64,000 nucleotides of DNA from Pseudomonadota bacterium (GTDB lineage Bacteria > Pseudomonadota > Alphaproteobacteria > Rickettsiales > UBA3002), in assembly GCA_040384265.1 (NCBI GenBank), contig JAZKJM010000004.1, positions 202,418-266,417 of the forward strand, given 5' to 3'. Positions 1-64,000 of this stretch are shown here, one piece after another. A program made the translations under genes and the position numbers. The notes below the pieces were generated by a model, which did no database searches, was not told where the DNA came from, and saw only the letters and a program-made list of their open reading frames with translations. The stretch's first letter is position 1; each line of letters begins with the position of its first letter.

Positions 1-72
1 GGCCTGCAAGTCGCGCAGTATGATCCGCAGGTGCATGCGGATGATGTCGAATGGAAATCCATCGGCTTCTAG
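1..72 (+). CDS. C-terminal end of a protein, probably TolC-type outer membrane channel (partial)
   Basis: The first frame is open from the window edge to a TAG stop and encodes 23 residues ending in KSIGF, including a YDPQVHADDVEW stretch. Alphaproteobacterial TolC proteins often end in a YDP-x-xHY-x-xV-x-x-xW-x-G pattern, and tolC commonly sits directly before the popZ/DUF2497 gene, as it does here. The fragment is too short to prove the family, so the name rests on context plus a weak C-terminal match. If correct, it could supply the outer membrane channel for the exporters further along in this window, but that is inference. Confidence 0.45.
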   Translation, partial: GLQVAQYDPQVHADDVEWKSIGF

Positions 73-214
73 CGGCGTGGCCAGCAATGGATTTCTATGG
101 TCGATTTCGTCGTCGTCGCCGTGCGCGGTCGGTCACGTAGCGCGGCTACGCTCCCTCCCTGTGCGCGGGGACTCCTAGAACTCGCCGCATAGAAATCCAT
201 TGCTGGCCACGCCG
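73..214. repeat. Perfect 27-bp inverted repeat around an 88-bp spacer
   Basis: Bases 73-99 and 188-214 are exact reverse complements of each other (27 of 27). The left arm begins one base after the stop codon of the preceding gene. The 88-bp spacer contains a smaller palindrome, gtagc-gcg-gctac. No T-tract follows, so this is not a standard intrinsic terminator, though the transcript would fold into a very stable hairpin. It could be a palindromic dispersed element or a miniature mobile element. No transposase is nearby. Confidence 0.8.
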
Positions 215-371
215 GGATGCCTTGCGAACAGGAATCATTTTCTGGAAGGCGCCCATCGCAAATCGGCAACGTTTTGAGGCGGTGTGATAATCGCGGTGTA
301 CGCCGCTCGAAAATTCCTTGCATATGCATGTTACCGTAGCGTAACGTGCGTCGATAGTCAGGGAGAGTAAA

Positions 372-950
372 TTGGCCGAGCCTTCCAAAGATACGGATCA
401 GTCGATGGAGGATATCCTCCAGTCCATCAAACGCATCATTGCGGATGAGGGCGAAGCATCGCCTGCTGCCGATGTTTCGGGCGTGTTGGAGCTGACCGAG
501 CTGCTCGCCGAAGACACCGCCCCACGTCCCGCTGCCGAACAACCGGTTTCCCGTCCGATGTCGATCGAGGAAATCATGGCTGCCCCCATTTCCTCCGGCG
601 TGGTTGATGAAGAACCTGCGCCCGCGCCAACACCCGCACCGGCTCCGGCGGCCCCCGTGGTCGCCCCGGCACCTGTTCAGGCAGCGCCTGCTCCCGTGGC
701 AGCCCCTGCGGCGGATGCGTTGATGTCCGAAACAACCCTCTCGGCATCGCTTGCCGCGCTGAATGCGCTCAGCGGTGCCCCGGCAGCGGTTTCCGCCCCT
801 GCCGGCCTCCAGCTACGTTCGGGCCTCACGGTCGAGGATCTGGTGGTCGAGGCCCTGAAGCCCCTGCTCAAAGAATGGTTGGATGGCAACCTGCCATCCC
901 TCGTCAGCGCGCTGGTCGAAAAAGAGATCCGTCGCCTCGGCGCCCATTAG
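372..950 (+). CDS. popZ: PopZ-family polar organizing protein (DUF2497)
   Basis: This 192-residue protein has the two diagnostic ends of PopZ. The N-terminal helix is SMEDILQSIKRIIADEGE, and the C-terminal oligomerisation segment contains LTVEDLVVEALKPLLKEWLD and ends VEKEIRRLGAH. A long proline/alanine-rich linker (about residues 70-120) joins them. PopZ forms a cytoplasmic matrix at cell poles that binds ParB-parS and many cell-cycle regulators. The start is TTG at 372, with GGAGAG about five bases upstream; no in-frame ATG gives the family N-terminus. It lies after the probable tolC, a common alphaproteobacterial arrangement. The parS-like site at 11975 would be a natural partner. Confidence 0.9.
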   Translation: MAEPSKDTDQSMEDILQSIKRIIADEGEASPAADVSGVLELTELLAEDTAPRPAAEQPVSRPMSIEEIMAAPISSGVVDEEPAPAPTPAPAPAAPVVAPAPVQAAPAPVAAPAADALMSETTLSASLAALNALSGAPAAVSAPAGLQLRSGLTVEDLVVEALKPLLKEWLDGNLPSLVSALVEKEIRRLGAH

Positions 951-978
951 GCCGCGACGCGTGCCCTGGCGTCTGCCG

Positions 979-994
979 TTAAGGTAATCTTAAC
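979..994 (+). promoter_or_regulatory. CtrA-binding box upstream of the ankyrin-protein gene
   Basis: The sequence matches the full CtrA consensus exactly: TTAA, seven bases (ggtaatc), then TTAAC. It lies in the popZ-ankyrin gene gap about 147 bp before the ATG at 1141. CtrA is the alphaproteobacterial response regulator for cell-cycle, motility and surface genes. Whether it activates or represses here cannot be told, because no clear -10 element was found. Confidence 0.6.
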
Positions 995-1024
995 ATCCCC
1001 ATGCTAACCTTCCCGTTTAGCGAT

Positions 1025-1054
1025 GATGCGCGCCTGTTTTGTGGCGCGCGCATC
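1025..1054 (+). terminator. GC-rich hairpin after popZ, possible terminator or leader structure
   Basis: gatgcgcgcc at 1025-1034 pairs with ggcgcgcgcatc at 1043-1054, with a two-base bulge and an eight-base loop. It lies between popZ and the ankyrin gene, downstream of the CtrA box. A T-rich stretch follows only later, so termination is uncertain. Confidence 0.35.
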
Positions 1055-1140
1055 ACAGCAGTGCTATTTTGCAGCAAATTAAATTGGTTGATGCATATTT
1101 TTAATGCAGGACGCAAGGGCAGGGGTTACGAAAGTATCTT

Positions 1141-2031
1141 ATGAGAAACGCATCTCAGTATATTGAAATTACACTGAAAAGACTAAGTTTGATGATTCTC
1201 CTTACGTGGGGTCTGGGCGTGAATGTTCATGCGCAGACCTCGCCTTTTTCAGTCCCCGCGCTGCCACCCTTGCCCACGGTTCCCTCCGCCTCCGCCGCGC
1301 CGTCACCGGCGTCGCCCGGTTCGGGTGCCGCACCGGCACAAGCCACCGCACTCGCCAATCCTCCCGCCGTGGAAGGCGAGGGTGCCCCCACCATCACCAC
1401 CGCCCCGGCGAAATCCAAGGGGCTGCCCCTTGGCGCATTGCCGCCGTTGCCAGAAATCGCTGCCCCACCGGAACCGGAATCGGCCGAGGCGGGTTCCCAA
1501 GTGGCCACCCCAACCCCCGTCATGCCGCTGGGCGGCATGCCCAAGCCCGATATCGCTAAACTCCCTGCGGGCATGCCCATGCTCCCACTGCCGGGCGGGG
1601 CCACCCCCATGGCGCCCTTGTCAACCGCCACCACCCTGCCTGCCGGCCTCACCCCATCCATCCCCGAAATTACGGTGGAGCAGGACAAACCCGTCGCAAA
1701 AAGCTGGATGACGACGCTCGCCCCACCGCCGCCGCCGCCACAGACGCGTTTTAATTACCGCCGCAACGTGCTGCCCCCTGTGCTCTACCGCACCGGCGAG
1801 CGGGATTTGCAAAATCCTCACCTGCCAGCCCTCTATACCCGGGATGATTACGCCAACCTGCTGTTTCGCAGCATTGCCAGCAATGATGTGGAGGCCACCC
1901 GCGCCCTGCTGAACGCGGGCACCGGGGTCAATGTCACCAATGTGGCTGGGGAAACCCCGCTCGCACTCGCCCGCCGCACCGGCTCGGTCGAGGTCGCCGC
2001 CCTGCTCATCGCCCGCGGCGCGCGTCCGTAA
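1141..2031 (+). CDS. Exported proline-rich protein with C-terminal ankyrin repeats
   Basis: The 296-residue protein starts with a basic stretch and a hydrophobic segment (about residues 15-30, LMILLTWGLGVNVHAQ) typical of a Sec signal peptide with cleavage after AHA/HAQ. Residues about 33-195 are a low-complexity Pro/Ala linker with PLPPLP-like motifs. The C-terminal 65 residues fit two ankyrin repeats: SNDVEATRALLNAGTGVNV, then GETPLALARRTGSVEVAALL. A periplasmic or envelope binding role is likely; the partner is unknown. The CtrA box at 979-994 suggests cell-cycle-linked expression. The 3' end overlaps the convergent gene at 2006-2320 by 26 bp. Confidence 0.75.
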   Translation: MRNASQYIEITLKRLSLMILLTWGLGVNVHAQTSPFSVPALPPLPTVPSASAAPSPASPGSGAAPAQATALANPPAVEGEGAPTITTAPAKSKGLPLGALPPLPEIAAPPEPESAEAGSQVATPTPVMPLGGMPKPDIAKLPAGMPMLPLPGGATPMAPLSTATTLPAGLTPSIPEITVEQDKPVAKSWMTTLAPPPPPPQTRFNYRRNVLPPVLYRTGERDLQNPHLPALYTRDDYANLLFRSIASNDVEATRALLNAGTGVNVTNVAGETPLALARRTGSVEVAALLIARGARP

Positions 2032-2320
2032 CGGGAGTGGCCGGTGTGTCCTGCACCGGCGGATGGGTCATCAGGCATTCAACAAACATCGGCAGTTCCG
2101 GATGGCTGGGGCTGTTGATGGTGGCGATCAGGTTTTCAATCCCACCCACCGCAAGCGTCACATCTTCCAGCGTAACAAGGGCCTTCTGCAGCTCCTCGTA
2201 GGGCACCGCGCCCCCAACGGCAAGAGGGCGCCCGACATTATACATATAGTGTTGAGAATGTGCCTCAATCACACATTTCTCAAAGGTGTTTAATTCCTCG
2301 TAGGTTTTATAGCGTTCCAT
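2006..2320 (-). CDS. Small unknown protein, paralogue A of a tandem pair
   Basis: A 104-residue protein of unrecognised family. It shares with its neighbour (2349-2645) the N-terminal pattern ME[RK]Y[KQ]TYE-L-FEKCVI, a variable middle, and the strongly conserved core TLAVGGIEN[LV]IATIN[ST]P, then a divergent tail. The start is ATG at 2320; longer in-frame extensions share no similarity with the paralogue and lack a good ribosome site. No signal peptide or membrane segment is seen. The two genes are 28 bp apart on the same strand and probably form one transcript. Its 3' end overlaps the ankyrin gene on the opposite strand. Confidence 0.65.
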   Translation of the reverse strand: MERYKTYEELNTFEKCVIEAHSQHYMYNVGRPLAVGGAVPYEELQKALVTLEDVTLAVGGIENLIATINSPSHPELPMFVECLMTHPPVQDTPATPVTDARRGR

Positions 2321-2348
2321 CCTGCTAGGGCTCCTGCGAAGCGCGGAC

Positions 2349-2645
2349 TTAACGGGCGTTGGCAGGTGTGCTGCGGCTTGGCGTATACTGCTGTGCGCAA
2401 CGGGGCAGGATAGGGGCCTCTGGATGGCCCGGCGTGTTGATGGTGGCAATCACATTCTCGATACCGCCTACAGCAAGCGTAATATCGCGCATCCGTAACA
2501 TGGCTGCATCGAGGGTTTCCGGAGACAAGCGGCCATTGCCATCCTTGGCGGCCATTGAGATCATAGGGGCATAATAGATGGTATGATTCCGAATCACACA
2601 TTTTTCAAACGGTGTTAACTGCTCATAGGTCTGATATTTTTCCAT
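2349..2645 (-). CDS. Small unknown protein, paralogue B of a tandem pair
   Basis: A 98-residue protein clearly related to the product of 2006-2320, with MEKYQTYEQLTPFEKCVI at the start and DITLAVGGIENVIATIN in the middle. The shared pattern across both copies argues that both are genuinely coding. The ATG at 2645 follows a GGAG ribosome site about eight bases upstream. The conserved cysteine in FEKCVI and the invariant GGIEN core are candidate functional positions. Function unknown. Confidence 0.65.
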   Translation of the reverse strand: MEKYQTYEQLTPFEKCVIRNHTIYYAPMISMAAKDGNGRLSPETLDAAMLRMRDITLAVGGIENVIATINTPGHPEAPILPRCAQQYTPSRSTPANAR

Positions 2646-2797
2646 CGGTCGTGCTCCAGTATCGGGTGATAGGCAAACTATAGCAGCCCTCCATGACAGT
2701 TTCATGACGGCGCGCGAAGATTCCGGCGGCCCATCAAGCTTCTTGACCTCGCCTCCCGCCTGCGGCATTGGTTTGCCTGACAAATCATGAGGAATTT

Positions 2798-4519
2798 ATG
2801 ACCAAAACCTACGGTAAATCCACCCTCGTTTCCCGCCACACCACCTTCGGGCCGGAGCGCGCGCCGCACCGTTCGTATCTCTATGCGATGGGGCTGGGCG
2901 AAAAACAGATCAACGCCCCGCTGGTCGGCGTCGCCACCACCTGGAACGAAGCCGCGCCGTGCAACATCACCCTGGCCCGCCAGGCGCAGGTCGTCAAAAA
3001 GGGCGTCGCGGCGGCGGGCGGCACCCCGCGTGAATTCACCACCATCACCGTGACCGATGGCATCGCCATGGGCCATCAGGGCATGAAGTCCTCGCTCGTC
3101 AGCCGCGATGTGATCGCCGATTCCGTCGAGCTCACCATGCGCGGCCATTGCTACGATGCGCTCGTCGGCCTTGCCGGCTGCGACAAATCCCTCCCCGGCC
3201 TCATGATGTCGATGGTGCGCCTCAACGTGCCCAGCGTCTTCATCTATGGCGGCAGCATCCTGCCGGGCAAATACAACGGCAAGGACGTCACCGTCGTCGA
3301 TGTGTTCGAAGGGGTCGGCCAGCTCAACGCCGGTAAAATGACCGAGGACGAACTGCGCAAGCTGGAGCAGGTTGCCTGCCCATCGGGCGGCAGCTGCGGT
3401 GGCCAGTTCACCGCCAACACCATGGCCTGCGTGAGTGAGGCCATCGGCCTCGCGCTGCCCGGTTCCGCCGGTGCGCCTGCGCCATATGAATCGCGCGATG
3501 CGCTGTGTTTCGAATCCGGCGAGGCGATCATGCGCCTCATCAAAGACCGCCTGCGCCCGCGCGATATCGTCACCCGCAAGGCGCTGGAAAATGCCGCTGC
3601 GGTCGTCGCGGCCACCGGCGGCTCCACCAACGGCGCGCTGCATCTGCCCGCCATCGCCCACGAAGCGGGGATTGATTTTGACATTCACGCCGTCGGCAAA
3701 ATCTTTAAACGCACGCCATACCTGGCCGATCTCATGCCCGGCGGCCGCTACACCGCGAAGGATCTCTACGATGTCGGCGGCGTCGAAATCGTCATGCGTA
3801 CGCTGCTGGATGGCGGCTTCCTGCATGGCGACTGCATGACCGTCACCGGCAAAACCATCGCCGAAAACCTCAAGCGCACCAAATTCCCTAAAGGGCAGGA
3901 CGTGGTCTACCACTACAGCAAACCGCTGCGGAGCGAAGGCGGCGTGGTGACGCTGAAAGGCAACCTCGCGCCCGAAGGCGCCATCGTGAAAGTCGCGGGC
4001 ATGAAAAACCTCGTCTTCACCGGCCCGGCGCGCTGCTTTGATTCCGAGGAAGACTGCTTCGCCGCCGTCAGCGCTAAAAAATACAAAGCCGGCGACGTGC
4101 TCGTTATCCGTTACGAAGGGCCCAAAGGTGGCCCCGGCATGCGCGAAATGCTCTCCACCACCGCGGCGCTTTATGGCCAGGGTGTCGGCGAAACCGTCGC
4201 CCTCATCACGGATGGCCGCTTCAGCGGCGGCACGCGCGGCTTCTGCATCGGCCATGTCGGCCCGGAAGCAGCGGTCGGCGGCCCTATCGGGCTGCTCAAG
4301 AATGGCGACAGCATCACCATCGATGCGGTTAAGGGCACGATCTCAGTGGATCTCTCCCCCAAAGAAATCGCTGCGCGTCGCACGCGCTGGAAGCCGCGGG
4401 TGAATGATTACCAATCCGGCGCCCTGTGGAAATATGCCCAAACTGTCGGCAGTGCCGAAAACGGTGCGGTCACCCATCCGGGCGCGGCAGCGGAGAAGCA
4501 TATTTTCGCTGATATGTAA
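2798..4519 (+). CDS. ilvD: Dihydroxy-acid dehydratase
   Basis: This enzyme dehydrates 2,3-dihydroxy-isovalerate and -methylvalerate to the 2-oxo acids that precede valine, leucine and isoleucine. It is a cytoplasmic iron-sulfur protein. The 573-residue product has the three family cysteine motifs: [28 protein letters not shown], and a C-terminal [21 protein letters not shown] block. Length is normal for IlvD. The chosen ATG at 2798 has TGAGGA just upstream; an in-frame ATG 30 bp earlier has no such site. The gene stands alone, away from other ilv genes in the window. Confidence 0.97.
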
Positions 4520-4535
4520 GCGGGTTATTTCCTAG

Positions 4536-4554
4536 TTGATAATCGTTCGCAATT
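4536..4554. promoter_or_regulatory. Possible Fur/iron-responsive box
   Basis: TTGATAATCGTTCGCAATT (reverse strand AATTGCGAACGATTATCAA) resembles proteobacterial Fur boxes of the TTGCGAATGATTATCA type. It lies 47 bp before the DUF2061 gene. The match is by eye and imperfect as a palindrome. Confidence 0.35.
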
Positions 4555-4601
4555 CTGATAGGTTAAATCTATTGGAAACACTAAAACGATAGGTATCAAC
4601 C

Positions 4602-4802
4602 ATGGTCGCTCTCATCCGCAAACACCCGGTGCTCGCCAAAACCGCCACCTACAGCATGACGCACGTCACCGTCGCGATCACGGTCGCCTATGTGCTTTCC
4701 GGCAATTTCGCGGTGGCGCTGTCGATCGGGCTGATCGAGCCGATGGTGCAAACCTTCACCTTTTACTTCCACGAGCGCGGCTGGAAAAAATTCCTGGGTT
4801 GA
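4602..4802 (+). CDS. DUF2061 small membrane protein
   Basis: This 66-residue protein has the DUF2061 pattern: KTATYSMTHVTVAITVAYVLSG, a second hydrophobic stretch, and the ending VQTFTFYFHERGWKKF. Two transmembrane helices are expected in the inner membrane. The biochemical role of the family is unknown. In other bacteria DUF2061 is sometimes found beside or fused to sulfate-assimilation genes, but no such neighbours are present. The ATG is preceded by AGGTATCAACC. A Fur-like box lies upstream. Confidence 0.85.
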   Translation: MVALIRKHPVLAKTATYSMTHVTVAITVAYVLSGNFAVALSIGLIEPMVQTFTFYFHERGWKKFLG

Positions 4803-4833
4803 ATCTCGCCCCCATGTGCAATAGATGGGGGGT

Positions 4834-5490
4834 ATGAGCGAAGAACAACAGTTGCTACCGGAAGGCCTCGCCAAGGGTTACGCCAAGTTTCGGCAGTTCA
4901 AATATGCCCGCCATGCCCAACGCTACATGCGCCTTGCGGTCGAGAGCCAGAAACCGCACACCATGGTGATCGCCTGCTGCGACAGCCGCGCCGCGCCGGA
5001 AACCATTTTTGACGCCAGCGCCGGTGAGCTGTTCGTGGTGCGCAACGTCGCCAACATCGTCCCACCCTATGCGCCCGATGGTGAGCGCCACTCCACCAGC
5101 GCCGCGCTCGAATTCGCGGTGCATTCCATCGGCGTCAAAAACATCGTCGTCATGGGCCACGGCAAATGCGGCGGCATCGCGGCTGTCGTCAGCGATATGA
5201 ACCCGCTGACCAAAGGCGACTTCATCGGCAAATGGATGGCCGAGGTGAAAGAGGTGGTCGATACCGTCGCCGTGCCGCAGGACTGCTCCGACCATGACCG
5301 CCACACCATCGTCGAGCGCGCCTCCGTGGTGCAATCCCTCAAAAATCTCGAAGCCTTCCCATGGATCGCCCGGCTGGTCGAAGCCGCCGAACTCACCGTC
5401 ATCGGCGCCTGGTTCGACATCGCCCTGGGCGAGCTCTATGTCTACGATGGCACCAGCGACGCCTGGGTAAAAGCGGGCGAGAACCAGTAG
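4834..5490 (+). CDS. Beta-class carbonic anhydrase
   Basis: It interconverts CO2 and bicarbonate using a zinc ion. The 218-residue protein carries the beta-class zinc ligands and active-site pair: Cys and Asp-Ser-Arg in ACCDSRAAPETIF, and His/Cys in GHGKCGG. The loop FVVRNVANIVPPY is also diagnostic. Length is normal for the family. Two in-frame ATGs (4825 and 4834) are possible; the second gives the usual MSEEQ-type start after a G-rich stretch. The gene follows the DUF2061 gene by about 30 bp and may be cotranscribed. Confidence 0.93.
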   Translation: MSEEQQLLPEGLAKGYAKFRQFKYARHAQRYMRLAVESQKPHTMVIACCDSRAAPETIFDASAGELFVVRNVANIVPPYAPDGERHSTSAALEFAVHSIGVKNIVVMGHGKCGGIAAVVSDMNPLTKGDFIGKWMAEVKEVVDTVAVPQDCSDHDRHTIVERASVVQSLKNLEAFPWIARLVEAAELTVIGAWFDIALGELYVYDGTSDAWVKAGENQ

Positions 5491-5556
5491 GCTCCACAGC
5501 CGAATTTTCATGCAATTGTCATATTCCATCCGCCTATTCTCCCTATAATGGTGCCT

Positions 5557-6222
5557 ATGGAAAAGAAAACCTCCGACCTCTTTGTTCAGGCCAGCAGCTT
5601 TGCCATGGATTTTTTTACAACGCTGGCCACCGTGCCTGCCGTGCTGGCGACAGGCTACAAGCTTTTTGGGGCAAAGAAATTCACCACCGAATATGTGCGC
5701 CTGCTGAAGAGCCCGACGGTGCTGGCCACCGCGACCACGATGGGTTTAATCGGCGCGATGCTGGAGCGCACGGCACAACGTTTCGGTCGATTCCATCGTG
5801 ACGATGAGCGCGCAGAACTCGATGCCTTGCGCGAACATGTCCGTGAAGAGGGGCTGACAGTGTATAGCGACGCTGAAGGCATCGGTCTGAAAAAATACGT
5901 TGATGGCAGGATGCATGCGATCCGTGTGACGAAAGCCGAGAATGGAACCGTGCAGGTCGAGCCTATTGCGAGCGAGTTCTCGTCGTCTGCAGCTATGAGT
6001 TCGCCGGAGCAATTGCAGGCTGAAAACATCGCCATGCGCGCGCAGCTCAATCAAACCGGCCAGATATTGCTGCATGTCGCCCAGGAAGTTGAAAAGGGCC
6101 ACCTTGGCAACAGCACCTTGCAGCTGGATGAATCTTCCGCGCCACCGACCCATGTGGCGCGCCTTGAAGCCGAGAAAGCAATGCAGCAGCTGGCTGCGGT
6201 TGCTCCAAGCCTTACCCACTAA
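5557..6222 (+). CDS. Unknown protein with N-terminal membrane segments
   Basis: I do not recognise this 221-residue protein. Residues about 15-40 (FAMDFFTTLATVPAVLATGY) and 48-68 (SPTVLATATTMGLIGAML) are hydrophobic and could be two membrane helices. The rest is hydrophilic with a charged, probably helical stretch near residues 70-95 and a second one near 155-190. An in-frame ATG nine bases upstream is the alternative start. A TATAAT hexamer overlaps that upstream ATG, so transcription might begin right at 5557 and the message might have almost no leader; this is weak without a matching -35. A strong bidirectional terminator follows. Confidence 0.6.
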   Translation: MEKKTSDLFVQASSFAMDFFTTLATVPAVLATGYKLFGAKKFTTEYVRLLKSPTVLATATTMGLIGAMLERTAQRFGRFHRDDERAELDALREHVREEGLTVYSDAEGIGLKKYVDGRMHAIRVTKAENGTVQVEPIASEFSSSAAMSSPEQLQAENIAMRAQLNQTGQILLHVAQEVEKGHLGNSTLQLDESSAPPTHVARLEAEKAMQQLAAVAPSLTH

Positions 6223-6224
6223 TA

Positions 6225-6251
6225 AAAAAGGGAGCCACTGGCTCCCTTTTT
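6225..6251. terminator. Bidirectional intrinsic terminator
   Basis: A perfect 12-bp stem (aaaaagggagcc / ggctccctttt t) closes on a three-base ACT loop, with A-runs and T-runs on the two sides. It can terminate both the unknown gene ending at 6222 and ntrX arriving on the other strand. Confidence 0.92.
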
Positions 6252-6271
6252 CAGTCCGGCGTGGCGTTACG

Positions 6272-7666
6272 TTACGCCGCGTGTTTGTCTTCGTTGCCGA
6301 TGCCGAGCATTTTCAGCTTACGGTGCAGGGCGCTGCGCTCCATGCCAACAAAGTTGCTGGTTTTGGAGATGTTGCCGCCAAAGCGGTTGATCTGCGCGGC
6401 GAGATACTGCTTCTCGAACGTCTCACGGGCCTCGCGTAGCGGCATGCTCATGATGTCGTTGGAGAGTTCCGGACGCAGCACGGTGATGTTGGAATCGATC
6501 AGCTCCGGCGGCAGCGAATCGGCGGTGATTTCGCCATTCGCACCGACCTGCGCCATGATGATCAGCCATTCCATCACATTGCGCAGCTGGCGCACATTGC
6601 CCGGCCAGTTATAGGATTGCAGCACGGTGAGGGCATCCTCGCCCAGCACGCGGGTGGCAAGGCCCATCGCATCCGCCGCGCGCTTGAGGAAGTGCGTGGA
6701 GAGGGCGGCGATATCGTCGCGGCGCTCGCGCAGGTTTGGCATCCGCAGCGGCACCACGTTGAGGCGGTAATAGAGATCCTCGCGGAAACGGCCGGCGGTG
6801 ATTTCTTCCTGCAGGTCCTTGTTGGTCGCCGCAATCACGCGCACATCCACGCTGACGCGCTTGTTGCCACGCACGCGCTCGAAGCTTTGCTCCTGCAGGG
6901 CGCGCAGCAGGCGGCCTTGCGTTTCCATATGCATATCGGCCACTTCGTCGATAAACAGCGTGCCGCCATGGGCGCGCTCCAGCAGGCCGAGCTTCTCGGC
7001 GCCGCCGTTGGGGTTGGTGTCCTCGGTGCCAAACAGCTCCGCCTCAATCCGCGAGGGGGTGAGGGCGGCGGCGTTGAGCACCACAAACGCCGCATGCCCA
7101 CGCATCGAGCGCGAGTGGATGAGGCGGGCGATCAATTCCTTGCCCGTGCCCGGCGCGCCGGTGATGAGAATGCGCGAGTTGGTCGGCGCCACTTTTTCCA
7201 CCGTCTGGCGGACAATGTTGATCGCGGCGCTGTTGCCGATCAGTTCGCTTTCGTTGCTGCCGCGCTTGCGCAGCTCGACGTTTTCGCTACGCAGTTTTGC
7301 CGCTTCCAGCGCGCGGCGCACGATGATGAGCAGGCGCTCGGCCGAGAACGGTTTCTCGATGTAATCATACGCGCCCATGCGGATCGCGGTGACGGCGGTT
7401 TCGATATTGCCATGGCCGGAAATCATGATGACCGGCACATGCGCGTATTTTTTCTGGACGATCTCAAGGATGCCGAGCCCGTCGAGCTCCGAACCTTGCA
7501 GCCAGATGTCGAGGATGATGGCGGCGGGAACCCGCTCGGCCAGGGATTTCAGTGCACGGTCGGAGTTGTTGGCAACCCGTACGGCGTATTTCTCGTCGGA
7601 AAGAATATCGGAAATAAGGGAGGTGATGTCCGATTCATCATCGATGACAAGAATGTCTGCAGCCAT
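6272..7666 (-). CDS. ntrX: Nitrogen assimilation response regulator NtrX
   Basis: A 464-residue regulator with a receiver domain (about 1-120; ILVIDDESD, LDIWLQGSELDGL, KPFS), an AAA+ ATPase domain (about 145-375; Walker A GAPGTGKE, FIDEVADM) and a C-terminal Fis-type helix-turn-helix. The sigma54-contacting GAFTGA loop is absent and replaced by ELFGTEDTNP, as is usual for alphaproteobacterial NtrX. It is the cognate partner of NtrY in redox and nitrogen control and in some species affects the cell cycle. It is the last gene of the dusB-ntrBC-ntrYX cluster and is 368 bp from ntrY, which suggests its own promoter. Confidence 0.95.
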   Translation of the reverse strand: MAADILVIDDESDITSLISDILSDEKYAVRVANNSDRALKSLAERVPAAIILDIWLQGSELDGLGILEIVQKKYAHVPVIMISGHGNIETAVTAIRMGAYDYIEKPFSAERLLIIVRRALEAAKLRSENVELRKRGSNESELIGNSAAINIVRQTVEKVAPTNSRILITGAPGTGKELIARLIHSRSMRGHAAFVVLNAAALTPSRIEAELFGTEDTNPNGGAEKLGLLERAHGGTLFIDEVADMHMETQGRLLRALQEQSFERVRGNKRVSVDVRVIAATNKDLQEEITAGRFREDLYYRLNVVPLRMPNLRERRDDIAALSTHFLKRAADAMGLATRVLGEDALTVLQSYNWPGNVRQLRNVMEWLIIMAQVGANGEITADSLPPELIDSNITVLRPELSNDIMSMPLREARETFEKQYLAAQINRFGGNISKTSNFVGMERSALHRKLKMLGIGNEDKHAA

Positions 7667-7874
7667 GTTAACAACCTCTAGCGTCTGTTTTAAATCAACG
7701 TTTCTTGCTTACCGACGCGCATTTTTTGTGCTGTTGCCCAAAAGTTACACGCCGCCATCTATTTGTCCAGCATTAATTATTGTGGGGGGTGTGATTTCTT
7801 TCACCCACTACCTATAGATATTTGCGCGTTACTTGGTGGCGGCAGTTGCCGCAACTACTCGCGCTGTCACCCAG

Positions 7875-7948
7875 CGAGCCGGGCGAGTCAGCCATGAGCC
7901 CGCGATAGTGGCGCGCAGCATTGGTCAGCAGACCAATGTGTAGCAAAC
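7875..7948. repeat. Dispersed 74-bp hairpin repeat, copy A
   Basis: It begins cgagccgggcgag and ends tagcaaac. A stem CATTGGTC (7919-7926) and GACCAATG (7931-7938) closes on AGCA. It is an imperfect copy of the unit at 7957-8030 and lies in the ntrY-ntrX gap. The other members are at 12023 and 19588. Confidence 0.85.
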
Positions 7949-7956
7949 TAGAACCA

Positions 7957-8030
7957 CGAGCCGGGCGAGCGAGCCATCAGCCCGCGAGAGCGGCGCGCAG
8001 CATTGGTCAGCAGACCAATGCGTAGCAAAC
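7957..8030. repeat. Dispersed 74-bp hairpin repeat, copy B
   Basis: This is the second copy, tandem to copy A with an 82-bp period. The hairpin GCATTGGTC (8000-8008) and GACCAATGC (8013-8021) is perfect. The repeat ends five bases before the ntrY stop codon on the minus strand. It may act as a REP-like transcript-stabilising or terminating structure. Confidence 0.85.
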
Positions 8031-8034
8031 AAGA

Positions 8035-10206
8035 CTACACTACCGGAAACACCATCGTCACCACTGCGCCGCCCTGCGGGCCGTTGGCAAGCGTAATACT
8101 GCCCTTATGCTCCTCGATGCTGCGTTTGACGATGGCAAGCCCAAGCCCTGTGCCTTTGGCGCGGGTGGTGACATACGGCTCCATCAACTGCGCGATTTTA
8201 TCGGCCGGGAAGCCCGGGCCATTATCCGCAAGGGTGAGGGTGATGGCGCTTGCCGTTTCGCTGAGGGTAATGGCGACGGTTTTTTCGGCCTGCCCCTCCA
8301 TCGCCTCAGCGGCGTTCTTCAGCAGGTTGAGCAGCGCCTGGCCCAGCTGTGCCTCGTCGCACAGCAGCGTCACCGCTGTCGCGGGCAGCGTTTGCGTGTA
8401 GTGAATATCCGCATGCGCCGTCTGCGCTGAAAACACCGTCTTGCGGATGATGCTGACCAGATTCTCCGCGCGGAACACCGAGGCGGGCAGGCGGGCATAG
8501 GCAACAAATTCCTCCACCATCCGCCCAATGTCGCGGGTGTGGCGGGCGATGGTGTCGAGATAACGGTCGAAGGATTCGCGCTCCTCGCTGCCTGCTTCCG
8601 GCCCGAATTTCTTGCGCAACCGCTCGGCAGAAAGCGTGATCGGTGTCAGCGGGTTTTTGATTTCATGGGCAATGCGGCGCGCCACATCCGCCCAGGCGGC
8701 GCTGCGCTGCGCGGCGACCAGCTCCGTCACATCATCGAACGTCACGATATAACCTTCGATCGCGTTGCCGAACTGCTCGGCCGTCACCTGCACATGCAGG
8801 GTGATGCGCTTTTCATTCTGCTGCAAAATCACATCGCCGCTGGCAATGCGGTCGGGCTTTTTCTCAGCTTGCATGACCAGCGCTTCCACATCCGGCAACA
8901 CCGCCGCAATTGGCTCGCGGATGATGGCGTCTTCGCGGCCCAGCAGCTCAAGCGCCGTGCGGTTATGCAGCGTCACCTTGCGCGCACCATCCAGCGCGAT
9001 GATGCCGGCCGAAACACCCAGCAGCACCGCTTCGGTAAAGCGGCGGCGCTCATCCGCCAGGCGGTTGGCATCGATCAAATCGCGCCGCTGGGTTTCCAGC
9101 TGGCCGATCATGCGGTTGAAGGTGCGGCCCAGATTGGCGATTTCGTCATCCGTGCGGCCTTCCGGCACGCGGATGGAATAATCACCACCGCGCACATGTT
9201 CGGTCGCCGCCATCAGCGCGCGCAGCGGCTCAATCAGCCGCACCGCAAGCAGCATCCCTGCCCACAGCGAGGCCAGCAGCACCAGCAGCGCAATCAGCAC
9301 AAACACGACAAAAAACTGCTTCTGCAAAATCGCCAGGTCGCGTTGCAGCTGGTGATATTCCGTCACCGTTTCGCGCGCGGCCTGCATATGATCCAGCACC
9401 TTGGGATCGACCACGCGGGCCACCATCAAATACATATCCGGCAGGTGCGAAATTTTCACCACCGCCTGAATCTTATTCTGGTCGTCGCCGAAAATCGCCA
9501 CCTGTTCGGCATCGGCGCGGCTGAGCACCTGTTCGGGCAACCGCTCGAAGCTGAGCGAGAAACTCAGCGCCGTGCGCGCCAGCACGCGCTGCCGGTCGAA
9601 CACGATCGCTTCCGAAAGATGGCGCTCGGCGCTTTGCTCCGACAGGAAATCGCTGAATGCGGCGGGGTTGCTGAGCATCAGTGTGCCGCTGGTTTTAACC
9701 GCGTCGCTCATGCCAATCGCATCAGTGCGAATCGCGTCCTTGTGCTCGTCGATATAGGCGGTGGCGACGATGACCGAATCCTCCAGCGCCGCCGATACCT
9801 GATTATCGAACCAGGATTTGATGCCGACATTGAAAAACAAAATCGAGAAACTGGCGACCACGATCGTCGGCAAAATAGCGATGCCGCAGAACATGAGGAT
9901 GATGCGCGATTGCAGCCGCGTGCCCAGCATTCCGTCATGCGCGCGGGCCCATAGCAGCTTGGCGCGGTGGTGCACCGCATAAACCATCAGCACCAGCAGC
10001 GCCGCCAGATCGAACAGCACAAACATCACCGTTTTTTGTGGCGAGAGATGGCCCGTCACCGAACTATCGATCTGCACCACCAGCGCAATCAGGCCCAGCA
10101 TCAGCAGCGCCATCGCCACGCCCAGCACCCGCCCGCCGCGCATGCGGTAATGCGCGCGCGGCACCTTCATGAACGAGGCGGCAGGGGAGGTTTCGCTCAC
10201 GCTCAT
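8035..10206 (-). CDS. ntrY: Membrane sensor histidine kinase NtrY
   Basis: A 723-residue kinase with the NtrY layout. Three hydrophobic segments lie in the first 130 residues, then a periplasmic region, a further membrane helix near 300, a HAMP domain (VRLIEPLRALMAA onward), a PAS domain (EAVLLGVSAGIIALDG), a HisKA H-box (RIAHEIKNPLTPITLSAERL) and a HATPase with NLLKNAAEAM and ADNGPGF/GTGLGLAI. It phosphorylates NtrX. Its start overlaps the end of ntrC by four bases, so the two are translationally coupled. Two hairpin repeats follow its stop codon. Confidence 0.95.
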   Translation of the reverse strand: MSVSETSPAASFMKVPRAHYRMRGGRVLGVAMALLMLGLIALVVQIDSSVTGHLSPQKTVMFVLFDLAALLVLMVYAVHHRAKLLWARAHDGMLGTRLQSRIILMFCGIAILPTIVVASFSILFFNVGIKSWFDNQVSAALEDSVIVATAYIDEHKDAIRTDAIGMSDAVKTSGTLMLSNPAAFSDFLSEQSAERHLSEAIVFDRQRVLARTALSFSLSFERLPEQVLSRADAEQVAIFGDDQNKIQAVVKISHLPDMYLMVARVVDPKVLDHMQAARETVTEYHQLQRDLAILQKQFFVVFVLIALLVLLASLWAGMLLAVRLIEPLRALMAATEHVRGGDYSIRVPEGRTDDEIANLGRTFNRMIGQLETQRRDLIDANRLADERRRFTEAVLLGVSAGIIALDGARKVTLHNRTALELLGREDAIIREPIAAVLPDVEALVMQAEKKPDRIASGDVILQQNEKRITLHVQVTAEQFGNAIEGYIVTFDDVTELVAAQRSAAWADVARRIAHEIKNPLTPITLSAERLRKKFGPEAGSEERESFDRYLDTIARHTRDIGRMVEEFVAYARLPASVFRAENLVSIIRKTVFSAQTAHADIHYTQTLPATAVTLLCDEAQLGQALLNLLKNAAEAMEGQAEKTVAITLSETASAITLTLADNGPGFPADKIAQLMEPYVTTRAKGTGLGLAIVKRSIEEHKGSITLANGPQGGAVVTMVFPVV

Positions 10207-11705
10207 GCGGCGTCTTTCAGCATCAGCGATTTGGCGTCGATGCCCAGCTCGCGCATTTTTTTGCGCAGCGTGTTGCGGTTGAGGCCGAGGATTTCCGCGG
10301 CCTTGATCTGGTTGCCGCCGGTCGCGCGCAGTGTCGTCACAATCAGCGGCCGCTCGATGCGGATCATCAGCCGGTCATACAAACCCGGCGCCGGCAATCC
10401 ATCCTCATGCGCTGCGAAATAGGCGCTAAGCTGGGTGGCCATAAAGCTCTCGATGCAGGTCGGGATCGATTCCTGCGAATTGCTGTGCAGCGTAATCGCC
10501 GGACGCGTTTTTGCCTCACCGCGCGGCGATGTCGCGCTCAGCAACGGTGCAATGTCGCGCGCCGTAATGCTGCTGCGCTGCGTCAGCGCGCATAGGCGAT
10601 AGATCAAATGCTCCAGCTCGCGCACATTGCCCGGCCAGTCATGCTGGCCCAGCAGCGTGAGGGCTGCGGCATCCAGCGTCTTCGGTGCAAGCCCGCGCGC
10701 CTGCGCCAGCGTCATAAAATGCGTCACCAGCGCCGCAATATCTTCCGGATGGTCGCGCAGCGGTGGCAGTGCGAGGGGCACCACATGCAGGCGGAAATAG
10801 AGGTCTTCGCGGAACTGGCCATTCGCGACCAGCGCCGTCAAATCCCGGTGCGTCGCGGCAATGATGCGCACTTGCGTTTTCACCGCCTTGGTCGCGCCAA
10901 TCGGCGTCACTTGTTGTTCCTGCAGCACCCGCAGCAAGCGCGTTTGCGCCTCCATCGGCATGTCGCCGATCTCATCGAGAAACAGCGTGCCGCCATGGGC
11001 CTGCTCGAACGCGCCGGTCTGTTTGGAATGCGCGCCCGTGAACGCGCCTTTCTCATGGCCAAACAGCGCCGATTCAATCAGCTCGCGCGGGATCGCTGCC
11101 ATGTTCAGCGCCACAAACGGATGCGCCTTGCGCCGCGACAGCTCGTGCAGCGCGCGTGCAATCCGCTCCTTGCCGGTGCCGGATTCCCCGGCAATCAGCA
11201 CCGTCAAATCATTGCCGATCAGCTTGGCCAGCGTGCCAAACACCTGCTGCATCGCGGGCGATTTACCAATCAGCACCAGCTCGTCGCTAATGCGCACAAT
11301 GCCATCTTCCGCATCCTTGTTGGCGGCCGGCGACTGGTGGCGGCAGGCTTTCTCCAGCGCTTCCATCAGCTCGTTCAAATCAAACGGTTTGGGCAGGAAC
11401 GTCACCGCGCCGAGGTCTTGCGCTTTCGCCGCGTTGAGCAGCGTGTTATGCGCGCTCATCACAATCACCGGCAGCTCCGGCCGCAGCGCCTGCCAGCGTG
11501 CCAACCCATCAAGCCCGTTGCCGCGCGGCATGGTCACATCCGTCACCACCGCATCGCCAAGCCCGGCGCGCACCCACCCATCCACATCCGAAATATGTTC
11601 CGATGCCATCACCGTATAGCCCTGCGCCTTCATCGCGCGGGTCAGCACCATCAGAATGCTCGCATCATCATCGGCGAGCAGGATCGTTTTGGGTTGCTTG
11701 GTCAT
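10203..11705 (-). CDS. ntrC: Nitrogen regulation response regulator NtrC
   Basis: A 500-residue sigma54 activator: receiver domain ([29 protein letters not shown]), central AAA+ domain with Walker A GESGTGKE and an intact [16 protein letters not shown] motif, and a C-terminal Fis-type helix-turn-helix ([21 protein letters not shown]). It drives nitrogen-limitation genes with NtrB as partner. It is separated from ntrB by about 400 bp that hold two repeat elements and a parS-like site, which is unusual because ntrBC normally form a tight pair. Confidence 0.95.
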
Positions 11706-11728
11706 GCGTGCCTCGTTTCATGGTATGC

Positions 11729-11839
11729 CGTCATTGCGAGCGAAGCGAAGCAATCCAGCGTGCCGAGTCTTCGGCGCCAATAACTCACCCCTGAGCCAAA
11801 GGACTGGATTGCTTCGGCCTCAAGGGCCTCGCAATGACG
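11729..11839. repeat. Dispersed inverted-repeat element of the GTCATTGCGAG type
   Basis: The left arm (11729-11758, cgtcattgcgagcgaag and on to aatccag) is answered by a right arm at 11804-11839 (ctggattgcttcgg, then cctcgcaatgacg). Such palindromic elements are common in alphaproteobacterial intergenic DNA. It lies just upstream of the ntrC start. Confidence 0.8.
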
Positions 11840-11974
11840 ATATTGCCTAATTTTTAGGCATCTTCTACCAAGCCCCCCGCCGCGATGCAAGCACAACCGC
11901 ACCACCCACCCGCGCCGATAGCGCAGCCTAGCATGCCATACGATGTTCAGTAAGTATCTGTATAAAATAAATAA

Positions 11975-11990
11975 TGTTTCACGTGAAACA
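11975..11990. promoter_or_regulatory. parS-like ParB-binding palindrome
   Basis: TGTTTCACGTGAAACA is a perfect 16-bp palindrome identical to the widely conserved bacterial chromosomal parS consensus. It lies in the ntrC-ntrB gap in AT-rich surroundings. ParB nucleates here to segregate the chromosome; in alphaproteobacteria PopZ anchors the ParB-parS complex at the pole. No parA or parB gene is in the window. Confidence 0.85.
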
Positions 11991-12022
11991 TTCGCGGATT
12001 GATCCCGCCGCAATCAAAAAAG

Positions 12023-12096
12023 CGAGCCGGGCGAGCGAGCCATCAGCCCGCGAGAGCGGCGCGCAGCATCAGTCAGTAGACCAAACCGAAGCAAAC
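12023..12096. repeat. Dispersed 74-bp hairpin repeat, copy C
   Basis: The sequence from cgagccgggcgagcgagcc to gcaaac matches copies A and B, but its terminal hairpin has decayed (catcagtc versus gaccaaac). It ends five bases before the ntrB stop codon on the minus strand, the same position relative to the gene as copy B holds behind ntrY. Confidence 0.8.
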
Positions 12097-12101
12097 CAAC
12101 G

Positions 12102-12842
12102 CTACGCCACCGGCAAATACAGCGTGAACCGTGCGCCGCCCGCATCCGGTGCGTCATAGGCAATCAGCCCGCCATGTTCCTCGATGATTTTGGCGACGAT
12201 GGCGAGACCCAGCCCCTTGCCATGTTCCTTGGTGCTGTTGAACGGCGTGAACAGCCGCCCCACCACGTCCTCCGCCACGCCCGGCCCATTGTCGGTGATG
12301 CTCACCTGAATGTTCAGCTTGCCACCGCCATGGCGCTGCATGCGCTCGCCCACCAGGTAGCGCGTGGCGATGGTGATGGTCGGGTTCGGCACCGCCGCCA
12401 GCGCCTCCACCGCATTTTTGACAAGGTTGATCAGCGCCTGAATCAGCGCCTCGCGCACCCCCGTCACCTCGGGCAGGGAGGGGTCGTATTGCGTCGTGAT
12501 CGTCACCCCACCGGCGAAGGAGCGCGCCGCGAGCCGCACATATTCCGTCACCTCGTGAATGTTGAGCGCTTCGCTAACCTGGCTGGGGTTGGGCGTCAGC
12601 GGGTCCATCGTCGCCACCAACTGCTCGATGCGCCCGGCCTCGGCGATAATCAGCCGCGCCAGTTCTTTGTCGTCCTCGCTCACCGCCTGCTCCAGCAGTT
12701 GCGCCGCCCCCTTGATCGCTAGCAACGGATTGCGGATTTCATGGGCGAGCGAGGCCGCCAGCGATGCCGAAAGCAGCGTCCATTCCGGCGCCGGGAAAAC
12801 ATGGTGGGCTTTGCTTGGTGCGTGCTCAGTGGGCTTGCTCAT
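12102..12842 (-). CDS. ntrB: Nitrogen sensor kinase NtrB, lacking the PAS domain
   Basis: The kinase core is clear: H-box SLAHEIRNPLLAIKGAAQLLE near residues 31-51, N-box ALINLVKNAVEAL, G1 ITDNGPGV and G2 HGKGLGLAIV. The protein is only 246 residues. NtrB is normally about 350-390 residues with an N-terminal PAS domain, and here the H-box follows a short leader of about 30 residues. The PAS part is therefore missing. The reading frame upstream belongs to dusB, seven bases away, so no hidden 5' exon-like remnant fits. The PII-responsive kinase/phosphatase functions map to the core that remains. Confidence 0.9.
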   Translation of the reverse strand: MSKPTEHAPSKAHHVFPAPEWTLLSASLAASLAHEIRNPLLAIKGAAQLLEQAVSEDDKELARLIIAEAGRIEQLVATMDPLTPNPSQVSEALNIHEVTEYVRLAARSFAGGVTITTQYDPSLPEVTGVREALIQALINLVKNAVEALAAVPNPTITIATRYLVGERMQRHGGGKLNIQVSITDNGPGVAEDVVGRLFTPFNSTKEHGKGLGLAIVAKIIEEHGGLIAYDAPDAGGARFTLYLPVA

Positions 12843-12849
12843 GCAGCGC

Positions 12850-13890
12850 TCACCCTTCGCCTTCCGTCACCCGCTCATGCGCCCGCGCGGTGACGCCGCT
12901 TTGCAGCAAGCCGTCATAAAACACACGGATGGTTTCTTTCACTTCCTGCGGCTCGGTCATGCGGTTCACCGTCTGGCGGAATTGCGCGCCATTATGCAGC
13001 CCGCTCGAATACCAGCCAATATGTTTGCGCGCCACGCGCACCCCGTTCACCGTGCCATACAGCGTCAGCATCTCGTCGTAATGGGCGAGCACAATATCCG
13101 CCTGCGCCGCCAGCGACGGCTCCTCCGTGCGGATGCCTTTCAGGTGCGCACAGGCCTGCGCCACAAACCATGGCCGCCCATACGAGCCGCGGCCAATCAT
13201 GATCCCATCCGCGCCGGATTCAAGCAGCGCGCGGTCCACATCCGCCAGCGTCGTGATGTCGCCATTGGCGATCACCGGCAGGCTCACCGCCTCTTTCACC
13301 GTGCGGATGAACGACCAGTCGGCCGAGCCCTTATACATCTGGCAGCGCGTGCGGCCGTGGATGGTAATCATCTGAATGCCCACATCCTGGGCGATTTTTG
13401 CCAGCTTGGCGGCGTTGAGCGATTGGTGGTCCCAGCCCATCCGCATCTTCAGCGTGACGGGAATTTTGACCGCTTTCACGGTCGCTTCCAGAATTCGTGC
13501 GGCGAGGCCTTCCTCGCGCATCAGCGCCGACCCGGCCATGCCGTTGACCACCTTTTTCACCGGGCAGCCGAAATTGATATCGATGATATCCGCGCCGCGC
13601 TCTTCGTTCAGCCGCGCGGCTTCCGCCATGATTTCCGGGTCACACCCGGCCAGCTGCACCGAAAACGGCCGCTCGGTCGGCACCGAGCGCGACATGCGCT
13701 CCGCATTGCGCGTCTCCAGCACCACCGCCTTGCTCGCGATCATTTCGCTGACCACCAGCCCCGCACCGAAGGATTTCACCAACTGCCGAAACGGCAAATC
13801 CGATACCCCCGTCATCGGCGCAAGAATGGCATTATCGGTGAGCGTAATGTCGCCGATGCGGATGGGGTTCAAGTTGTGCGTTGCCGCCAC
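12850..13890 (-). CDS. dusB: tRNA-dihydrouridine synthase DusB
   Basis: An FMN enzyme that reduces uridines in tRNA. The 346-residue product shows the family start [16 protein letters not shown], the catalytic cysteine region [46 protein letters not shown], and the flavin-phosphate site VIANGDI / [16 protein letters not shown]. It is the first gene of the ntr cluster, historically called nifR3, and lies seven bases from ntrB. It is divergent from ispDF across a 66-bp gap that must hold both promoters. Confidence 0.95.
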
Positions 13891-13956
13891 GGTAAAATCC
13901 TTTTAAAAGGCTTCAGCCGCCGCGCATAACCGATTTTCACAGGATCCGCAACGTTC

Positions 13957-15126
13957 ATGACCACCGCGCCCCGCATATTCGCCCTTATCGTCGCTGCCGG
14001 AACCGGCACGCGGGCCGGGCAGGGCGTGCCGAAGCAATATCGCCCCATCGCCGCAAAGCCGCTGCTGCGCTATAGCTGCGAGGCTTTCCTGCGCCACCCA
14101 TCCATCGCCGGGGTGCAGGTTGTCATCCATCCGGACCATGCGCCGCTTTATCAGGTGGCCACCAGCGGGCTGATGCTCCTTCCCCCCGTTGCGGGCGGTG
14201 CCCAGCGTGCGGATTCCGTGCTGGCCGGGCTCACGGCACTTGCCCCCCACCGGCCGGATTACGTGCTGATCCACGACGCCGCGCGGCCCTTCCTGCGCGC
14301 CTCGACCATCGATGCGCTGATCGCCGCGCTCACCCCTGTGCAAGCTGTGTTGCCCGCCCTGCCAATGGCCGATACCGTGCGCCGGTTCGAGGGCCATGGC
14401 TGGCTCGAAGTCCCGCGCGAGGGGCTGATGCGCATGCAAACGCCGCAGGCCTTCCCGTTCACGCGCCTGCTCAGCATGGTGCGCGGCGGCGACCCTGCCG
14501 CGACCGATGAAGCCGCCATCTGGCTTGCCGCCGGCGGGCTCTTGGGCTATGTACCCGGCGATGAGGAGTTACGCAAAGTGACCAATGCTGCCGATATCAT
14601 CTGGGCTGAACGCACCGCCGGTGGCGCACAGCGCACTGCTGTCGGCATGGGTTTTGATGTGCATGCGCTGATGCCTGCGGGCGAGAAAAATGTGATCCGC
14701 CTCGGTGGGATCGATATTGAGCACCACCACAAACTCCACGGCCATTCGGATGCGGATGTGGTGCTGCACGCCATTGTGGATGCGTTGCTCGGCGCCATCG
14801 GCGCGGGCGATATCGGCAGCCATTTCCCGCCATCCGATCCGCAATGGCAGGGCGCGGATTCAGCGTTGTTCGTCGAGGAGGCCCGCGCACAAGTGGCGCA
14901 GCGCGGCGGCGTGATCAACCATGTGGATGTCACGCTGATGTGTGAAGCGCCAAAAATCTCACCGCACCGCGATGCCATGCGCGCCGCCATCGCCGCCATG
15001 CTGCAACTGCCGCTCAGCCGCGTCAGCGTGAAGGCGACCACCACCGAAAAACTCGGCTTCACCGGCCGTGAAGAAGGAATCGCCGCGCAAGCGGTCGCCA
15101 CCATCCGATTACCGGAGGATGTATGA
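13957..15126 (+). CDS. ispDF: Bifunctional IspD/IspF isoprenoid enzyme
   Basis: One 389-residue protein joins two steps of the MEP pathway. Residues about 1-225 are the cytidylyltransferase IspD (LIVAAGTGTRAGQGVPKQY, VLIHDAARPF, RMQTPQAF). Residues about 230-389 are the cyclodiphosphate synthase IspF (GMGFDVHALMP, HGHSDADVVLHAIVDALLGA, GDIGSHFPPSD, KATTTEKLGFTGREEGI). The metal ligands Asp and His of GFDVH are present. The fusion is common in alphaproteobacteria. It overlaps pgpA by four bases. Confidence 0.96.
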   Translation: MTTAPRIFALIVAAGTGTRAGQGVPKQYRPIAAKPLLRYSCEAFLRHPSIAGVQVVIHPDHAPLYQVATSGLMLLPPVAGGAQRADSVLAGLTALAPHRPDYVLIHDAARPFLRASTIDALIAALTPVQAVLPALPMADTVRRFEGHGWLEVPREGLMRMQTPQAFPFTRLLSMVRGGDPAATDEAAIWLAAGGLLGYVPGDEELRKVTNAADIIWAERTAGGAQRTAVGMGFDVHALMPAGEKNVIRLGGIDIEHHHKLHGHSDADVVLHAIVDALLGAIGAGDIGSHFPPSDPQWQGADSALFVEEARAQVAQRGGVINHVDVTLMCEAPKISPHRDAMRAAIAAMLQLPLSRVSVKATTTEKLGFTGREEGIAAQAVATIRLPEDV

Positions 15127-15671
15127 GAAAAACCACCCTTGCGACCATGTATGGCATCGGCCTGATCCGCATTGCACCGGGCACGGCGGGCTCGCTGGTT
15201 GCGGCGCTGCTGGCCTATCCCATCCTGCTGCTGCCGATGGGCTGGGCGTGGCTCACCGTGGGTGCGCTGCTGTTCACGGTGCTTGGCACCCGCAGCGCTT
15301 CCAAATACATGCGCCGCTATGAAACCAGCCACGACCCGAGCGAAATCGTGGTGGATGAGCTGGTCGGCCAGTGGCTCACCTATAGCTGCCTGTATGGTTG
15401 GCTGGCCGCCATTGCGGGCAACCAGGGTGTCGCCGTGCGCCTCATCGGCGAAGTGGCGCCGCAGCCGCTTTATATCGTGCTCGGCTTTGTGCTGTTCCGC
15501 TTTTTCGACATCCTGAAACCCTGGCCGATCAGCTGGGCCGACCGCCGCGTCAAAGGCGGTTTCGGCGTGATGTTCGATGACATCCTCGCCGCCATTCCGG
15601 CGGGCACCGTGCTCTACCTGATCTATTTCTTCATGCCCGTGGTGCTGGGTAATATGGAAACGATTCCGTGA
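15123..15671 (+). CDS. pgpA: Phosphatidylglycerophosphatase A
   Basis: An inner-membrane enzyme that removes the phosphate from phosphatidylglycerophosphate to give phosphatidylglycerol. The 182-residue protein shows the PgpA signatures GLIRIAPGTAGSLVAALL near the N-terminus, EIVVDELVGQW in the middle and FRFFDILKPWPISWAD, with several membrane helices. The start codon overlaps ispDF and its stop overlaps cinA, each by four bases, so the three genes are translationally coupled. Confidence 0.93.
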   Translation: MRKTTLATMYGIGLIRIAPGTAGSLVAALLAYPILLLPMGWAWLTVGALLFTVLGTRSASKYMRRYETSHDPSEIVVDELVGQWLTYSCLYGWLAAIAGNQGVAVRLIGEVAPQPLYIVLGFVLFRFFDILKPWPISWADRRVKGGFGVMFDDILAAIPAGTVLYLIYFFMPVVLGNMETIP

Positions 15672-16165
15672 GCCTTTTTGCAGCCGAGCTGCGCGTTGCG
15701 GCGATGCATCTGCTCGATGGGTTACGCGCCAACGGGCTGACCGCCTGCACTGCGGAATCCTGCACCGGCGGCCTGATTGCAGCGCTGCTCACCGACATTC
15801 CCGGCAGCTCGGATGTGTTCACCCATGGCTACGTCACCTACGCCAACACCGCCAAAACGGCGATGATCGGCGTGCCGCCCGCCCTCATCCAAACCCATGG
15901 CGCCGTCAGCGAAGCGGTCGCAGTGGCGATGGCGGAAGGGGCGCTTGCCGCGTCCGGCGCAGGCCTCAGCATTGCCGTCACCGGCATCGCCGGGCCGGGC
16001 GGCGGGACGGCGGATAAGCCGGTGGGTTTGGTGCATCTGGCCAGCGCCCGCCGCGGGGCCGCAACGCGCCACCAGCAGCATCACTTCACGGGCGATCGCA
16101 CACAAGTGCGCCTGCAAGCGGTTGCTGCCGCATTAGCGCTGATGGAGCTTCAGCTGACGCCGTAA
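15668..16165 (+). CDS. pncC: CinA C-terminal-type nicotinamide-nucleotide amidase (PncC)
   Basis: The 165-residue protein is the stand-alone CinA C-terminal domain, which deamidates NMN to nicotinate mononucleotide in pyridine nucleotide recycling. Diagnostic stretches are TAESCTGGLIAALLTDIPGSS, YVTYANTAK and VTGIAGPGGGTADKPVGLV. It lacks the N-terminal molybdopterin-binding-like domain of full CinA, as is normal for this form. The start is GTG at 15668 within the pgpA overlap. The stop codon directly abuts the stop of glmU on the opposite strand, with no spacer. Confidence 0.92.
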   Translation: MSLFAAELRVAAMHLLDGLRANGLTACTAESCTGGLIAALLTDIPGSSDVFTHGYVTYANTAKTAMIGVPPALIQTHGAVSEAVAVAMAEGALAASGAGLSIAVTGIAGPGGGTADKPVGLVHLASARRGAATRHQQHHFTGDRTQVRLQAVAAALALMELQLTP

Positions 16166-17536
16166 TTACTTCTTTTTGCGCTTTTCATCCGCCTTGCGGG
16201 CGCGGAATTCTTTGGCCCATTGGGGCTTGGATTCCTGCGGGCCGCGGGTCATGGCGAGGGCGTCTTTCTCGACATCCTCGGTGATGGTGGAGCCGGCGGC
16301 GACCATCGCGCCATCATGGATGGTGACGGGCGCAATCAGCGCCGAGTTGGAGCCGATGAACACATCCCGCCCGATGGTGGTTTTGTATTTCAGATAGCCA
16401 TCGTAATTGCAGGTGATGGTGCCCGCACCGATATTGGCGGATGCACCAATGCTGGCGTCACCAATATAGCTTAGATGGCTGATTTTCGCGCCATCCGCCA
16501 CGTCGCTTTGCTTGATCTCGACGAAATTGCCGACCCGCACATCCGCGCCGAGCGTGGCACCCGGGCGCAGCCGCGCGAACGGGCCGACGCTGGTGTTGGC
16601 GCCGATTGTCGCGCCCTCGATATGCGAAAATGCCTTGATATGCGCGCCGCTGGCGATGGTGACGCCGGGGCCGAAAAACACGCTCGGCTCGATGATGACA
16701 TCACTGCCGATGATGGTATCGGCCGCGAAAAACACACTGTCAGGGTCAATCAGTGTCACACCCGCATCCATATGCATTTTGCGCGCGCGGTATTGGAAAA
16801 TCGCCTCGGCAACGGCAAGCTCGCTGCGCGAATTCACGCCCAGCACTTCGTCCGCATCGCCTTCGACCGCGATGCCGAAATAACCCAGCGTCGCGGCGAG
16901 GGCGACGATGTCGGTGAGGTAATATTCGCCCTTGGCATTTTTGTTATCGACCTTGGTCAGCAGCTCCCAGGCGATGCTGCCGCGAATGGCCATGACACCG
17001 GAGTTGCACAGCGGAATAGCAAGCTCATCCTCGCTTGCTTCCTTGGCTTCAACGATGCGTTCAAGCGTGCCATCCTCCGCCTCGACCAGGCGGCCGTAAT
17101 CGCCCGCTTCATCGGGGATGAAACCGAGCACCGCGACGCCGCATTTGGGATCGGCATCGAGCGCATCCAGCACGCGGGCGAGGGTGGCGGTGGTGAGCAG
17201 CGGCGTGTCGCCATAGAGGATGAGCAGGTGGCCTTCCAGCTCGCCCAGCACCGGGCGGGCGGCAAGCACCGCGTGGGCGGTGCCGAGTTGATCCTTTTGA
17301 ATGGCGACATCCACATCCCCAGCAATATCGCGCGCGACGGTGACGACCGCATCCATCCCCGGTGCGGTGACGATGGCGATGGGCGCGGCACCCAGCTCCA
17401 GCGCGCGGGCAACGACATGGCCGACCATCGGCACGCCCGCAACGGCATGCAGCACTTTGGGGGTGGCAGATTTCATCCGCGTTCCCTTGCCCGCGGCAAG
17501 GATAATGGCGGCGATCGATGGGGCGGGGGCAGACAT
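16166..17536 (-). CDS. glmU: Bifunctional GlmU (UDP-GlcNAc synthesis)
   Basis: This 456-residue enzyme acetylates glucosamine-1-phosphate and uridylylates it to UDP-N-acetylglucosamine, the precursor for peptidoglycan and lipopolysaccharide. The N-terminal pyrophosphorylase domain shows IILAAGKGTRMKSATPKVLH and LYGDTPLL. The C-terminal left-handed beta-helix shows the hexapeptide repeats and NYDGYLKYKTTIG with GSNSALIAPV. The start at 17536 gives the standard length; an upstream in-frame ATG adds nine unrelated residues. Confidence 0.96.
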   Translation of the reverse strand: MSAPAPSIAAIILAAGKGTRMKSATPKVLHAVAGVPMVGHVVARALELGAAPIAIVTAPGMDAVVTVARDIAGDVDVAIQKDQLGTAHAVLAARPVLGELEGHLLILYGDTPLLTTATLARVLDALDADPKCGVAVLGFIPDEAGDYGRLVEAEDGTLERIVEAKEASEDELAIPLCNSGVMAIRGSIAWELLTKVDNKNAKGEYYLTDIVALAATLGYFGIAVEGDADEVLGVNSRSELAVAEAIFQYRARKMHMDAGVTLIDPDSVFFAADTIIGSDVIIEPSVFFGPGVTIASGAHIKAFSHIEGATIGANTSVGPFARLRPGATLGADVRVGNFVEIKQSDVADGAKISHLSYIGDASIGASANIGAGTITCNYDGYLKYKTTIGRDVFIGSNSALIAPVTIHDGAMVAAGSTITEDVEKDALAMTRGPQESKPQWAKEFRARKADEKRKKK

Positions 17537-17601
17537 ACAAAACCTCGTGAAACGTTGGCGCAACAGTGCTATGGTCGCGCGATAGAGTCAAGGGAGAGCG
17601 T

Positions 17602-18981
17602 ATGTTAGCCGCTGTTTTAGCCATTGTTGCCGCCGTTTTATGCGTCGCGGTGTTTGCCGTCTGGCGTAGCAAATCCGCGCTGGAAGAACGCGTGCGCGGC
17701 GATGTGACGGCGCGCGCCGCCGCCGAAGCCACCCTCGCCCAGATGGCGCTGGAGCTGGATGCGACCAAGGAAAACCGGGACGCCGTGGGCAGCGAGCGCG
17801 ACGCCATGCGCGATCGGCTGAACGCGAGCGAGCGCAACGAAGCCCTCGCCCGCCAGAAGCTGGAAGTGATGGAATTGCGCCTCGCCGATTTTGAAATCCT
17901 CAAAACCCAGTTCGAGCAATATGCCAAATCGGCCGCGCTTGAAACCGGCAACCAGCTCAGCAACAAGCTGATGGCCGACCATGTGCGCGCCCGCGAGGAA
18001 ACGCACAAACAGTTCGAGCAATTCACCAAAACGGCAAGCGAGCAATTGCTGCAGAAACAGCAGGAATTGGCGACGACGCTGGGCACCGTGCAGGGCCAGG
18101 TGAACGACTCGCGCAACCAGCTTTCGATGCTGGTGCGGGCGATGCAAAACCCTATCGGCGCCGGTGCCGAGGGCGAGATTGTGATGGGCAATATTTTGCA
18201 GCAGCACGGCTTCACGCTTGGCCAGGATTATGAGCTGCAGGTGCATCTGGCGACCGAGGATGGCAACCTGCGGCCCGACTGCGTGATTTACCTGCCGCAC
18301 CAGCATGCGATCATTGTGGATTCCAAGGCCTCGCAGCATATTTTTGCGCTGTTTCGCGCCGAAGGCACGCCGGAGTTCGACGCGGTGTTCCGCGACATTC
18401 AGGCGAGCATGCGCGCCCATGCCAAAGCGCTTGGCGGCAAAGCCTATCAGGATAGTCTGCGCAAACTGAAAAACCGCAATGGCCAGCCGATTACGCGCAC
18501 GACGCTGGTGATGTTCGTGCCCAACGACGAGGTGGTGACGCGGTTGATGCATAAGGACCCGAACCTGATGCAATATATGCGCGAGCACGACATTGTGCTG
18601 GCCGGGCCCGTCACACTTTCAGGCATTTTCCTGACCGCGCGGGCGTTGGTGCAGGAAGCCAAACATATCGACGAGCACCACGCGATTTTGGAGCTGACCA
18701 GCGAGCTGATGGCGGATCTCTCGACGGCGCTGGGCTATGCTGAGGATGTGATGAAGGGCGTGCGCGGCAGCGCGACGGCGTATGACAAATTCGCCGCTAG
18801 CATGAACCGCGGCGTGATGGCGCGGCTCAAGCGCCTGCAAGCGAAGGGTGTGCGCCCGGCGAAGAACAAACAGCTCCCGCCCATGCTGGCGCGCTACGAC
18901 ATCACCAAAGCGGATGAAACCATCCAGGGCGATGCGGAAGAAGTGGTGGAGCTGCTGACCCTGCCGAAGGATGCGGCCTAA
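17602..18981 (+). CDS. rmuC: RmuC-family DNA recombination protein
   Basis: A 459-residue protein with an N-terminal membrane anchor (about residues 1-20), a long coiled coil (about 25-175) and the RmuC nuclease-like domain (about 190-400; GEIVMGNILQQHGFTLGQDYELQ, RPDCVIYLPHQHAIIVDSKAS, TTLVMFVPNDEV). RmuC limits inversion at short repeats and acts in genome stability. The ATG at 17602 has GGGAGA upstream; the longer in-frame start would add an unrelated leader. The gene ends with a four-base convergent overlap with recR. Confidence 0.93.
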   Translation: MLAAVLAIVAAVLCVAVFAVWRSKSALEERVRGDVTARAAAEATLAQMALELDATKENRDAVGSERDAMRDRLNASERNEALARQKLEVMELRLADFEILKTQFEQYAKSAALETGNQLSNKLMADHVRAREETHKQFEQFTKTASEQLLQKQQELATTLGTVQGQVNDSRNQLSMLVRAMQNPIGAGAEGEIVMGNILQQHGFTLGQDYELQVHLATEDGNLRPDCVIYLPHQHAIIVDSKASQHIFALFRAEGTPEFDAVFRDIQASMRAHAKALGGKAYQDSLRKLKNRNGQPITRTTLVMFVPNDEVVTRLMHKDPNLMQYMREHDIVLAGPVTLSGIFLTARALVQEAKHIDEHHAILELTSELMADLSTALGYAEDVMKGVRGSATAYDKFAASMNRGVMARLKRLQAKGVRPAKNKQLPPMLARYDITKADETIQGDAEEVVELLTLPKDAA

Positions 18982-19571
18982 TACGCCAGCCGCGCATTCA
19001 GTGCGGCGCTGAGGGTGCCGTCGTCCATGTAGTCCAGCTCGCCGCCCATGGGCAGGCCGTGGGCGAGGCGGGTGATGGTGACGGCGCAATCGGTGAGGCG
19101 TTCGGCGACATAATGGGCGGTGGTTTGGCCGGCGACGGTGGCGGAAAGCGCGAGAATCAGCTCGCGCGTGTCGCCGTTTCTGGCGCGGGCGACGAGCGGC
19201 TCGATGCGCAGCGCATCCGGCCCGCGGCCATCGATCGCCGATAGCGTGCCGCCGAGTACATGGTAGCGACCGCGAAAGGCGCGGGAGCGCTCCATCGCCC
19301 ACACATCGGCCACATCCTCGACCACGCAGATGACGGTCGCATCGCGTGTTTCGTCGGTGCAGGTGTGGCAGGGGTCGGCTTCATCCAGCGCGCCGCAGAG
19401 GCTGCAGGTTTTGACATGCTCCAGCGCGTGCGACAGCGCGGCGACCAGCGTTGGGATGCGGCGCGTGCGTTCGCGCAGCAAATTGAGCGCGAGGCGGCGC
19501 GCCGAACGCGGGCCAACGCCCGGCAGCTTGGCAAGTTCGGCGATGAGGCGGTCGATGGAGCTGGTAGCCAT
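18978..19571 (-). CDS. recR: Recombination mediator RecR
   Basis: The 197-residue protein acts with RecF/RecO to load RecA on single-strand gaps. It shows the helix-hairpin-helix (LIAELAKLPGVGPRSARRLAL), a four-cysteine zinc finger (CSLCGALDEADPCHTC) and a Toprim domain (ICVVEDVADVWAMERS, VLGGTLSAIDGRGPDAL). The ATG at 19571 gives the family start MATSSIDRLI; a GTG 15 bases upstream is possible but lies in a repeat element. It is third in the dnaX-ybaB-recR cluster. Confidence 0.96.
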   Translation of the reverse strand: MATSSIDRLIAELAKLPGVGPRSARRLALNLLRERTRRIPTLVAALSHALEHVKTCSLCGALDEADPCHTCTDETRDATVICVVEDVADVWAMERSRAFRGRYHVLGGTLSAIDGRGPDALRIEPLVARARNGDTRELILALSATVAGQTTAHYVAERLTDCAVTITRLAHGLPMGGELDYMDDGTLSAALNARLAY

Positions 19572-19587
19572 GTAAACTTCTGTCACG

Positions 19588-19660
19588 CGAGTTGGACGAG
19601 CGAGCCATCAGCCCGCGAAGCGGCGCGCAGGGCTCGTCAGTAGACGAGCCCGTAGCCACC
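19588..19660. repeat. Dispersed hairpin repeat, copy D, with compensated stem
   Basis: It shares the core gacgagcgagccatcagcccgcg and gcggcgcgcag with copies A-C. The terminal hairpin is GGGCTCGTC (19630-19638) / GACGAGCCC (19643-19651) around AGTA. The stem bases differ from copy B but still pair fully, so base pairing rather than sequence is kept. It lies between ybaB and recR. Confidence 0.85.
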
Positions 19661-19664
19661 AAAA

Positions 19665-19985
19665 CTAGAAGGGAAGCTTCATGCCTGCGGGCAGGTTCAG
19701 GCCGCCGGTGAGCGAGCCCATGGCATCGGCCATCGCGCCATCTGCCTTCTCTTTCGCGTCGCGGTGGGCGACGGTGATGAGGTCTTCCAGCATGTCTTTT
19801 TCCTCGGCGACGAGCAGCGATGGATCAAGCGCGATACGCAGCATCTGGCCCTTGCCGGTGAGGGTCACCTTGACCGCGCCGCTACCGGCGACGCCTTCGA
19901 ATTCGCGCGCTTCCATCTCGCTTTGCAGGCTGCCGAGTTTGGATTGCATTTCCTGCGCTTGCTTGAGCATTTTCTGGATGTTCAT
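19665..19985 (-). CDS. YbaB/EbfC nucleoid-associated protein
   Basis: The 106-residue protein has the family pattern MNIQKMLKQAQEMQSKLGSLQ and a central GSGAVKVTLTGKGQMLRIALDPSLL, ending DAMGSLTGGLNLPAG. YbaB dimers bind DNA and are thought to help recombination or nucleoid structure. It sits between dnaX and recR, the usual bacterial order. A palindromic repeat separates it from dnaX. Confidence 0.95.
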   Translation of the reverse strand: MNIQKMLKQAQEMQSKLGSLQSEMEAREFEGVAGSGAVKVTLTGKGQMLRIALDPSLLVAEEKDMLEDLITVAHRDAKEKADGAMADAMGSLTGGLNLPAGMKLPF

Positions 19986-20006
19986 GGTGGGTTCCTTTTC
20001 GGTTTT

Positions 20007-20089
20007 GTCATTCCCGCGAAAGCGGGAATCCAGCTTCTAAAGTATCGCTCGCGCTTCGCGCACTGGATTCCCGCTTTCGCGGGAATGAC
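20007..20089. repeat. Dispersed inverted repeat of the GTCATTCCCGCGAAAGCGGG type
   Basis: Perfect 27-bp arms at 20007-20033 and 20063-20089 surround a 29-bp spacer, and each arm holds its own small palindrome cccgcgaaagcggg. It fills the dnaX-ybaB gap. This is a widespread palindromic repeat class in proteobacteria. Confidence 0.85.
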
Positions 20090-20094
20090 AAGGG

Positions 20095-21804
20095 TTAGGG
20101 GGTTGTTGGTTGTTTCGGGTTGGGCGTAAAATCAATTACCGTGGCGCCCTCGAACATGCCAAGCACGGCCTGAACTTTTGGGTGCTGGATCGCGTAGTCG
20201 CGCTGCTGTTTGAGCACGGCATTGCGCTGCTCGCGGATGGTGGGCTCGCCTTCGGCCTGCTCGCTATAGACGATGTTCCAGCGCGTGCCGGTCCATTCGG
20301 CGAGGCGGCGGTTGATGCGAGCGGCGACATCCGCCGCCATATGGCCGACGGGCTTGATTTCAATGCGGCCGGGCGCGAAGGCGACCAGGCGCATATCGTT
20401 GATGAGGTGCGAGCCCAGAACAGCTTCGCGCTTCTCTTCGAACAGTTGCACCACTTCGAGGAAGGAATGCAACTCGACCACCGGCTGCGGCTCGATGTTG
20501 ACGGCGGTGGCAAGCGATGTGGCGGCCATCACGGTCGCCCCGGCGGGGCTGCCGCTGGCGATGGCGCTGCTGCTGAGCGCGTTGCTGGTGCTGTGAATGC
20601 TGGCGCTTGCGCCGCGCGTGGGGGCGGGGCCGGAAGGCAGCGGGCCGTTGCTTTGCACCGCGCGCACCAGCTCGGCGGGCGTGGGCAGGGCAGCGGCATA
20701 CCCGAGGCGGACGAGGATCATTTCCAACGTGGCGCTGGCATGGGCGGCGTGGCGCATTTCTTCGGCGCCCTTGGTCAGGATTTGCCAGGCGCGGGTGAGG
20801 GCGGGAACGGAGAGGCTGGCGGCCATTTCTTTGGCGAGCGCCTGCTCGGCGGGCGAGTAATTGAGGTTGCTGACGAGCGGCGGCGCGACCACAATGCGCG
20901 TGAGGTAATGGGTGATGTCGAGCAAATCCGACAGCAGCATTTGCGGGTCCGCGCCTTGATGGTGGAGGGCCTGCACCGCGCCCAGCGCCTCATCCGCTTT
21001 GCCGGTGAAGAGCATTTTGAGCAGCGTGAAGCTTTGCGTTTTGTCGGCAAGGCCGAGCATGTCGCGCACCGATTCGGCGGTGATGGTGACGGCGCCCTGC
21101 GCATCCGTATGCATGGCGATGGCCTGGTCGAGCAGCGACAGCGAATCGCGCACGGAACCTTCGGCGGCAGCGGCAATCAGCGTCGCGCAATCGGCGGGCA
21201 GGGTGATATTTTCCTTCACCGCCACGTTGACGAGATGCTGCGCGAGCTCGTCCATCTCCACGCGTTTCAGGTCGAACTTCTGGCAGCGCGAAATGATGGT
21301 GACGGGGATTTTGCGGATCTCGGTGGTCGCGAAGATGAACTTCACATGCGGCGGTGGCTCTTCCAGCGTTTTCAGGATCGCGTTGAAGGCGCTTTTGCTG
21401 AGCATGTGCACTTCATCGATGATGTAGACTTTGTAGCGGGCGCTGGTCGGTGCGTATTGCACGGAATCGATCAGGTCGCGCATGTTATCGACGCCGGTGT
21501 TGGAGGCGGCATCCATCTCGATCACATCCACATGGCGGTCTTCGGCGATGGCGATGCAGTTGGGGCAGATGCCGCACGGCGTGGTGGTGGCCTCGCCCAT
21601 GCCGTCGGGCCCGATGCAGTTGAGGCCGCGGGCGATGATGCGTGCGGTGGTGGTTTTGCCGATGCCGCGAATGCCCGTCAGCAGGAAGGCATGCGCAATC
21701 CGCCCCGACGCGAAGGCGTTGGTGAGCGTGCGCACCAGCACCTCCTGGCCGATAAGATCGGCAAAGGTCTGCGGGCGGTATTTACGAGCGAGGACGCGGT
21801 ACAT
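20095..21804 (-). CDS. dnaX: DNA polymerase III subunit gamma/tau
   Basis: The clamp-loader ATPase of the replisome. The 569-residue protein begins MYRVLARKYRPQTFADLIGQ and has Walker A TGIRGIGKTTTARI, a zinc module with CGICPNC, Walker B region IIDEVHMLSKSAFNAILKTLEEPP and the sensor TTEIRKIPVTIISRCQKF. An alanine/serine-rich linker follows near residues 390-430, then a tau-type C-terminal domain. I see no clear A-run for a programmed frameshift, though this was judged only by eye. First gene of dnaX-ybaB-recR. Confidence 0.96.
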   Translation of the reverse strand: MYRVLARKYRPQTFADLIGQEVLVRTLTNAFASGRIAHAFLLTGIRGIGKTTTARIIARGLNCIGPDGMGEATTTPCGICPNCIAIAEDRHVDVIEMDAASNTGVDNMRDLIDSVQYAPTSARYKVYIIDEVHMLSKSAFNAILKTLEEPPPHVKFIFATTEIRKIPVTIISRCQKFDLKRVEMDELAQHLVNVAVKENITLPADCATLIAAAAEGSVRDSLSLLDQAIAMHTDAQGAVTITAESVRDMLGLADKTQSFTLLKMLFTGKADEALGAVQALHHQGADPQMLLSDLLDITHYLTRIVVAPPLVSNLNYSPAEQALAKEMAASLSVPALTRAWQILTKGAEEMRHAAHASATLEMILVRLGYAAALPTPAELVRAVQSNGPLPSGPAPTRGASASIHSTSNALSSSAIASGSPAGATVMAATSLATAVNIEPQPVVELHSFLEVVQLFEEKREAVLGSHLINDMRLVAFAPGRIEIKPVGHMAADVAARINRRLAEWTGTRWNIVYSEQAEGEPTIREQRNAVLKQQRDYAIQHPKVQAVLGMFEGATVIDFTPNPKQPTTP

Positions 21805-21849
21805 GGGCGCACTATAGTGGGGGGCATAGGGGGATGCAAGTGCGCGGGG

Positions 21850-22314
21850 CTATTTTTCTATCGCGTAGAACATCTCTTTTTTTGGTTCAAAAGAAATTTG
21901 GTTCTTATTTAGGACGTTGAACCCAATTTTGCCACATTCTGCATTGGATGGATTGCACTCAAAGACAGATTGAGCGGTATCTGGAGATAGGATCACGACT
22001 GTGTTGCGGCTGTCGGTCAAATGATCAAAAGAAAGAAACGTTTTTCCTATTAGGTCTTTGGGATCGCCACCTGACTTTGATGGGTCACTCACGATCGTTT
22101 GCACGGATGTTTTTGCAGTATCTTTGCTAAGAGAAAGAAGAAAAACGGTAACGCCATTCCCGATGTTTGACTTCACGCCAGCAGTGCCGGGTATGGGCGA
22201 ATCAGCGCCGCTGACCGGTATGAGTGCTGGTGCCGCAGGGACAGTAGCCGCGCCCGCGCTACCGCATGCTGCGATGCTGGTGTAGGCGAGTGCAAAAATC
22301 GTTAAAATTTTCAT
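21850..22314 (-). CDS. Small probable lipoprotein of unknown function
   Basis: The 154-residue protein starts MKILTIFALAYTSIAACGSAG. A short hydrophobic stretch ends in IAAC-G, an acceptable lipobox with Cys17. The mature part has no recognised domain. One cysteine pair near the end (FECNPSNAECGK) could form a disulfide. Codon use looks less GC-biased than in its neighbours, which may point to a recent or poorly adapted gene. The alternative upstream start adds nine residues. Confidence 0.6.
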   Translation of the reverse strand: MKILTIFALAYTSIAACGSAGAATVPAAPALIPVSGADSPIPGTAGVKSNIGNGVTVFLLSLSKDTAKTSVQTIVSDPSKSGGDPKDLIGKTFLSFDHLTDSRNTVVILSPDTAQSVFECNPSNAECGKIGFNVLNKNQISFEPKKEMFYAIEK

Positions 22315-22379
22315 ATACCGCCCTATTCTGATCGAGAGCATGATTTTTGTTGAAGAGAGCCAACTTTCTATCAGTCAGC

Positions 22380-22795
22380 ATTGCTGCCAGTCAATGGCAG
22401 TGTGTGCCTCATTTCCTCCCCATTGTCATACCCGCGCCGGCTGGCATCCATCGCGCGTGAGCGTCAGGAATACCACCGACAAGAAAGCGGGACCCCGTCG
22501 TGCGATGGGGTGACGTGGTGGGAGGAGGCTCCAGGTGTGGGGTGGTCATATGGGTTGCGCTTGCGCGCGATGGATTCTGAGACACTCGTAGCGAAGCGCA
22601 GAGAGGCGAAGCCAACCTCAGGATGATGTGGAGAGGATGGGGGACGCGAGGGAACAATAAAGAAAATGGATGGCCGATGTTTATCGGTGCGTAGCCCTCC
22701 GGGCGAGCCGGAGCGTCAGCGAACGAGGGGGAGCGGCAGCTGGGGGCGGCTTCGCCCCCACGCGGCAAAGCCGCTGAAACAAAGACCTAATCGCT
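22380..22795. repeat. Gene-poor cluster of degenerate palindromic repeats
   Basis: No convincing gene is seen between the lipoprotein and ffs. The stretch holds half of a tcatacccgcgccggctggcatcca-like element (from about 22434), a piece of the tctgagacactcg to cctcaggatgatg class (about 22573-22628), and hairpins such as gggggcg-gctt-cgccccc (near 22743-22762). It appears to be a landing zone for dispersed repeats. Confidence 0.5.
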
Positions 22796-22805
22796 ACGCG
22801 ATTAA

Positions 22806-22897
22806 GTGGCTGGCGGACGACCCGGTGCGTATTCGATACGGTTGCTGCCTTTCGGCCCTGGCCGGGTTTTCAAAGGACACCGCCCGCCGCCAGCCGC
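22806..22897 (-). ncRNA. ffs: Signal recognition particle RNA (4.5S)
   Basis: On the minus strand the sequence holds the conserved domain IV of bacterial SRP RNA: cccggccagggccgaaagg then cagcaaccgtatcgaa, with a GAAA tetraloop (GGCC-GAAA-GG) and the asymmetric internal loop bases needed for Ffh binding. The outer ends pair as ggctggcgg (22895-22887) with ccgccagcc (22816-22808). The RNA targets membrane-protein ribosomes to the inner membrane. A small hairpin (aatcgc-gta-gcgatt) follows at its 3' side. Exact ends are estimated from the closing stem. Confidence 0.85.
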
Positions 22898-23062
22898 GAA
22901 TAGTGTTCGCATAGATACACTGGCCGCGCAAGTGGATTTGCGAGGGATTTTCGGCCGCACGGCGCTTGTTTCAGGCCGTGGGGCTGGTATGATAGCGGCG
23001 CGAAGGCGCTGGGTTATCCACAGCGCGGGCAACGGAATTTTATGCAGTAGGGATGAATAGCC

Positions 23063-25384
23063 ATGATGGGTCGGATTGTCGGGGCGATGCAGATGCCGCC
23101 GTTTATTAAGCGGCGGGCAGGCGAGATTACGGCGCTGGCGCTGGCGCTTTTTGGCGGGCTGATGCTGGTGACGCTGGGCACCTACCATGCGGGCGACCCG
23201 TCGCTGAACCATTTGAGTGACGCACCGCCGCGCAACGCGCTGGGCTTTTTCGGCGCGAATGTGGCGGATACGATGAAGCAAACCATCGGCTGGATGAGTG
23301 TGTTGCTGGTGTTTGCCAGCTTCGGCTGGGCCTGGCGGCTGGTGCTGAAGGACCGCGGCGTGCGCATGGCATGGCGGGTGGTGGCGCTGCTGTTTGCCAT
23401 TCTCGGCGGGGCGACGCTGCTGGCGCTGTTGGCGGCCAAAACGCAGGCGGGCTTTATGCATCAGGCCGGCGGTGCGGTGGGGATTCTGATCGCGTTTAAG
23501 CTGGTGCCGCTGCTGAGCGTGTGGGGCACGGGGCTACTTGCCACGCTGGTGCTGCTGGCGAGCCTGCCGATTGCGCTGGGTATCAAAATGCATGAATGGG
23601 CGGCGATGGGCTATGTGATGCGCATCGTCGGCGGGTTTGTGGCGGATGCGGCACGCGGGTTTGTTGGCCTGTTCCGCAGCCATCCGCAAGCGGAGGAAGA
23701 CGAGGAAGAGGACGAGGAATACGAAGAGGAAGACGCAATCGACGAGGAAGAGGACGAAGAGGAGGAAGACGCGCGCGACGGGCTGCTGGGGCCGCGCATC
23801 GAGGCCAAGCCGAAGAAGCGCATCGAAACCAAGAAGGTGAAGAAAGCGACCGACCAGAGCGCGCTCGACCTGCGGGCGCGGACGGGGGATTATTCCATGC
23901 CGTCGCTGAGCATGATGCAGAAATCGCCCACCAAAGGGCCCAAGCAGCTGAGCGAAGCGGCGCTGGAGCAGAACGCGCGCCTGCTGGAATCGGTGCTGGG
24001 GGATTATGGCGTCAAAGGCGAGATCACGCGGGTGCGGCCGGGGCCGGTGGTGACGCTGTATGAGTTCGAACCGGCGGCGGGGATTAAATCGAGCCGGGTG
24101 ATTGGGCTGAGCGACGATGTGGCGCGCTCCATGAGTGCGATTTCGGCGCGTATTTCGGTTATCACGGGGCGCTCGGCGCTGGGGATTGAACTGCCCAACG
24201 TGCACCGCGAAACCGTCTATATGCGCGATTTGTGCGAGGACGCGACGTACGAGAACACCGAGGCGAAACTGCCGCTGGTACTGGGCAAGGATATTTCCGG
24301 CGAGCCGATCATTGCCGATCTCGCCAAGATGCCGCACGTGCTGGTGGCGGGGACGACGGGCTCGGGTAAATCGGTGGCGATTAACACGATGATTATGTCG
24401 CTGATCTATCACCACACGCCCGAGACCTGTAAGTTCATCATGATCGATCCGAAGATGCTGGAATTATCGGTCTACGATAACATTCCGCACCTGCTGGCAC
24501 CGGTGGTGACGGAGCCGGGCAAGGCCGTCGTCGCGCTGAAATGGGCGGTGAAGGAGATGGAGCAGCGCTACCGGTTGATGAGTAATCTGGGCGTGCGCAA
24601 TATCGACAATTACAACAAGCGGCTGGAGGAAGCCCGCAAGAAGGGCGAGGAGCTGACGCGCAGCGTGCAGACCGGGTTTGACCCCGAGACCGGCAAGCCG
24701 ATCATGGAGAAACAGGCGATGGATATGACGGCGCTGCCGTTTATCGTCGTCATTGTCGATGAGATGGCGGATCTGATGCTGGTGGCGGGTAAGGATATCG
24801 AAACCTCGATCCAGCGCCTTGCGCAGATGGCGCGGGCGGCGGGGATCCACATCATCATGGCGACGCAGCGGCCATCGGTGGATGTGATTACCGGCGTTAT
24901 CAAAGCCAACTTCCCGACGCGGATTTCGTTCCAGGTGACGAGCAAAATCGATTCGCGCACCATTCTGGGTGAGCAGGGCGCGGAGCAATTGCTGGGGCAG
25001 GGCGACATGCTTTACATGGCGGGCGGTGGGCGTATTACGCGCGTTCACGGGCCGTTCATTTCGGATAAGGAAGTCGAGAATATCGTCGCCTATTTACGCA
25101 CGCAGGGCACACCGCAATACGACATGGCGGTGACGCATGACCCAGAGGCCGAAGGCGAGGATGGTGAGCTGTTCGAGGAAGAAGAAACCGAAGCCGAGCG
25201 CGCGCTCTACGAGCAGGCGATGCAGTTTGTGATCCGCGATGGCAAAGCGTCGGTCAGCTATGTGCAGCGGCGGCTCAAAATCGGTTATAACCGTGCCGCG
25301 CGCATCATCGAGAAGATGGAAGCCGAGGGCATTGTGGGCGCCGCCAACCATGTCGGCAAACGCGAAGTGCTGGTGCGGGAGTAA
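23063..25384 (+). CDS. ftsK: DNA translocase FtsK
   Basis: A 773-residue division protein that pumps chromosome DNA at the septum. The N-terminal 190 residues hold about four membrane helices. A very acidic linker (about 211-240, runs of Glu/Asp) follows. The motor domain carries GTTGSGKSVAINTM (Walker A Lys near 436), FIMIDPKMLELSVYDNIPHLL, IVDEMADLMLV and MATQRPSVDVITGVIKANFPTRI. The C-terminal gamma winged helix (about 705-773; GKASVSYVQRRLKIGYNRAARIIE) reads KOPS. The start may be either of two adjacent ATGs. It is followed by lolA and xthA, a conserved alphaproteobacterial set. Confidence 0.96.
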   Translation: MMGRIVGAMQMPPFIKRRAGEITALALALFGGLMLVTLGTYHAGDPSLNHLSDAPPRNALGFFGANVADTMKQTIGWMSVLLVFASFGWAWRLVLKDRGVRMAWRVVALLFAILGGATLLALLAAKTQAGFMHQAGGAVGILIAFKLVPLLSVWGTGLLATLVLLASLPIALGIKMHEWAAMGYVMRIVGGFVADAARGFVGLFRSHPQAEEDEEEDEEYEEEDAIDEEEDEEEEDARDGLLGPRIEAKPKKRIETKKVKKATDQSALDLRARTGDYSMPSLSMMQKSPTKGPKQLSEAALEQNARLLESVLGDYGVKGEITRVRPGPVVTLYEFEPAAGIKSSRVIGLSDDVARSMSAISARISVITGRSALGIELPNVHRETVYMRDLCEDATYENTEAKLPLVLGKDISGEPIIADLAKMPHVLVAGTTGSGKSVAINTMIMSLIYHHTPETCKFIMIDPKMLELSVYDNIPHLLAPVVTEPGKAVVALKWAVKEMEQRYRLMSNLGVRNIDNYNKRLEEARKKGEELTRSVQTGFDPETGKPIMEKQAMDMTALPFIVVIVDEMADLMLVAGKDIETSIQRLAQMARAAGIHIIMATQRPSVDVITGVIKANFPTRISFQVTSKIDSRTILGEQGAEQLLGQGDMLYMAGGGRITRVHGPFISDKEVENIVAYLRTQGTPQYDMAVTHDPEAEGEDGELFEEEETEAERALYEQAMQFVIRDGKASVSYVQRRLKIGYNRAARIIEKMEAEGIVGAANHVGKREVLVRE

Positions 25385-25430
25385 CGCGATTCTACTGGAA
25401 AACTTATGCGCGGCATTCTATAGCTCGCGC

Positions 25431-26141
25431 ATGACGAAATCATGGATGATGGGCTGGGTGAGCGTGGCGCTGTGTGCGGCAAGCGCCGTGGCGGCGACAC
25501 CGGGCAACTATAACCTGCCGGATGCGCCAAGCACCGCTGTGGCCAAGCCGGTCGCTACCTTCACGCCCATTAAGCCGATCCGCGCGGCCACCGAGGCCGA
25601 TGCGCCGGATGTGGCGCGGGTGGAGGCATATCTCAGCACCATCAGCAGCATTGTCGCGGATTTCACGCAGATTTCGGCCGATGGCAGCGTGGGGGCGGGC
25701 AAGTTCTACCTCAAGCGGCCGGGCAAAATGCGCTGGCAATATGCGCCGCCAACGCCGATCCTGCTGGTCAGCGATGGCAAGGTCATCACCTATTATGACG
25801 CCGGGCTCGACCAGGTGAGCTATATCGGGATCGATGATACCTTGGCTGGGTTCCTTGCCAAAAAGGACATTTTGCTCAACAGCGCCTCGACACGGTTGAC
25901 GAATTTTGAGGTTAAAGACGGGTTTATCCGCGCGACGGTGGTGCAAAAGGCCAAACCGGCGGAAGGCAGCCTGACGCTGGAATTCACCGATAAACCAATA
26001 CAATTCAGCAAGATGATGGCGATTGACGCGACCGGGAATGCCACCACCATCCAGCTCAGCAACGCCCAGTTTGGGCCGGTGCTGGATAATAAGATGTTCA
26101 TCTTCGAGGATTCCCGCAGCGTTCATCGGAAACGACGTTAA
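25431..26141 (+). CDS. lolA: Outer-membrane lipoprotein carrier LolA
   Basis: A periplasmic chaperone that carries lipoproteins from LolCDE to the outer membrane. The 236-residue protein starts with a signal peptide (to about VAATPG, residue 22). It then shows the LolA core: VEAYLSTISSIVADFTQIS, GKFYLKRPGKMRWQY, ILLVSDGKVITYYDAGLDQVSY, and a C-terminal VLDNKMFIFEDSR. The start at 25431 is chosen because it begins the signal peptide; the frame is open further upstream inside ftsK. It lies 46 bp after ftsK. Confidence 0.92.
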   Translation: MTKSWMMGWVSVALCAASAVAATPGNYNLPDAPSTAVAKPVATFTPIKPIRAATEADAPDVARVEAYLSTISSIVADFTQISADGSVGAGKFYLKRPGKMRWQYAPPTPILLVSDGKVITYYDAGLDQVSYIGIDDTLAGFLAKKDILLNSASTRLTNFEVKDGFIRATVVQKAKPAEGSLTLEFTDKPIQFSKMMAIDATGNATTIQLSNAQFGPVLDNKMFIFEDSRSVHRKRR

Positions 26142-26222
26142 TACATTTCACACAACTGTCACACTCAATACCCCTGCAATCCGTTACATTGGGTTTAAGA
26201 GAAAAAACACCAGGGGAACTAC

Positions 26223-26435
26223 ATGCAACAGCTGGAACGCACCAAACTTGAAGAGCTGATGATGGCGATGGTCGGGCTTGAGACCATGGCCTACATCAAG
26301 CCGGTAATGGAAGGTGCGCTGACCAATTACGCTGTGTTTGCGGCCGATGGCACCCAGCTGGCGATTTTCGAATCCGAAGAAAAAGCCTATTACAACGCTG
26401 TGAAGCATAACCTCGCACCCGTTAGCATTCACTAG
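26223..26435 (+). CDS. DUF1150 family protein
   Basis: The 70-residue protein fits DUF1150: E-x-x-M-x-L-E-T-M-A-YIKPV, then YAVFAADGTQLAIFESEEKAYYNAVKHNLAPVSIH. The family is nearly restricted to alphaproteobacteria and often lies beside small heat-shock genes; here it is alone. No function is established. A GGGGAACTAC leader precedes the ATG. Confidence 0.85.
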   Translation: MQQLERTKLEELMMAMVGLETMAYIKPVMEGALTNYAVFAADGTQLAIFESEEKAYYNAVKHNLAPVSIH

Positions 26436-26510
26436 CCTTTCGTTGCCGACCAAAAACAAAAAATACCGCAAACCATGTCCCTCTTTTCGATTGTTCAAAG
26501 GACATGAACC

Positions 26511-26612
26511 ATGCTGATTGCCATCACCGCTTGCGTTAGTATTCTCTGGGTTGCGGCCCTTGGCATTTACCTGAGCCCCGCCTATAGCCGCGTGGATGCG
26601 CGCAAGGAATAG
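26511..26612 (+). CDS. 33-residue single-pass membrane protein
   Basis: A short frame encodes MLIAITACVSILWVAALGIY followed by LSPAYSRVDARKE. One hydrophobic helix and a charged tail are typical of small inner-membrane proteins. AAAGGA lies about nine bases before the ATG. No family is recognised; it is supported only by its composition and ribosome site. Confidence 0.45.
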   Translation: MLIAITACVSILWVAALGIYLSPAYSRVDARKE

Positions 26613-26639
26613 GGCTTTCTCTCACTATCGTTTTTAGCG

Positions 26640-26890
26640 CACCGTCGCTTCGCGCGTCGCCTCTCGGCGACTTCCCCTCACCCAGCTGTGTCTAGGCGGC
26701 TTGCGCCGCCAAGACTGCGCAGCCCTCTCCCGCAGGCGGGAGAGGGGAAGAAGGGGGCGGTTGGTGGGGGCATGCGCGTCTATAGATATAAAAGAACCTT
26801 TGTCATCCCGGGTTTATCCCGGGATCCGGCCTCACCATGGGCACCGAGTGTGCTGAGCGGCCGGATCCCGGCACAGGGCCGGGATGACAG
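26640..26890. repeat. Palindromic repeats between the small membrane protein and xthA
   Basis: The gap holds a ccctctcccgc-ag-gcgggagaggg hairpin (about 26731-26755) and a GTCATCCCGGG-type inverted element at 26802-26888, whose arms gtcatcccgggtttatcccg and the matching ccggatcccgg, gccgggatgac close it. No gene is seen in the 325-bp gap. Confidence 0.8.
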
Positions 26891-26937
26891 GGTGTGGGGG
26901 TTGATATGGGTAATCGGCCTTCGTGTGGCGTACCCGC

Positions 26938-27735
26938 TCAGGCGAGCGTGACCATGACGGGCACGTGATCCGACGGCGTATCGAAGCCGCGGGCGTCGCG
27001 GTAGATGAGGCCGGATTTCAGGTCGCTCTTCAGGGCAGGCGATAGCCAGATGTGATCGAGGCGGCGGCCGCGGTCGGAGGCGGCCCAGTCGCGGTTACGG
27101 TAGCTCCACCAGCTGTAGAGTTTCTGGTCGTGCGGGACGAGGGCGCGCATCGCATCCACCCAGCCGCCGCTCTGGCGCATGAGGTCGTTGAGCTTATCGA
27201 CCTCGATGGGCGTGTGGCTGACGATTTTGAGCAGCTGCTTGTGCGACCACACATCATGCTCCAGCGGTGCGATGTTGAAATCCCCCAGGATGACGACGCG
27301 GTGGTGTTTTTTCACCTCCTGCTGCGACCAGTCGCGCATGGCATCGACGAAGCGGAGTTTCTCATCGAATTTGGAGTTGAGCGCGGGGTCGGGGATGTCG
27401 CCACCGGCGGGGACGTAGAAGTTGTGCAGCTGGATGCCGCCTTCAAGCTCGGCCGCGATATGGCGCTTCTGGCCGTTGCCGATCATGTCGTGCGTCGCCA
27501 CCAGTTTCAGCGGAATTTTGGAGAGGATGGTGACGCCGTTATAGCTTTTCTCGCCGGTGAACACGATGTGCTTGAAGCCAAGGCGGGCCACCAGCTCGTG
27601 CGGGAAATGCGCATCTTCGACTTTGGTTTCCTGCAGGCACAGCACATCGGGCGCGTGGGCGGCGACGAAACGGCTAAGCATATCCTCGCGGATGCGGATG
27701 GAGTTGACGTTCCAGCTGGCGATTTTTATGGGCAT
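26938..27735 (-). CDS. xthA: Exodeoxyribonuclease III
   Basis: An AP endonuclease and 3'-exonuclease of base-excision repair. The 265-residue protein shows KIASWNVNSIRIREDML, the metal ligand motif LQETKVED, the catalytic GDFNIAP, and the C-terminal ending RRLDHIWLSPAL with DTPSDHVPVMV. The start at 27735 matches the usual MPIKIASWNVNS; an upstream in-frame start adds nine residues. It is convergent to ftsK-lolA, with repeats between them. Confidence 0.95.
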   Translation of the reverse strand: MPIKIASWNVNSIRIREDMLSRFVAAHAPDVLCLQETKVEDAHFPHELVARLGFKHIVFTGEKSYNGVTILSKIPLKLVATHDMIGNGQKRHIAAELEGGIQLHNFYVPAGGDIPDPALNSKFDEKLRFVDAMRDWSQQEVKKHHRVVILGDFNIAPLEHDVWSHKQLLKIVSHTPIEVDKLNDLMRQSGGWVDAMRALVPHDQKLYSWWSYRNRDWAASDRGRRLDHIWLSPALKSDLKSGLIYRDARGFDTPSDHVPVMVTLA

Positions 27736-27777
27736 GCGCGCGACTATAGTGCCTTCACCCAAAAAGGGGAGGGGTTT

Positions 27778-28272
27778 TTACGCGGCGTCGCGGTGTGTTT
27801 TTGCGGCCTGAAGATCCACCAGCTGCTGGAGCTTGCCATAGTCGATGTTGCCTTGGGTATCGACCACCTGATCGGCGCCGCTGACGCCAACCTGCGGGCT
27901 CACCTCGCGTTTGGCTTTGGTGACTGCTTCCGAGACAGAATCGTAGGTCACCGCACCACCGACAGGTGCGCCGCCGCCACCGGCCGCGGTTTGGCCGGGA
28001 GGGCTAAGGTCGAGCGTGACGGCGGGGCCAAACGGGTCGGTCTGGGCGAATGGTTCGAGGTTGAAGCCCTTGGCTTCGATCGCGGCGACCACTTCCTCGG
28101 TGGCGCTGATACCGGCTTTTTGGAGGTCTTCATCCAGCGCGAGGAAATCAGTTTGGGTAAAATTTTCGGGGGTGTATTTTTTCAGGATGTCATCAAGCGC
28201 GGTGGGCGACGGGGTGGAAATAAGCGGACTTTGCGTCAACGCAGCACTGACAATACCAGCGATGGCAGTCAT
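27778..28272 (-). CDS. Unknown 164-residue protein
   Basis: I do not recognise a family. The N-terminus (MTAIAGIVSAALTQSPL) is mildly hydrophobic and may be too short for an export signal. The middle is acidic and helical (LDEDLQKAGISATEEVVAAIEAKGFNLEPF), followed by a Gly/Pro-rich linker near residue 95 and a polar C-terminus. GGCCCTTATG-like context lies before the ATG (AGGAGG-like aggaggccctt on the minus strand), a good ribosome site. It is a separate unit just upstream of xthA. Confidence 0.55.
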   Translation of the reverse strand: MTAIAGIVSAALTQSPLISTPSPTALDDILKKYTPENFTQTDFLALDEDLQKAGISATEEVVAAIEAKGFNLEPFAQTDPFGPAVTLDLSPPGQTAAGGGGAPVGGAVTYDSVSEAVTKAKREVSPQVGVSGADQVVDTQGNIDYGKLQQLVDLQAAKTHRDAA

Positions 28273-28424
28273 AAGGGCCTCCTACATAGAGTGTTCGGTC
28301 GCCGTACATGGCAACGTTCTCTTATTAGCAGAATCAAATAAAAAGTCTTCAGCTAATTGAAGGGTGTCAACAGCTTTGTGTCATGCTGCTCATTTTTCAT
28401 CGCTTTTGTGGCGCACAAATCACG

Positions 28425-29207
28425 CTAGTTGAGGAAGAAACGCAAACTGCAGCCGATATCGGTCACGGTGAGCAGGTAGGCCGCGGTCTCGGTTACATCC
28501 GTATCGGTGCAGGCACCCAGATCCCGGCGGCCCATGACCTTGCCGCTGCCGGGTTTGCCATCATCCATTTTGGTATCGACGTTCCATGCGTCTTCCGGAG
28601 TGATGGCCGCGACCCGGGTTTCGCTGACGGTGTAGCGTTTGCCGAAGGAAAGCAGGTTGCCGCCTTTGTTTTTAAACCATGAGCCGGTTTCGGACGTGAC
28701 GGGATCGCTATACATCAGGGTGAAGCCCGCGTTGTTGACGCGGCTTTGCGGCACGTTGAGCCCGGGGGTGGCAAGGTTGGCGCCTGCCGGGTCGGCAATG
28801 CCGGAATAGGTGCCCTCGACCAGCCCGGCGCTGGTAAGGTGCTGCCAGGCGCGGAACCATTCGCCGCCGACAACTTTGCCATCACCGTCGCCATTGCAGG
28901 TTTGGGTGCCGGTGCCGGTATCGGTCAGCGGTGCGGCACACTGGCCACCGGCGCCGCCGGTGTTAATCATGCCCCAGAATTGGCCGGCATTGGCCATGTC
29001 GCCGGGCACGGCGAAATATTTATCGCGGAAAGTATACATAGCGGTGAGGTAGCGGTTGGCATCGGTGCTGATGCTGCGGATCTCGGAAGCGCGTATGAGT
29101 GATTTTCCCGACAGTACGCCGCCCACCAGCAGGCCAAGGATGACAAGCACAATCGACAGCTCCACCAACGAAAAGGCGCGTACGCGGTTCCGCTTGGAAT
29201 GAGGCAT
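28425..29207 (-). CDS. Type IV prepilin-like protein
   Basis: The 260-residue protein begins with a short basic leader (MPHSKRNRVRA) followed by FSLVELSIVLVILGLLVGGVL. This is the class III prepilin signal: cleavage before Phe, Glu at position 5 and a hydrophobic helix. The mature domain is large for a pilin and has paired cysteines (GGQCAAP and TQTCNGD; LGACTDTD and IGCSLRF). It resembles pseudopilin-like genes often annotated as type II secretion protein. No peptidase, ATPase or secretin gene is in the window. Upstream in-frame starts exist, but the short leader fits the family better. Confidence 0.75.
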   Translation of the reverse strand: MPHSKRNRVRAFSLVELSIVLVILGLLVGGVLSGKSLIRASEIRSISTDANRYLTAMYTFRDKYFAVPGDMANAGQFWGMINTGGAGGQCAAPLTDTGTGTQTCNGDGDGKVVGGEWFRAWQHLTSAGLVEGTYSGIADPAGANLATPGLNVPQSRVNNAGFTLMYSDPVTSETGSWFKNKGGNLLSFGKRYTVSETRVAAITPEDAWNVDTKMDDGKPGSGKVMGRRDLGACTDTDVTETAAYLLTVTDIGCSLRFFLN

Positions 29208-29332
29208 GGCTATGGAGCGTGTGGGCGATGCATTCATCATGGTTGTGCAATGTTACGCGAATGCGCAAGCGGATGCAAAGTGAAATTGGTTCGGGCATAC
29301 TGCGAGGATATGAGGGGGTGGAAAACCGCGTT

Positions 29333-29746
29333 ATGACGATGCATCTGATCAAGCTCTCCGTTGGGCCACAGCGGCTTGCCGACCTTGCGGCATGGCAGGC
29401 CGCGCGCGTGGCGCAGGGGTTCGAGCTGATGCATGTGACGCGCCATATGCCCAAGCGTGCGGCGGAGGTGCTGGATGGCGGGTCGATCTATTGGGTCATC
29501 AAGGGTTGGTTATGCGCGCGGCAGCGGTTGACCGAGCTGCGGCCATTGCTGGTCGATGGGGTGCCGCATTGCGGGCTGGTGCATGATGCGACGCTGGTGC
29601 GGGTGCGTCCGCGCAAACATCGCCCGTTCCAGGGCTGGCGCTATTTCGACCCAAAGGACGCGCCGCCCGATCTCATCATGAACGCGGGGGAGGACGATAT
29701 GCCCGAGGCGCTGCGCCGCGAGCTGACGGTGCTGGGGTTGCTGTAA
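29333..29746 (+). CDS. DUF1489 family protein
   Basis: The 137-residue protein fits the alphaproteobacterial DUF1489 pattern: MHLIKLSVGPQRLADLAAWQ near the start, VTRHMPKRAAEVLDGGSIYWVIKG, RPRKHRPFQGWRYF and DAPPDL at the end. Function is unknown. The ATG at 29333 is chosen because homologues start near MHLIKL; the frame stays open upstream. Confidence 0.85.
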   Translation: MTMHLIKLSVGPQRLADLAAWQAARVAQGFELMHVTRHMPKRAAEVLDGGSIYWVIKGWLCARQRLTELRPLLVDGVPHCGLVHDATLVRVRPRKHRPFQGWRYFDPKDAPPDLIMNAGEDDMPEALRRELTVLGLL

Positions 29747-29758
29747 GCCGGGCGCGGG

Positions 29759-30322
29759 CTAGCAGCCCTTGGGGGTGAGGAAGCAGCCGCCCTGATGGTC
29801 GTTCACCAGCCCGACAGCTTGCATATAGGCATAGATAATGGTTGAGCCGACAAAGCTCATGCCCCGTTTTTTGAGGTCTTTGGAAATTGCATCCGATTCC
29901 GCCGTGGTGGTGACCATGGTGGCCGGGCGGGTGATTTTGGGCGCGCCGCCGACAAACCGCCAGAGATAGGCATCGAAGGAGCCATACTCTTTTTGGATGG
30001 CAAGGAAGGCGATTGCGTTTTTGCGCGCAGAAAAAACCTTGAGGCGATTGCGGATAATGTCGCCGGTGAGCAGCACGGTTTCAAGCTCGGCATCGCTCAT
30101 CTGCGCGACCCGCGCGGGATCGAAATGATGGAATGCACGGCGATAGCCGTCGCGGCGTTTGAGGATGGTGTACCAGCTGAGCCCGGCTTGCGCGCCTTCG
30201 AGGATCAGCATTTCAAATAGCTGCTGGTCGTCATGCACGGGCACGCCCCACTGCGTGTCGTGGTAGTGGATGTAATCCGCCTTATCGGCGGGCACCCAGT
30301 GGCAGCGTGGTTTATCAATCAT
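29759..30322 (-). CDS. tag: 3-methyladenine DNA glycosylase I
   Basis: It removes 3-methyladenine from alkylated DNA in base-excision repair. The 187-residue length equals the usual Tag length. Motifs are MIDKPRCHWV (zinc Cys), YIHYHDTQWGVPVHDD, FEMLILEGAQAGLSWYTILKRR, and the C-terminal VNDHQGGCF with the other zinc ligands. The family core MSFVGSTIIYAYMQAVG is also present. The longer in-frame 5' extension is not Tag-like. It is convergent with the DUF1489 gene. Confidence 0.95.
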   Translation of the reverse strand: MIDKPRCHWVPADKADYIHYHDTQWGVPVHDDQQLFEMLILEGAQAGLSWYTILKRRDGYRRAFHHFDPARVAQMSDAELETVLLTGDIIRNRLKVFSARKNAIAFLAIQKEYGSFDAYLWRFVGGAPKITRPATMVTTTAESDAISKDLKKRGMSFVGSTIIYAYMQAVGLVNDHQGGCFLTPKGC

Positions 30323-30442
30323 GGCCGCAGGGTATGGCGGGCCCGCACAAAAAGCAAAAGCTTTGCATGCGCCGGGCGGGTTACTGCGAAGAATGCCCAA
30401 CAAACCGCCACCATCGACAAATCCGCCGAAGAGCTGCTGCAC

Positions 30443-30688
30443 ATGGCAAAGAACCGCGCTTCCGGCAGCAAAGTGCGTCACCAGGAGCGCCAGCGCATCC
30501 ACCGCCTGCAGAATGAGCTGAAAGACTGGGAAGCCAGCAACCGCATCCGCGCCTTCATCTTCGCGATGCGCGCCTCCGGTCGTGCCGCCGCGCCCGAGCA
30601 GGCCGAACATCTCGCATGGGCTGCTCGCTATGCCGACCACCTCGACCCCACTATGGACTTCCGCATCGAGGTGCTGGAAGAAGTATAA
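30443..30688 (+). CDS. Small basic unknown protein
   Basis: From ATG 30443 the frame gives 81 residues, MAKNRASGSKVRHQERQRIHRL onward, rich in basic and aromatic helix residues (WEASNRIRAFIFAMRASGR). The frame is open upstream, and similar composition continues for about 30 residues, so the true start may be earlier at a non-ATG codon. It is divergent from tag. No family recognised; nucleic-acid binding would suit the charge, but that is only a guess. Confidence 0.45.
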   Translation: MAKNRASGSKVRHQERQRIHRLQNELKDWEASNRIRAFIFAMRASGRAAAPEQAEHLAWAARYADHLDPTMDFRIEVLEEV

Positions 30689-30747
30689 GGGATGATATGG
30701 TGGCCACTAAGGCCAGAAATCAACGATAAGAGATAGCCTGTTATCCC

Positions 30748-31995
30748 TTATTTCAGCGCTAGCTTCAGATCATCATGCTCGAACGCGGACTCCATGCGAG
30801 CGATTTCCTTTGCTGTCAGGCCGAGCACAGCGGCGCGGTCGCGCCAGATAGAAACAGCGCGACCGACTTCGGCAGCAATCGCTCTGGCTTCTTCCGGCTT
30901 AAGCCCGAATTGCGGCGCTACTTCGAGCGCAAGAGGTAATGAAGCTGCGGTATCTACCTCATCAACCGCCAGACTCAAGTAACGTGATTTAATATCGGTT
31001 GGCGTCGGGTTGAGATCATAGGCAGGGGAAAGCTGCCAGCCAGCGGCACGATAGAGAAAGCCATGATTGCGCAGATGGTCGTCAGTATTTGAAATAAGAA
31101 TGTTGAACACGATGCGCCGCCATAATTGCCTCGCATCTTCTTCGGGCTGCACACCGTGCTGGCGCAGCGCATCCACGATTTCCAGATAGCTGTGCTGCTC
31201 GTTATCCTGCGCGGCCAGCATGCTCATCGCGGAAAGAAAGGGTATTCGTGCGCCATCTTCGCGGTCGAACCGGCGCAACAGCAGCACATTACGGCCTTCT
31301 ATCTTTACGATGCGCCAGTCCGGCACAGGAATGCCAGCCGCGCTGGCAAGATCAAGCGCGACCGCTTCCCATAGCGTCACTTGCCAAGTGTCGTCGCTTT
31401 GCGGGAACTTGGCAATGGATAGCCGCCCATCCTGATCCATGACCGATGCTTTCGGCCGTGCACCGCCCAGCGATGATCCCGGCGCAAGGAGTAGTTGCAG
31501 CTCGTGCTCGCTTTCTTCTCCCGCTGCAGTGTGCATGGCGGCGTTCAGCAATTCGCCCAGGCGAACTAACGGCGGAATAGATGCCGTATCCTGTGGAGCC
31601 AGAAACTCTCCGCCTTCCTGTTCTGCAAAACGCAGCGCGCCTTGGCGCGCGATGTCACCGACGCCTAACAGATAATCGGCTTCGCTCAAGGTACGCGGCG
31701 CGCGCTTTTCTGTACGCGCTTTGCGCTGCTCTTCGCGCTGAATCAGGACGCGTCCCCAGCGATCCGGCGCGGAATCGCCGATAGCGCCGAAAAGCGCTCT
31801 TCCGCCAAACGTATGCTGCGTTCCAGAACCAAGCGCAAGCGCTGGCTCCAGCGCGAACTTTCCTGAGTGCGCAAGCCAGCTTTCATTATATTCGAAGCTC
31901 GCGCTTTCCTTGCCCTTTGCCTGACGCGTCCATAGCCGCCCCACCAGATGCGACGCGCCCTTCAAATCAACGTAAACGAAGATACTGCGTTCCAT
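30748..31995 (-). CDS. hipA: HipA-family serine/threonine kinase toxin
   Basis: The 415-residue protein has both HipA domains. The N-terminal part shows the GALFGAIGDSAPDRWGR signature. The kinase part shows the Gly-rich loop GSSLGGARPKASV, LLLRRFDRED, catalytic NTDDHLRNHGFL and the metal site SPAYDLNPTP. HipA kinases such as the E. coli one phosphorylate glutamyl-tRNA synthetase and cause persistence. The ATG start shares one base with the hipB stop (TGATG) and has AGGAG upstream. The GTG one codon earlier is the alternative. It forms a toxin-antitoxin operon with hipB. Confidence 0.92.
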   Translation of the reverse strand: MERSIFVYVDLKGASHLVGRLWTRQAKGKESASFEYNESWLAHSGKFALEPALALGSGTQHTFGGRALFGAIGDSAPDRWGRVLIQREEQRKARTEKRAPRTLSEADYLLGVGDIARQGALRFAEQEGGEFLAPQDTASIPPLVRLGELLNAAMHTAAGEESEHELQLLLAPGSSLGGARPKASVMDQDGRLSIAKFPQSDDTWQVTLWEAVALDLASAAGIPVPDWRIVKIEGRNVLLLRRFDREDGARIPFLSAMSMLAAQDNEQHSYLEIVDALRQHGVQPEEDARQLWRRIVFNILISNTDDHLRNHGFLYRAAGWQLSPAYDLNPTPTDIKSRYLSLAVDEVDTAASLPLALEVAPQFGLKPEEARAIAAEVGRAVSIWRDRAAVLGLTAKEIARMESAFEHDDLKLALK

Positions 31996-32324
31996 CACTT
32001 CGTCTCCTTATGCGACCGCATGCGCCGGACGCGCTTCGGCAAGCGTTCATCTTCAAGCTGGAGCCCAAGCGTATCGTTCCTGACATCCACCAGTTCTTCC
32101 AGGCGAGATGCGAGACCAAGAATAAACAATATGGTGGCGTAGGTGCCCAGCGAAACACCCGGATCACCCTTTTCCACTTTGCCAAGCGTCGTGCGGGTAA
32201 TGAAGGCGCGCTCCGCCATCAACGTCGCCGTGATGCGGCGACGCAGGCGCGCCGCGCGGATATCCTCTCCTAGTTTGGAAAGCGCCCGTTTGACCGGAAG
32301 TGGCAAAGGTGGGTTGGTTCGCAT
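31995..32324 (-). CDS. hipB: HipB-like helix-turn-helix antitoxin
   Basis: The 109-residue protein has an XRE-type helix-turn-helix (about residues 18-70; LGEDIRAARLRRRITATLMAE, TRTTLGKVEKGDPGVSLGTYATILF) and a basic C-terminal tail. It lies directly upstream of hipA and should bind HipA and repress the operon. AGGAG precedes the ATG. Direct repeats just upstream are candidate operators. Confidence 0.88.
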   Translation of the reverse strand: MRTNPPLPLPVKRALSKLGEDIRAARLRRRITATLMAERAFITRTTLGKVEKGDPGVSLGTYATILFILGLASRLEELVDVRNDTLGLQLEDERLPKRVRRMRSHKETK

Positions 32325-32338
32325 GAATATCTCCTATC

Positions 32339-32381
32339 GTCCATTATTATAGACAATAAAGCCAATAATGTCCATTATAAT
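32339..32381 (-). promoter_or_regulatory. hipBA promoter and putative HipB operator repeats
   Basis: Read on the minus strand, ATAATGGAC occurs twice, about 31 bp apart, flanking a TATAAT hexamer (in gtcTATAATaatgg) 15-20 bp before the hipB ribosome site. The spacing of about three helical turns suits repressor dimers on one face. The assignment is by position and repetition only. Confidence 0.45.
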
Positions 32382-32472
32382 ATGCACTTAATAAAAACGG
32401 GGATGTGGGGATATAGCAGATAATTGCATGATATTTCCATAAAAATACATGCAATAACATAGCGAACTTCGA

Positions 32473-32748
32473 TTACTGAACCGCCGCCTTATATTGCTCC
32501 GCCCGGCCAGCCACCACTTCGCCCGCGAACCATAAGCCAACGTCATCGGCAACATTCTGCATCTGTTCCGGCGTTAGTGCTGCTTTCTGCGCTTCGGTCA
32601 TACGCACCACGCGGTCCAGTGCCTTCGCCACGCTTTTCAAAACCGCTTTGCGTTCATTGCGCGAGCAGCTGGAGAAATGCGCCACGGCTTCTTCCAGATG
32701 CGCATCCAGCACATCGACGACCAATCCATTATAACTCACGCGCGGCAT
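32473..32748 (-). CDS. Small unknown protein next to hipBA
   Basis: The 91-residue protein MPRVSYNGLVVDVLDAHLEE onward is predicted mostly helical and has a short acidic, then basic pattern (NERKAVLKSVAKALDRVV). No family is recognised. The chosen ATG has GAGAGA seven bases upstream; the frame stays open to 32880 but would then overlap the divergent AlkB-like gene. Confidence 0.5.
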   Translation of the reverse strand: MPRVSYNGLVVDVLDAHLEEAVAHFSSCSRNERKAVLKSVAKALDRVVRMTEAQKAALTPEQMQNVADDVGLWFAGEVVAGRAEQYKAAVQ

Positions 32749-32871
32749 ATTTTCTCTCGGTTCGGCAAATCCAGTTGAATGTAACATAGTGCTTATAATC
32801 CATTCTGAAATGCAGAAGTCATATAAAAGCAGCTGGTTTTCATATCGGCTGAGCGTAGTATTATTTCCGAT

Positions 32872-33468
32872 ATGACCCAACCATTATTACAATCAGCGCT
32901 GTTTGAAATACCTGAGGCAACGGTGCCAGGGCTTACCTACATCGCAGATTACATCGATGCGGCGGCCGAGAACGCATTGATGCAGCATATTGATGCCCTG
33001 CCATGGATCACGGATTTGAAGCGCCGTGTGCAGCATTATGGTTACCGCTATTATTACGAGGCGGGCAATACCACCGGGACTTCGCTCGGCCCGCTACCGG
33101 ATTGGCTAATACCGTATTGCATCCGTTTGCATGAATCCGGCGCATTCCGCGAAGTGCCCGATCAGGTGATTATCAATGAATATCTTCCAGGGCAAGGCAT
33201 CGCACCACACATCGACAGAACCCGTTTCGCCCGCACCGTGGCCTCCCTAAGCCTGGGGTCACCCTGCGTCATGGACTTTACACATAGCGAAACAGCCGAG
33301 AAAACATCACGCCTGTTGGAGCCACGAAGCCTGCTTCTGATATCCGATGATGCTCGCTACCTATGGAAGCATGGAATAGCGCCGCGCAAAGCGGACCGCT
33401 ATCAAGGCGCCGTCTTCCCGCGCGGGCGGAGAGTGTCGCTGACGTTCAGGAAGATGATAACCGCCTAA
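32872..33468 (+). CDS. AlkB-like Fe(II)/2-oxoglutarate dioxygenase
   Basis: The 198-residue protein fits the AlkB superfamily. The HxD metal pair is in INEYLPGQGIAPHIDR, the distal His is in YLWKHGIAPRK, and the C-terminal RGRRVSLTFRKM carries the 2-oxoglutarate arginines (R-x5-R). Substrate recognition resembles the ALKBH8/tRNA or DNA demethylase class (HYGYRYYYEAG). It may reverse alkylation damage or modify nucleic acid or protein. Its position between hipBA and a restriction-like gene, away from other repair genes, suggests accessory DNA. Confidence 0.82.
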   Translation: MTQPLLQSALFEIPEATVPGLTYIADYIDAAAENALMQHIDALPWITDLKRRVQHYGYRYYYEAGNTTGTSLGPLPDWLIPYCIRLHESGAFREVPDQVIINEYLPGQGIAPHIDRTRFARTVASLSLGSPCVMDFTHSETAEKTSRLLEPRSLLLISDDARYLWKHGIAPRKADRYQGAVFPRGRRVSLTFRKMITA

Positions 33469-33557
33469 AAACCGCAATCATCCACCGCGAAAGACCGCTA
33501 GCCAATCGGCAATGCCTGGAATAGATTCAGTAAATTAGAATTTATCGGGGGCAGAGC

Positions 33558-35318
33558 ATGGCAAAGAAGACCGACATTCCCATCAAAGACCTGGTCAGCA
33601 TGATTCAGCACGGCGAGCTGCGGCTGCCGGAGATGCAGCGGCGCTATGTATGGACATCGACGCGCGTGCGCGATCTGCTGGATTCACTCTATCGCGGTTA
33701 TCCGTCTGGCTCCATTCTCGTCTGGGAAACCGATCTGGAACAGCCGGTGCGCGATCTAGCCGTATCGCAATCCGACACGCCATTTTCCACCTATAAGCTT
33801 CTGCTCGACGGCCAGCAGCGCCTGACTTCGCTCTCGGCCGTTATCCGTGGTGAGCCGGTGATGGTGAAAAACCGCCAGCGTCCTATCGATATCGCCTTCA
33901 ATCTCGATCATCCGGAAGGCTCGCCGGTGGAGCTGATGGAAGTGGAGGACGATGAAGAATCGCCGATGATCAAAGCGGATGAGACGCAAGAAGAAGATGC
34001 CGAGACCGCTGAACGCCAGGACTCGGTCATCGAGCGCTTGAATAAGCGCACCTTTGCCGTAGCATTCCGCAATCTGCTGGCGCAGCCCAACTGGGTTAGC
34101 GTTACGGAAGTGTTTAATGGCCAGAAATCGGACTGGGAGTTGCTCAAAGATTTGGTTGGCACACCGGACAATGCCAAATTCAAATTCTATTCCGACCGGC
34201 TACAACGACTGCGCAATATCTGCCAATACTCCTACGTCATGCATGTTTTGGGCCGCGATCTTTCCTATGAGGAAGTAGCAGAGATTTTCGTGCGCGTGAA
34301 TTCGCTGGGCGCCAAGCTGCGCGGCTCCGATCTTGCGCTGGCGCAGGTCACCGCGAAATGGCGCAACTCGCTCAAGCTATTCGAAGAGTTCGCCGAGGAG
34401 TGCGAGGAGCAACAATTCACCATCGATGTCGGCTTGCTAGTGCGCCTGATGGTCGTATTTGCCACCAAGCAATGCCAATTCAAAACCGTGTCTTCCATCC
34501 CACTTCCAACCATGCAGGAATCATGGGAAAAAGCCAAAGAAGGCATGCGCTACGCCATCAATTTCCTGCGCGCCAACGCCGATATCGAGGATGAATCGCT
34601 ATTATCTTCGCCGTATTTTATCATCCCTATCGCCACTTACGGCATACTGAAAGACGGCAAGATTTCCCCCGCTGATGAAACTGCCATGCTGCGCTGGCTC
34701 TATGTCGCCAATGCCAAAGCGCATTATTCCGGCTCCAGCGAGAGCAAGCTGGATTATGATGTTGGCCTGTTGTTCAAGGGCAATAGTTTTGATGCACTGA
34801 TTGAGCCGCTGCACCAACGTTATGGCAGGCTGCACGTCGAGGCCGGAGATTTCGCCGGGCGCGATCCGCGCAACGCGCTCTTCTCTCTAGCCTACCTCGC
34901 ACTCAAACACAGCGGCGCTAAAGATTGGCGCACAGGCCTCGGGCTATCACTCACCCACCAAGGCAAGCTGCACTATATCGAATATCACCACATCTTCCCT
35001 AAATCGCTGCTGCAGAAAGCGGGCTACGAAAAAGCGGAGATTAACGAGATCGCCAACATGGCGTTCATCAGCGGCCGCGCCAATCGCGGCATTTCCAACA
35101 AAGAGCCGAAGGACTATTTCCCAGGCATCATCAAGGAGCGCACCGAAAACGCATTGTCGTCGCAGTACATCTCGTTGGATAAAGAAATGTGGGAGGTCAC
35201 CGCTTACCCGCATTTTCTGCAGTATCGCCGTCAGGAGCTAGCCAAGGCAGTGAACGAGTTCATCGAGAGCGCCTGCAAAGCTGGCCGTGCGACAACACTT
35301 GCCAGCAAGGCGGCTTGA
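33558..35318 (+). CDS. DUF262 and DUF1524 protein, GmrSD-like defence candidate
   Basis: The 586-residue protein has an N-terminal DUF262 (ParB/Srx-like) domain with LPEMQRRYVWTSTRVRDLLDSLYRGYP and the nucleotide-site signature LLDGQQRLTSL. The C-terminal domain carries an HNH-like DUF1524 motif, YIEYHHIFPKSLL, with NMAFISGRANRGISNKEP. Single-chain fusions of these two domains, such as GmrSD and related type IV restriction enzymes, cut modified phage DNA. It is a full-length gene without its own methylase. GGGGGCAG precedes the ATG. Function as defence is inferred from family. Confidence 0.82.
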   Translation: MAKKTDIPIKDLVSMIQHGELRLPEMQRRYVWTSTRVRDLLDSLYRGYPSGSILVWETDLEQPVRDLAVSQSDTPFSTYKLLLDGQQRLTSLSAVIRGEPVMVKNRQRPIDIAFNLDHPEGSPVELMEVEDDEESPMIKADETQEEDAETAERQDSVIERLNKRTFAVAFRNLLAQPNWVSVTEVFNGQKSDWELLKDLVGTPDNAKFKFYSDRLQRLRNICQYSYVMHVLGRDLSYEEVAEIFVRVNSLGAKLRGSDLALAQVTAKWRNSLKLFEEFAEECEEQQFTIDVGLLVRLMVVFATKQCQFKTVSSIPLPTMQESWEKAKEGMRYAINFLRANADIEDESLLSSPYFIIPIATYGILKDGKISPADETAMLRWLYVANAKAHYSGSSESKLDYDVGLLFKGNSFDALIEPLHQRYGRLHVEAGDFAGRDPRNALFSLAYLALKHSGAKDWRTGLGLSLTHQGKLHYIEYHHIFPKSLLQKAGYEKAEINEIANMAFISGRANRGISNKEPKDYFPGIIKERTENALSSQYISLDKEMWEVTAYPHFLQYRRQELAKAVNEFIESACKAGRATTLASKAA

Positions 35319-35725
35319 GAATGGAAGCCAGATAATGGCATAGAATGCCACCTCTGCTTAACGCAGCAGCTGCTTCCGACCATTAAAGTCGTGCAAGCTG
35401 TCTAATATTTTAAGCAGCTGGAAGCTCCGACCATTGAGCCTTCCCGCGCCCATATCTGTGAACATGGGCGCGAGTATCGCCTTCTTTAAATTGGGCAATA
35501 TATAGGCTTGGCCCAGCATCACGCGCCGTCCGTTTCAGGCAGGCGAGACGTTCATAGTCGGCAGAGCATATCCAGGCAGTGGACCAAATCGCATTTCGAG
35601 GCTCAAATTTTAGGAACTGGCGGGACTTAGTTGACGATTTTCGACAGAACGAGGTGAAGCGAGCTTATATTATTTTGTTTCATGAACGATTTAATTTGAA
35701 GCATCGTCATTGGTATAAATTATAA
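35319..35725. other. Intergenic stretch with no gene seen
   Basis: No convincing reading frame, RNA or long palindrome was found in these 407 bp. Two imperfect copies of a gcagctg and ctccgaccatt pair occur near 35360-35440. Base composition is more AT-rich than in the surrounding chromosome, which fits accessory DNA. Confidence 0.5.
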
Positions 35726-36112
35726 TTACGACTTTGCTTTTAGCCATTTTTGCAACTCTCTTTTCGCTGCAGCCTGATCTTGTTCATAAAGCTCTTCTAC
35801 AGAAGGCGAAGCTGCGAGCATTGCCTCATAAGCATCTCCCTGACTCGCAAGTACGGCGTCAAAGTGGTCAATAGTTTTAGTAAATGATGGAACTTTTTCC
35901 GTAGACCACGTGTTTTTTAATTGCTGCCAACGCTCGGTGCCTTGATTGGCGAAATATTGTGATGCACCCCCATTGCGAAGCTCGCAATCAAGGCATCCCA
36001 ACTCATAAAGAAAGTTCTCTGCTTGAGTAAGTGAAGCTGGTGCTTCACGTTTTTCCATAACTTGCTGATATGAATTAAGAAACCAATCCTCTAATTCCCA
36101 ATCATCAGCCAT
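35726..36112 (-). CDS. DUF4375/DMP19-like protein
   Basis: The 128-residue protein contains ELRNGGASQYFANQGTERW, which resembles the N-G-G-F-x-Q-Y-F-x-N core of the DMP19 (DUF4375) family. Acidic and aromatic residues dominate the N-terminus (MADDWELEDWFLNSY). Family members include a DNA-mimic protein, and many others are uncharacterised. The ATG at 36112 has GAGG at normal spacing; an in-frame ATG at 36133 has none. It lies beside a tRNA gene. Confidence 0.6.
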   Translation of the reverse strand: MADDWELEDWFLNSYQQVMEKREAPASLTQAENFLYELGCLDCELRNGGASQYFANQGTERWQQLKNTWSTEKVPSFTKTIDHFDAVLASQGDAYEAMLAASPSVEELYEQDQAAAKRELQKWLKAKS

Positions 36113-36161
36113 CATTGCCTCGTAATTGTACAATTTTACAGCGACTTACTTGTTCGAACAA

Positions 36162-36249
36162 TGGCGGAAGCGGTGAGATTCGAACTCACGGAGGCTTGCA
36201 CCTCGCTAGTTTTCAAGACTAGTGCCTTAAACCACTCGGCCACACTTCC
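36162..36249 (-). tRNA. tRNA-Ser (anticodon TGA), CCA encoded
   Basis: On the minus strand the sequence starts GGAAGTGTGGCCGAGTGG, has the anticodon stem CTAGT/ACTAG around CTTGAAA, a long serine-type variable arm, TTCGAATC in the T-loop and ends CGCTTCCG plus an encoded CCA. The acceptor stem pairs fully apart from one G-T. It marks the right edge of the accessory segment. Confidence 0.95.
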
Positions 36250-36291
36250 GGTGGGTTGTGCATAGGATATTTGCGGCGGTGCGGCAACTGG

Positions 36292-36957
36292 CTATTTGCG
36301 GAGGGTTTTGTTGAGGGTGTAGGTGCCGACCACTTCGCCCTGGGCGAGGATGCGCTTGCTGGTGACGAGGCGCGCATAGGTGGCGGCGGCGCTGGTTTGG
36401 TTGCCGGGGGCATCCAGCGGTGCATCTGCGCCAAGGGCCATCACGATGAAGTGGTAATGATGGAGGCGCTTATCGTTCCACGGTGGGCAGGGGCCGCCAT
36501 AGCTGGTTTCGGTGGGGACGTATTTGTTGATACCCATATCGTTGAGCAGGGGCGTGCCGATGGCGGTATCGGTGGCGGCAAGGGCGCGCGTGGCGGCGGG
36601 AATGTTGATGCGCGCGAAATGGAAGAAATCCTTGCGCGGGGCATCGGCGGGGATGGTTTTTCCTTCCTTGCCGGCATCGGTGAAATCGGCCGGGACATCG
36701 GGATCCATGACGAAGATGGCGAAGGATTTGGTTTCCTTCGGCGCATCGCCCCACTGGATGGTGGGCTGGAGGTTTTTGCCATCCGTGCTGCGGCCGCGGG
36801 CAGTGGGCTTGCAGCGCACATTGGCTTCGGGCACGGGCTTGCCGGGGCGGATGCCATCGACCGTGACATCGAGCGGCACGGTGGCGGCGTGGGCGAGGGT
36901 GCTAAGGCCGAGGCTGAGGATGCAGGTGGCAGCGAGGCGGGGGAGGGACAGGATCAT
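36292..36957 (-). CDS. Secreted YbhB/PEBP-family protein
   Basis: The 221-residue protein starts with a signal peptide (about residues 1-24, ending AHA) and belongs to the phosphatidylethanolamine-binding protein family (Raf kinase inhibitor-like YbhB/YbcL). Motifs include NLQPTIQWGDAPKETKSFAIFVMDPDVP and YGGPCPPWNDKRLHHYHFIVMAL. Bacterial members are periplasmic or cytoplasmic with unknown ligand. It is a single gene after the tRNA. Confidence 0.88.
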   Translation of the reverse strand: MILSLPRLAATCILSLGLSTLAHAATVPLDVTVDGIRPGKPVPEANVRCKPTARGRSTDGKNLQPTIQWGDAPKETKSFAIFVMDPDVPADFTDAGKEGKTIPADAPRKDFFHFARINIPAATRALAATDTAIGTPLLNDMGINKYVPTETSYGGPCPPWNDKRLHHYHFIVMALGADAPLDAPGNQTSAAATYARLVTSKRILAQGEVVGTYTLNKTLRK

Positions 36958-37020
36958 GCGGCGCTCCAGGGGATGGCGTGGGTGATACGCCTGAGGCCAT
37001 AGCCTATCGCTGGCGGTGCG

Positions 37021-37368
37021 TCATCGGTTTTTTGTGGCGCGGCTGGTGGCCGGTGGGCGGATGAGTGCGCGCAGCAGCTCGGCAGCGTCGTCGGCTGGGC
37101 CGAACAGATGGTGGTTGATGAATTGATCCTTGGCCGATTCGTGAAAATTCATATCGACCGCCCAGTGCACCATGTCTTCGCGCGCGGTGCTGAGGATGCG
37201 CGCGGCGGTGCCAAGGCCGCTGGTTTGGGCATGCGCCATGAGCAGGCCAAGGCCGCGAATGAGGGGGGCGATGGCATCATCCGGGCTGGTGGCGCGCGGC
37301 AGGGGGCGTCGCTTGGCTTTTAACGGTTGCAGGCGTTTGCTGGTGGCGCGCTTGATGTGTTGTTCCAT
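37021..37368 (-). CDS. Unknown basic 115-residue protein
   Basis: The protein begins with a Lys/Arg-rich stretch (MEQHIKRATSKRLQPLKAKRR) and then has helical, hydrophobic segments (LIRGLGLLMAHAQTSGLGTAARILSTA). No family is recognised. It is divergent from the type I substrate gene and close to its CtrA-controlled promoter region. Confidence 0.5.
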   Translation of the reverse strand: MEQHIKRATSKRLQPLKAKRRPLPRATSPDDAIAPLIRGLGLLMAHAQTSGLGTAARILSTAREDMVHWAVDMNFHESAKDQFINHHLFGPADDAAELLRALIRPPATSRATKNR

Positions 37369-37534
37369 GTGCGAGTGCCCCCGATGGTTGAGTGGTTGAA
37401 AGTGCTGCTATTGCTTGCTTTATTACTTCTTTCGGGGGCGCAAGGTCAAGATAAATACACCAATTAGTTGCATCATTGGGCGCAACGTGTGGTTGATATG
37501 GCACAGGGAATGGCTTCGGGTATTTTAGCGTCTG

Positions 37535-37550
37535 TTAAGGATATATTAAC
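37535..37550 (+). promoter_or_regulatory. CtrA-binding box upstream of the exported repeat protein
   Basis: TTAA, seven bases (ggatata), TTAAC: an exact CtrA consensus, 48 bp before the ATG at 37598. The same box appears before the ankyrin gene at 979. It suggests that CtrA, and so cell-cycle or lifestyle signals, controls expression of the type I secretion locus. Confidence 0.65.
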
Positions 37551-37597
37551 CTTATGGGAGTTTAATCACATTAATTAATCAACCAAAGGGAGTGTTT

Positions 37598-40177
37598 ATG
37601 GCGACCATGTTTTTTGCAGGGATACCACTGGAAGGCAGCGGCAGCCGCCCGCTCGAAGCCGATTTATATGGTGCCGAGCAACAGGGGGTCGATGCGGAGA
37701 ATATCTCGGCGACGGGCAACCTGAATATCGGCAATGTGATCAACTATGATGCGCATGTCCAACGCTATCTCACTGGCGCAGCGGTGGGGGGCAACCATGC
37801 CGACGCATCATTGGCAAGCACGCCCGATACGACGAGCGGCCTCATCACCTCGCCGGATGGGGGCCGTGCGCGCACGGTGAATTACGATGGTGACAGCGCG
37901 ATCACCAACAACGCAGCGGCGGCGAACGATGCCGCGCCGCAAAACCCGCAACTTGCGGCGCCGCGTGGGCCGGATGCCCCCGCAAGCCCCAGCGCGCTGC
38001 CCGCAGCGGATGCGCCGGTGACGGAAAGCACGGGCGGTGGTGACTCGTCGAGCACGATCAACAACTATGCAAGCGATAGCGCCAGCAGTAGCAGCACCAG
38101 CGACAGCCACGACGTTACGAATAGCAATAACACCAATAACTATTCGAATAACGTGGTCACGATCAGCAACAGCGAGCAGAATTATACGGTGAATAATTAT
38201 TACAACGATTCGCATAACAGCCTTATCTCGATTGGCGATATTACGCTGATTAATAATAGCGGTGGCGGCTCGACGACGAATAATTTCCTGAACCTCGACC
38301 TCACCATCCTGAACACGGTCACGACGCAGACGATCACGAATATTTTTGGCAATGGCGGCGGCGACTCGCCGTGTGGCCTTGATGTCTGCGCGCTGATTCA
38401 GAATACATTGCAGCAGGTGACGACCGTGCTGGGCGGCGGTGGCGATGGGCTGCAGCTGGTGGCGATTATCGAGAATGCGCTGGGGCAGGTGACGACGCTG
38501 CTTGACCTGCATGGTGGCAATGGCCTGCTGGCGACGTTGGTCACGCAGCTGGGCGATACGCTGCATGACGTGGGCGATTTGCTCAGTGGTGGCGGTGACC
38601 TCAACGTGACGCAGCTGCTTGGCACGGTGACGACGCCGCTTTCGGATGTGGTGTCGCAGCTGGTGGCGGGCGGCGCGGAACAGACGCTGGCGGCCGTGGT
38701 GAGCGAGCTGAACAGCACGCTGGCGCAGCTGGGCGAGGGAATTGGCGAAGCGCTGCCCAGTGAGGTGACGCAGCTGGTTGGTCATGCGCTCGACCAGGTG
38801 ACGGCGATTGTTGGCGGTGATACGGGGGCGCTGCTGACGGCGCTGAATGGGATTGGCGACCTTGTGGGCGGCTTGCCGCCGGGCAACGGTGTGCCGCTGC
38901 CGGCGTTGCCGGATGTGGTGGGCGTGATCGGCCAGGCACCAGCGGCGATTGGGATGGAAGTGCAATCGCTACTGAACGCGGTGGGCGGCGGATTGCCAGG
39001 GTTGCCAGGTCTTCCCGATATTGGTGGGGTGCCTGGCGGCATTGGCCTGCCACCGTTGCCGGATGTGACGGCGCTGCTAACGCAAGTGCCGCCGGCACTG
39101 GTGGGTGAGGCGCAGGTAGTAGTAAATATGGTGACAGGCGGTGTGCCGCCGCTGCCCGATGTGCTGGGGGCGGTGGGTAGCGTGCCGCTGCCAGCCTTGC
39201 CGGATGTGGCGGGCATGCTTTCGCACATTCCGCCAGCGGTTGTCGGTGAGATTCAGTCGGTGCTGAACGGGGTGACGGGGCAATTGCCTGCGCTGCCAGA
39301 TGTGGCTGGCACGCTGACGCCGGTGCTGGCAGCGGTTGGTGGCGAGGTGCAATCGATCATCGGTGGGGTGGAAGGCGTCGCGGCGCAGATTCCATCGGCG
39401 CTCACAGGCGAAGTGCAATCGGTGATTGGTGGAGTGGAGGGTGTGGTTGCACAAATTCCGTCGGCGCTGGTGGGCGAGGTGCATTCGGTGCTGGGCGGGT
39501 TGGAGGGCACGGTGGCGGCGTTGCCGGTGCAGGCGATGCTCGATGCGGTGGGCGGCACGGTCGCCAGTGTGGCGACGCCGTTGGTCGATACGTTGAGCAA
39601 CGCATTGCATGGCCATCCGCTGCTGGATGCGAATGCAAACCTGCTCTCGCCCGCATTGGCACCGGCGGATGACCATGCGCTGATTAATGCCGACCTGTCG
39701 CTGCTCAGCCCGGCGGGCGATGCATCGCCGCATGCGGCGGGGATTGGCTTGCTGGATGTGAGTGGCACGATTCTTTCTGACCCCACGAGTGGTGGCAGCG
39801 CGCATGACGGTATTTCCATCAGCCTGAATGCAAACACGGTGACGGATCTGCTGCTGCCGCAGAATGCGCTGCCGGTGGTGTCGTATGATATTCCGCTGCC
39901 AAACCTTGTACAGGCGGTGCCGCTGGCATCAACCGTGTTCGATACGGTGGCGCAGGCGAGCAATGATGTGCATGGTGCGGCCAGCCAGCTGCTTGACCCG
40001 CTGGTACATCTCTCCGTGTTGGCGGATGCAGGCCACGCGGTGGCGGCGGTGGATGCGGGCGTGCTGTTTGGCGGCAGCCAGGCGGCAGTCGGCGGCCATG
40101 CGGAAGCGCCGCCCGCCGCCGCGCCGGTGCTGCATATCGAGCATCTCGCCAATGCGTTCCTTGGCCATCACGCGTAG
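37598..40177 (+). CDS. Large repetitive protein, probable type I secretion substrate
   Basis: The 859-residue protein has no N-terminal signal peptide. Residues about 85-150 are Pro/Ala-rich, about 150-250 are Ser/Asn-rich (SNNTNNYSNN, NNYYNDSHNS), then Gly-rich (LGGGGDG) up to about 430. Residues about 428-650 are a repeat array with the patterns PALPDV-x-G, IP-x-AL-x-GEVQSV and GGVEGV. Only two cysteines are present (SPCGLDVCA). The C-terminus (HIEHLANAFLGHHA) ends amphipathically like an uncleaved type I signal. RTX nonapeptides were not found. Two ABC exporter genes and an HlyD adaptor follow at once. An adhesin or matrix function is a guess. Confidence 0.7.
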   Translation: MATMFFAGIPLEGSGSRPLEADLYGAEQQGVDAENISATGNLNIGNVINYDAHVQRYLTGAAVGGNHADASLASTPDTTSGLITSPDGGRARTVNYDGDSAITNNAAAANDAAPQNPQLAAPRGPDAPASPSALPAADAPVTESTGGGDSSSTINNYASDSASSSSTSDSHDVTNSNNTNNYSNNVVTISNSEQNYTVNNYYNDSHNSLISIGDITLINNSGGGSTTNNFLNLDLTILNTVTTQTITNIFGNGGGDSPCGLDVCALIQNTLQQVTTVLGGGGDGLQLVAIIENALGQVTTLLDLHGGNGLLATLVTQLGDTLHDVGDLLSGGGDLNVTQLLGTVTTPLSDVVSQLVAGGAEQTLAAVVSELNSTLAQLGEGIGEALPSEVTQLVGHALDQVTAIVGGDTGALLTALNGIGDLVGGLPPGNGVPLPALPDVVGVIGQAPAAIGMEVQSLLNAVGGGLPGLPGLPDIGGVPGGIGLPPLPDVTALLTQVPPALVGEAQVVVNMVTGGVPPLPDVLGAVGSVPLPALPDVAGMLSHIPPAVVGEIQSVLNGVTGQLPALPDVAGTLTPVLAAVGGEVQSIIGGVEGVAAQIPSALTGEVQSVIGGVEGVVAQIPSALVGEVHSVLGGLEGTVAALPVQAMLDAVGGTVASVATPLVDTLSNALHGHPLLDANANLLSPALAPADDHALINADLSLLSPAGDASPHAAGIGLLDVSGTILSDPTSGGSAHDGISISLNANTVTDLLLPQNALPVVSYDIPLPNLVQAVPLASTVFDTVAQASNDVHGAASQLLDPLVHLSVLADAGHAVAAVDAGVLFGGSQAAVGGHAEAPPAAAPVLHIEHLANAFLGHHA
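39344..39541 (+). repeat. In-frame 66-bp tandem repeats in the exported protein
   Basis: Three 22-codon units begin at gag/gaa-gtg-ca[ag]/t positions 39344, 39410 and 39476, exactly 66 bp apart. They encode the unit starting EVQSIIGGVEGVAAQIPSAL with small changes (EVQSV, EVHSV). High DNA identity between units 1 and 2 suggests recent duplication. Longer imperfect repeats of about 40 codons precede them. Confidence 0.8.
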
Positions 40178-40204
40178 GTTCCCCTCCCTGCGACCGTGAC
40201 CGAA

Positions 40205-40239
40205 ATCCCACGTAGTGGCGAATAGTCGCTACGTGGGAT
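40205..40239 (+). terminator. Hairpin between the substrate gene and the first exporter gene
   Basis: atcccacgtag (40205-40215) and ctacgtgggat (40229-40239) form an 11-bp stem with a 13-base loop that can pair further. No T-run follows, so it may attenuate or stabilise the message, giving more substrate than exporter. Confidence 0.5.
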
Positions 40240-40311
40240 GGGTTGTATCCGATTAGCGATTGCAACCAATGGGTGTGTAATTATAATAATTGGGAAACCA
40301 ATGGGATTCCT

Positions 40312-41997
40312 ATGCTCGGTCAAAACACATTCATCCACCCGCGCCATCTTGGCTTATTACTGGCGTCCTCGCTGGCGGTGAACACGCTGGCATTGGCGTT
40401 GCCGCTGATGACGATGCAGATCTATGATCGCGTGCTCTCCAACCGGGCGGAAGATACGCTGCTGGTGCTTTCGGTCGGGGTGATGATTGCGGCCTGTGTG
40501 GAATGCACGCTGCGCATTTGCCGCAGCATGATGGTGGGGCTTAACGGCGCGCATTTCGAGCATGATGCGGCGGTGCGCGCGCTTGGGAAGGTGTTGGAGG
40601 CGGAGCCGCGCGCCATCGGCTCCACAACGCCTTCGGTGATTGCGCAGGACATTGGAGCCGCCGCACGGCTCAAGGATTATTTCGGTGGGCAGATGATGGT
40701 GACGCTGCTGATCGACTCGCCGTTTATTATCGTATTTTTGGCGTTGGAGGCCTATCTCGCCGGGTGGCTGGTGGTGGTGCCATGCGCGGTGCTGGCGCTG
40801 TTTTTGCTGATGTCATGGCACCAGGGCGTGCAGGTGCGCGAACTGATCGACGCGCGCGAGAACCATGACGATGCGCGCTACAGTTTTATCACCCAGGCAC
40901 TGCAAGTGGTGCACACGATCAAGACCTTCTGCCTTGAGGCATCGATGGCGCGGCGCTTCGAGGAAGTGCAGCGTGAAAGCGGCCAGACTAATTATGCGCT
41001 GGCCTGCAAGCATGGGCAGGCGGGCTCGCTCAGCTACGGGTTTTCGCAAGCGATGACGGTGGCGGTGATCTGCGCCGGCGCGCCGCAGGTGATGCATGGG
41101 CATATCACGGTGGGGACGCTGATTGCCTGCGTGCTGCTGTCCGGACAGGTGATGCAGCCGCTGCAGCGCGGGCTGGCGATGTGGATCCGCTTTCAGGATA
41201 TTGCGCTCGCCAAAGAGCGGCTGACGGGGCTGATGGAACTGCCGCCACGGCCGTTTTTGCTGCCTGAGAAAATGGCTGCCAACCATGGCGCGCTGCGGCT
41301 CGACAAGGTGCGCTTCAGCTATGCCGACGGGGTGCCGGTGCTGGATGGGGCGAGCCTTGCCGTGGCGCCGGGGGACATGGTCGGCATCACCGGCGCATCC
41401 GGCAGCGGCAAGACGACGCTGCTGGAATTGATGGCCGGCATCGCGATGCCCGATCGTGGATCGGTGACGCTTTCGGGCATGGCGGTGGCGGGCATTCCGA
41501 TGGCGGAGCGCGACCGCTATATCGCCCATCTGTCGATGAGTGGGCTGATCCTGCGCGGCAGCATTATGGATAACCTCACCGGCTTCCGCCCGGAATTGCG
41601 GGCGCAGGCGCGCCATGTCGCCGACCAGCTGGGGATTGAAGACGCGGTGGCGCTGCTGCCTGCGGGCTATGACACGCCGCTCGAAGGCCACACGACGGAT
41701 GTGGTGTCACCGGGGCTGAAGCAGCGCATCAGCATTGCGCGGGCGCTGCTGCACAAGCCGCGGTTGATCCTGTTCGAGAATGCCGATCATGGGATGGACC
41801 ATGATAGCTACAGCCGTATTTTTGCGCTGCTGGCGCGCCTTAAAGGCAAGGCGACGATGGTGGTGGTGTCGGAGGATCGCAATATTTTGAGCCTGGTCGA
41901 TCATATTTACGACCTGCGCCACGGGCAGCTGACGGCGATGAGCATGCCATCCATGCTGGTCAACGATCGCCGGATTGTCAGGGGAGCCAGCGCATGA
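40312..41997 (+). CDS. ABC exporter subunit with degenerate ATPase motifs (type I secretion)
   Basis: The 561-residue protein has a six-helix transmembrane domain (about 15-300) and a nucleotide-binding domain (about 325-550). Walker A is intact (GASGSGKT, Lys367). The signature LSGGQ is changed to VSPGLKQR (466-471). Walker B ends FEN at 488-490 instead of the usual DE pair, and the H-loop histidine is Glu521. It therefore has no catalytic glutamate of its own. The next gene supplies a second subunit, so a heterodimer is likely. The start at 40312 gives a normal N-terminus. Closest in layout to PrtD/RsaD-type exporters. Confidence 0.85.
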   Translation: MLGQNTFIHPRHLGLLLASSLAVNTLALALPLMTMQIYDRVLSNRAEDTLLVLSVGVMIAACVECTLRICRSMMVGLNGAHFEHDAAVRALGKVLEAEPRAIGSTTPSVIAQDIGAAARLKDYFGGQMMVTLLIDSPFIIVFLALEAYLAGWLVVVPCAVLALFLLMSWHQGVQVRELIDARENHDDARYSFITQALQVVHTIKTFCLEASMARRFEEVQRESGQTNYALACKHGQAGSLSYGFSQAMTVAVICAGAPQVMHGHITVGTLIACVLLSGQVMQPLQRGLAMWIRFQDIALAKERLTGLMELPPRPFLLPEKMAANHGALRLDKVRFSYADGVPVLDGASLAVAPGDMVGITGASGSGKTTLLELMAGIAMPDRGSVTLSGMAVAGIPMAERDRYIAHLSMSGLILRGSIMDNLTGFRPELRAQARHVADQLGIEDAVALLPAGYDTPLEGHTTDVVSPGLKQRISIARALLHKPRLILFENADHGMDHDSYSRIFALLARLKGKATMVVVSEDRNILSLVDHIYDLRHGQLTAMSMPSMLVNDRRIVRGASA

Positions 41998-44147
41998 ACG
42001 CGGATGTCTGTGCCAATGCATTTGGGCAATCGGGGAAATGGCTGTGCCAGCTGGGGCTGCACGGCATGCTGCGCTGGCAGCACGGCAATAATAACTATGG
42101 GCTGCTGCTGCCGGTGCTGCTGGAGCTGAACGGCTGGCAGGGCGATATTTTATCGCTGTCGGATGCGTTGCCCTGCACCGCGCGCGAGATCGGTGTGCAG
42201 GATGTGCTGGCGGTGATGACGGCGCTGGGCTACCGCGTGCGGCGCGAGCGCATCCACACCCAAAACCTCAAGCCCGAAGACCTGCCGGGGCTGTTTATCC
42301 CGGCGGGCAAACAGGCGCGGCGCGAGGGGCTGGTGATCCGCGAAATCGGCGCCTATGGCATGGTGTGGCATGATGGGCGCGAGCAGGAGCGCGGTGTGTT
42401 GCCGCCGCAGGAAGGCGCGTTCTACCGTTTCGAGCGGCTGAGCGTGGGCGAAGCCAACGAGGAGCAGCTAGGCTGGTTGCAGCAAATGGGTGAGCGCTTC
42501 AAACCGCTGATGTGGTATGCGGCGGGCTTAAGCCTGGTGATGCATGTATTCACCCTCGCCATGCCGCTGTTTTCGATGGCGGTGTATGACCGCGTGATCG
42601 CGGCGCATTCGCTTTCGACGCTGCCGCTGCTGGTGATTGGTGTGGTCTTGGCGCTTTTGGTCGAACATATGATCCGCTGGATGCGGGTGCGGATTGCGGG
42701 CTGGATCGGCTCGCGCGCGGGGTTGCTTGCCAGCGCGGCGATGTTCGAGCGGTTATTGTTTTTACCGGCCTCGATCATCGAGCAGGCGTCGATTTCGTCG
42801 CAGCTGGCGCGCATTCGGGCGTTTGAATCGATCCGCGATTTTATCACCGGGCCGGTGTTTCTGACCATCCTCGAAATTCCGTTTTTGTTTGTGCTGATTG
42901 GCATTATCGCGCTGCTGGCGGGGCCGGTGGCGTTTGTTTCCATCGTCATCATGGCGGTGCAGGCGGTGATGCTGCTGGTGCTGCGCGCGCGCTGGAAACG
43001 GCTGGGCCGCGAGACGGCGCACGCCTCGGCGCAGCGGCAGCAAATTCTCATGGATACGATTGAAAACAGCAAGGCGATGTATGCGGCGGGCCTCAGCGCG
43101 CGAATGCTGCAGCGCTTCAAAGCGGTGAGCTGGCAGGCGGCGAAATCCAATTACCGCTTCGGTCTGAATGCGGCGGTGGTGCAGCATTGCGCGGGGCTGG
43201 TGACAGTCATTGCGGGCGTGGCAACCATTGGCATGAGCCTTAGCCGCATCTGGGATGGGCAGATGACCGGCGGGGCGATGGTGGCGACGATGATTATCAC
43301 CTGGCGGGTGCTGTATCCGCTGCAGGCGCTGTGCGGGGTGATGCCGCAGCTGGAGCAGATCATCGCGGCGCTGAAGCAGGTGTCGCAGCTGATGTCGTTT
43401 ACGCCCGAATCGCACGCGGCGAATGTGGTGCTGGCGGAGCATAAACTGCAGGGAAAAATCAGCATCCAGAATCTTGGGCTGCGTTATGGGCGCAAGAGCG
43501 ACCCGGTATTTATGGGGCTGAATTGCGAGATTGAGATTGGCGAAATTGTCGCGGTGCATGGTGGCAATGGCTCGGGCAAATCGAGCGTGCTGCGCTTGTT
43601 GCTCGGGCTCTATGCGCCGGCGATGGGCAGCATTCGGCTGGATGGGGTGGACCATCGCCAGTTCGACCCGCGCTCGCTGCGCCGCCAGATCAGCTATTTG
43701 CCGCAAGCGCCGGAACTGCTGCCGGGCACGATTGCCGATAATCTGCGCGTGCATGATTTGCTGGCGGACGATTACCAGCTGCGCCAGGCGCTGCTATGGG
43801 CGGATGCGTGGGAGATGGTGGAGCAACTGCCCGCCGGGCTCGATACGCGCCTTGGCGAGGGCGGCTATATTCCATCGAGCGGGCTGGCGGCACGGCTGTG
43901 TTTGGCGCGGCTGTACCTCAGCGAGAGCCAGGTGATTTTATGCGATGAGCTGGCGAGCCAGCTGCTCAATAGCTCCACCGGTGAGCGGTTCCGCCATTTC
44001 CTCAATGAATGCCGCGGCAAACGCACGGTGCTGTTTGTTACCCACCGCGAGGACTGGCTGCACTATGCCGACAAGGTGATTTACCTGCAGGCGGATGCGC
44101 GGCCGGTGGTGGCGCGGCCCGAACGCTGGGTAGAAAAAGTGGCATGA
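41994..44147 (+). CDS. ABC exporter subunit with C39-like N-terminal domain
   Basis: The 717-residue protein has an N-terminal segment of about 140 residues resembling the degenerate peptidase-like domain of RTX exporters (no catalytic cysteine motif seen), a transmembrane domain (about 170-450) and an ATPase domain. Here Walker A (GGNGSGKSS, Lys529), Walker B (CDE, Asp651-Glu652) and the H-loop (VTHR, His684) are intact, but the signature reads IPSSGLAAR (626-633). Paired with the previous subunit, only one of the two composite sites keeps its catalytic residues. The four-base overlap with the gene before it supports a 1:1 complex. Confidence 0.87.
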   Translation: MNADVCANAFGQSGKWLCQLGLHGMLRWQHGNNNYGLLLPVLLELNGWQGDILSLSDALPCTAREIGVQDVLAVMTALGYRVRRERIHTQNLKPEDLPGLFIPAGKQARREGLVIREIGAYGMVWHDGREQERGVLPPQEGAFYRFERLSVGEANEEQLGWLQQMGERFKPLMWYAAGLSLVMHVFTLAMPLFSMAVYDRVIAAHSLSTLPLLVIGVVLALLVEHMIRWMRVRIAGWIGSRAGLLASAAMFERLLFLPASIIEQASISSQLARIRAFESIRDFITGPVFLTILEIPFLFVLIGIIALLAGPVAFVSIVIMAVQAVMLLVLRARWKRLGRETAHASAQRQQILMDTIENSKAMYAAGLSARMLQRFKAVSWQAAKSNYRFGLNAAVVQHCAGLVTVIAGVATIGMSLSRIWDGQMTGGAMVATMIITWRVLYPLQALCGVMPQLEQIIAALKQVSQLMSFTPESHAANVVLAEHKLQGKISIQNLGLRYGRKSDPVFMGLNCEIEIGEIVAVHGGNGSGKSSVLRLLLGLYAPAMGSIRLDGVDHRQFDPRSLRRQISYLPQAPELLPGTIADNLRVHDLLADDYQLRQALLWADAWEMVEQLPAGLDTRLGEGGYIPSSGLAARLCLARLYLSESQVILCDELASQLLNSSTGERFRHFLNECRGKRTVLFVTHREDWLHYADKVIYLQADARPVVARPERWVEKVA

Positions 44148-44163
44148 TGCTGAGGAGAAACGC

Positions 44164-45561
44164 ATGAAAAATAATAACACGATGCTGTCCTACACGGTGG
44201 GTCAACAGATGCGGATGATGGGGCAATCGCTGCGCAGCAAAGTGCGGGTGTGGTGCGTGGATGACCTGAACGCTGTCAGCCAGTCGATGCGGGTGGAGGA
44301 GACACGGTTGCCGCGCTTGCTGCGGCTGATGGTGCTCACCCTTTCGGCGGCGACGGGGCTGTTTATTCTCTGGGCGGCGCTGACGCCGGTGAAGGAATTG
44401 GCGCGCACGGATGGGCAGGTGCTGCCCAGCGGCTATAGCCAATTGGTGCAGCATCTGGAGGGCGGGCTGGTACGCCAGATCCTCATCCATGAAGGCGATT
44501 TTGTGCAGAAAGACCAGCTGCTGGTGCAGCTGGACGGCGCCGGGCTGGAGGAGGATTTCAAGGAGCAGCAGGCACTGGTGGATGCGCTGGCGATGCAGGT
44601 GGAGCGGTTGCATGCGCTGCTTGAAGTGCGCGAGCTGAACTTCACGGGGATGAACCTCGATGCTGCCGCCATCGCCCAGCAGAAGCGGATGTTTAATGAA
44701 ATGCGCACGACGCGCGCCTCCGAGCGCTCGGTGCTGGATGAGCAAATTGCGCAGAAGAAAATTGCGATCACGCGGTTGTCGCAATCGCTCAACACGGCGC
44801 GCAGCACGCTTGGCACTGCGACCGAGGGCAAGAATATTTACGCGGGCCTGAGCGACAAGGGGCTGGCGACGCGCTCGACCTATCTCAAACGGCAAGAGGA
44901 AGTGTATGCGCGGCAGGGCGATGTGAACAGCATCGCCAAGCAGATCGAGGAGGGGCAGCGCGAGCTGATCGAGTTTGCGCAGCGGCGCGAGGCGCTGGCC
45001 GGGCAGCAGCGCGACAGTGCGTATAACGAGCTGCGCAAGGCGGAATCCGACCTCGCGCAGGCGCGTGAATCGCTGAAAAAACGCAACGACCGCGTGGGGC
45101 GGCTGGAAGTGCGCGCGCCGGTGATGGGCTATGTGAAAGGGCTCAAGCTCAACACCATCGGCGCAGTGATTCCCGCCGGGCAAACGCTGATGGAGATTGT
45201 GCCGGTGGATGAGAAGCTCATTGTGGAAGCGCATATTACGCCGCAGCAAATTGGCCGGGTGGTGCCCGGGCAAGAGGTGCGGGTCAAGGTCGATTCCTAT
45301 GATTATGTGCGCTACGGCGCGATTGAGGGCACGCTCGAATCCATCTCCGCGATGACGTTTGTCGATGAGATGAAACGGCAGGATTATTACAAAGGCCGGG
45401 TGGTGCTGAAGCGCAATTACGCTGGCGCAACGGCGGGAAGTCACCTGATTTTACCGGGCATGACGGTCGATGCGGATATCGTCACCGGTGAAAAAACGGT
45501 GCTGGGGTATTTGATGAAGCCGATCCAGGTCGCCGTGCATAACGCGATGAGCGAACAATAA
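44164..45561 (+). CDS. HlyD-family membrane fusion protein (type I secretion adaptor)
   Basis: The 465-residue protein has a cytoplasmic N-terminus of about 55 residues, one membrane helix (about 57-77), a lipoyl-like half (QHLEGGLVRQILIHEGDFVQKDQLLVQLDG), a long coiled coil (about 125-305) and the second lipoyl half with the beta-barrel (VRAPVMGYVKGL, VVPGQEVRVKVDSYDY). It links the ABC pair to an outer membrane TolC channel. TGAGGAGAAACGC lies before the ATG. The length is normal for PrtE/HlyD proteins. Confidence 0.93.
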   Translation: MKNNNTMLSYTVGQQMRMMGQSLRSKVRVWCVDDLNAVSQSMRVEETRLPRLLRLMVLTLSAATGLFILWAALTPVKELARTDGQVLPSGYSQLVQHLEGGLVRQILIHEGDFVQKDQLLVQLDGAGLEEDFKEQQALVDALAMQVERLHALLEVRELNFTGMNLDAAAIAQQKRMFNEMRTTRASERSVLDEQIAQKKIAITRLSQSLNTARSTLGTATEGKNIYAGLSDKGLATRSTYLKRQEEVYARQGDVNSIAKQIEEGQRELIEFAQRREALAGQQRDSAYNELRKAESDLAQARESLKKRNDRVGRLEVRAPVMGYVKGLKLNTIGAVIPAGQTLMEIVPVDEKLIVEAHITPQQIGRVVPGQEVRVKVDSYDYVRYGAIEGTLESISAMTFVDEMKRQDYYKGRVVLKRNYAGATAGSHLILPGMTVDADIVTGEKTVLGYLMKPIQVAVHNAMSEQ

Positions 45562-45581
45562 TCACCACAGGGAGAAACCGA

Positions 45582-46540
45582 ATGCCACACGCCGCACTGA
45601 CCCAATGGCCCAGCAATTCCAGCAGCCCGCTGCCGATGCCGCGCATTTTGCTGGCCGATGATGATCGCATCATGCGCCTCGTGCTGCGGCAGGCGCTGCA
45701 GCATAATGGCTACGATGTGAATATTGTCGAGAGTGGCGAGGAGGCGCTGGCGATCCTCGCCGAGCACGGCGCGAACGTGGATACGGTGATTCTCGATCGC
45801 GAAATGCCGGGGCTGAAAGGGCTCGAAGTGGTGGAGCGGATGAAGGCGCACCCGCAGATGCGCAATATCCCGGTTATCATGCTCACCGGCACGGGCGAGC
45901 AGGATAAGATTCAGGAGGGCATTGATGCGGGGGTGTATTATTACCTCGTCAAACCGGTGGATAATACGCTGTTGCGCAGTGTCATTGAATCGGCGCTGCG
46001 TGAGCGGCGGCAGAAACAGGCGCTGATTGGCGAACTCACCCGTTATGGCGCGGCACTCAAAGCGATGCGCTTCTGCCAGATTGCGGTGCGCACGATGACG
46101 GAAGCCGAAGACACGGCGTGTTTTTTGGCGTCCTGCTTCCCCGACCCCGAGCGGGTGGTGATGGGCCTGATGGAGCTGCTCGCCAACGCGGTGGAGCACG
46201 GTAATCTCGCAGTCACGTTCGAGGAAAAAAACAAGCTGCTGACGGATAACACATGGCGCAGCGAGCTCGACCGGCGGGCGCTGCTGCCCGAGCATGCGGG
46301 TAAGCTGGTCGATGTGACCTACCAGCATAAGGAGGAGGGCTACCTTGTGCAGATCAGCGATTGCGGCGCCGGGTTTGACTGGAAACGTTACTGGCACATT
46401 AATCCCTCGCGCGCGACGGCAAGCCACGGGCGCGGCATTGCGCGGGCACGACTGATGGCCTTCGACCGGCTTGCCTATAACGAGCAGGGCAACCAGGTGA
46501 CGCTGATGGTGGCGCATGATGCGGGCACGGGTGATTACGC

Positions 46541-46547
<7 letters not shown>
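45582..46547 (+). CDS. Receiver domain fused to RsbW-like ATPase
   Basis: The 321-residue protein begins with a full receiver domain (about 20-145; ILLADDDRIMR, phospho-acceptor in VILDREMPGLKG, MLTGTGE, VKPVD). A second domain (about 190-310) has a HATPase/anti-sigma kinase pattern: N-box GLMELLANAVEHGNL and ISDCGAGFDW with HGRGIARARL. It has no H-box, so it should not autophosphorylate on histidine. Such proteins can act as phosphorylation-controlled anti-sigma or partner-switch kinases. It starts 20 bp after the HlyD gene with a strong GGGAGA site. Confidence 0.85.
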
Positions 46548-49257
<2,710 letters not shown>

Positions 49258-49261
<4 letters not shown>

Positions 49262-51363
49262 GCAGGCCCTTGCTAACCATCCGCCAACGGCTTTTTCGCA
49301 TCCATCTGGTGATTGCGCTGGTGGCGGTGCTGTTCGTTTCGGCGGGGATCGCGATCGCGGACTGGAGCATCACCCGGCGTGCGCTAATTCATGATTTTGA
49401 AAATAGCCTCGCCGCCGCAGCGCGTGGCAGCGCGACCTACCTGCAGCTGAAGGATATGAAGAGCCTGGCGATTCACCTGAGTGATTTTTATGCCCTGCCG
49501 GGGCTGAATACGCTGTGTGTGTATGATGCGCAGAACCGGCAGGTATCGGCGTGGCAGGCGGAGGGCGCATCGACCCAATGCCCCAGTTTTATCATGCATG
49601 AGGGGTTGGAAATCCAGTGGTTGCAGGTGGCGACCGCGATGCGGCTGATGCGTGGCGATACGTATGTTGGCGTGCTCTATGCGGATAGCGAGCTGGTGCT
49701 TTTCCGGCGCATTCTGGTGCGCAATGTGGGGGTGCTACTATCGTTGCTGCTGGTGGCGTATCTGGCGTGCCGGGCGTCATCCATCGCGGGCGGGCGGGCG
49801 ATTACGCTGTCGCTAAAGGCGTTGCAAGAGCAGGTCGAATGCCTGACCAATAACGATTTCAGCGTCTGCACCGTGGTGCCGCCGATGACGACGGTGGAAA
49901 CGGCCGGGCTGGCGGCGAGCATCACCGCATTTCGCACCCATCTGGCGATTGATACGCTGCCGCGCGCGGAGCTGAAACAGACCCGCAACTGGTATTGCCA
50001 GATCGTCTCGGGCTTGTTGATGACGCTCCGCCAGCGGCTGGATGCCCAATCGCCGCTGATTGATACGGTGGAGCATTACGAGCTGCTGCTGCAGATGGAA
50101 TGGGGCAATGCGTTGCCAAGCCCGGTAGTGTTCGATATTGCGCGGCTGCTGAAGGCAAGCGTGGCGGCGGCGCGTGCCGAAATGCCGCGCAATGATCAGG
50201 TGCATGTGAGTGTCTCGCTACAATCCTCCATCCAGCATGAATGGCTGGGCCATCCGGATATTATTCGTTCGCTGCTGAAGCATCTGTTGCTGATCGCCCT
50301 GCGCCGCACGCGGGTGGGGGCGGTGTGCCTGCGCCTTGAGGTGGATGCCGAACCGGGCTTCGCCCAGCAGCATATGCTGCGTCTGAAGCTGGAGGATTCC
50401 GGCCCGCCGCTGCAACGCTGGCAGCTGCGCCAGTGGCTCGACCAGGTGAAAGACGACGTGCCGACGATTAACCTGAACCAGGATTTTTCGTGGGTGCTGA
50501 CGGGACGGTTGTTCCATTATGTCGGCGGCGGGGCAACGGCGCAGACCGAGCCAGCCGGCGGGTTGACGCTGATGGGTTGGGTGCCGTTGCTGAAGCCGCA
50601 TGACGCGGTGGCCCCGGTGGCCAGCAAAGCGCGCGCGGTGACAACCCACCACACGCTGCCGCCGCTGGTGATGGCGGTGGAGGAGCAGGCAGAGAAACGC
50701 CGTGAAACGCGCGCGCATCTGGAGCAGGCGGGTTGCCGCGTGTTCATGCTGGAGACGCATGCGCAGGCGTTGGAATGGGCCCCTGCGCTGCCGTTCTCGG
50801 CGATCCTGCTCAATGGGTTTCTGGCGGACACGCGCACGATTGTTGCCCGCCGCTTACGCACGCTGGCCGATGAGGGGCTGATGCCATCGATCCCGCTCTG
50901 GGCCATGGTGGCGCAGGCCTCTGTGCCAGAGCAGACCGCGTGGCAGGAGGCCGGGGTAAGCGCGCTGGTGAGCGTGCCGATGCAACAGGATCGCCTGCAG
51001 GCGCTGTGCCGCCAGTTGCACGCGCCCACGCCGGGTTTCTATCAGGTGTATGACGCCCATCTGCACGGCGATTTCCCAAGCTCGGTGATTATGCGGCTTT
51101 CGGAGCTGAACCGGGAAATGGCTTCGCAAGTGGCGCAGGTGGAGACGATTATGGCGCGCATGGCGCGCGGTGAAATGCCGGTGGGGGCGAGCGAAGATAT
51201 CCATGCGGTGAAATCGGCATCGCTGACGCTGGGCTATTTCCGCCTGTCGGCGCTGATGACGGAAATCGAGCGCGCGATCACGGTCGATGGCTTCGCGCAG
51301 GAGCCTAAACACTGGGAAATCATTGCCCAGAGCCTGCAGCTGGCGGGGTTCGGCCAGCCCTGA
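49258..51363 (+). CDS. Degenerate sensor kinase with pseudoreceiver and intact HPt
   Basis: The 701-residue protein has two membrane helices (about 15-37 and 152-172), a periplasmic region and a HAMP-like linker. The expected H-box is replaced by LKQTRNWYCQIVSGLLMTL with no histidine, and the N-box is lost (HLLLIALRRTR). The receiver-like domain has Asn519 in place of the phospho-Asp (ILLNGFL). The last 70 residues are an HPt domain with His649 in DIHAVKSASLTLG. It probably senses and relays or modulates the hybrid kinase rather than phosphorylating itself. It overlaps the kinase gene by four bases. Confidence 0.82.
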
Positions 51364-51413
51364 ATGCATGCAATTTGGTTGACGGCGCGGCAGTGGTTCA
51401 TTACGCCTTTGCC

Positions 51414-51809
51414 ATGGGCACACCGGATATCAATAGCCATGTGGGGCTGCGGCTGCGGCTGCGTCGCACCACGCTTGGGCTGACGCAGGAAGCGGTGGCG
51501 CGCGGCATTGGCGTTGCGGCGCAGCAGGTGCAGAAATATGAAAAAGGCACCAATGTCATGAATGTCAACCGGCTGCACGAATTCGCGCAGTTCCTGCATG
51601 TGCCGGTGGGGTATTTCTTCGATGGGTTGGGCAAAACGGATGCGGTGCATGCCTATGTCGAGCAGGAGGATCCATTCGAGGATGGCGGTAAGGCGGTGTC
51701 GGATCGTGAGTCGATTGAGATTGTGAAATCCTTCCGCCGCATCAAGGATCACGCGCTGCGCAAGCGGCTGGCGGATTTACTGCGCACCTTATCGCTCAGG
51801 GAACTTTAG
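51414..51809 (+). CDS. XRE-family transcriptional regulator
   Basis: The 131-residue protein has a helix-turn-helix near residues 7-65 ([52 protein letters not shown]) and a charged C-terminal helix ([18 protein letters not shown]). This type is widespread in alphaproteobacteria and often acts on cell-surface or stress genes. It follows the signalling genes by 50 bp on the same strand and may be their last cistron. The start is uncertain: a TTG at 51375 is also in frame. Confidence 0.82.
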
Positions 51810-52011
51810 GCGATTCTTTTTTCGGTGGTAAGAATCCGCGCTGGCCGGGCTTGGTCACGGTGTTGGCGGCTGGTTTTGGCTCACGGCAGCGGGCGGAACA
51901 GTATTTCACTTCATCCCACACACGTTCCCATTTTTTGCGCCAGGTGAACGGGCGGTTGCAGCCAGCGCACAGCTTGCTTGGCAGATCGGACTGGTGGACA
52001 TGCTTGTTCAT
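51796..52011 (-). CDS. DUF2256 zinc-ribbon-like small protein
   Basis: The 71-residue protein fits DUF2256: [38 protein letters not shown]. Four cysteines (CAGC and CSARC) probably bind zinc. Function is unknown. It overlaps the convergent XRE gene by 14 bases at the 3' ends. Confidence 0.87.
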
Positions 52012-52048
52012 GCCCCCTTATAGCGCCGCGCCGGGTGGGAAAGCAATT

Positions 52049-52804
52049 TTAAAGGTAGCGGGTGACCCAGGCAGCGAGAACCTGGGCGACATAATCGGCG
52101 TCCTGGCGGCGGCGTAGCAGGTGGTCGGCATGGTCGAGCGAGATGAAGCTCTTGGGGTGCTTGGCGGCGCTGAAAATCTGGCCCGCATTCTTGATGCCGA
52201 CGATGGTATCGCCGGGCGCGTGAAACACGATCAGCGCGCGGTTGAGATGGGCGATGCGGTCGGCCAGCGTGTGTTTGGCGATGTCTTCGAGGAACTGCTT
52301 TTTGATACGGAACGGGCGGCCGGCGAGATACACCTCGGCCTCGCCATGCATCTCGATTTCGGCGGTAACGGCGGTGAATTGCTTGGCGATATGTGATGGC
52401 TCCGATGGGGCGGCAATGGTGGCGACAGCCTTCACCTCGGGCAGGCGATGGGCGCTGGCGAGCACCGCGGCGCCACCGAGCGAATGGCCGATGAGCAGGC
52501 GCGGCGCTTCATATTCCTGCTTCAACCAGCTGGCCGCAGCGACGAGATCATCCAGGTTGGAGGAGAAGTTGGTGTTGGAAAAATCGCCCTCGCTATGGCC
52601 CAGCCCGCTAAAATCGAAGCGCAGCACGGCGATGCCGTGGCGCGTCAACTCGCTGCAGATCTGGGTTGCGGCGAAAATATCCTTGGTGCAGGTGAAGCAA
52701 TGGGCAAACAGGGCGTAGGAAAGCGGCGGGCCATCCGGCAGGTCGAGCCGTGCGGCGAGAAGGGTGCCCTGGGATCCGATGAATTCGATAGCTTCAGTGC
52801 GCAT
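52049..52804 (-). CDS. Alpha/beta hydrolase
   Basis: The 251-residue protein has the alpha/beta hydrolase fold: [11 protein letters not shown] oxyanion region, [12 protein letters not shown], the nucleophile elbow [12 protein letters not shown] (Ser in GHSLG), the acid near FHAPGDTIV, and SLDHADHLL with the catalytic His. Related proteins are often fused to an OsmC domain; that domain is absent here. Substrate unknown. An in-frame upstream extension to 52849 lacks a ribosome site. It is adjacent to a lipoprotein gene on the same strand. Confidence 0.85.
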
Positions 52805-52808
52805 AGGT

Positions 52809-53558
52809 TTAGAACTGATACGGCATTTTTTTATGCAGGTCGGTCTCAAGCTGGGTCAATTCCGTGTCCAGGCGCTCGACGTTGCGGGTTTCATTCGGTG
52901 TCGTGGCCTTCACTTCGGCAAGGCGCTGCTTGGCGTTTTCAAGCGTGATATAGGCCGCGTCACGGATATGCTGCTGCATGAAGAAGCGTGCTAAGGAGAG
53001 TTGCAGCGTTGCCGCATCCAGCGAGGGCAGGCGCTGGGCGGTGGCGGCGATGGCAGCATAGCTCTCATCGAGTTTGCTGCGGATGTCGGCCGGGTCGGCC
53101 TCTTTGGGCAGTGGGGTGGACTCGGGCACGCTGACGCTGCGCACGCGCGCATGGGTGTATTGCGCGTCGCGCGGGGCCAGTTGGGCGATGACCTGGCGCA
53201 ACGCATCGAAGTTATAGGCCCCGGCGGCGAGCGCGGCGACGGGCACCATCAGCGTGTGCTCCTCTTTTTTGCCATCGGCGGTGTAGCTTAGCATGACCAC
53301 GGTCGCAGGCATGGCTTTGGATGTGGCGCGGGCCAACTGGTCGGTATAGGGCCGCGCGGCGCTTGCATCCTCGGGGTGCATGTCAAAGGCCATATGGGCA
53401 AGGGTAAGGTTGCGCATATAGGCGCGGGTTTGCACGGCGGTGGGGGCGGGTGCTGGTTTTTTATGCACCGGGCGCGGGCTGCTGCAGCCGCTGAACGCCA
53501 GCAACAGAGCGGCTGCGCAGAGCGTGATGCCTAAACGGGGCAGTGGAATGGATGGCAT
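52809..53558 (-). CDS. Unknown lipoprotein
   Basis: The 249-residue protein starts with a lipoprotein signal, [19 protein letters not shown], with a lipobox FSGC. A Lys/Pro-rich spacer is followed by a mostly helical region. No domain is recognised. GGAGAA lies seven bases before ATG 53558; the frame remains open upstream without a signal. It is four bases from the hydrolase gene, so they may be cotranscribed. Confidence 0.7.
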
Positions 53559-53717
53559 GCAGCAATTCTCCAAGCGAGGCGTTACCCAGATGCTATAGCA
53601 CAGACAAAGCAGCGGTAAAATGAAGAAAGTGGAGCGATCATACATGGAAAATTTATGTGCTGGCGGCTAGTATCCGCGGATGTAAGCGACGACGGAAGCA
53701 TAAAAGGCAGTGGCACC

Positions 53718-55700
53718 ATGACGACAAGTAACCTGATTGTGGCATTGGTGGATGCGCATCCCAAGGCCATCCTGCTGCTGTATTCGGCGCGCAAACTGGC
53801 GCGTGAGAAGGGCTACCGCTGGCGCATCGTGCATGTGGAGCGCACGGATACGGTGCGCGGCAGCGACGAGGGGGCGGAGGAGCGCCTGCGCCGCCTGTTC
53901 ACGCTTGCCGAGCAAATGGGCGCCGAGGTGCAGCAGATTCAGGCCGAGACGCTGGAGCGTGGCCTGCAGCAGCTGATTGATGTCGAAAAAGCGGTGCTGG
54001 ATACGATTGTCATCGGCATCACCAAGAAAAAGGGCCGCTTTGCATCGCTTTGGGAGCGTTCGCAGCGGGTGCGCGCCACCCGTTTGGCCCGCCATTATGC
54101 GGGGGTGGAGGTGGTGCCGCTGGGCGGGGCCACGTATAAACGCCAGTTCCGCTGGCCAGTGCGGCGGCAGCAATGGGTGCATTTCATCTATGCATTTATG
54201 GCCGTTGGCGTGGCCTATCTGGTCGCGGCGGCGCTGGAGGAAGTATTGCCGCCGGCGCTGTTTCGTATCAACATCCAGAATATCAGTGTGTTGTTCATGA
54301 CTGCCTGTGCCTTCACGGCGGGGCGCTATGGGTTGTTGCCGGGGTTGGTGGCGGCGGTGCTGAGCGCAATGATCTATAACTATTATTATGTGCCGCCGAT
54401 TCGCAGCCTTGAGCTGTTGACCGTCACTAAGGGACTCAGCATGGCGCTGTTTTTCCTGGCGGCGGTGCTGATTTCAATTTTCACCGGGCGGGCGCGGCTG
54501 CATGGTGAGCGCAGCGCGCAGCGGCAGCGTAGCACGGAGGTGTTGTTCATGCTTTACCGCATTGCCAGCAACGCCTTCTCGCGCCAGCAAGCGCTGGAGG
54601 TGCTGCAGCAAAAACTAGCGGAAATGCTGCATATTGAAGTGGCATTCTTCCTGCCGCGGTTGATGCAGGCCGATACAATCGAAGCCGCAGTGCCGGCCGA
54701 TCTGGTGCTGGATGAGCGTGACCGCCGGGCGCTGGAAACATGCTGGAGCGAAATCAAGACAACCGGGCTTGCCTCGCCATCGCACACGCTGGCGAGCTGG
54801 CGGTTTAAGCCGATGGTCACGCCGAGCGGCATTATCGGCATCTTCGCGGTGCGTCCGCGGGCAGGCAGCATTCTGGAACCCTGGCAGGCCGGTTTGCTGG
54901 CGGGCATTGCCGACCAGACGGCGATTATTATCGAGCATCTCGAACTCACCCGTTCGATGGAGAGCGCCCGCCTTAATGAGGAGCGCGAGAAGCTGCGCAC
55001 CATGCTGCTTTCGAGCGTGAGCCATGACCTCAAGACGCCGCTGGCGGGCATCATGGGCGCGTTGCGGGTGCATCGCAGCGTGGGGGAACGGTTGACGCCC
55101 GAGGCGCGCGCCGACCTGCTCAACGACGCGCTGGAAGAGGCGCAGCGGTTGGATAGTTTTATCACCAACATCCTCGATATGACGCGACTGGAGAGTGGTG
55201 AAATCAACTTCCGGCCGGACTGGCACGATATGCAAGGCGTGGTGCAGCAGGTGGTTAAGCGCATGCAGCATCGCCTGCATACACGCCGCTTGACGGTGGT
55301 GCCATGCGAGCAGGCCATCGAGGTGCTGATGGATGACACGATGACCGAGCAAATCCTTCAAAACCTGCTCGATAATGCATGCAAATACACCGCGCCGGAT
55401 GTGGAGATTACCATCACCATCATCATTTGCGAGAAGAGGGGCGTGTGCTGCGCAGTGCGCGATACCGGGACGGGGATTCCGGAGGATAAATTAGCCAGCG
55501 TGTTCGATAAATATGCGCGGCTGCAGAAGAAGGATAGCCAGGTGGCAGGCACCGGCCTTGGCCTTGCAATCAGCAAAGCGGTGATGGAAGCCCAGGGCGG
55601 CTCGATATGCGCAGAGAACCACCCCGATGGTGGCGCGGTGTTCACGTTCTGCTTCCCGCAATGGCGCCCGGTTGAGGCCCACGAGCCCCATAAGGAATAG
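53718..55700 (+). CDS. KdpD-like sensor kinase lacking the N-terminal KdpD domain
   Basis: The 660-residue protein has a UspA-like domain (about 1-135; VIGITKKKGRFASLWERS), four membrane helices (about 157-275, KdpD DUF4118 type, with YNYYYVPPIRSLELLT), a GAF-like segment, HisKA (SSVSHDLKTPLAGIMGALRV) and a HATPase (LLDNACKYTA, GTGLGLAISKAVM). Full KdpD has about 890 residues with an N-terminal ATP-binding KdpD domain (GxxxGxGKT); here it is missing. No kdpFABC is present. A KdpE-like regulator faces it two bases away. Confidence 0.88.
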   Translation: MTTSNLIVALVDAHPKAILLLYSARKLAREKGYRWRIVHVERTDTVRGSDEGAEERLRRLFTLAEQMGAEVQQIQAETLERGLQQLIDVEKAVLDTIVIGITKKKGRFASLWERSQRVRATRLARHYAGVEVVPLGGATYKRQFRWPVRRQQWVHFIYAFMAVGVAYLVAAALEEVLPPALFRINIQNISVLFMTACAFTAGRYGLLPGLVAAVLSAMIYNYYYVPPIRSLELLTVTKGLSMALFFLAAVLISIFTGRARLHGERSAQRQRSTEVLFMLYRIASNAFSRQQALEVLQQKLAEMLHIEVAFFLPRLMQADTIEAAVPADLVLDERDRRALETCWSEIKTTGLASPSHTLASWRFKPMVTPSGIIGIFAVRPRAGSILEPWQAGLLAGIADQTAIIIEHLELTRSMESARLNEEREKLRTMLLSSVSHDLKTPLAGIMGALRVHRSVGERLTPEARADLLNDALEEAQRLDSFITNILDMTRLESGEINFRPDWHDMQGVVQQVVKRMQHRLHTRRLTVVPCEQAIEVLMDDTMTEQILQNLLDNACKYTAPDVEITITIIICEKRGVCCAVRDTGTGIPEDKLASVFDKYARLQKKDSQVAGTGLGLAISKAVMEAQGGSICAENHPDGGAVFTFCFPQWRPVEAHEPHKE

Positions 55701-55702
55701 GC

Positions 55703-56416
55703 TTAAGCGGCGCTTTGTTTTGGCGATGGGAGGATTTCCATCCGGTAGCCGATGCCGGGCTCGGTCATCAGGTATTGCGGATCGGCGATGGTGCGCTCGA
55801 TCTTGGCGCGCAGCTGACCGACATACACACGCAGATATTGCACGTTATGCGTATGCGCCACGCCCCAGACTTCGCTCAGGATATGTTTGTGGGTCAGCAT
55901 TTTGCCGCGATTGACCATGAAATAACGCAGCAATTCATATTCCTTCGGCGTGAAGGAAATCAGCGCATCGTCGAGATACACCTCGTGGCGCACCAGATCC
56001 ATCCGCAGGCTGCCGTTGGTCAGCTCCGGCTCGCCCGCTTCCTTGGTGGTGGCTTTGCGTAGGCTGGCGTGGATGCGGGCCAGCAGCACATCCGGGTTGA
56101 AGGGTTTGGTGACGTAATCATCCGCGCCGAGTTCGAGCGCTTTGATAATCTCGTTATCGTCATCGCGCACGCTGCAGACGATGATCGGCATCAGCGACCA
56201 TTCACGCACCTGGGTGATGACTTCTTTGCCGTCGATATCGGGCAGGCCGAGATCCAGCACCATGAGCTCCGGGCGGATGGAGGCGCTCAGGCGCACGGCC
56301 TCGCGGCCATTGTCGCACTCGACGACTTTATAATCCGCGCTTTCGAGCGAGATGGTGAGCAGCTTGCGGATGCGCGGTTCATCCTCGACGATGAGTACGG
56401 TGTTTTTGGCCGACAT
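55703..56416 (-). CDS. KdpE-like OmpR-family response regulator
   Basis: The 237-residue protein has a receiver domain (LIVEDEPRIRKLL, phospho-acceptor in MVLDLGLPDIDGKE, VTKPFN) and a C-terminal winged helix (SFTPKEYELLRYFMVNRGKMLTHKHIL, VYVGQLRAKIE). It matches KdpE in layout and in the DIDG receiver. It is convergent with the KdpD-like gene instead of in an operon with it. AGGAG precedes the ATG. Its targets are unknown here; the antiporter gene nearby is a candidate. Confidence 0.9.
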   Translation of the reverse strand: MSAKNTVLIVEDEPRIRKLLTISLESADYKVVECDNGREAVRLSASIRPELMVLDLGLPDIDGKEVITQVREWSLMPIIVCSVRDDDNEIIKALELGADDYVTKPFNPDVLLARIHASLRKATTKEAGEPELTNGSLRMDLVRHEVYLDDALISFTPKEYELLRYFMVNRGKMLTHKHILSEVWGVAHTHNVQYLRVYVGQLRAKIERTIADPQYLMTEPGIGYRMEILPSPKQSAA

Positions 56417-56602
56417 GCAGTGCTCCTTGATGAGTGCCTCTGATGGGATAGAGGCATTTATGGGATCTTTATTTTTTTTAGGACAGCCCGCATAGCGACT
56501 TAAGATCATCATCGGTTACGGTGCTTATATCCACTCCCTTTCTACCGCTCAATCAGTCACTCGGCAAGCAACAACAGAAAAAATTAAACCACGGAGGATA
56601 GC

Positions 56603-56893
56603 ATGCACGGATCACTCGCACAGATGCGTCAGGAAATTCTGGTCAATGGTTTGGTCGATAACAGCCATGAATGGATGGTGTGCGACTGGCAGGCCCTGTG
56701 TGCCCAATTATTGCAGCAATGGAACCGCTTAAGCGCTTCCGACCTGGAAGATGTAGGCCCCAGCCGCCGCGAATTGGCGGCCCTGGTGCAACGCAAATAC
56801 GACATCGCGTTGCCACTGGTAGAGAATTACCTCGCTAACCTGGAGCGCACCTTGCCGCTGATCCAAAACGAGCCAACCTATCGTTTCGCCTAG
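56603..56893 (+). CDS. CsbD-like stress protein
   Basis: The 96-residue protein shows the CsbD-type spacing W-x2-L-x4-L-x-QW-x-x-L: DWQALCAQLLQQWNRLSASDLEDVGPSRRELAALVQRKYDI. Family members are small stress-response proteins of unknown mechanism. GGAGGATAGC lies before the ATG. It overlaps the antiporter gene on the other strand by four bases at the 3' ends. Confidence 0.7.
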   Translation: MHGSLAQMRQEILVNGLVDNSHEWMVCDWQALCAQLLQQWNRLSASDLEDVGPSRRELAALVQRKYDIALPLVENYLANLERTLPLIQNEPTYRFA

Positions 56894-58092
56894 TCGGTGA
56901 TGATGGGTTTTTCGGTGGTGATGCGCAGCCAGCGGGCGAGTGGGTTGATCGCCCAGCCTTGCAACAGCAGCGATGCCGAGACGATGATAAAAGCCACGTT
57001 GAAGTAAAATTGGCCGTTCTCGACGCCCGAAAGTGCTGGGATCAACGCGAGGTAAATCGGGATGGCACCGCGCAGGCCAACCCAGGAAATGAAGCTCTTT
57101 TCCTTCCAGCTGAAGCCGCTTTTGATGAGGCTGAGGCCGACTGCCACCGGCCGGGCGACCACAATCAGCACCACCGCAATGAGCACGGCGGGAATGATAT
57201 ATTCCACCAGCTTGGAGGGGGTGACAAGCAGGCCGAGCGTGAGCAGCATCACCAATTGCGCGATCCAGGCCATGCCGTCGTTGAAATGCTTGATGAGCGA
57301 GATTTTCTGGTAGCCGCTGTTGGCAAAAGTGACGCCCGCGAGATACACGGCGAGGAAGCCACTGCCACCGACCATGTTGGTGCCGCCAAAAATCAGCAAG
57401 CCGCCGGTGAGCACGACGACTGGATACAGGCCCGCGCCAAAGCGCACGAAGCGCAGCAAGGCGGTAAGACTCATGCCACCCGCATAGCCCAGCAGCAGGC
57501 CGAGGCCCATTTGCTGGATAAACAGGCCCGCGATCGACACCCATGTGGGCGCCGTGCTGGCGGTGATGAGGCTGACGCAGGTGAAGGTGAGAAACACCGC
57601 CATCGGGTCGTTGATGCCGGACTCCACTTCGAGCGTGGCGCTGACGCGCTCTTTCAGGTGAATGCCGCGCTGGTGCAGCAGCAGGAACACGGCTGCCGCA
57701 TCCGTCGAGGCGACGATGGAGCCGAGCAGGAACCCGTGAAGTGTGTTCAGGCCCATCAGCCAAATGGCGAAGGCGGCGGTGATGGAAGCAGTGATGAGCA
57801 CGCCGAGCGTGGAGAGCATGAAGGCCGGTTTCACGGCGATTTTGAATTGGCTCATATGCGTGCGCAGCCCGCCATCGAACAGGATCATGGCCAGCGCGAT
57901 GGAGCAGATGAGGAAAGCGGAGTTCTTATCATTAAAGACAATGCCGCCGGGGCCGTTTTCACCAAACAGAATGCCGACGGCAAGGAAAGTGAGCAGCACC
58001 GGGGCACCAAGGCGCGAGGAAAGTTGACCGGCAAGCATGCTCAGCATCATCAGAAAGGCGCCGAGGAAGATGAATTGACTGCCGTGATCCAA
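56890..58092 (-). CDS. CPA1-type cation/proton antiporter, short form
   Basis: The 400-residue membrane protein fits CvrA/NhaP2: MLAGQLSSRLGAPVLLTFLAVGILFGENGPGG, SIVASTDAAAVFLLL with the conserved TD region, and the ion site VESGINDPMAVFL. About twelve helices end near residue 385 with VGLRGAIPIYLALIPAL. NhaP2 proteins usually have a cytoplasmic RCK or CorC tail of 150-200 residues; here only a short tail follows. It may exchange K+ or Na+ for H+ and could belong to the KdpDE-like circuit. Confidence 0.88.
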   Translation of the reverse strand: MDHGSQFIFLGAFLMMLSMLAGQLSSRLGAPVLLTFLAVGILFGENGPGGIVFNDKNSAFLICSIALAMILFDGGLRTHMSQFKIAVKPAFMLSTLGVLITASITAAFAIWLMGLNTLHGFLLGSIVASTDAAAVFLLLHQRGIHLKERVSATLEVESGINDPMAVFLTFTCVSLITASTAPTWVSIAGLFIQQMGLGLLLGYAGGMSLTALLRFVRFGAGLYPVVVLTGGLLIFGGTNMVGGSGFLAVYLAGVTFANSGYQKISLIKHFNDGMAWIAQLVMLLTLGLLVTPSKLVEYIIPAVLIAVVLIVVARPVAVGLSLIKSGFSWKEKSFISWVGLRGAIPIYLALIPALSGVENGQFYFNVAFIIVSASLLLQGWAINPLARWLRITTEKPIITD

Positions 58093-58260
58093 AGCTCATA
58101 CTCCATTGTAAAATAATAAATAATTCATTAAACGCTTTCTTAATGCAAACACTATAGGATGAAAATGCCGAAAAATACAGGTCGCATGCGCGTGGTACGA
58201 GTATTTTTTCGCAGGGTGTGTCGCATGCGCGGCGTATCAGTAAGATAACGAAACGGAACG

Positions 58261-59436
58261 ATGATGAAACCAACGCCCAAATCACGCAAACGCCTTGGCA
58301 TCACGCTGCTGCTTCTGCTGGTGGTCGCCGGTGGTGGTTGGGCCTTGCTGCGCGGCGACCGCGCGGCGGATGATGCGGCCAAGGCGCTGACGGCAACCGT
58401 CGCCAAAGGCGATGTGGAAGAAACCGTGACCGCGCAGGGCAAGCTGGAGCCGAAAGAATATGTCGATGTGGGCGCGCAGGTGTCGGGCCAGTTGACGAAG
58501 CTGCATGTCGAGATTGGCGACATGGTAAAAAAAGGCCAGCTGCTCGCGGAAATTGATCCGAAAGTCTACGAATCGGAGATGGAAGTCGATCAGGCGAAGC
58601 TGAAATCGCTCAATGCCCAGATTGATCAGCAGCAGGCGCAGCTGGTGCTGGCTAAACAGGTCTATGCGCGCAACGTGAACCTCTTCAAACAAAAAGCGGT
58701 GAGCCGCGAGGAGCTGGAAACGAGCACCGCCAACCGCGATGCGGCGGTGGCGACGCTGGCCTCGCTGAAGGCGCAGGCGGAAGAGGCGATGTCATCCCTC
58801 AAAGGCGCGAAGGCGAACCTAAGCTACACCAAAATTTATGCGCCGATGGATGGCACGGTGACCTCGCAAACCACGCGGCAGGGCCAGACCATTAATGCTA
58901 ACCAAAGCGCGCCGACGATTATGCAGGTGGCCAACCTCGATGTGATGACCGTGCGCGCGCAGGTGGCGGAGGCGGATGTGTCGCGCCTCAAGGCCGGGAT
59001 GGATGTGTATTTCACCACGCTTGGCGCGGGTGACCATCGCTGGGTGGGCACCGTGCGCCAGATTTTGCCAACGCCCGAAACCATCAACGATGTGGTGCTA
59101 TATGATGCGCTGGTCGATGCCGATAACAGCGATCACTCGCTGATGACGGGCATGAGCACACAGATGTTTTTCATCATCGGCTCGGCGAAAGATACGCTGA
59201 CGGTGCCATTCACCGCGCTGCGCAAACCGCTGCCGGACCAGAATTCGGATGCAGGCAAGGCCTATCAGGTGGAATTAAAAGGCGGTGAAAAACGCACGGT
59301 GATGGTCGGGCTGATGACGCGCACGAAGGCGGAAATTAAATCCGGCCTCGCGCAGGGCGATGTGGTGGTGCTGCCGCTGGCGGTGGTGACGGCGAAACCG
59401 GCAGGTGGCAAAATGCCGATGGGCCCGCGCCTGTGA
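58261..59436 (+). CDS. macA: MacA-like membrane fusion protein
   Basis: The 391-residue adaptor has an N-terminal membrane helix (about 10-28), a lipoyl-like domain (TVTAQGKLEPKEYVDVGAQVSGQLTKLHVEIGDMVKKGQLL), a coiled coil (about 100-180) and beta-barrel parts with YAPMDGTVTSQTTRQGQTINANQ. MacA links the MacB ATPase to TolC for export of macrolides, heme precursors or peptides. It starts with two adjacent ATGs after a long intergenic region and shares four bases with macB. Confidence 0.93.
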   Translation: MMKPTPKSRKRLGITLLLLLVVAGGGWALLRGDRAADDAAKALTATVAKGDVEETVTAQGKLEPKEYVDVGAQVSGQLTKLHVEIGDMVKKGQLLAEIDPKVYESEMEVDQAKLKSLNAQIDQQQAQLVLAKQVYARNVNLFKQKAVSREELETSTANRDAAVATLASLKAQAEEAMSSLKGAKANLSYTKIYAPMDGTVTSQTTRQGQTINANQSAPTIMQVANLDVMTVRAQVAEADVSRLKAGMDVYFTTLGAGDHRWVGTVRQILPTPETINDVVLYDALVDADNSDHSLMTGMSTQMFFIIGSAKDTLTVPFTALRKPLPDQNSDAGKAYQVELKGGEKRTVMVGLMTRTKAEIKSGLAQGDVVVLPLAVVTAKPAGGKMPMGPRL

Positions 59437-61364
59437 GCGCGCCACCGCCATTGCTGCAGCTGGATCAGATCCACCGCCATTACCAAAGCGGCGACACGGT
59501 GGTGCGGGCGCTCGATGGCGTGACGCTGACCATCGGCACGGGCGAATTTGTGGCGATCATGGGCCAGTCGGGCTCGGGCAAATCGACGCTGATGAACATC
59601 ATCGGCTGTTTGGATAAACCCGACGGTGGCAGCTACCGCATTAACGGTCAGGACATCGCGCAGTTCGAGGGCGATGCGCTGGCGGCGTTGCGGCGCGAAA
59701 CATTTGGCTTCGTGTTCCAGCGTTATAATTTGCTGGCGACGGCGACGGCGGAAGAGAATGTCGAAATTCCGGCGATTTATGCGGGCCTTGGTAAGGCGGC
59801 GCGGGTGGCGCGGGCGCGCGCATTGCTCACCAAGCTGGGCATTGGCAACCGCGCGGATCACCGCCCGGCGCAGCTTTCGGGCGGGCAGCAGCAGCGGGTG
59901 GCGATTGCGCGGGCGCTGGTCAATAACCCACAAGTAATTTTGGCGGATGAACCAACCGGCGCGCTCGACAGCAAAAGCGGCGCCGAGGTGATGGCGCTGC
60001 TGAAAGCGCTGCATGCGGAAGGCACAACGGTGATTCTCATCACCCATGATGAGCAGGTGGCGATGCATGCGCACCGCATTATCCGCCTTGCCGATGGGCA
60101 AGTGATGGACGATACGGGTGCGGTGGAAGGCGGTGAGGGTACGACGCCAACAGTGCCGCGTACGCCGCAGCCGACCGTGTTGCCAGAGCTGATGGAGACC
60201 GCGAAAATGGCGTTGCGCGCGTTGCGGGTAAATTTGTTTCGCACGTTGCTCACGTTGCTGGGCATTGTGATTGGCGTCGCCTCGGTGGTGGTGATGCTGG
60301 CGGTGGGTAATGGCAGCAAACAGCAGGTGCTGAGCCAGATTTCGGCAATGGGCACGAACTTGCTTTCGGTGCGGCCCGGCGCGCCCGGCATCCGCCCGAC
60401 GGGCGATCAGGTGACGCTGGTGCCGGCGGATGCGAAGGCGCTGCAGAATCTGCCCAATGTTGACCTTGTGATGGGTGAACGCAACGGGCGGCAAACGGTG
60501 CGCTATAAAAATATCGATTATCAGACGAGCATCAATGGCACCGATTACACCTTGCCGATGATTAAGGACTGGGCGCTGGAAAGCGGCAGTTTCTTTAACG
60601 ATCGCGACATGGCGAGCTATGCACCGGTCGCCGTACTTGGGCAAACGGTGAAGAAGAATTTATTCCCTGACAGCGATCCCATCGGCCAGTATGTGCTCAT
60701 CAAAAACGTGCCGTTCGAGGTGATCGGTGTGTTGAGCAGCAAGGGCGCATCCTTCATGGGCGACCAGGATGATGTGGTGTTTGTGCCGTTCACCACCAGC
60801 ACCATTCGCCTGTTCGGACGGGTGTATGTGTCGGCGATTACGGTAAAGGTGCATGATGTGAGCCGCATCGACGAGACGCAAACCGCGATCAGCGACCTGC
60901 TCATCGCGCGCCACCGCAAGGAGGATTTCAGCATCCGCAACATGAGTTCCATCCTCGATATGGCGACGAGCACACAGAACACGCTGACGATTCTGCTCGG
61001 CGCGGTGGCGGCGATTTCATTGCTGGTGGGCGGCATCGGCGTGATGAACATCATGCTGGTCAGCGTCACCGAGCGCACGCGCGAAATCGGTATCCGCATG
61101 GCCACCGGCGCGCGCAAGAAGGATATTATGCTGCAGTTCATCACCGAGGCGGCGGTGGTCTGCACCATCGGCGGGCTGGCCGGGTTGTTTATCGGTTTCA
61201 CGGTGGGTGCCGGGCTGAGCATGGCGGGTGTCAGCATGCTGTTTTCCGTCGCACCGGCGGCGCTGGCGTTTAGTTGCGCGGTGGGCACCGGCTTACTTTT
61301 TGGTTACCTTCCCGCAAAAAAAGCGGCGGATCTTGATCCGGTCGTTGCCCTCTCATCGGAGTGA
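59433..61364 (+). CDS. macB: MacB-like ABC efflux transporter
   Basis: The 643-residue protein has an N-terminal ATPase (Walker A GQSGSGKSTLMNIIG, signature LSGGQQQRVAIARAL, Walker B VILADEPTGALDSKSG) joined to a MacB-type membrane domain with a helix near 265, a periplasmic region and three C-terminal helices. The last part has VGGIGVMNIMLVSVTERTREIGIRMATGA. It forms the motor of MacAB-TolC efflux. GTG start in a four-base overlap with macA. It is normal in length for the family. Confidence 0.95.
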   Translation: MSAPPPLLQLDQIHRHYQSGDTVVRALDGVTLTIGTGEFVAIMGQSGSGKSTLMNIIGCLDKPDGGSYRINGQDIAQFEGDALAALRRETFGFVFQRYNLLATATAEENVEIPAIYAGLGKAARVARARALLTKLGIGNRADHRPAQLSGGQQQRVAIARALVNNPQVILADEPTGALDSKSGAEVMALLKALHAEGTTVILITHDEQVAMHAHRIIRLADGQVMDDTGAVEGGEGTTPTVPRTPQPTVLPELMETAKMALRALRVNLFRTLLTLLGIVIGVASVVVMLAVGNGSKQQVLSQISAMGTNLLSVRPGAPGIRPTGDQVTLVPADAKALQNLPNVDLVMGERNGRQTVRYKNIDYQTSINGTDYTLPMIKDWALESGSFFNDRDMASYAPVAVLGQTVKKNLFPDSDPIGQYVLIKNVPFEVIGVLSSKGASFMGDQDDVVFVPFTTSTIRLFGRVYVSAITVKVHDVSRIDETQTAISDLLIARHRKEDFSIRNMSSILDMATSTQNTLTILLGAVAAISLLVGGIGVMNIMLVSVTERTREIGIRMATGARKKDIMLQFITEAAVVCTIGGLAGLFIGFTVGAGLSMAGVSMLFSVAPAALAFSCAVGTGLLFGYLPAKKAADLDPVVALSSE

Positions 61365-61366
61365 TT

Positions 61367-62698
61367 ATGCGTCGCGCGAGTGTTCTGTGTGTGCTGTTGC
61401 TGAGTGCCTGTTCACTGGCGCCGGATTACCTGCGGCCGGAAGTTGCATTTCCCAATCAGTGGGAAACGCCGCAGGCGACCGCGCAAGCGATTCCCGCGCG
61501 CTGGTGGGAAGGCTTCAACAGCCCGGCGCTGAATGCGCTGGTGACGCAAGCCCTCGCGCAGAATACGGATCTGGCTGCCTCCATCGCCCGGGTGGCGCAG
61601 GCGCGCGGCGATGCGCGCATTGCGCGTGCCAGCCTTTACCCGCAGGTGGATGCCACGGCCAGCCACGGGCGGCGCGTGTATGACAGCAAAACCGTCACCG
61701 GCGATCGTAACACCTCGCAAGCGGGCCTGAATGTGGCGTATGAGCTCGACCTGTTTGGCGCGAACCGCTCGGCGCGCGAGGCAGCCTCATTCACGCTTGA
61801 AGCGAGCGCATACACGCGCGACGCGCTGGCGCTGGTGGTGGCATCCGATGTGACGAGCGCCTATGTGACGCTGGTGACGACCATGGAGCAGCAGCGCATC
61901 GCGCAGGCAAACCTGAAAAACAACACCGATGTGCTGAAAATCATCCAGGCGCAATATGACGCGGGCCGCCGCTCGGCGCTGGAGCTGGCGCAGCAGAAAA
62001 CAACCGTGGCGACCACGCAGGCAACCATCGCCACGCTGACCCGCGAGGCGGAGATTAGCCGCCATCAGCTGGCAGTGCTGTGCGGTGTTGCGCCGCAAGG
62101 TTTTGCACCGGCAACGGAGGCATTCAGCGCGCTTGCGGTGCCTGCCATTGCGCCGACATTGCCCGCCGCAGTGCTGGAGCAACGGCCCGATGTGCGCGCC
62201 GCAGAAGCACAGCTGAAAGCCGCCAATGCCGATATTGGCGCGGCGCGCGCGGCGTTTTTTCCGAGCGTTTCGCTTGGGTTGAACGGCAGTTGGGTGGATG
62301 GTGGCAGCACCGGCCTCAGCCTTGCGGGTGATTTACTGGCGCCGATTTTCCACGGCGGCGCGCTGCAAGGCCAGCTCGATGTGAGCACGGCGCGTAAGGA
62401 AGAACTGGTCGCCACCTATCGCGGTGCGGTGCTGGCGGCGCTGCGCGAAGCGAGCGATGCGCTCTCGGCGGCGAAGGCGGCGGATGCGCGCGAACTGGCG
62501 CTGGCTGAAGCGGCCCGCCAATCGCAACAGGCTTACGGCTTAGCGAAAGCGCGTTATACTAATGGTGCGATTGATTACCAAACCCTGCTCGACACCCAGC
62601 GCACGCTGTTTTCAACCGAGGACGCGTATGCGCTTGCACACCGCGAGCGGCTGCAAGCAGTGACGGATGTTTATAAATCGCTCGGCGGAGCACCGTAG
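61367..62698 (+). CDS. NodT/OprM-family outer membrane efflux lipoprotein
   Basis: The 443-residue protein starts MRRASVLCVLLLSACSLAPDY, a lipoprotein signal with lipobox SAC. It then shows the RND-type outer membrane factor pattern: W-x-x-F-x-S-x-x-LNALVTQALAQN, LNVAYELDLFGANRSARE, RPDVRAAEAQLKAANADIGAARAAFFP and YQTLLDTQRTL. It provides the outer membrane channel for MacAB. The ATG at 61367 has CGGAG upstream; GTG 61361 overlaps the macB stop. Its end overlaps the convergent transporter gene by 28 bp. Confidence 0.92.
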   Translation: MRRASVLCVLLLSACSLAPDYLRPEVAFPNQWETPQATAQAIPARWWEGFNSPALNALVTQALAQNTDLAASIARVAQARGDARIARASLYPQVDATASHGRRVYDSKTVTGDRNTSQAGLNVAYELDLFGANRSAREAASFTLEASAYTRDALALVVASDVTSAYVTLVTTMEQQRIAQANLKNNTDVLKIIQAQYDAGRRSALELAQQKTTVATTQATIATLTREAEISRHQLAVLCGVAPQGFAPATEAFSALAVPAIAPTLPAAVLEQRPDVRAAEAQLKAANADIGAARAAFFPSVSLGLNGSWVDGGSTGLSLAGDLLAPIFHGGALQGQLDVSTARKEELVATYRGAVLAALREASDALSAAKAADARELALAEAARQSQQAYGLAKARYTNGAIDYQTLLDTQRTLFSTEDAYALAHRERLQAVTDVYKSLGGAP

Positions 62699-63777
62699 CG
62701 CGCCCAGCGGCTCGCCAGCATGCCGCACAGAAAAAGCTGCAGCGGGTGATAGACCATGATCGGCAGCAAAATAAGCCCGAGCGCGGGATTGCCGGCAAAC
62801 ATCAGCTGCGCAATCGGCACGCCCTGGGCGAGGCTTTTCTTCGAACCGCAGAACACCGCCGCCGCGCGATCCGCTGCGTTGAAGCGTAGCAGGCGGCATA
62901 GCCCGGTGGTGAAGCCAAGCACCAGCGCAAACATCAGCAATGCGCCCATCACCACGGCGAGGATGACGGCAATGCCTTCCTGCTTCCACACGCCCAGCTG
63001 CATCGAATCGCAAAACGAGGTATAGACCAGCAGCAGGATAATAGCGCGATCCAGCGTGCTGACGCGTTTTTTGTGACGCAGCGCCCACGCGCCCAGCCAT
63101 GGCCGCACCAGCTGGCCCAGTAGCAGCGGCAGCAGCAGCCATGTCATAAGATCAAGCACCACCGGCCCCAGCGGAATGCTTGCGGCAGCATGCGGGATCA
63201 GCGTCATCCAGAGCGGCGTCAGCAGAATGCCAAGCAGGCTCGATAGCGTGGCGTTAAACACCGCCGCGGCCACATTGCCGCGCGCCGCTGCCGTCATCGC
63301 CACCGAGGACGAAACGGTGGAGGGCAGGGCGCAGAGGAAGAAAAACCCAAGCTGCATATCCGCCGGAATCAGTCCGCCCGCAAGGCGCAGGCCCAGCCAT
63401 CCCATCAGTGGAAACAGCAGGAAGGTGCTGCCCTGCACGACAATATGCAGCCGCCAGTTCAGCGCGCCTGCCTTCATCGCCGGCAGGGAAAGCAGCACGC
63501 CATGCAGGAAAAAGATGAGCGCAACCCCCAGTTTGGTCAGCAATTCCGGGTGCATCCACCCGCCATGCGCGCCCGGCGCCGGGAAAACCGCCGCCAGCGC
63601 CATGGCCGTCACCATGCCGAGCATAAACCCATCCACCCGCCATGTGCGGCGAGGGTGGCTGCTGGTGTCGCCGCCACTCGCAGATGCATCCGCCGCCGCA
63701 CCACCCACGCGCAGCGATGCCTCAACTACCGCCGCCGCTATCCTCGGCGGTGCCGATACGGTCGGTTCTGATCCCAT
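62671..63777 (-). CDS. Bile acid:sodium symporter family transporter (YfeH-like)
   Basis: The 368-residue protein has a polar N-terminus of about 55 residues and then about ten membrane helices. Family hallmarks are GVALIFFLHGVLLS, FFFLCALPSTVSSSVAMTAAARGN and VFCGSKKSLAQGVPIAQLMF. This fits the YfeH/SbtA-like branch of the BASS superfamily. The substrate is not known; organic anions are typical. The start at 63777 follows GGGAGGG; the frame is open upstream to 63897 without such a site. Confidence 0.88.
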   Translation of the reverse strand: MGSEPTVSAPPRIAAAVVEASLRVGGAAADASASGGDTSSHPRRTWRVDGFMLGMVTAMALAAVFPAPGAHGGWMHPELLTKLGVALIFFLHGVLLSLPAMKAGALNWRLHIVVQGSTFLLFPLMGWLGLRLAGGLIPADMQLGFFFLCALPSTVSSSVAMTAAARGNVAAAVFNATLSSLLGILLTPLWMTLIPHAAASIPLGPVVLDLMTWLLLPLLLGQLVRPWLGAWALRHKKRVSTLDRAIILLLVYTSFCDSMQLGVWKQEGIAVILAVVMGALLMFALVLGFTTGLCRLLRFNAADRAAAVFCGSKKSLAQGVPIAQLMFAGNPALGLILLPIMVYHPLQLFLCGMLASRWARYGAPPSDL

Positions 63778-63951
63778 ACAATGCCCTCCCACCGCCAAAA
63801 TCCGCATCAAAAATGCACACGCGCCCAGCGCGCCGCGCACCTGCGCAAGCCCATAGCCCGAACCCGCCGCCCACGCCAGCATTGATGGTGCTTGCAAATT
63901 AAAACCGTTACGCTATGAAGCACCCTCTTTCAGCGCAAAAGCGCATGGTGA

Positions 63952-64000
63952 CGCGGGGTGGAGCAGCCCGGTAGCTCGTTAGGCTCATAACCTAAAGGTC
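63952..64000 (+). tRNA. Initiator tRNA-fMet (CAT), 5' part
   Basis: CGCGGGGTGGAGCAGCCCGG followed by the D-arm tagctcgttagg and the anticodon stem TTAGG/CCTAA around CTCATAA fits tRNA-fMet, with anticodon CAT at 63986-63988. It has the unpaired first base (C) and CGGGG start typical of initiators. The gene is cut by the window edge. Confidence 0.93.

Follow-up and report, generated by a model that had tools for sequence, protein, structure and literature searches.

A predicted type I exporter locus in the window (the whole stretch of 64,000 nucleotides that was analysed) is tightly linked to a predicted phosphorelay, as the preliminary description had proposed, and this phosphorelay, which likely ends in a receiver-ATPase of the LvrC/TciR type, may gate the exporter directly and not via a sigma factor (probability about 0.4). 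The sequence itself shows which genes are present, how they are spaced, that the phospho-sites are intact and that the linkage is conserved.

Organization of the locus

All seven open reading frames of the region (37598..51363) lie on the + strand, as had been stated before, and the domains initially assigned to their products agree with the Pfam and NCBIfam results. Six of the genes form a packed block (40312-51363), in which those for the two ABC proteins (ABC1 and ABC2) overlap by 4 nt, gaps of 16 and 20 nt precede the genes for the HlyD-type adaptor and the receiver-ATPase, respectively, and the latter overlaps by 7 nt the gene for a hybrid kinase, which in turn overlaps by 4 nt that for a degenerate kinase. 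A co-directional open reading frame for a Cro/C1-type HTH protein (51375..51809, + strand; HTH_3 2e-9, over the cut-off; start codon uncertain), absent from the earlier gene list, follows 11 nt past the degenerate kinase and is possibly the last gene of the operon. Chance adjacency or misassembly was ruled out because the gene order is found again in unrelated assemblies.

The common transcript suggested for all seven genes is likely for the packed block, but doubtful for the predicted cargo gene (37598..40177), which is probably a transcription unit of its own because the 134-nt gap before ABC1 holds both a hairpin and the region's best promoter-like match. The 15-bp hairpin (40205..40239, + strand; -31 kcal/mol for a 50-nt stretch, folding z -7.7), a possible terminator or attenuator, has no T-run behind it and is missing from the computed terminator list. 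The promoter-like site for the exporter operon (TTGCAA-16-TATAAT, 40260..40287, + strand, 10/12) is the best of eight in the region, where 5.5 are expected by chance, so that it is no proof of a promoter.

The exporter and its predicted cargo

Of the two ABC exporter subunits, ABC1 (40312..41997, + strand) has degenerate ATPase motifs and ABC2 (41994..44147, + strand) intact Walker A and B. Both carry ABC_membrane and ABC_tran domains above the Pfam cut-off, as sought in a type I secretion system, and their best NCBIfam models (LssB/HlyB/PrtD) are all below cut-off. The HlyD-family periplasmic adaptor of such systems is encoded at 44164..45561 (+ strand; TIGR01843, 355.5 bits with a cut-off of 208.65), and the genome provides a TolC-type outer membrane channel (12 OEP domains in six open frames). 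At one other locus (L044) a TolC gene lies within the operon.

The cargo (859 aa, + strand), with its conserved N-terminal motif (LEADLYGAEQQGVDAENISATGNLNIGNV), would be secreted, as predicted from its position and conserved ends. It has no Pfam or NCBIfam match; eight homologues are among the matches listed (the best 7989 candidates by shared words being scored), and its N-terminus aligns with the proteins at the cargo position of other exporter loci. The repetitive character noted initially is modest, with one 66-bp unit in 2.3 copies. An ordinary RTX protein was considered and set aside because the window's cargo matches nothing in Pfam; in other loci, cargo-like genes do carry RTX, cadherin and Big domains.

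The N-terminal motif is common to the cargo of the window, of Rickettsiales and of the Micavibrio type. In its strict form, a pattern written after some of these proteins had been seen, it occurs in 11 of 33 cargo-position genes vs none of 737 others. The 33 genes are 32 distinct ones, as L158 repeats L044 (known repeat contigs were left out); L022 and L023, where an EF-G gene occupies the cargo position (identified by Pfam for L022), were scored as lacking the motif, and L141 was entered as kinase-only in this count although a receiver-ATPase is present there. The motif was not recognised at the cargo position of the Desulfobulbales loci, where genes with RTX, cadherin or Big domains lie downstream instead.

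A CtrA-type box (GTTAAGGATATATTAAC, 37534..37550, no strand assigned), with predicted binding, is found 63 nt before the start of the cargo gene, and CtrA is encoded in the genome. Four strand-matches to such a box occur at two palindromic sites in the window, where 0.08 are expected. With at most one mismatch, the box is present at -50..-80 of 13 of 24 cargo genes (local shuffles: mean 2.8, maximum 8) vs 9 of 63 other genes (p 0.0005), the related loci not being independent and the cargo upstream regions being more AT-rich (G+C 0.31 vs 0.41); the exact box (4/24 vs 3/63, p 0.09) gives no convincing contrast. Transcription of the cargo gene is likely separate, under predicted CtrA control.

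The signalling proteins

The receiver-ATPase (45582..46547, + strand) consists of only two domains, a REC (Response_reg, 95.1 bits) and an RsbW-like HATPase_c_2 (29.8 bits, cut-off 27.4). It keeps D72, T102 and K124 and the N, G1 and G2 boxes, that is the phospho-acceptor Asp followed by the RsbW-like ATPase that characterize LvrC and TciR. LvrC (9qih) is its top fold match and the sole PDB profile match of its ATPase half (E 1.5e-14). No PP2C domain is found in it by Pfam, which sets it apart from SypE.

The adjoining gene (46541..49261, + strand) encodes a hybrid histidine kinase of the order PilJ sensor-HisKA-HATPase_c-REC-REC-HPt, with all phospho-sites intact. The degenerate kinase (49258..51363, + strand), with a pseudoreceiver and an HPt domain, gives as its only Pfam signal a sub-threshold Response_reg (18.5 bits); its HPt was recognised by the motif HAVKSASLTLG and by PF01627 listed for two of four relatives, and not by a Pfam match of its own. 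These four proteins are among the matches listed (the best 7999 candidates by shared words being scored) and, in the window's protein and the three full-length relatives, the receiver Asp is replaced by Asn, the G1 box is lost and the HPt His is kept. The earlier suggestion that the relay senses the envelope is hypothetical; the N-terminal halves of both kinases appear by eye to span the membrane, one of them bearing the PilJ domain and one weakly similar to YfiN-type sensors (NCBIfam, under cut-off). NCBIfam also gives a weak RcsD match (E 0.008) at this locus. An AlphaFold model of the degenerate kinase was poor (pLDDT 61) and was set aside.

Conservation of the linkage

Among the best 80 loci listed, the exporter, through its HlyD gene, lies directly upstream of the receiver-ATPase gene in 39 of 78, distributed over Alpha- and Gammaproteobacteria, Desulfobulbales and Rickettsiales. 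The spacing is conserved as well: no more than 32 nt separate HlyD from the receiver-ATPase at 34 of the 39 linked loci, and ABC1 and ABC2 overlap by exactly 4 nt in 29 of the 33 in which both genes could be measured (most of the remainder being cut contigs). L066 and L098 were dropped from the receiver-ATPase tree, no ORF being recognised there.

Searches led by the exporter, with a profile built from the linked loci, covered 216 genomes of the order and 385 of the class and scored the best five or best two candidates per genome, so that further exporters may be missed. A receiver-ATPase stands alongside in 17 of the 21 best-scoring exporter genomes, a hybrid kinase alone in three, and one contig is cut; with the window counted in both sets, the receiver-ATPase is found beside ABC2 in 12 of 13 genomes from the order, a cut contig accounting for the remaining one, and in 6 of 9 from the class. 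In a related two-ABC clade it was within reach in none of 35 rows (matches at E up to 1e-45). The ABC2 tree was used to separate the clades because score cut-offs give no clean border: scores of 583-760 bits mark the related clade in the class, and G021, from the order, has a receiver-ATPase at 584 bits. On this quick, midpoint-rooted tree (L024, whose ABC2 frame ends early, was left out) the linked label needs two changes vs 13.5 in shuffles; the related clade is neighbour to the linked Desulfobulbales, and to exclude it from the linked rows the root has to be placed on its branch.

The kinases follow less regularly. A hybrid kinase is part of the same-strand run at 21 of the 35 linked loci with at least 1 kb downstream, and none was seen downstream in the other 14; HPt genes occur in three further linked loci (L046 by Pfam, L029 and L049 by eye). 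Six Desulfobulbales loci with room for a hybrid kinase have none downstream, and L057 carries one upstream of ABC1. At L142 and L143 a receiver-ATPase and a hybrid kinase are found with no exporter in the stretches of 16-17 kb covered, so the pair can act on something else, and in the receiver-ATPase clade 13 of 53 rows have no exporter in view; L152-L154 have exporter and hybrid kinase and lack the receiver-ATPase, so the pump can do without it.

The same arrangement is present in Alpha- and Gammaproteobacteria as well as in Desulfobulbales, and so is more than a chance neighbourhood. Homologous exporters devoid of signalling genes had been named in advance as evidence against the proposal, which mostly survived, in that nearly all best-scoring exporters have a receiver-ATPase or at least a hybrid kinase nearby; it is weakened by the related clade, by the linked loci with no hybrid kinase seen downstream and by the few relatives of the degenerate kinase (at least four other proteins among the candidates scored). 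The open-licence literature yielded no exporter locus with a REC-RsbW gene, although one may still be in print; the Micavibrio genome paper reports RTX proteins and a type I system and, in its available text, names no such receiver-ATPase gene (PMC3189940).

What the phosphorelay may control

If the exporter is gated directly, the PilJ-type sensor of the hybrid kinase would receive the signal, and phosphate would pass from HisKA through REC and HPt to Asp72 of the receiver-ATPase, perhaps with a further step, as in RcsD, on the degenerate kinase's HPt. The RsbW-like domain, thereby released or rearranged, would then bind or phosphorylate the exporter or the conserved N-terminus of the cargo, turning secretion on or off; both the order of phosphotransfer and the target are predictions from sequence. 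The pump is favoured as target by the degeneration of ABC1: the H-loop histidine is missing from all 45 signalling-clade loci examined (45 of 45), and the catalytic Glu from 44 of 45, whereas the related two-ABC clade keeps them in 7 and 5 of 10, respectively (L160 and L165 have no ABC1 row in this comparison). ABC1 is degenerate in the Desulfobulbales too. The degeneration may simply mark an asymmetric heterodimer, and it is rather unlikely that ABC1 has become a catalytically dead ATPase and the docking site of the receiver-ATPase, through which a two-component signal would open or lock the exporter.

The first suggestion, that a sigma factor is controlled as by RsbW, is not supported by the gene content of the genome (95.5% complete), and an RsbW-RsbV-RsbU partner switch was rejected. 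STAS antagonists (PF01740, PF13466) and PP2C/SpoIIE phosphatases (PF07228) have no match there, the controls being matched in 10, 7 and 5 of 14 genomes, respectively, and none of its four sigma-70 genes (PF04542: RpoD, RpoH and two ECF) is of the SigB/SigF type. A sigma target is disfavoured because of these absences and because a sigma or STAS gene is found at a single one of the 47 exporter-linked loci, as an ECF gene some 5 kb away on the opposite strand, vs 6 of 39 unlinked ones (p 0.04), a weak contrast, as flank lengths differ and only six query proteins were used. It is nevertheless possible, if somewhat unlikely, that the receiver-ATPase is a REC-controlled anti-sigma protein and that the relay frees or captures RpoD, RpoH or an ECF sigma transcribing the exporter or cargo genes. 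LvrC (9qih), the only solved homologue by profile, is called an anti-sigma protein in the available text of its description, which leaves its own sigma partner unnamed (PMC13269768), and four Nitrospirales relatives (L061, L070, L073 and L099) carry a sigma gene in the locus; however, none of the 47 linked loci has an adjacent sigma gene (queried with the sigmas of the window's genome), and the promoter-like sites are of the CtrA and sigma-70 kind.

The phosphorelay could also be an ordinary global two-component branch, reporting for instance to CtrA, with co-transcription of the exporter ensuring only joint expression and the receiver-ATPase acting outside secretion. The loci in which exporter and receiver-ATPase occur apart (L142, L143, L152-L154 and the 13 clade members with no exporter in view) speak for such a branch, which is unlikely all the same, as mere co-expression would not need a linkage kept across distant groups with two changes on the exporter tree. 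It is still less probable that the relay acts on the cargo and not on the pump, the receiver-ATPase being a kinase or chaperone for the N-terminal motif: the sharing of this motif and its strict-pattern count among cargo-position genes agree with such a role, but the motif is not recognised at the Desulfobulbales cargo position, and the receiver-ATPase is encoded with the pump. Against direct gating itself are counted the same exporter-free loci and clade members, the exporters devoid of receiver-ATPase, the Desulfobulbales with no downstream hybrid kinase and the fact that LvrC and TciR are discussed by their authors, in the text available, as anti-sigma proteins (PMC13269768, PMC12826045).

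Experimental work on the REC-RsbW proteins TciR and LvrC, as far as the available text of these papers goes, dates only from within the last year (PMC13269768, PMC12826045). A clade of such proteins that accompanies a single exporter across Alphaproteobacteria, Gammaproteobacteria and Desulfobulbales suggests a concrete candidate target and offers and cultured organisms for tests. Type I secretion is mostly described as transcriptionally controlled. Direct gating, if true, would add timed, signal-gated export to it; docking on ABC1, if true, would make this the first type I system so gated, as far as the literature searched shows, and would provide REC-RsbW proteins with a target other than a sigma factor or a STAS protein.

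Comparison with known systems

In the RcsC-RcsD-RcsB phosphorelay, a hybrid kinase stands beside a degenerate kinase that keeps its HPt, and the output regulator binds DNA; here, too, the two kinds of kinase are neighbours, with an HPt in the degenerate one that may be functional. The output gene of the window, unlike that for RcsB, encodes the receiver-ATPase.

The exporter resembles the MARTX RtxB/RtxD/RtxE system, with two ABC proteins, a HlyD-type adaptor and TolC encoded elsewhere; it differs in gene order and in its cargo, a toxin there and a protein with no Pfam match here, and the available text mentions no phosphorelay genes in the MARTX locus (PMC3034196).

SypE of Vibrio fischeri, placed downstream of a sensor kinase in its action on biofilm formation, likewise joins an RsbW-like kinase to a REC; according to the available text it has, in addition, a PP2C domain and a STAS partner, SypA (PMC3610818), neither of which was found here. 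The TciK-TciR pair of Vogesella indigofera is closer, with an N-terminal REC, a C-terminal RsbW-like domain and a genome devoid of an RsbV homologue; as described in the accessible part of the paper, it regulates a pigment, with no link to an exporter, and its authors consider non-sigma targets possible (PMC12826045). In LvrA-LvrB-LvrC of Leptospira, a kinase relay ends, as here, in a REC joined to an RsbW-like (Bergerat) protein; unlike here, the authors regard LvrC as a putative anti-sigma factor and the available text names no HPt, the word 'secretion' being absent from the paper (PMC13269768). LvrC, which has the same architecture as the receiver-ATPase, is phosphorylated by a kinase in vitro, according to the part of the paper available (PMC13269768).

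Organization of the locus

On the plus strand of the window, which lies at G000:C4:202418-266417 in a source assembly of nine contigs (2.0 Mb, 95.5% complete), the seven genes of the preliminary description are all present with the domains expected: cargo (37598-40177), ABC1 (40312-41997), ABC2 (41994-44147), HlyD (44164-45561), receiver-ATPase (45582-46547), hybrid kinase (46541-49261) and degenerate kinase (49258-51363). The cargo most likely starts with the ATG at 37598, and the matching residue is the cargo start in the nearest relative; the most likely start of ABC1 is the ATG at 40312. From there onward, adjacent genes either share 4 or 7 nt or are spaced by 20 nt or less, and an HTH open reading frame (ORF) begins 11 nt past the last of the seven. 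The cargo-ABC1 gap (134 nt) contains a 15-bp hairpin (z -7.7) and a promoter-like site.

As for the surroundings, a GmrSD-type restriction gene (33558-35315) lies in a stretch lower in G+C (0.51-0.53) that may be an acquired island, with a tRNA-Ser on the minus strand just past it (36162-36249). Shortly past the locus (53655-56512), a kinase with DUF4118, a domain that occurs in KdpD, and an OmpR-type regulator are convergent on opposite strands.

Linkage of exporter and receiver-ATPase

A locus search with the receiver-ATPase covered one genome per species in 84,980 species, and the best 80 loci were taken, in 78 of which the receiver-ATPase ORF was recognized. Conservation of gene order, which the preliminary description had proposed to check, is borne out for the exporter and the receiver-ATPase: among these best 80, HlyD is the gene immediately ahead of the receiver-ATPase, in the same orientation, in 39/78 loci, from Micavibrio-type and other Alphaproteobacteria, Desulfobulbales, Rickettsiales and the gammaproteobacterial Marinagarivorans and Candidatus Endobugula. 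No more than 32 nt separate HlyD from the receiver-ATPase start in 34 of the 39, and the two ABC genes, measurable together in 33 of the 39, share exactly 4 nt in 29. In the receiver-ATPase tree, 40 linked rows (the window included) and 13 unlinked ones form one 53-row clade, and a second clade of 26 rows is entirely unlinked; the linked/unlinked label changes 9 times, versus 26.6 in shuffles. Judged from these comparisons, the linkage is old.

The linkage was also approached from the exporter, with an ABC2 profile built from linked loci and without the receiver-ATPase as bait, in 216 genomes of the order and 385 of the class. In the order, ABC2 scores drop from 584 to 384 bits; 12 of the 13 genomes above this gap have a receiver-ATPase in the same orientation no more than 5 kb away, and the 13th hit is on a 3.8-kb contig. 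In the class, 6 of the 9 genomes above 830 bits, the window among them, are linked, while in three loci (L152-L154) HlyD is followed immediately by an HPt-bearing hybrid kinase and there is no receiver-ATPase. The possibility that homologous exporters elsewhere lack the signalling genes is thus answered in two ways: 17/21 of the top exporter genomes are linked (3/21 have the hybrid kinase alone and 1/21 is cut by a contig end), whereas a receiver-ATPase is within reach in 0/35 of the related class rows at 583-760 bits (E up to 1e-45), nor is there one in any of the 12 that were fetched. One of these 12 (L170) has a hybrid kinase adjoining HlyD. In the ABC2 tree (57 rows, with a provisional midpoint root), the related set, adjoining the linked Desulfobulbales, is set apart from all other rows by a fully supported branch and the kinase-only loci form a single clade, the whole label pattern requiring 2 changes versus 14.2 in shuffles.

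Exporter subunits

Asymmetric ABC pairs are known. In ABC2 the Walker A Lys is found in 36/36 rows and Asp-Glu in 35/35 readable ones, with the H-loop His retained in 14/36. In ABC1 the catalytic Glu is present in 1/35 rows (Asn in 30/35), the H-loop His is missing in 35/35 and none has a canonical signature. With ten more signalling-clade loci, ABC1 has Glu in 1/45 and the H-loop His in 0/45, versus 5/10 and 7/10 in the related clade without receiver-ATPase (p 6e-7 for the His, rows not being independent); from these counts, loss of the predicted ATPase motifs in ABC1 goes with the signalling module. Desulfobulbales, where the receiver-ATPase is mostly seen without a kinase, share this loss.

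Further along the window (58261-62698), an HlyD-like adaptor, a MacB-type ABC transporter and a TolC-like gene stand in a row, the last of which might work with the type I exporter as well; in L044 (7251-8756), a TolC-type gene lies inside the operon, after the receiver-ATPase.

Signalling proteins

The receiver-ATPase has intact receiver residues (Asp72, Thr102, Lys124) and intact N, G1 and G2 boxes; its protein matches number 1120 (E up to 1e-3). The top PDB match of its AlphaFold model (pLDDT 81) is LvrC of Leptospira (9qih; E 8e-18), with a whole-chain TM-score of just 0.42 and many lower matches covering the receiver alone; the sole PDB match of the ATPase-half profile is the 9qih chain (E 1.5e-14).

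A predicted phosphorelay recurs across linked loci: a hybrid kinase is in the same-strand run in 21 of the 35 having at least 1 kb downstream, and an HPt gene occurs in three further ones (L046 by Pfam, L029 and L049 by eye). Among downstream hybrid kinases run through Pfam, HPt was found in L022 (two), L034, L152-L154, L156 and L159 and not in L170; that of L021 stops at the contig edge. No kinase lies downstream in 14/35, including all 6 evaluable Desulfobulbales loci; in L057, whose downstream side could not be assessed, a hybrid kinase gene lies ahead of ABC1. In Micavibrio-type loci (L027, L031, L036; L034 by eye), genes downstream of the receiver-ATPase encode proteins of about 300 residues in which a receiver at the C-terminus follows about 170 N-terminal residues that have no Pfam match. 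L142 (7693-10604; one contig with L020) and L143 (5274-9376) carry receiver-ATPase and hybrid kinase with no exporter within the stretch, possibly as remnants or a free-standing version.

In the window, the His, both receiver Asps and the HPt His of the hybrid kinase are intact. The degenerate kinase looks like an RcsD-style carrier, having lost the ATP-binding G1 motif and its receiver Asp (now Asn) while keeping the HPt His, as do 3/3 full-length relatives. Its few relatives (at least 4 among the candidates scored) suggest that it is a local addition.

Cargo and its upstream region

The cargo has no known domain in Pfam or NCBIfam, and at least 8 homologues among the candidates scored. Its N-terminus, LEADLYGAEQQGVDAENISATGNLNIGNV, aligns with KLDADQYSAEDLDGVTESLFGSGNLN of a Micavibrio-type cargo at the same position. 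A strict N-terminal pattern is found in 11/33 cargo-position genes versus 0/737 others, and a GLFG-like C-terminus in 15/33 versus 0/737, both patterns having been drawn up after some matching genes were seen and the N-terminus of the window's cargo failing the strict one. Cargo-like genes of other loci match RTX, collagen-like or cadherin models, in some cases below the cut-off, so the predicted cargo would likely function at the surface or in adhesion.

A motif scan of the window gave two palindromic CtrA-type boxes, at 37534-37550 and at 978-994, the latter preceding an ORF at 1141-2031. The former, a full TTAA-N7-TTAA, lies 63 nt ahead of the cargo (chance expectation 0.08 per whole window). 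This motif is confirmed for CtrA in PMC9437464, and CtrA is encoded in the genome (NF045991, 406 bits, cut-off 350). With up to one mismatch, a box lies at -50 to -80 in 13/24 cargo genes versus 2.8 in local shuffles, and in 9/63 other genes, whose upstreams are less AT-rich. In two Micavibrio-type loci (L031, 761-1489; L034, 390-1100), an OmpR-type regulator gene is divergent from the cargo gene.

Possible mode of action

The kinase would sense a signal and pass phosphate to HPt and then to the receiver-ATPase, which would most likely act on pump or cargo. We give this route a probability of about 0.4, and no higher because L152-L154 have the exporter without receiver-ATPase and L142 and L143 the receiver-ATPase and kinase with no exporter in view. 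The preliminary description had given, as one reading, control of secretion or its sigma factor through the RsbW-like ATPase; the sigma route finds no support in the window's genome, where its classical partners (STAS, SpoIIE, SigB-type sigma) were not found. Nitrospirales receiver-ATPase loci, in contrast to the exporter-linked ones, have an RpoD/RpoH-like sigma gene upstream, at about 1.6 kb in L061, L070 and L099 (about 7600-8430) and at 6 kb in L073 (3172-4041).

Outside the exporter clade, Asticcacaulis receiver-ATPases (L051, 8834-11659; L064, 11178-11507) lie beside STAS_2 genes, followed in L051 by a CheA-like gene, perhaps as a chemosensory partner-switch cluster.

Comparison with known systems

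A literature search of open-licence papers did not find a lasting union of a two-ABC exporter and a REC-RsbW gene in one locus. Each half is known: REC-RsbW proteins are a recently characterized kind, and two-ABC type I exporters are already known. The locus resembles MARTX in having two ABC proteins in a type I system, as PMC3034196 describes, and TciR of Vogesella indigofera in that no RsbV was found there either, its authors also allowing, in PMC12826045, for a non-sigma target.
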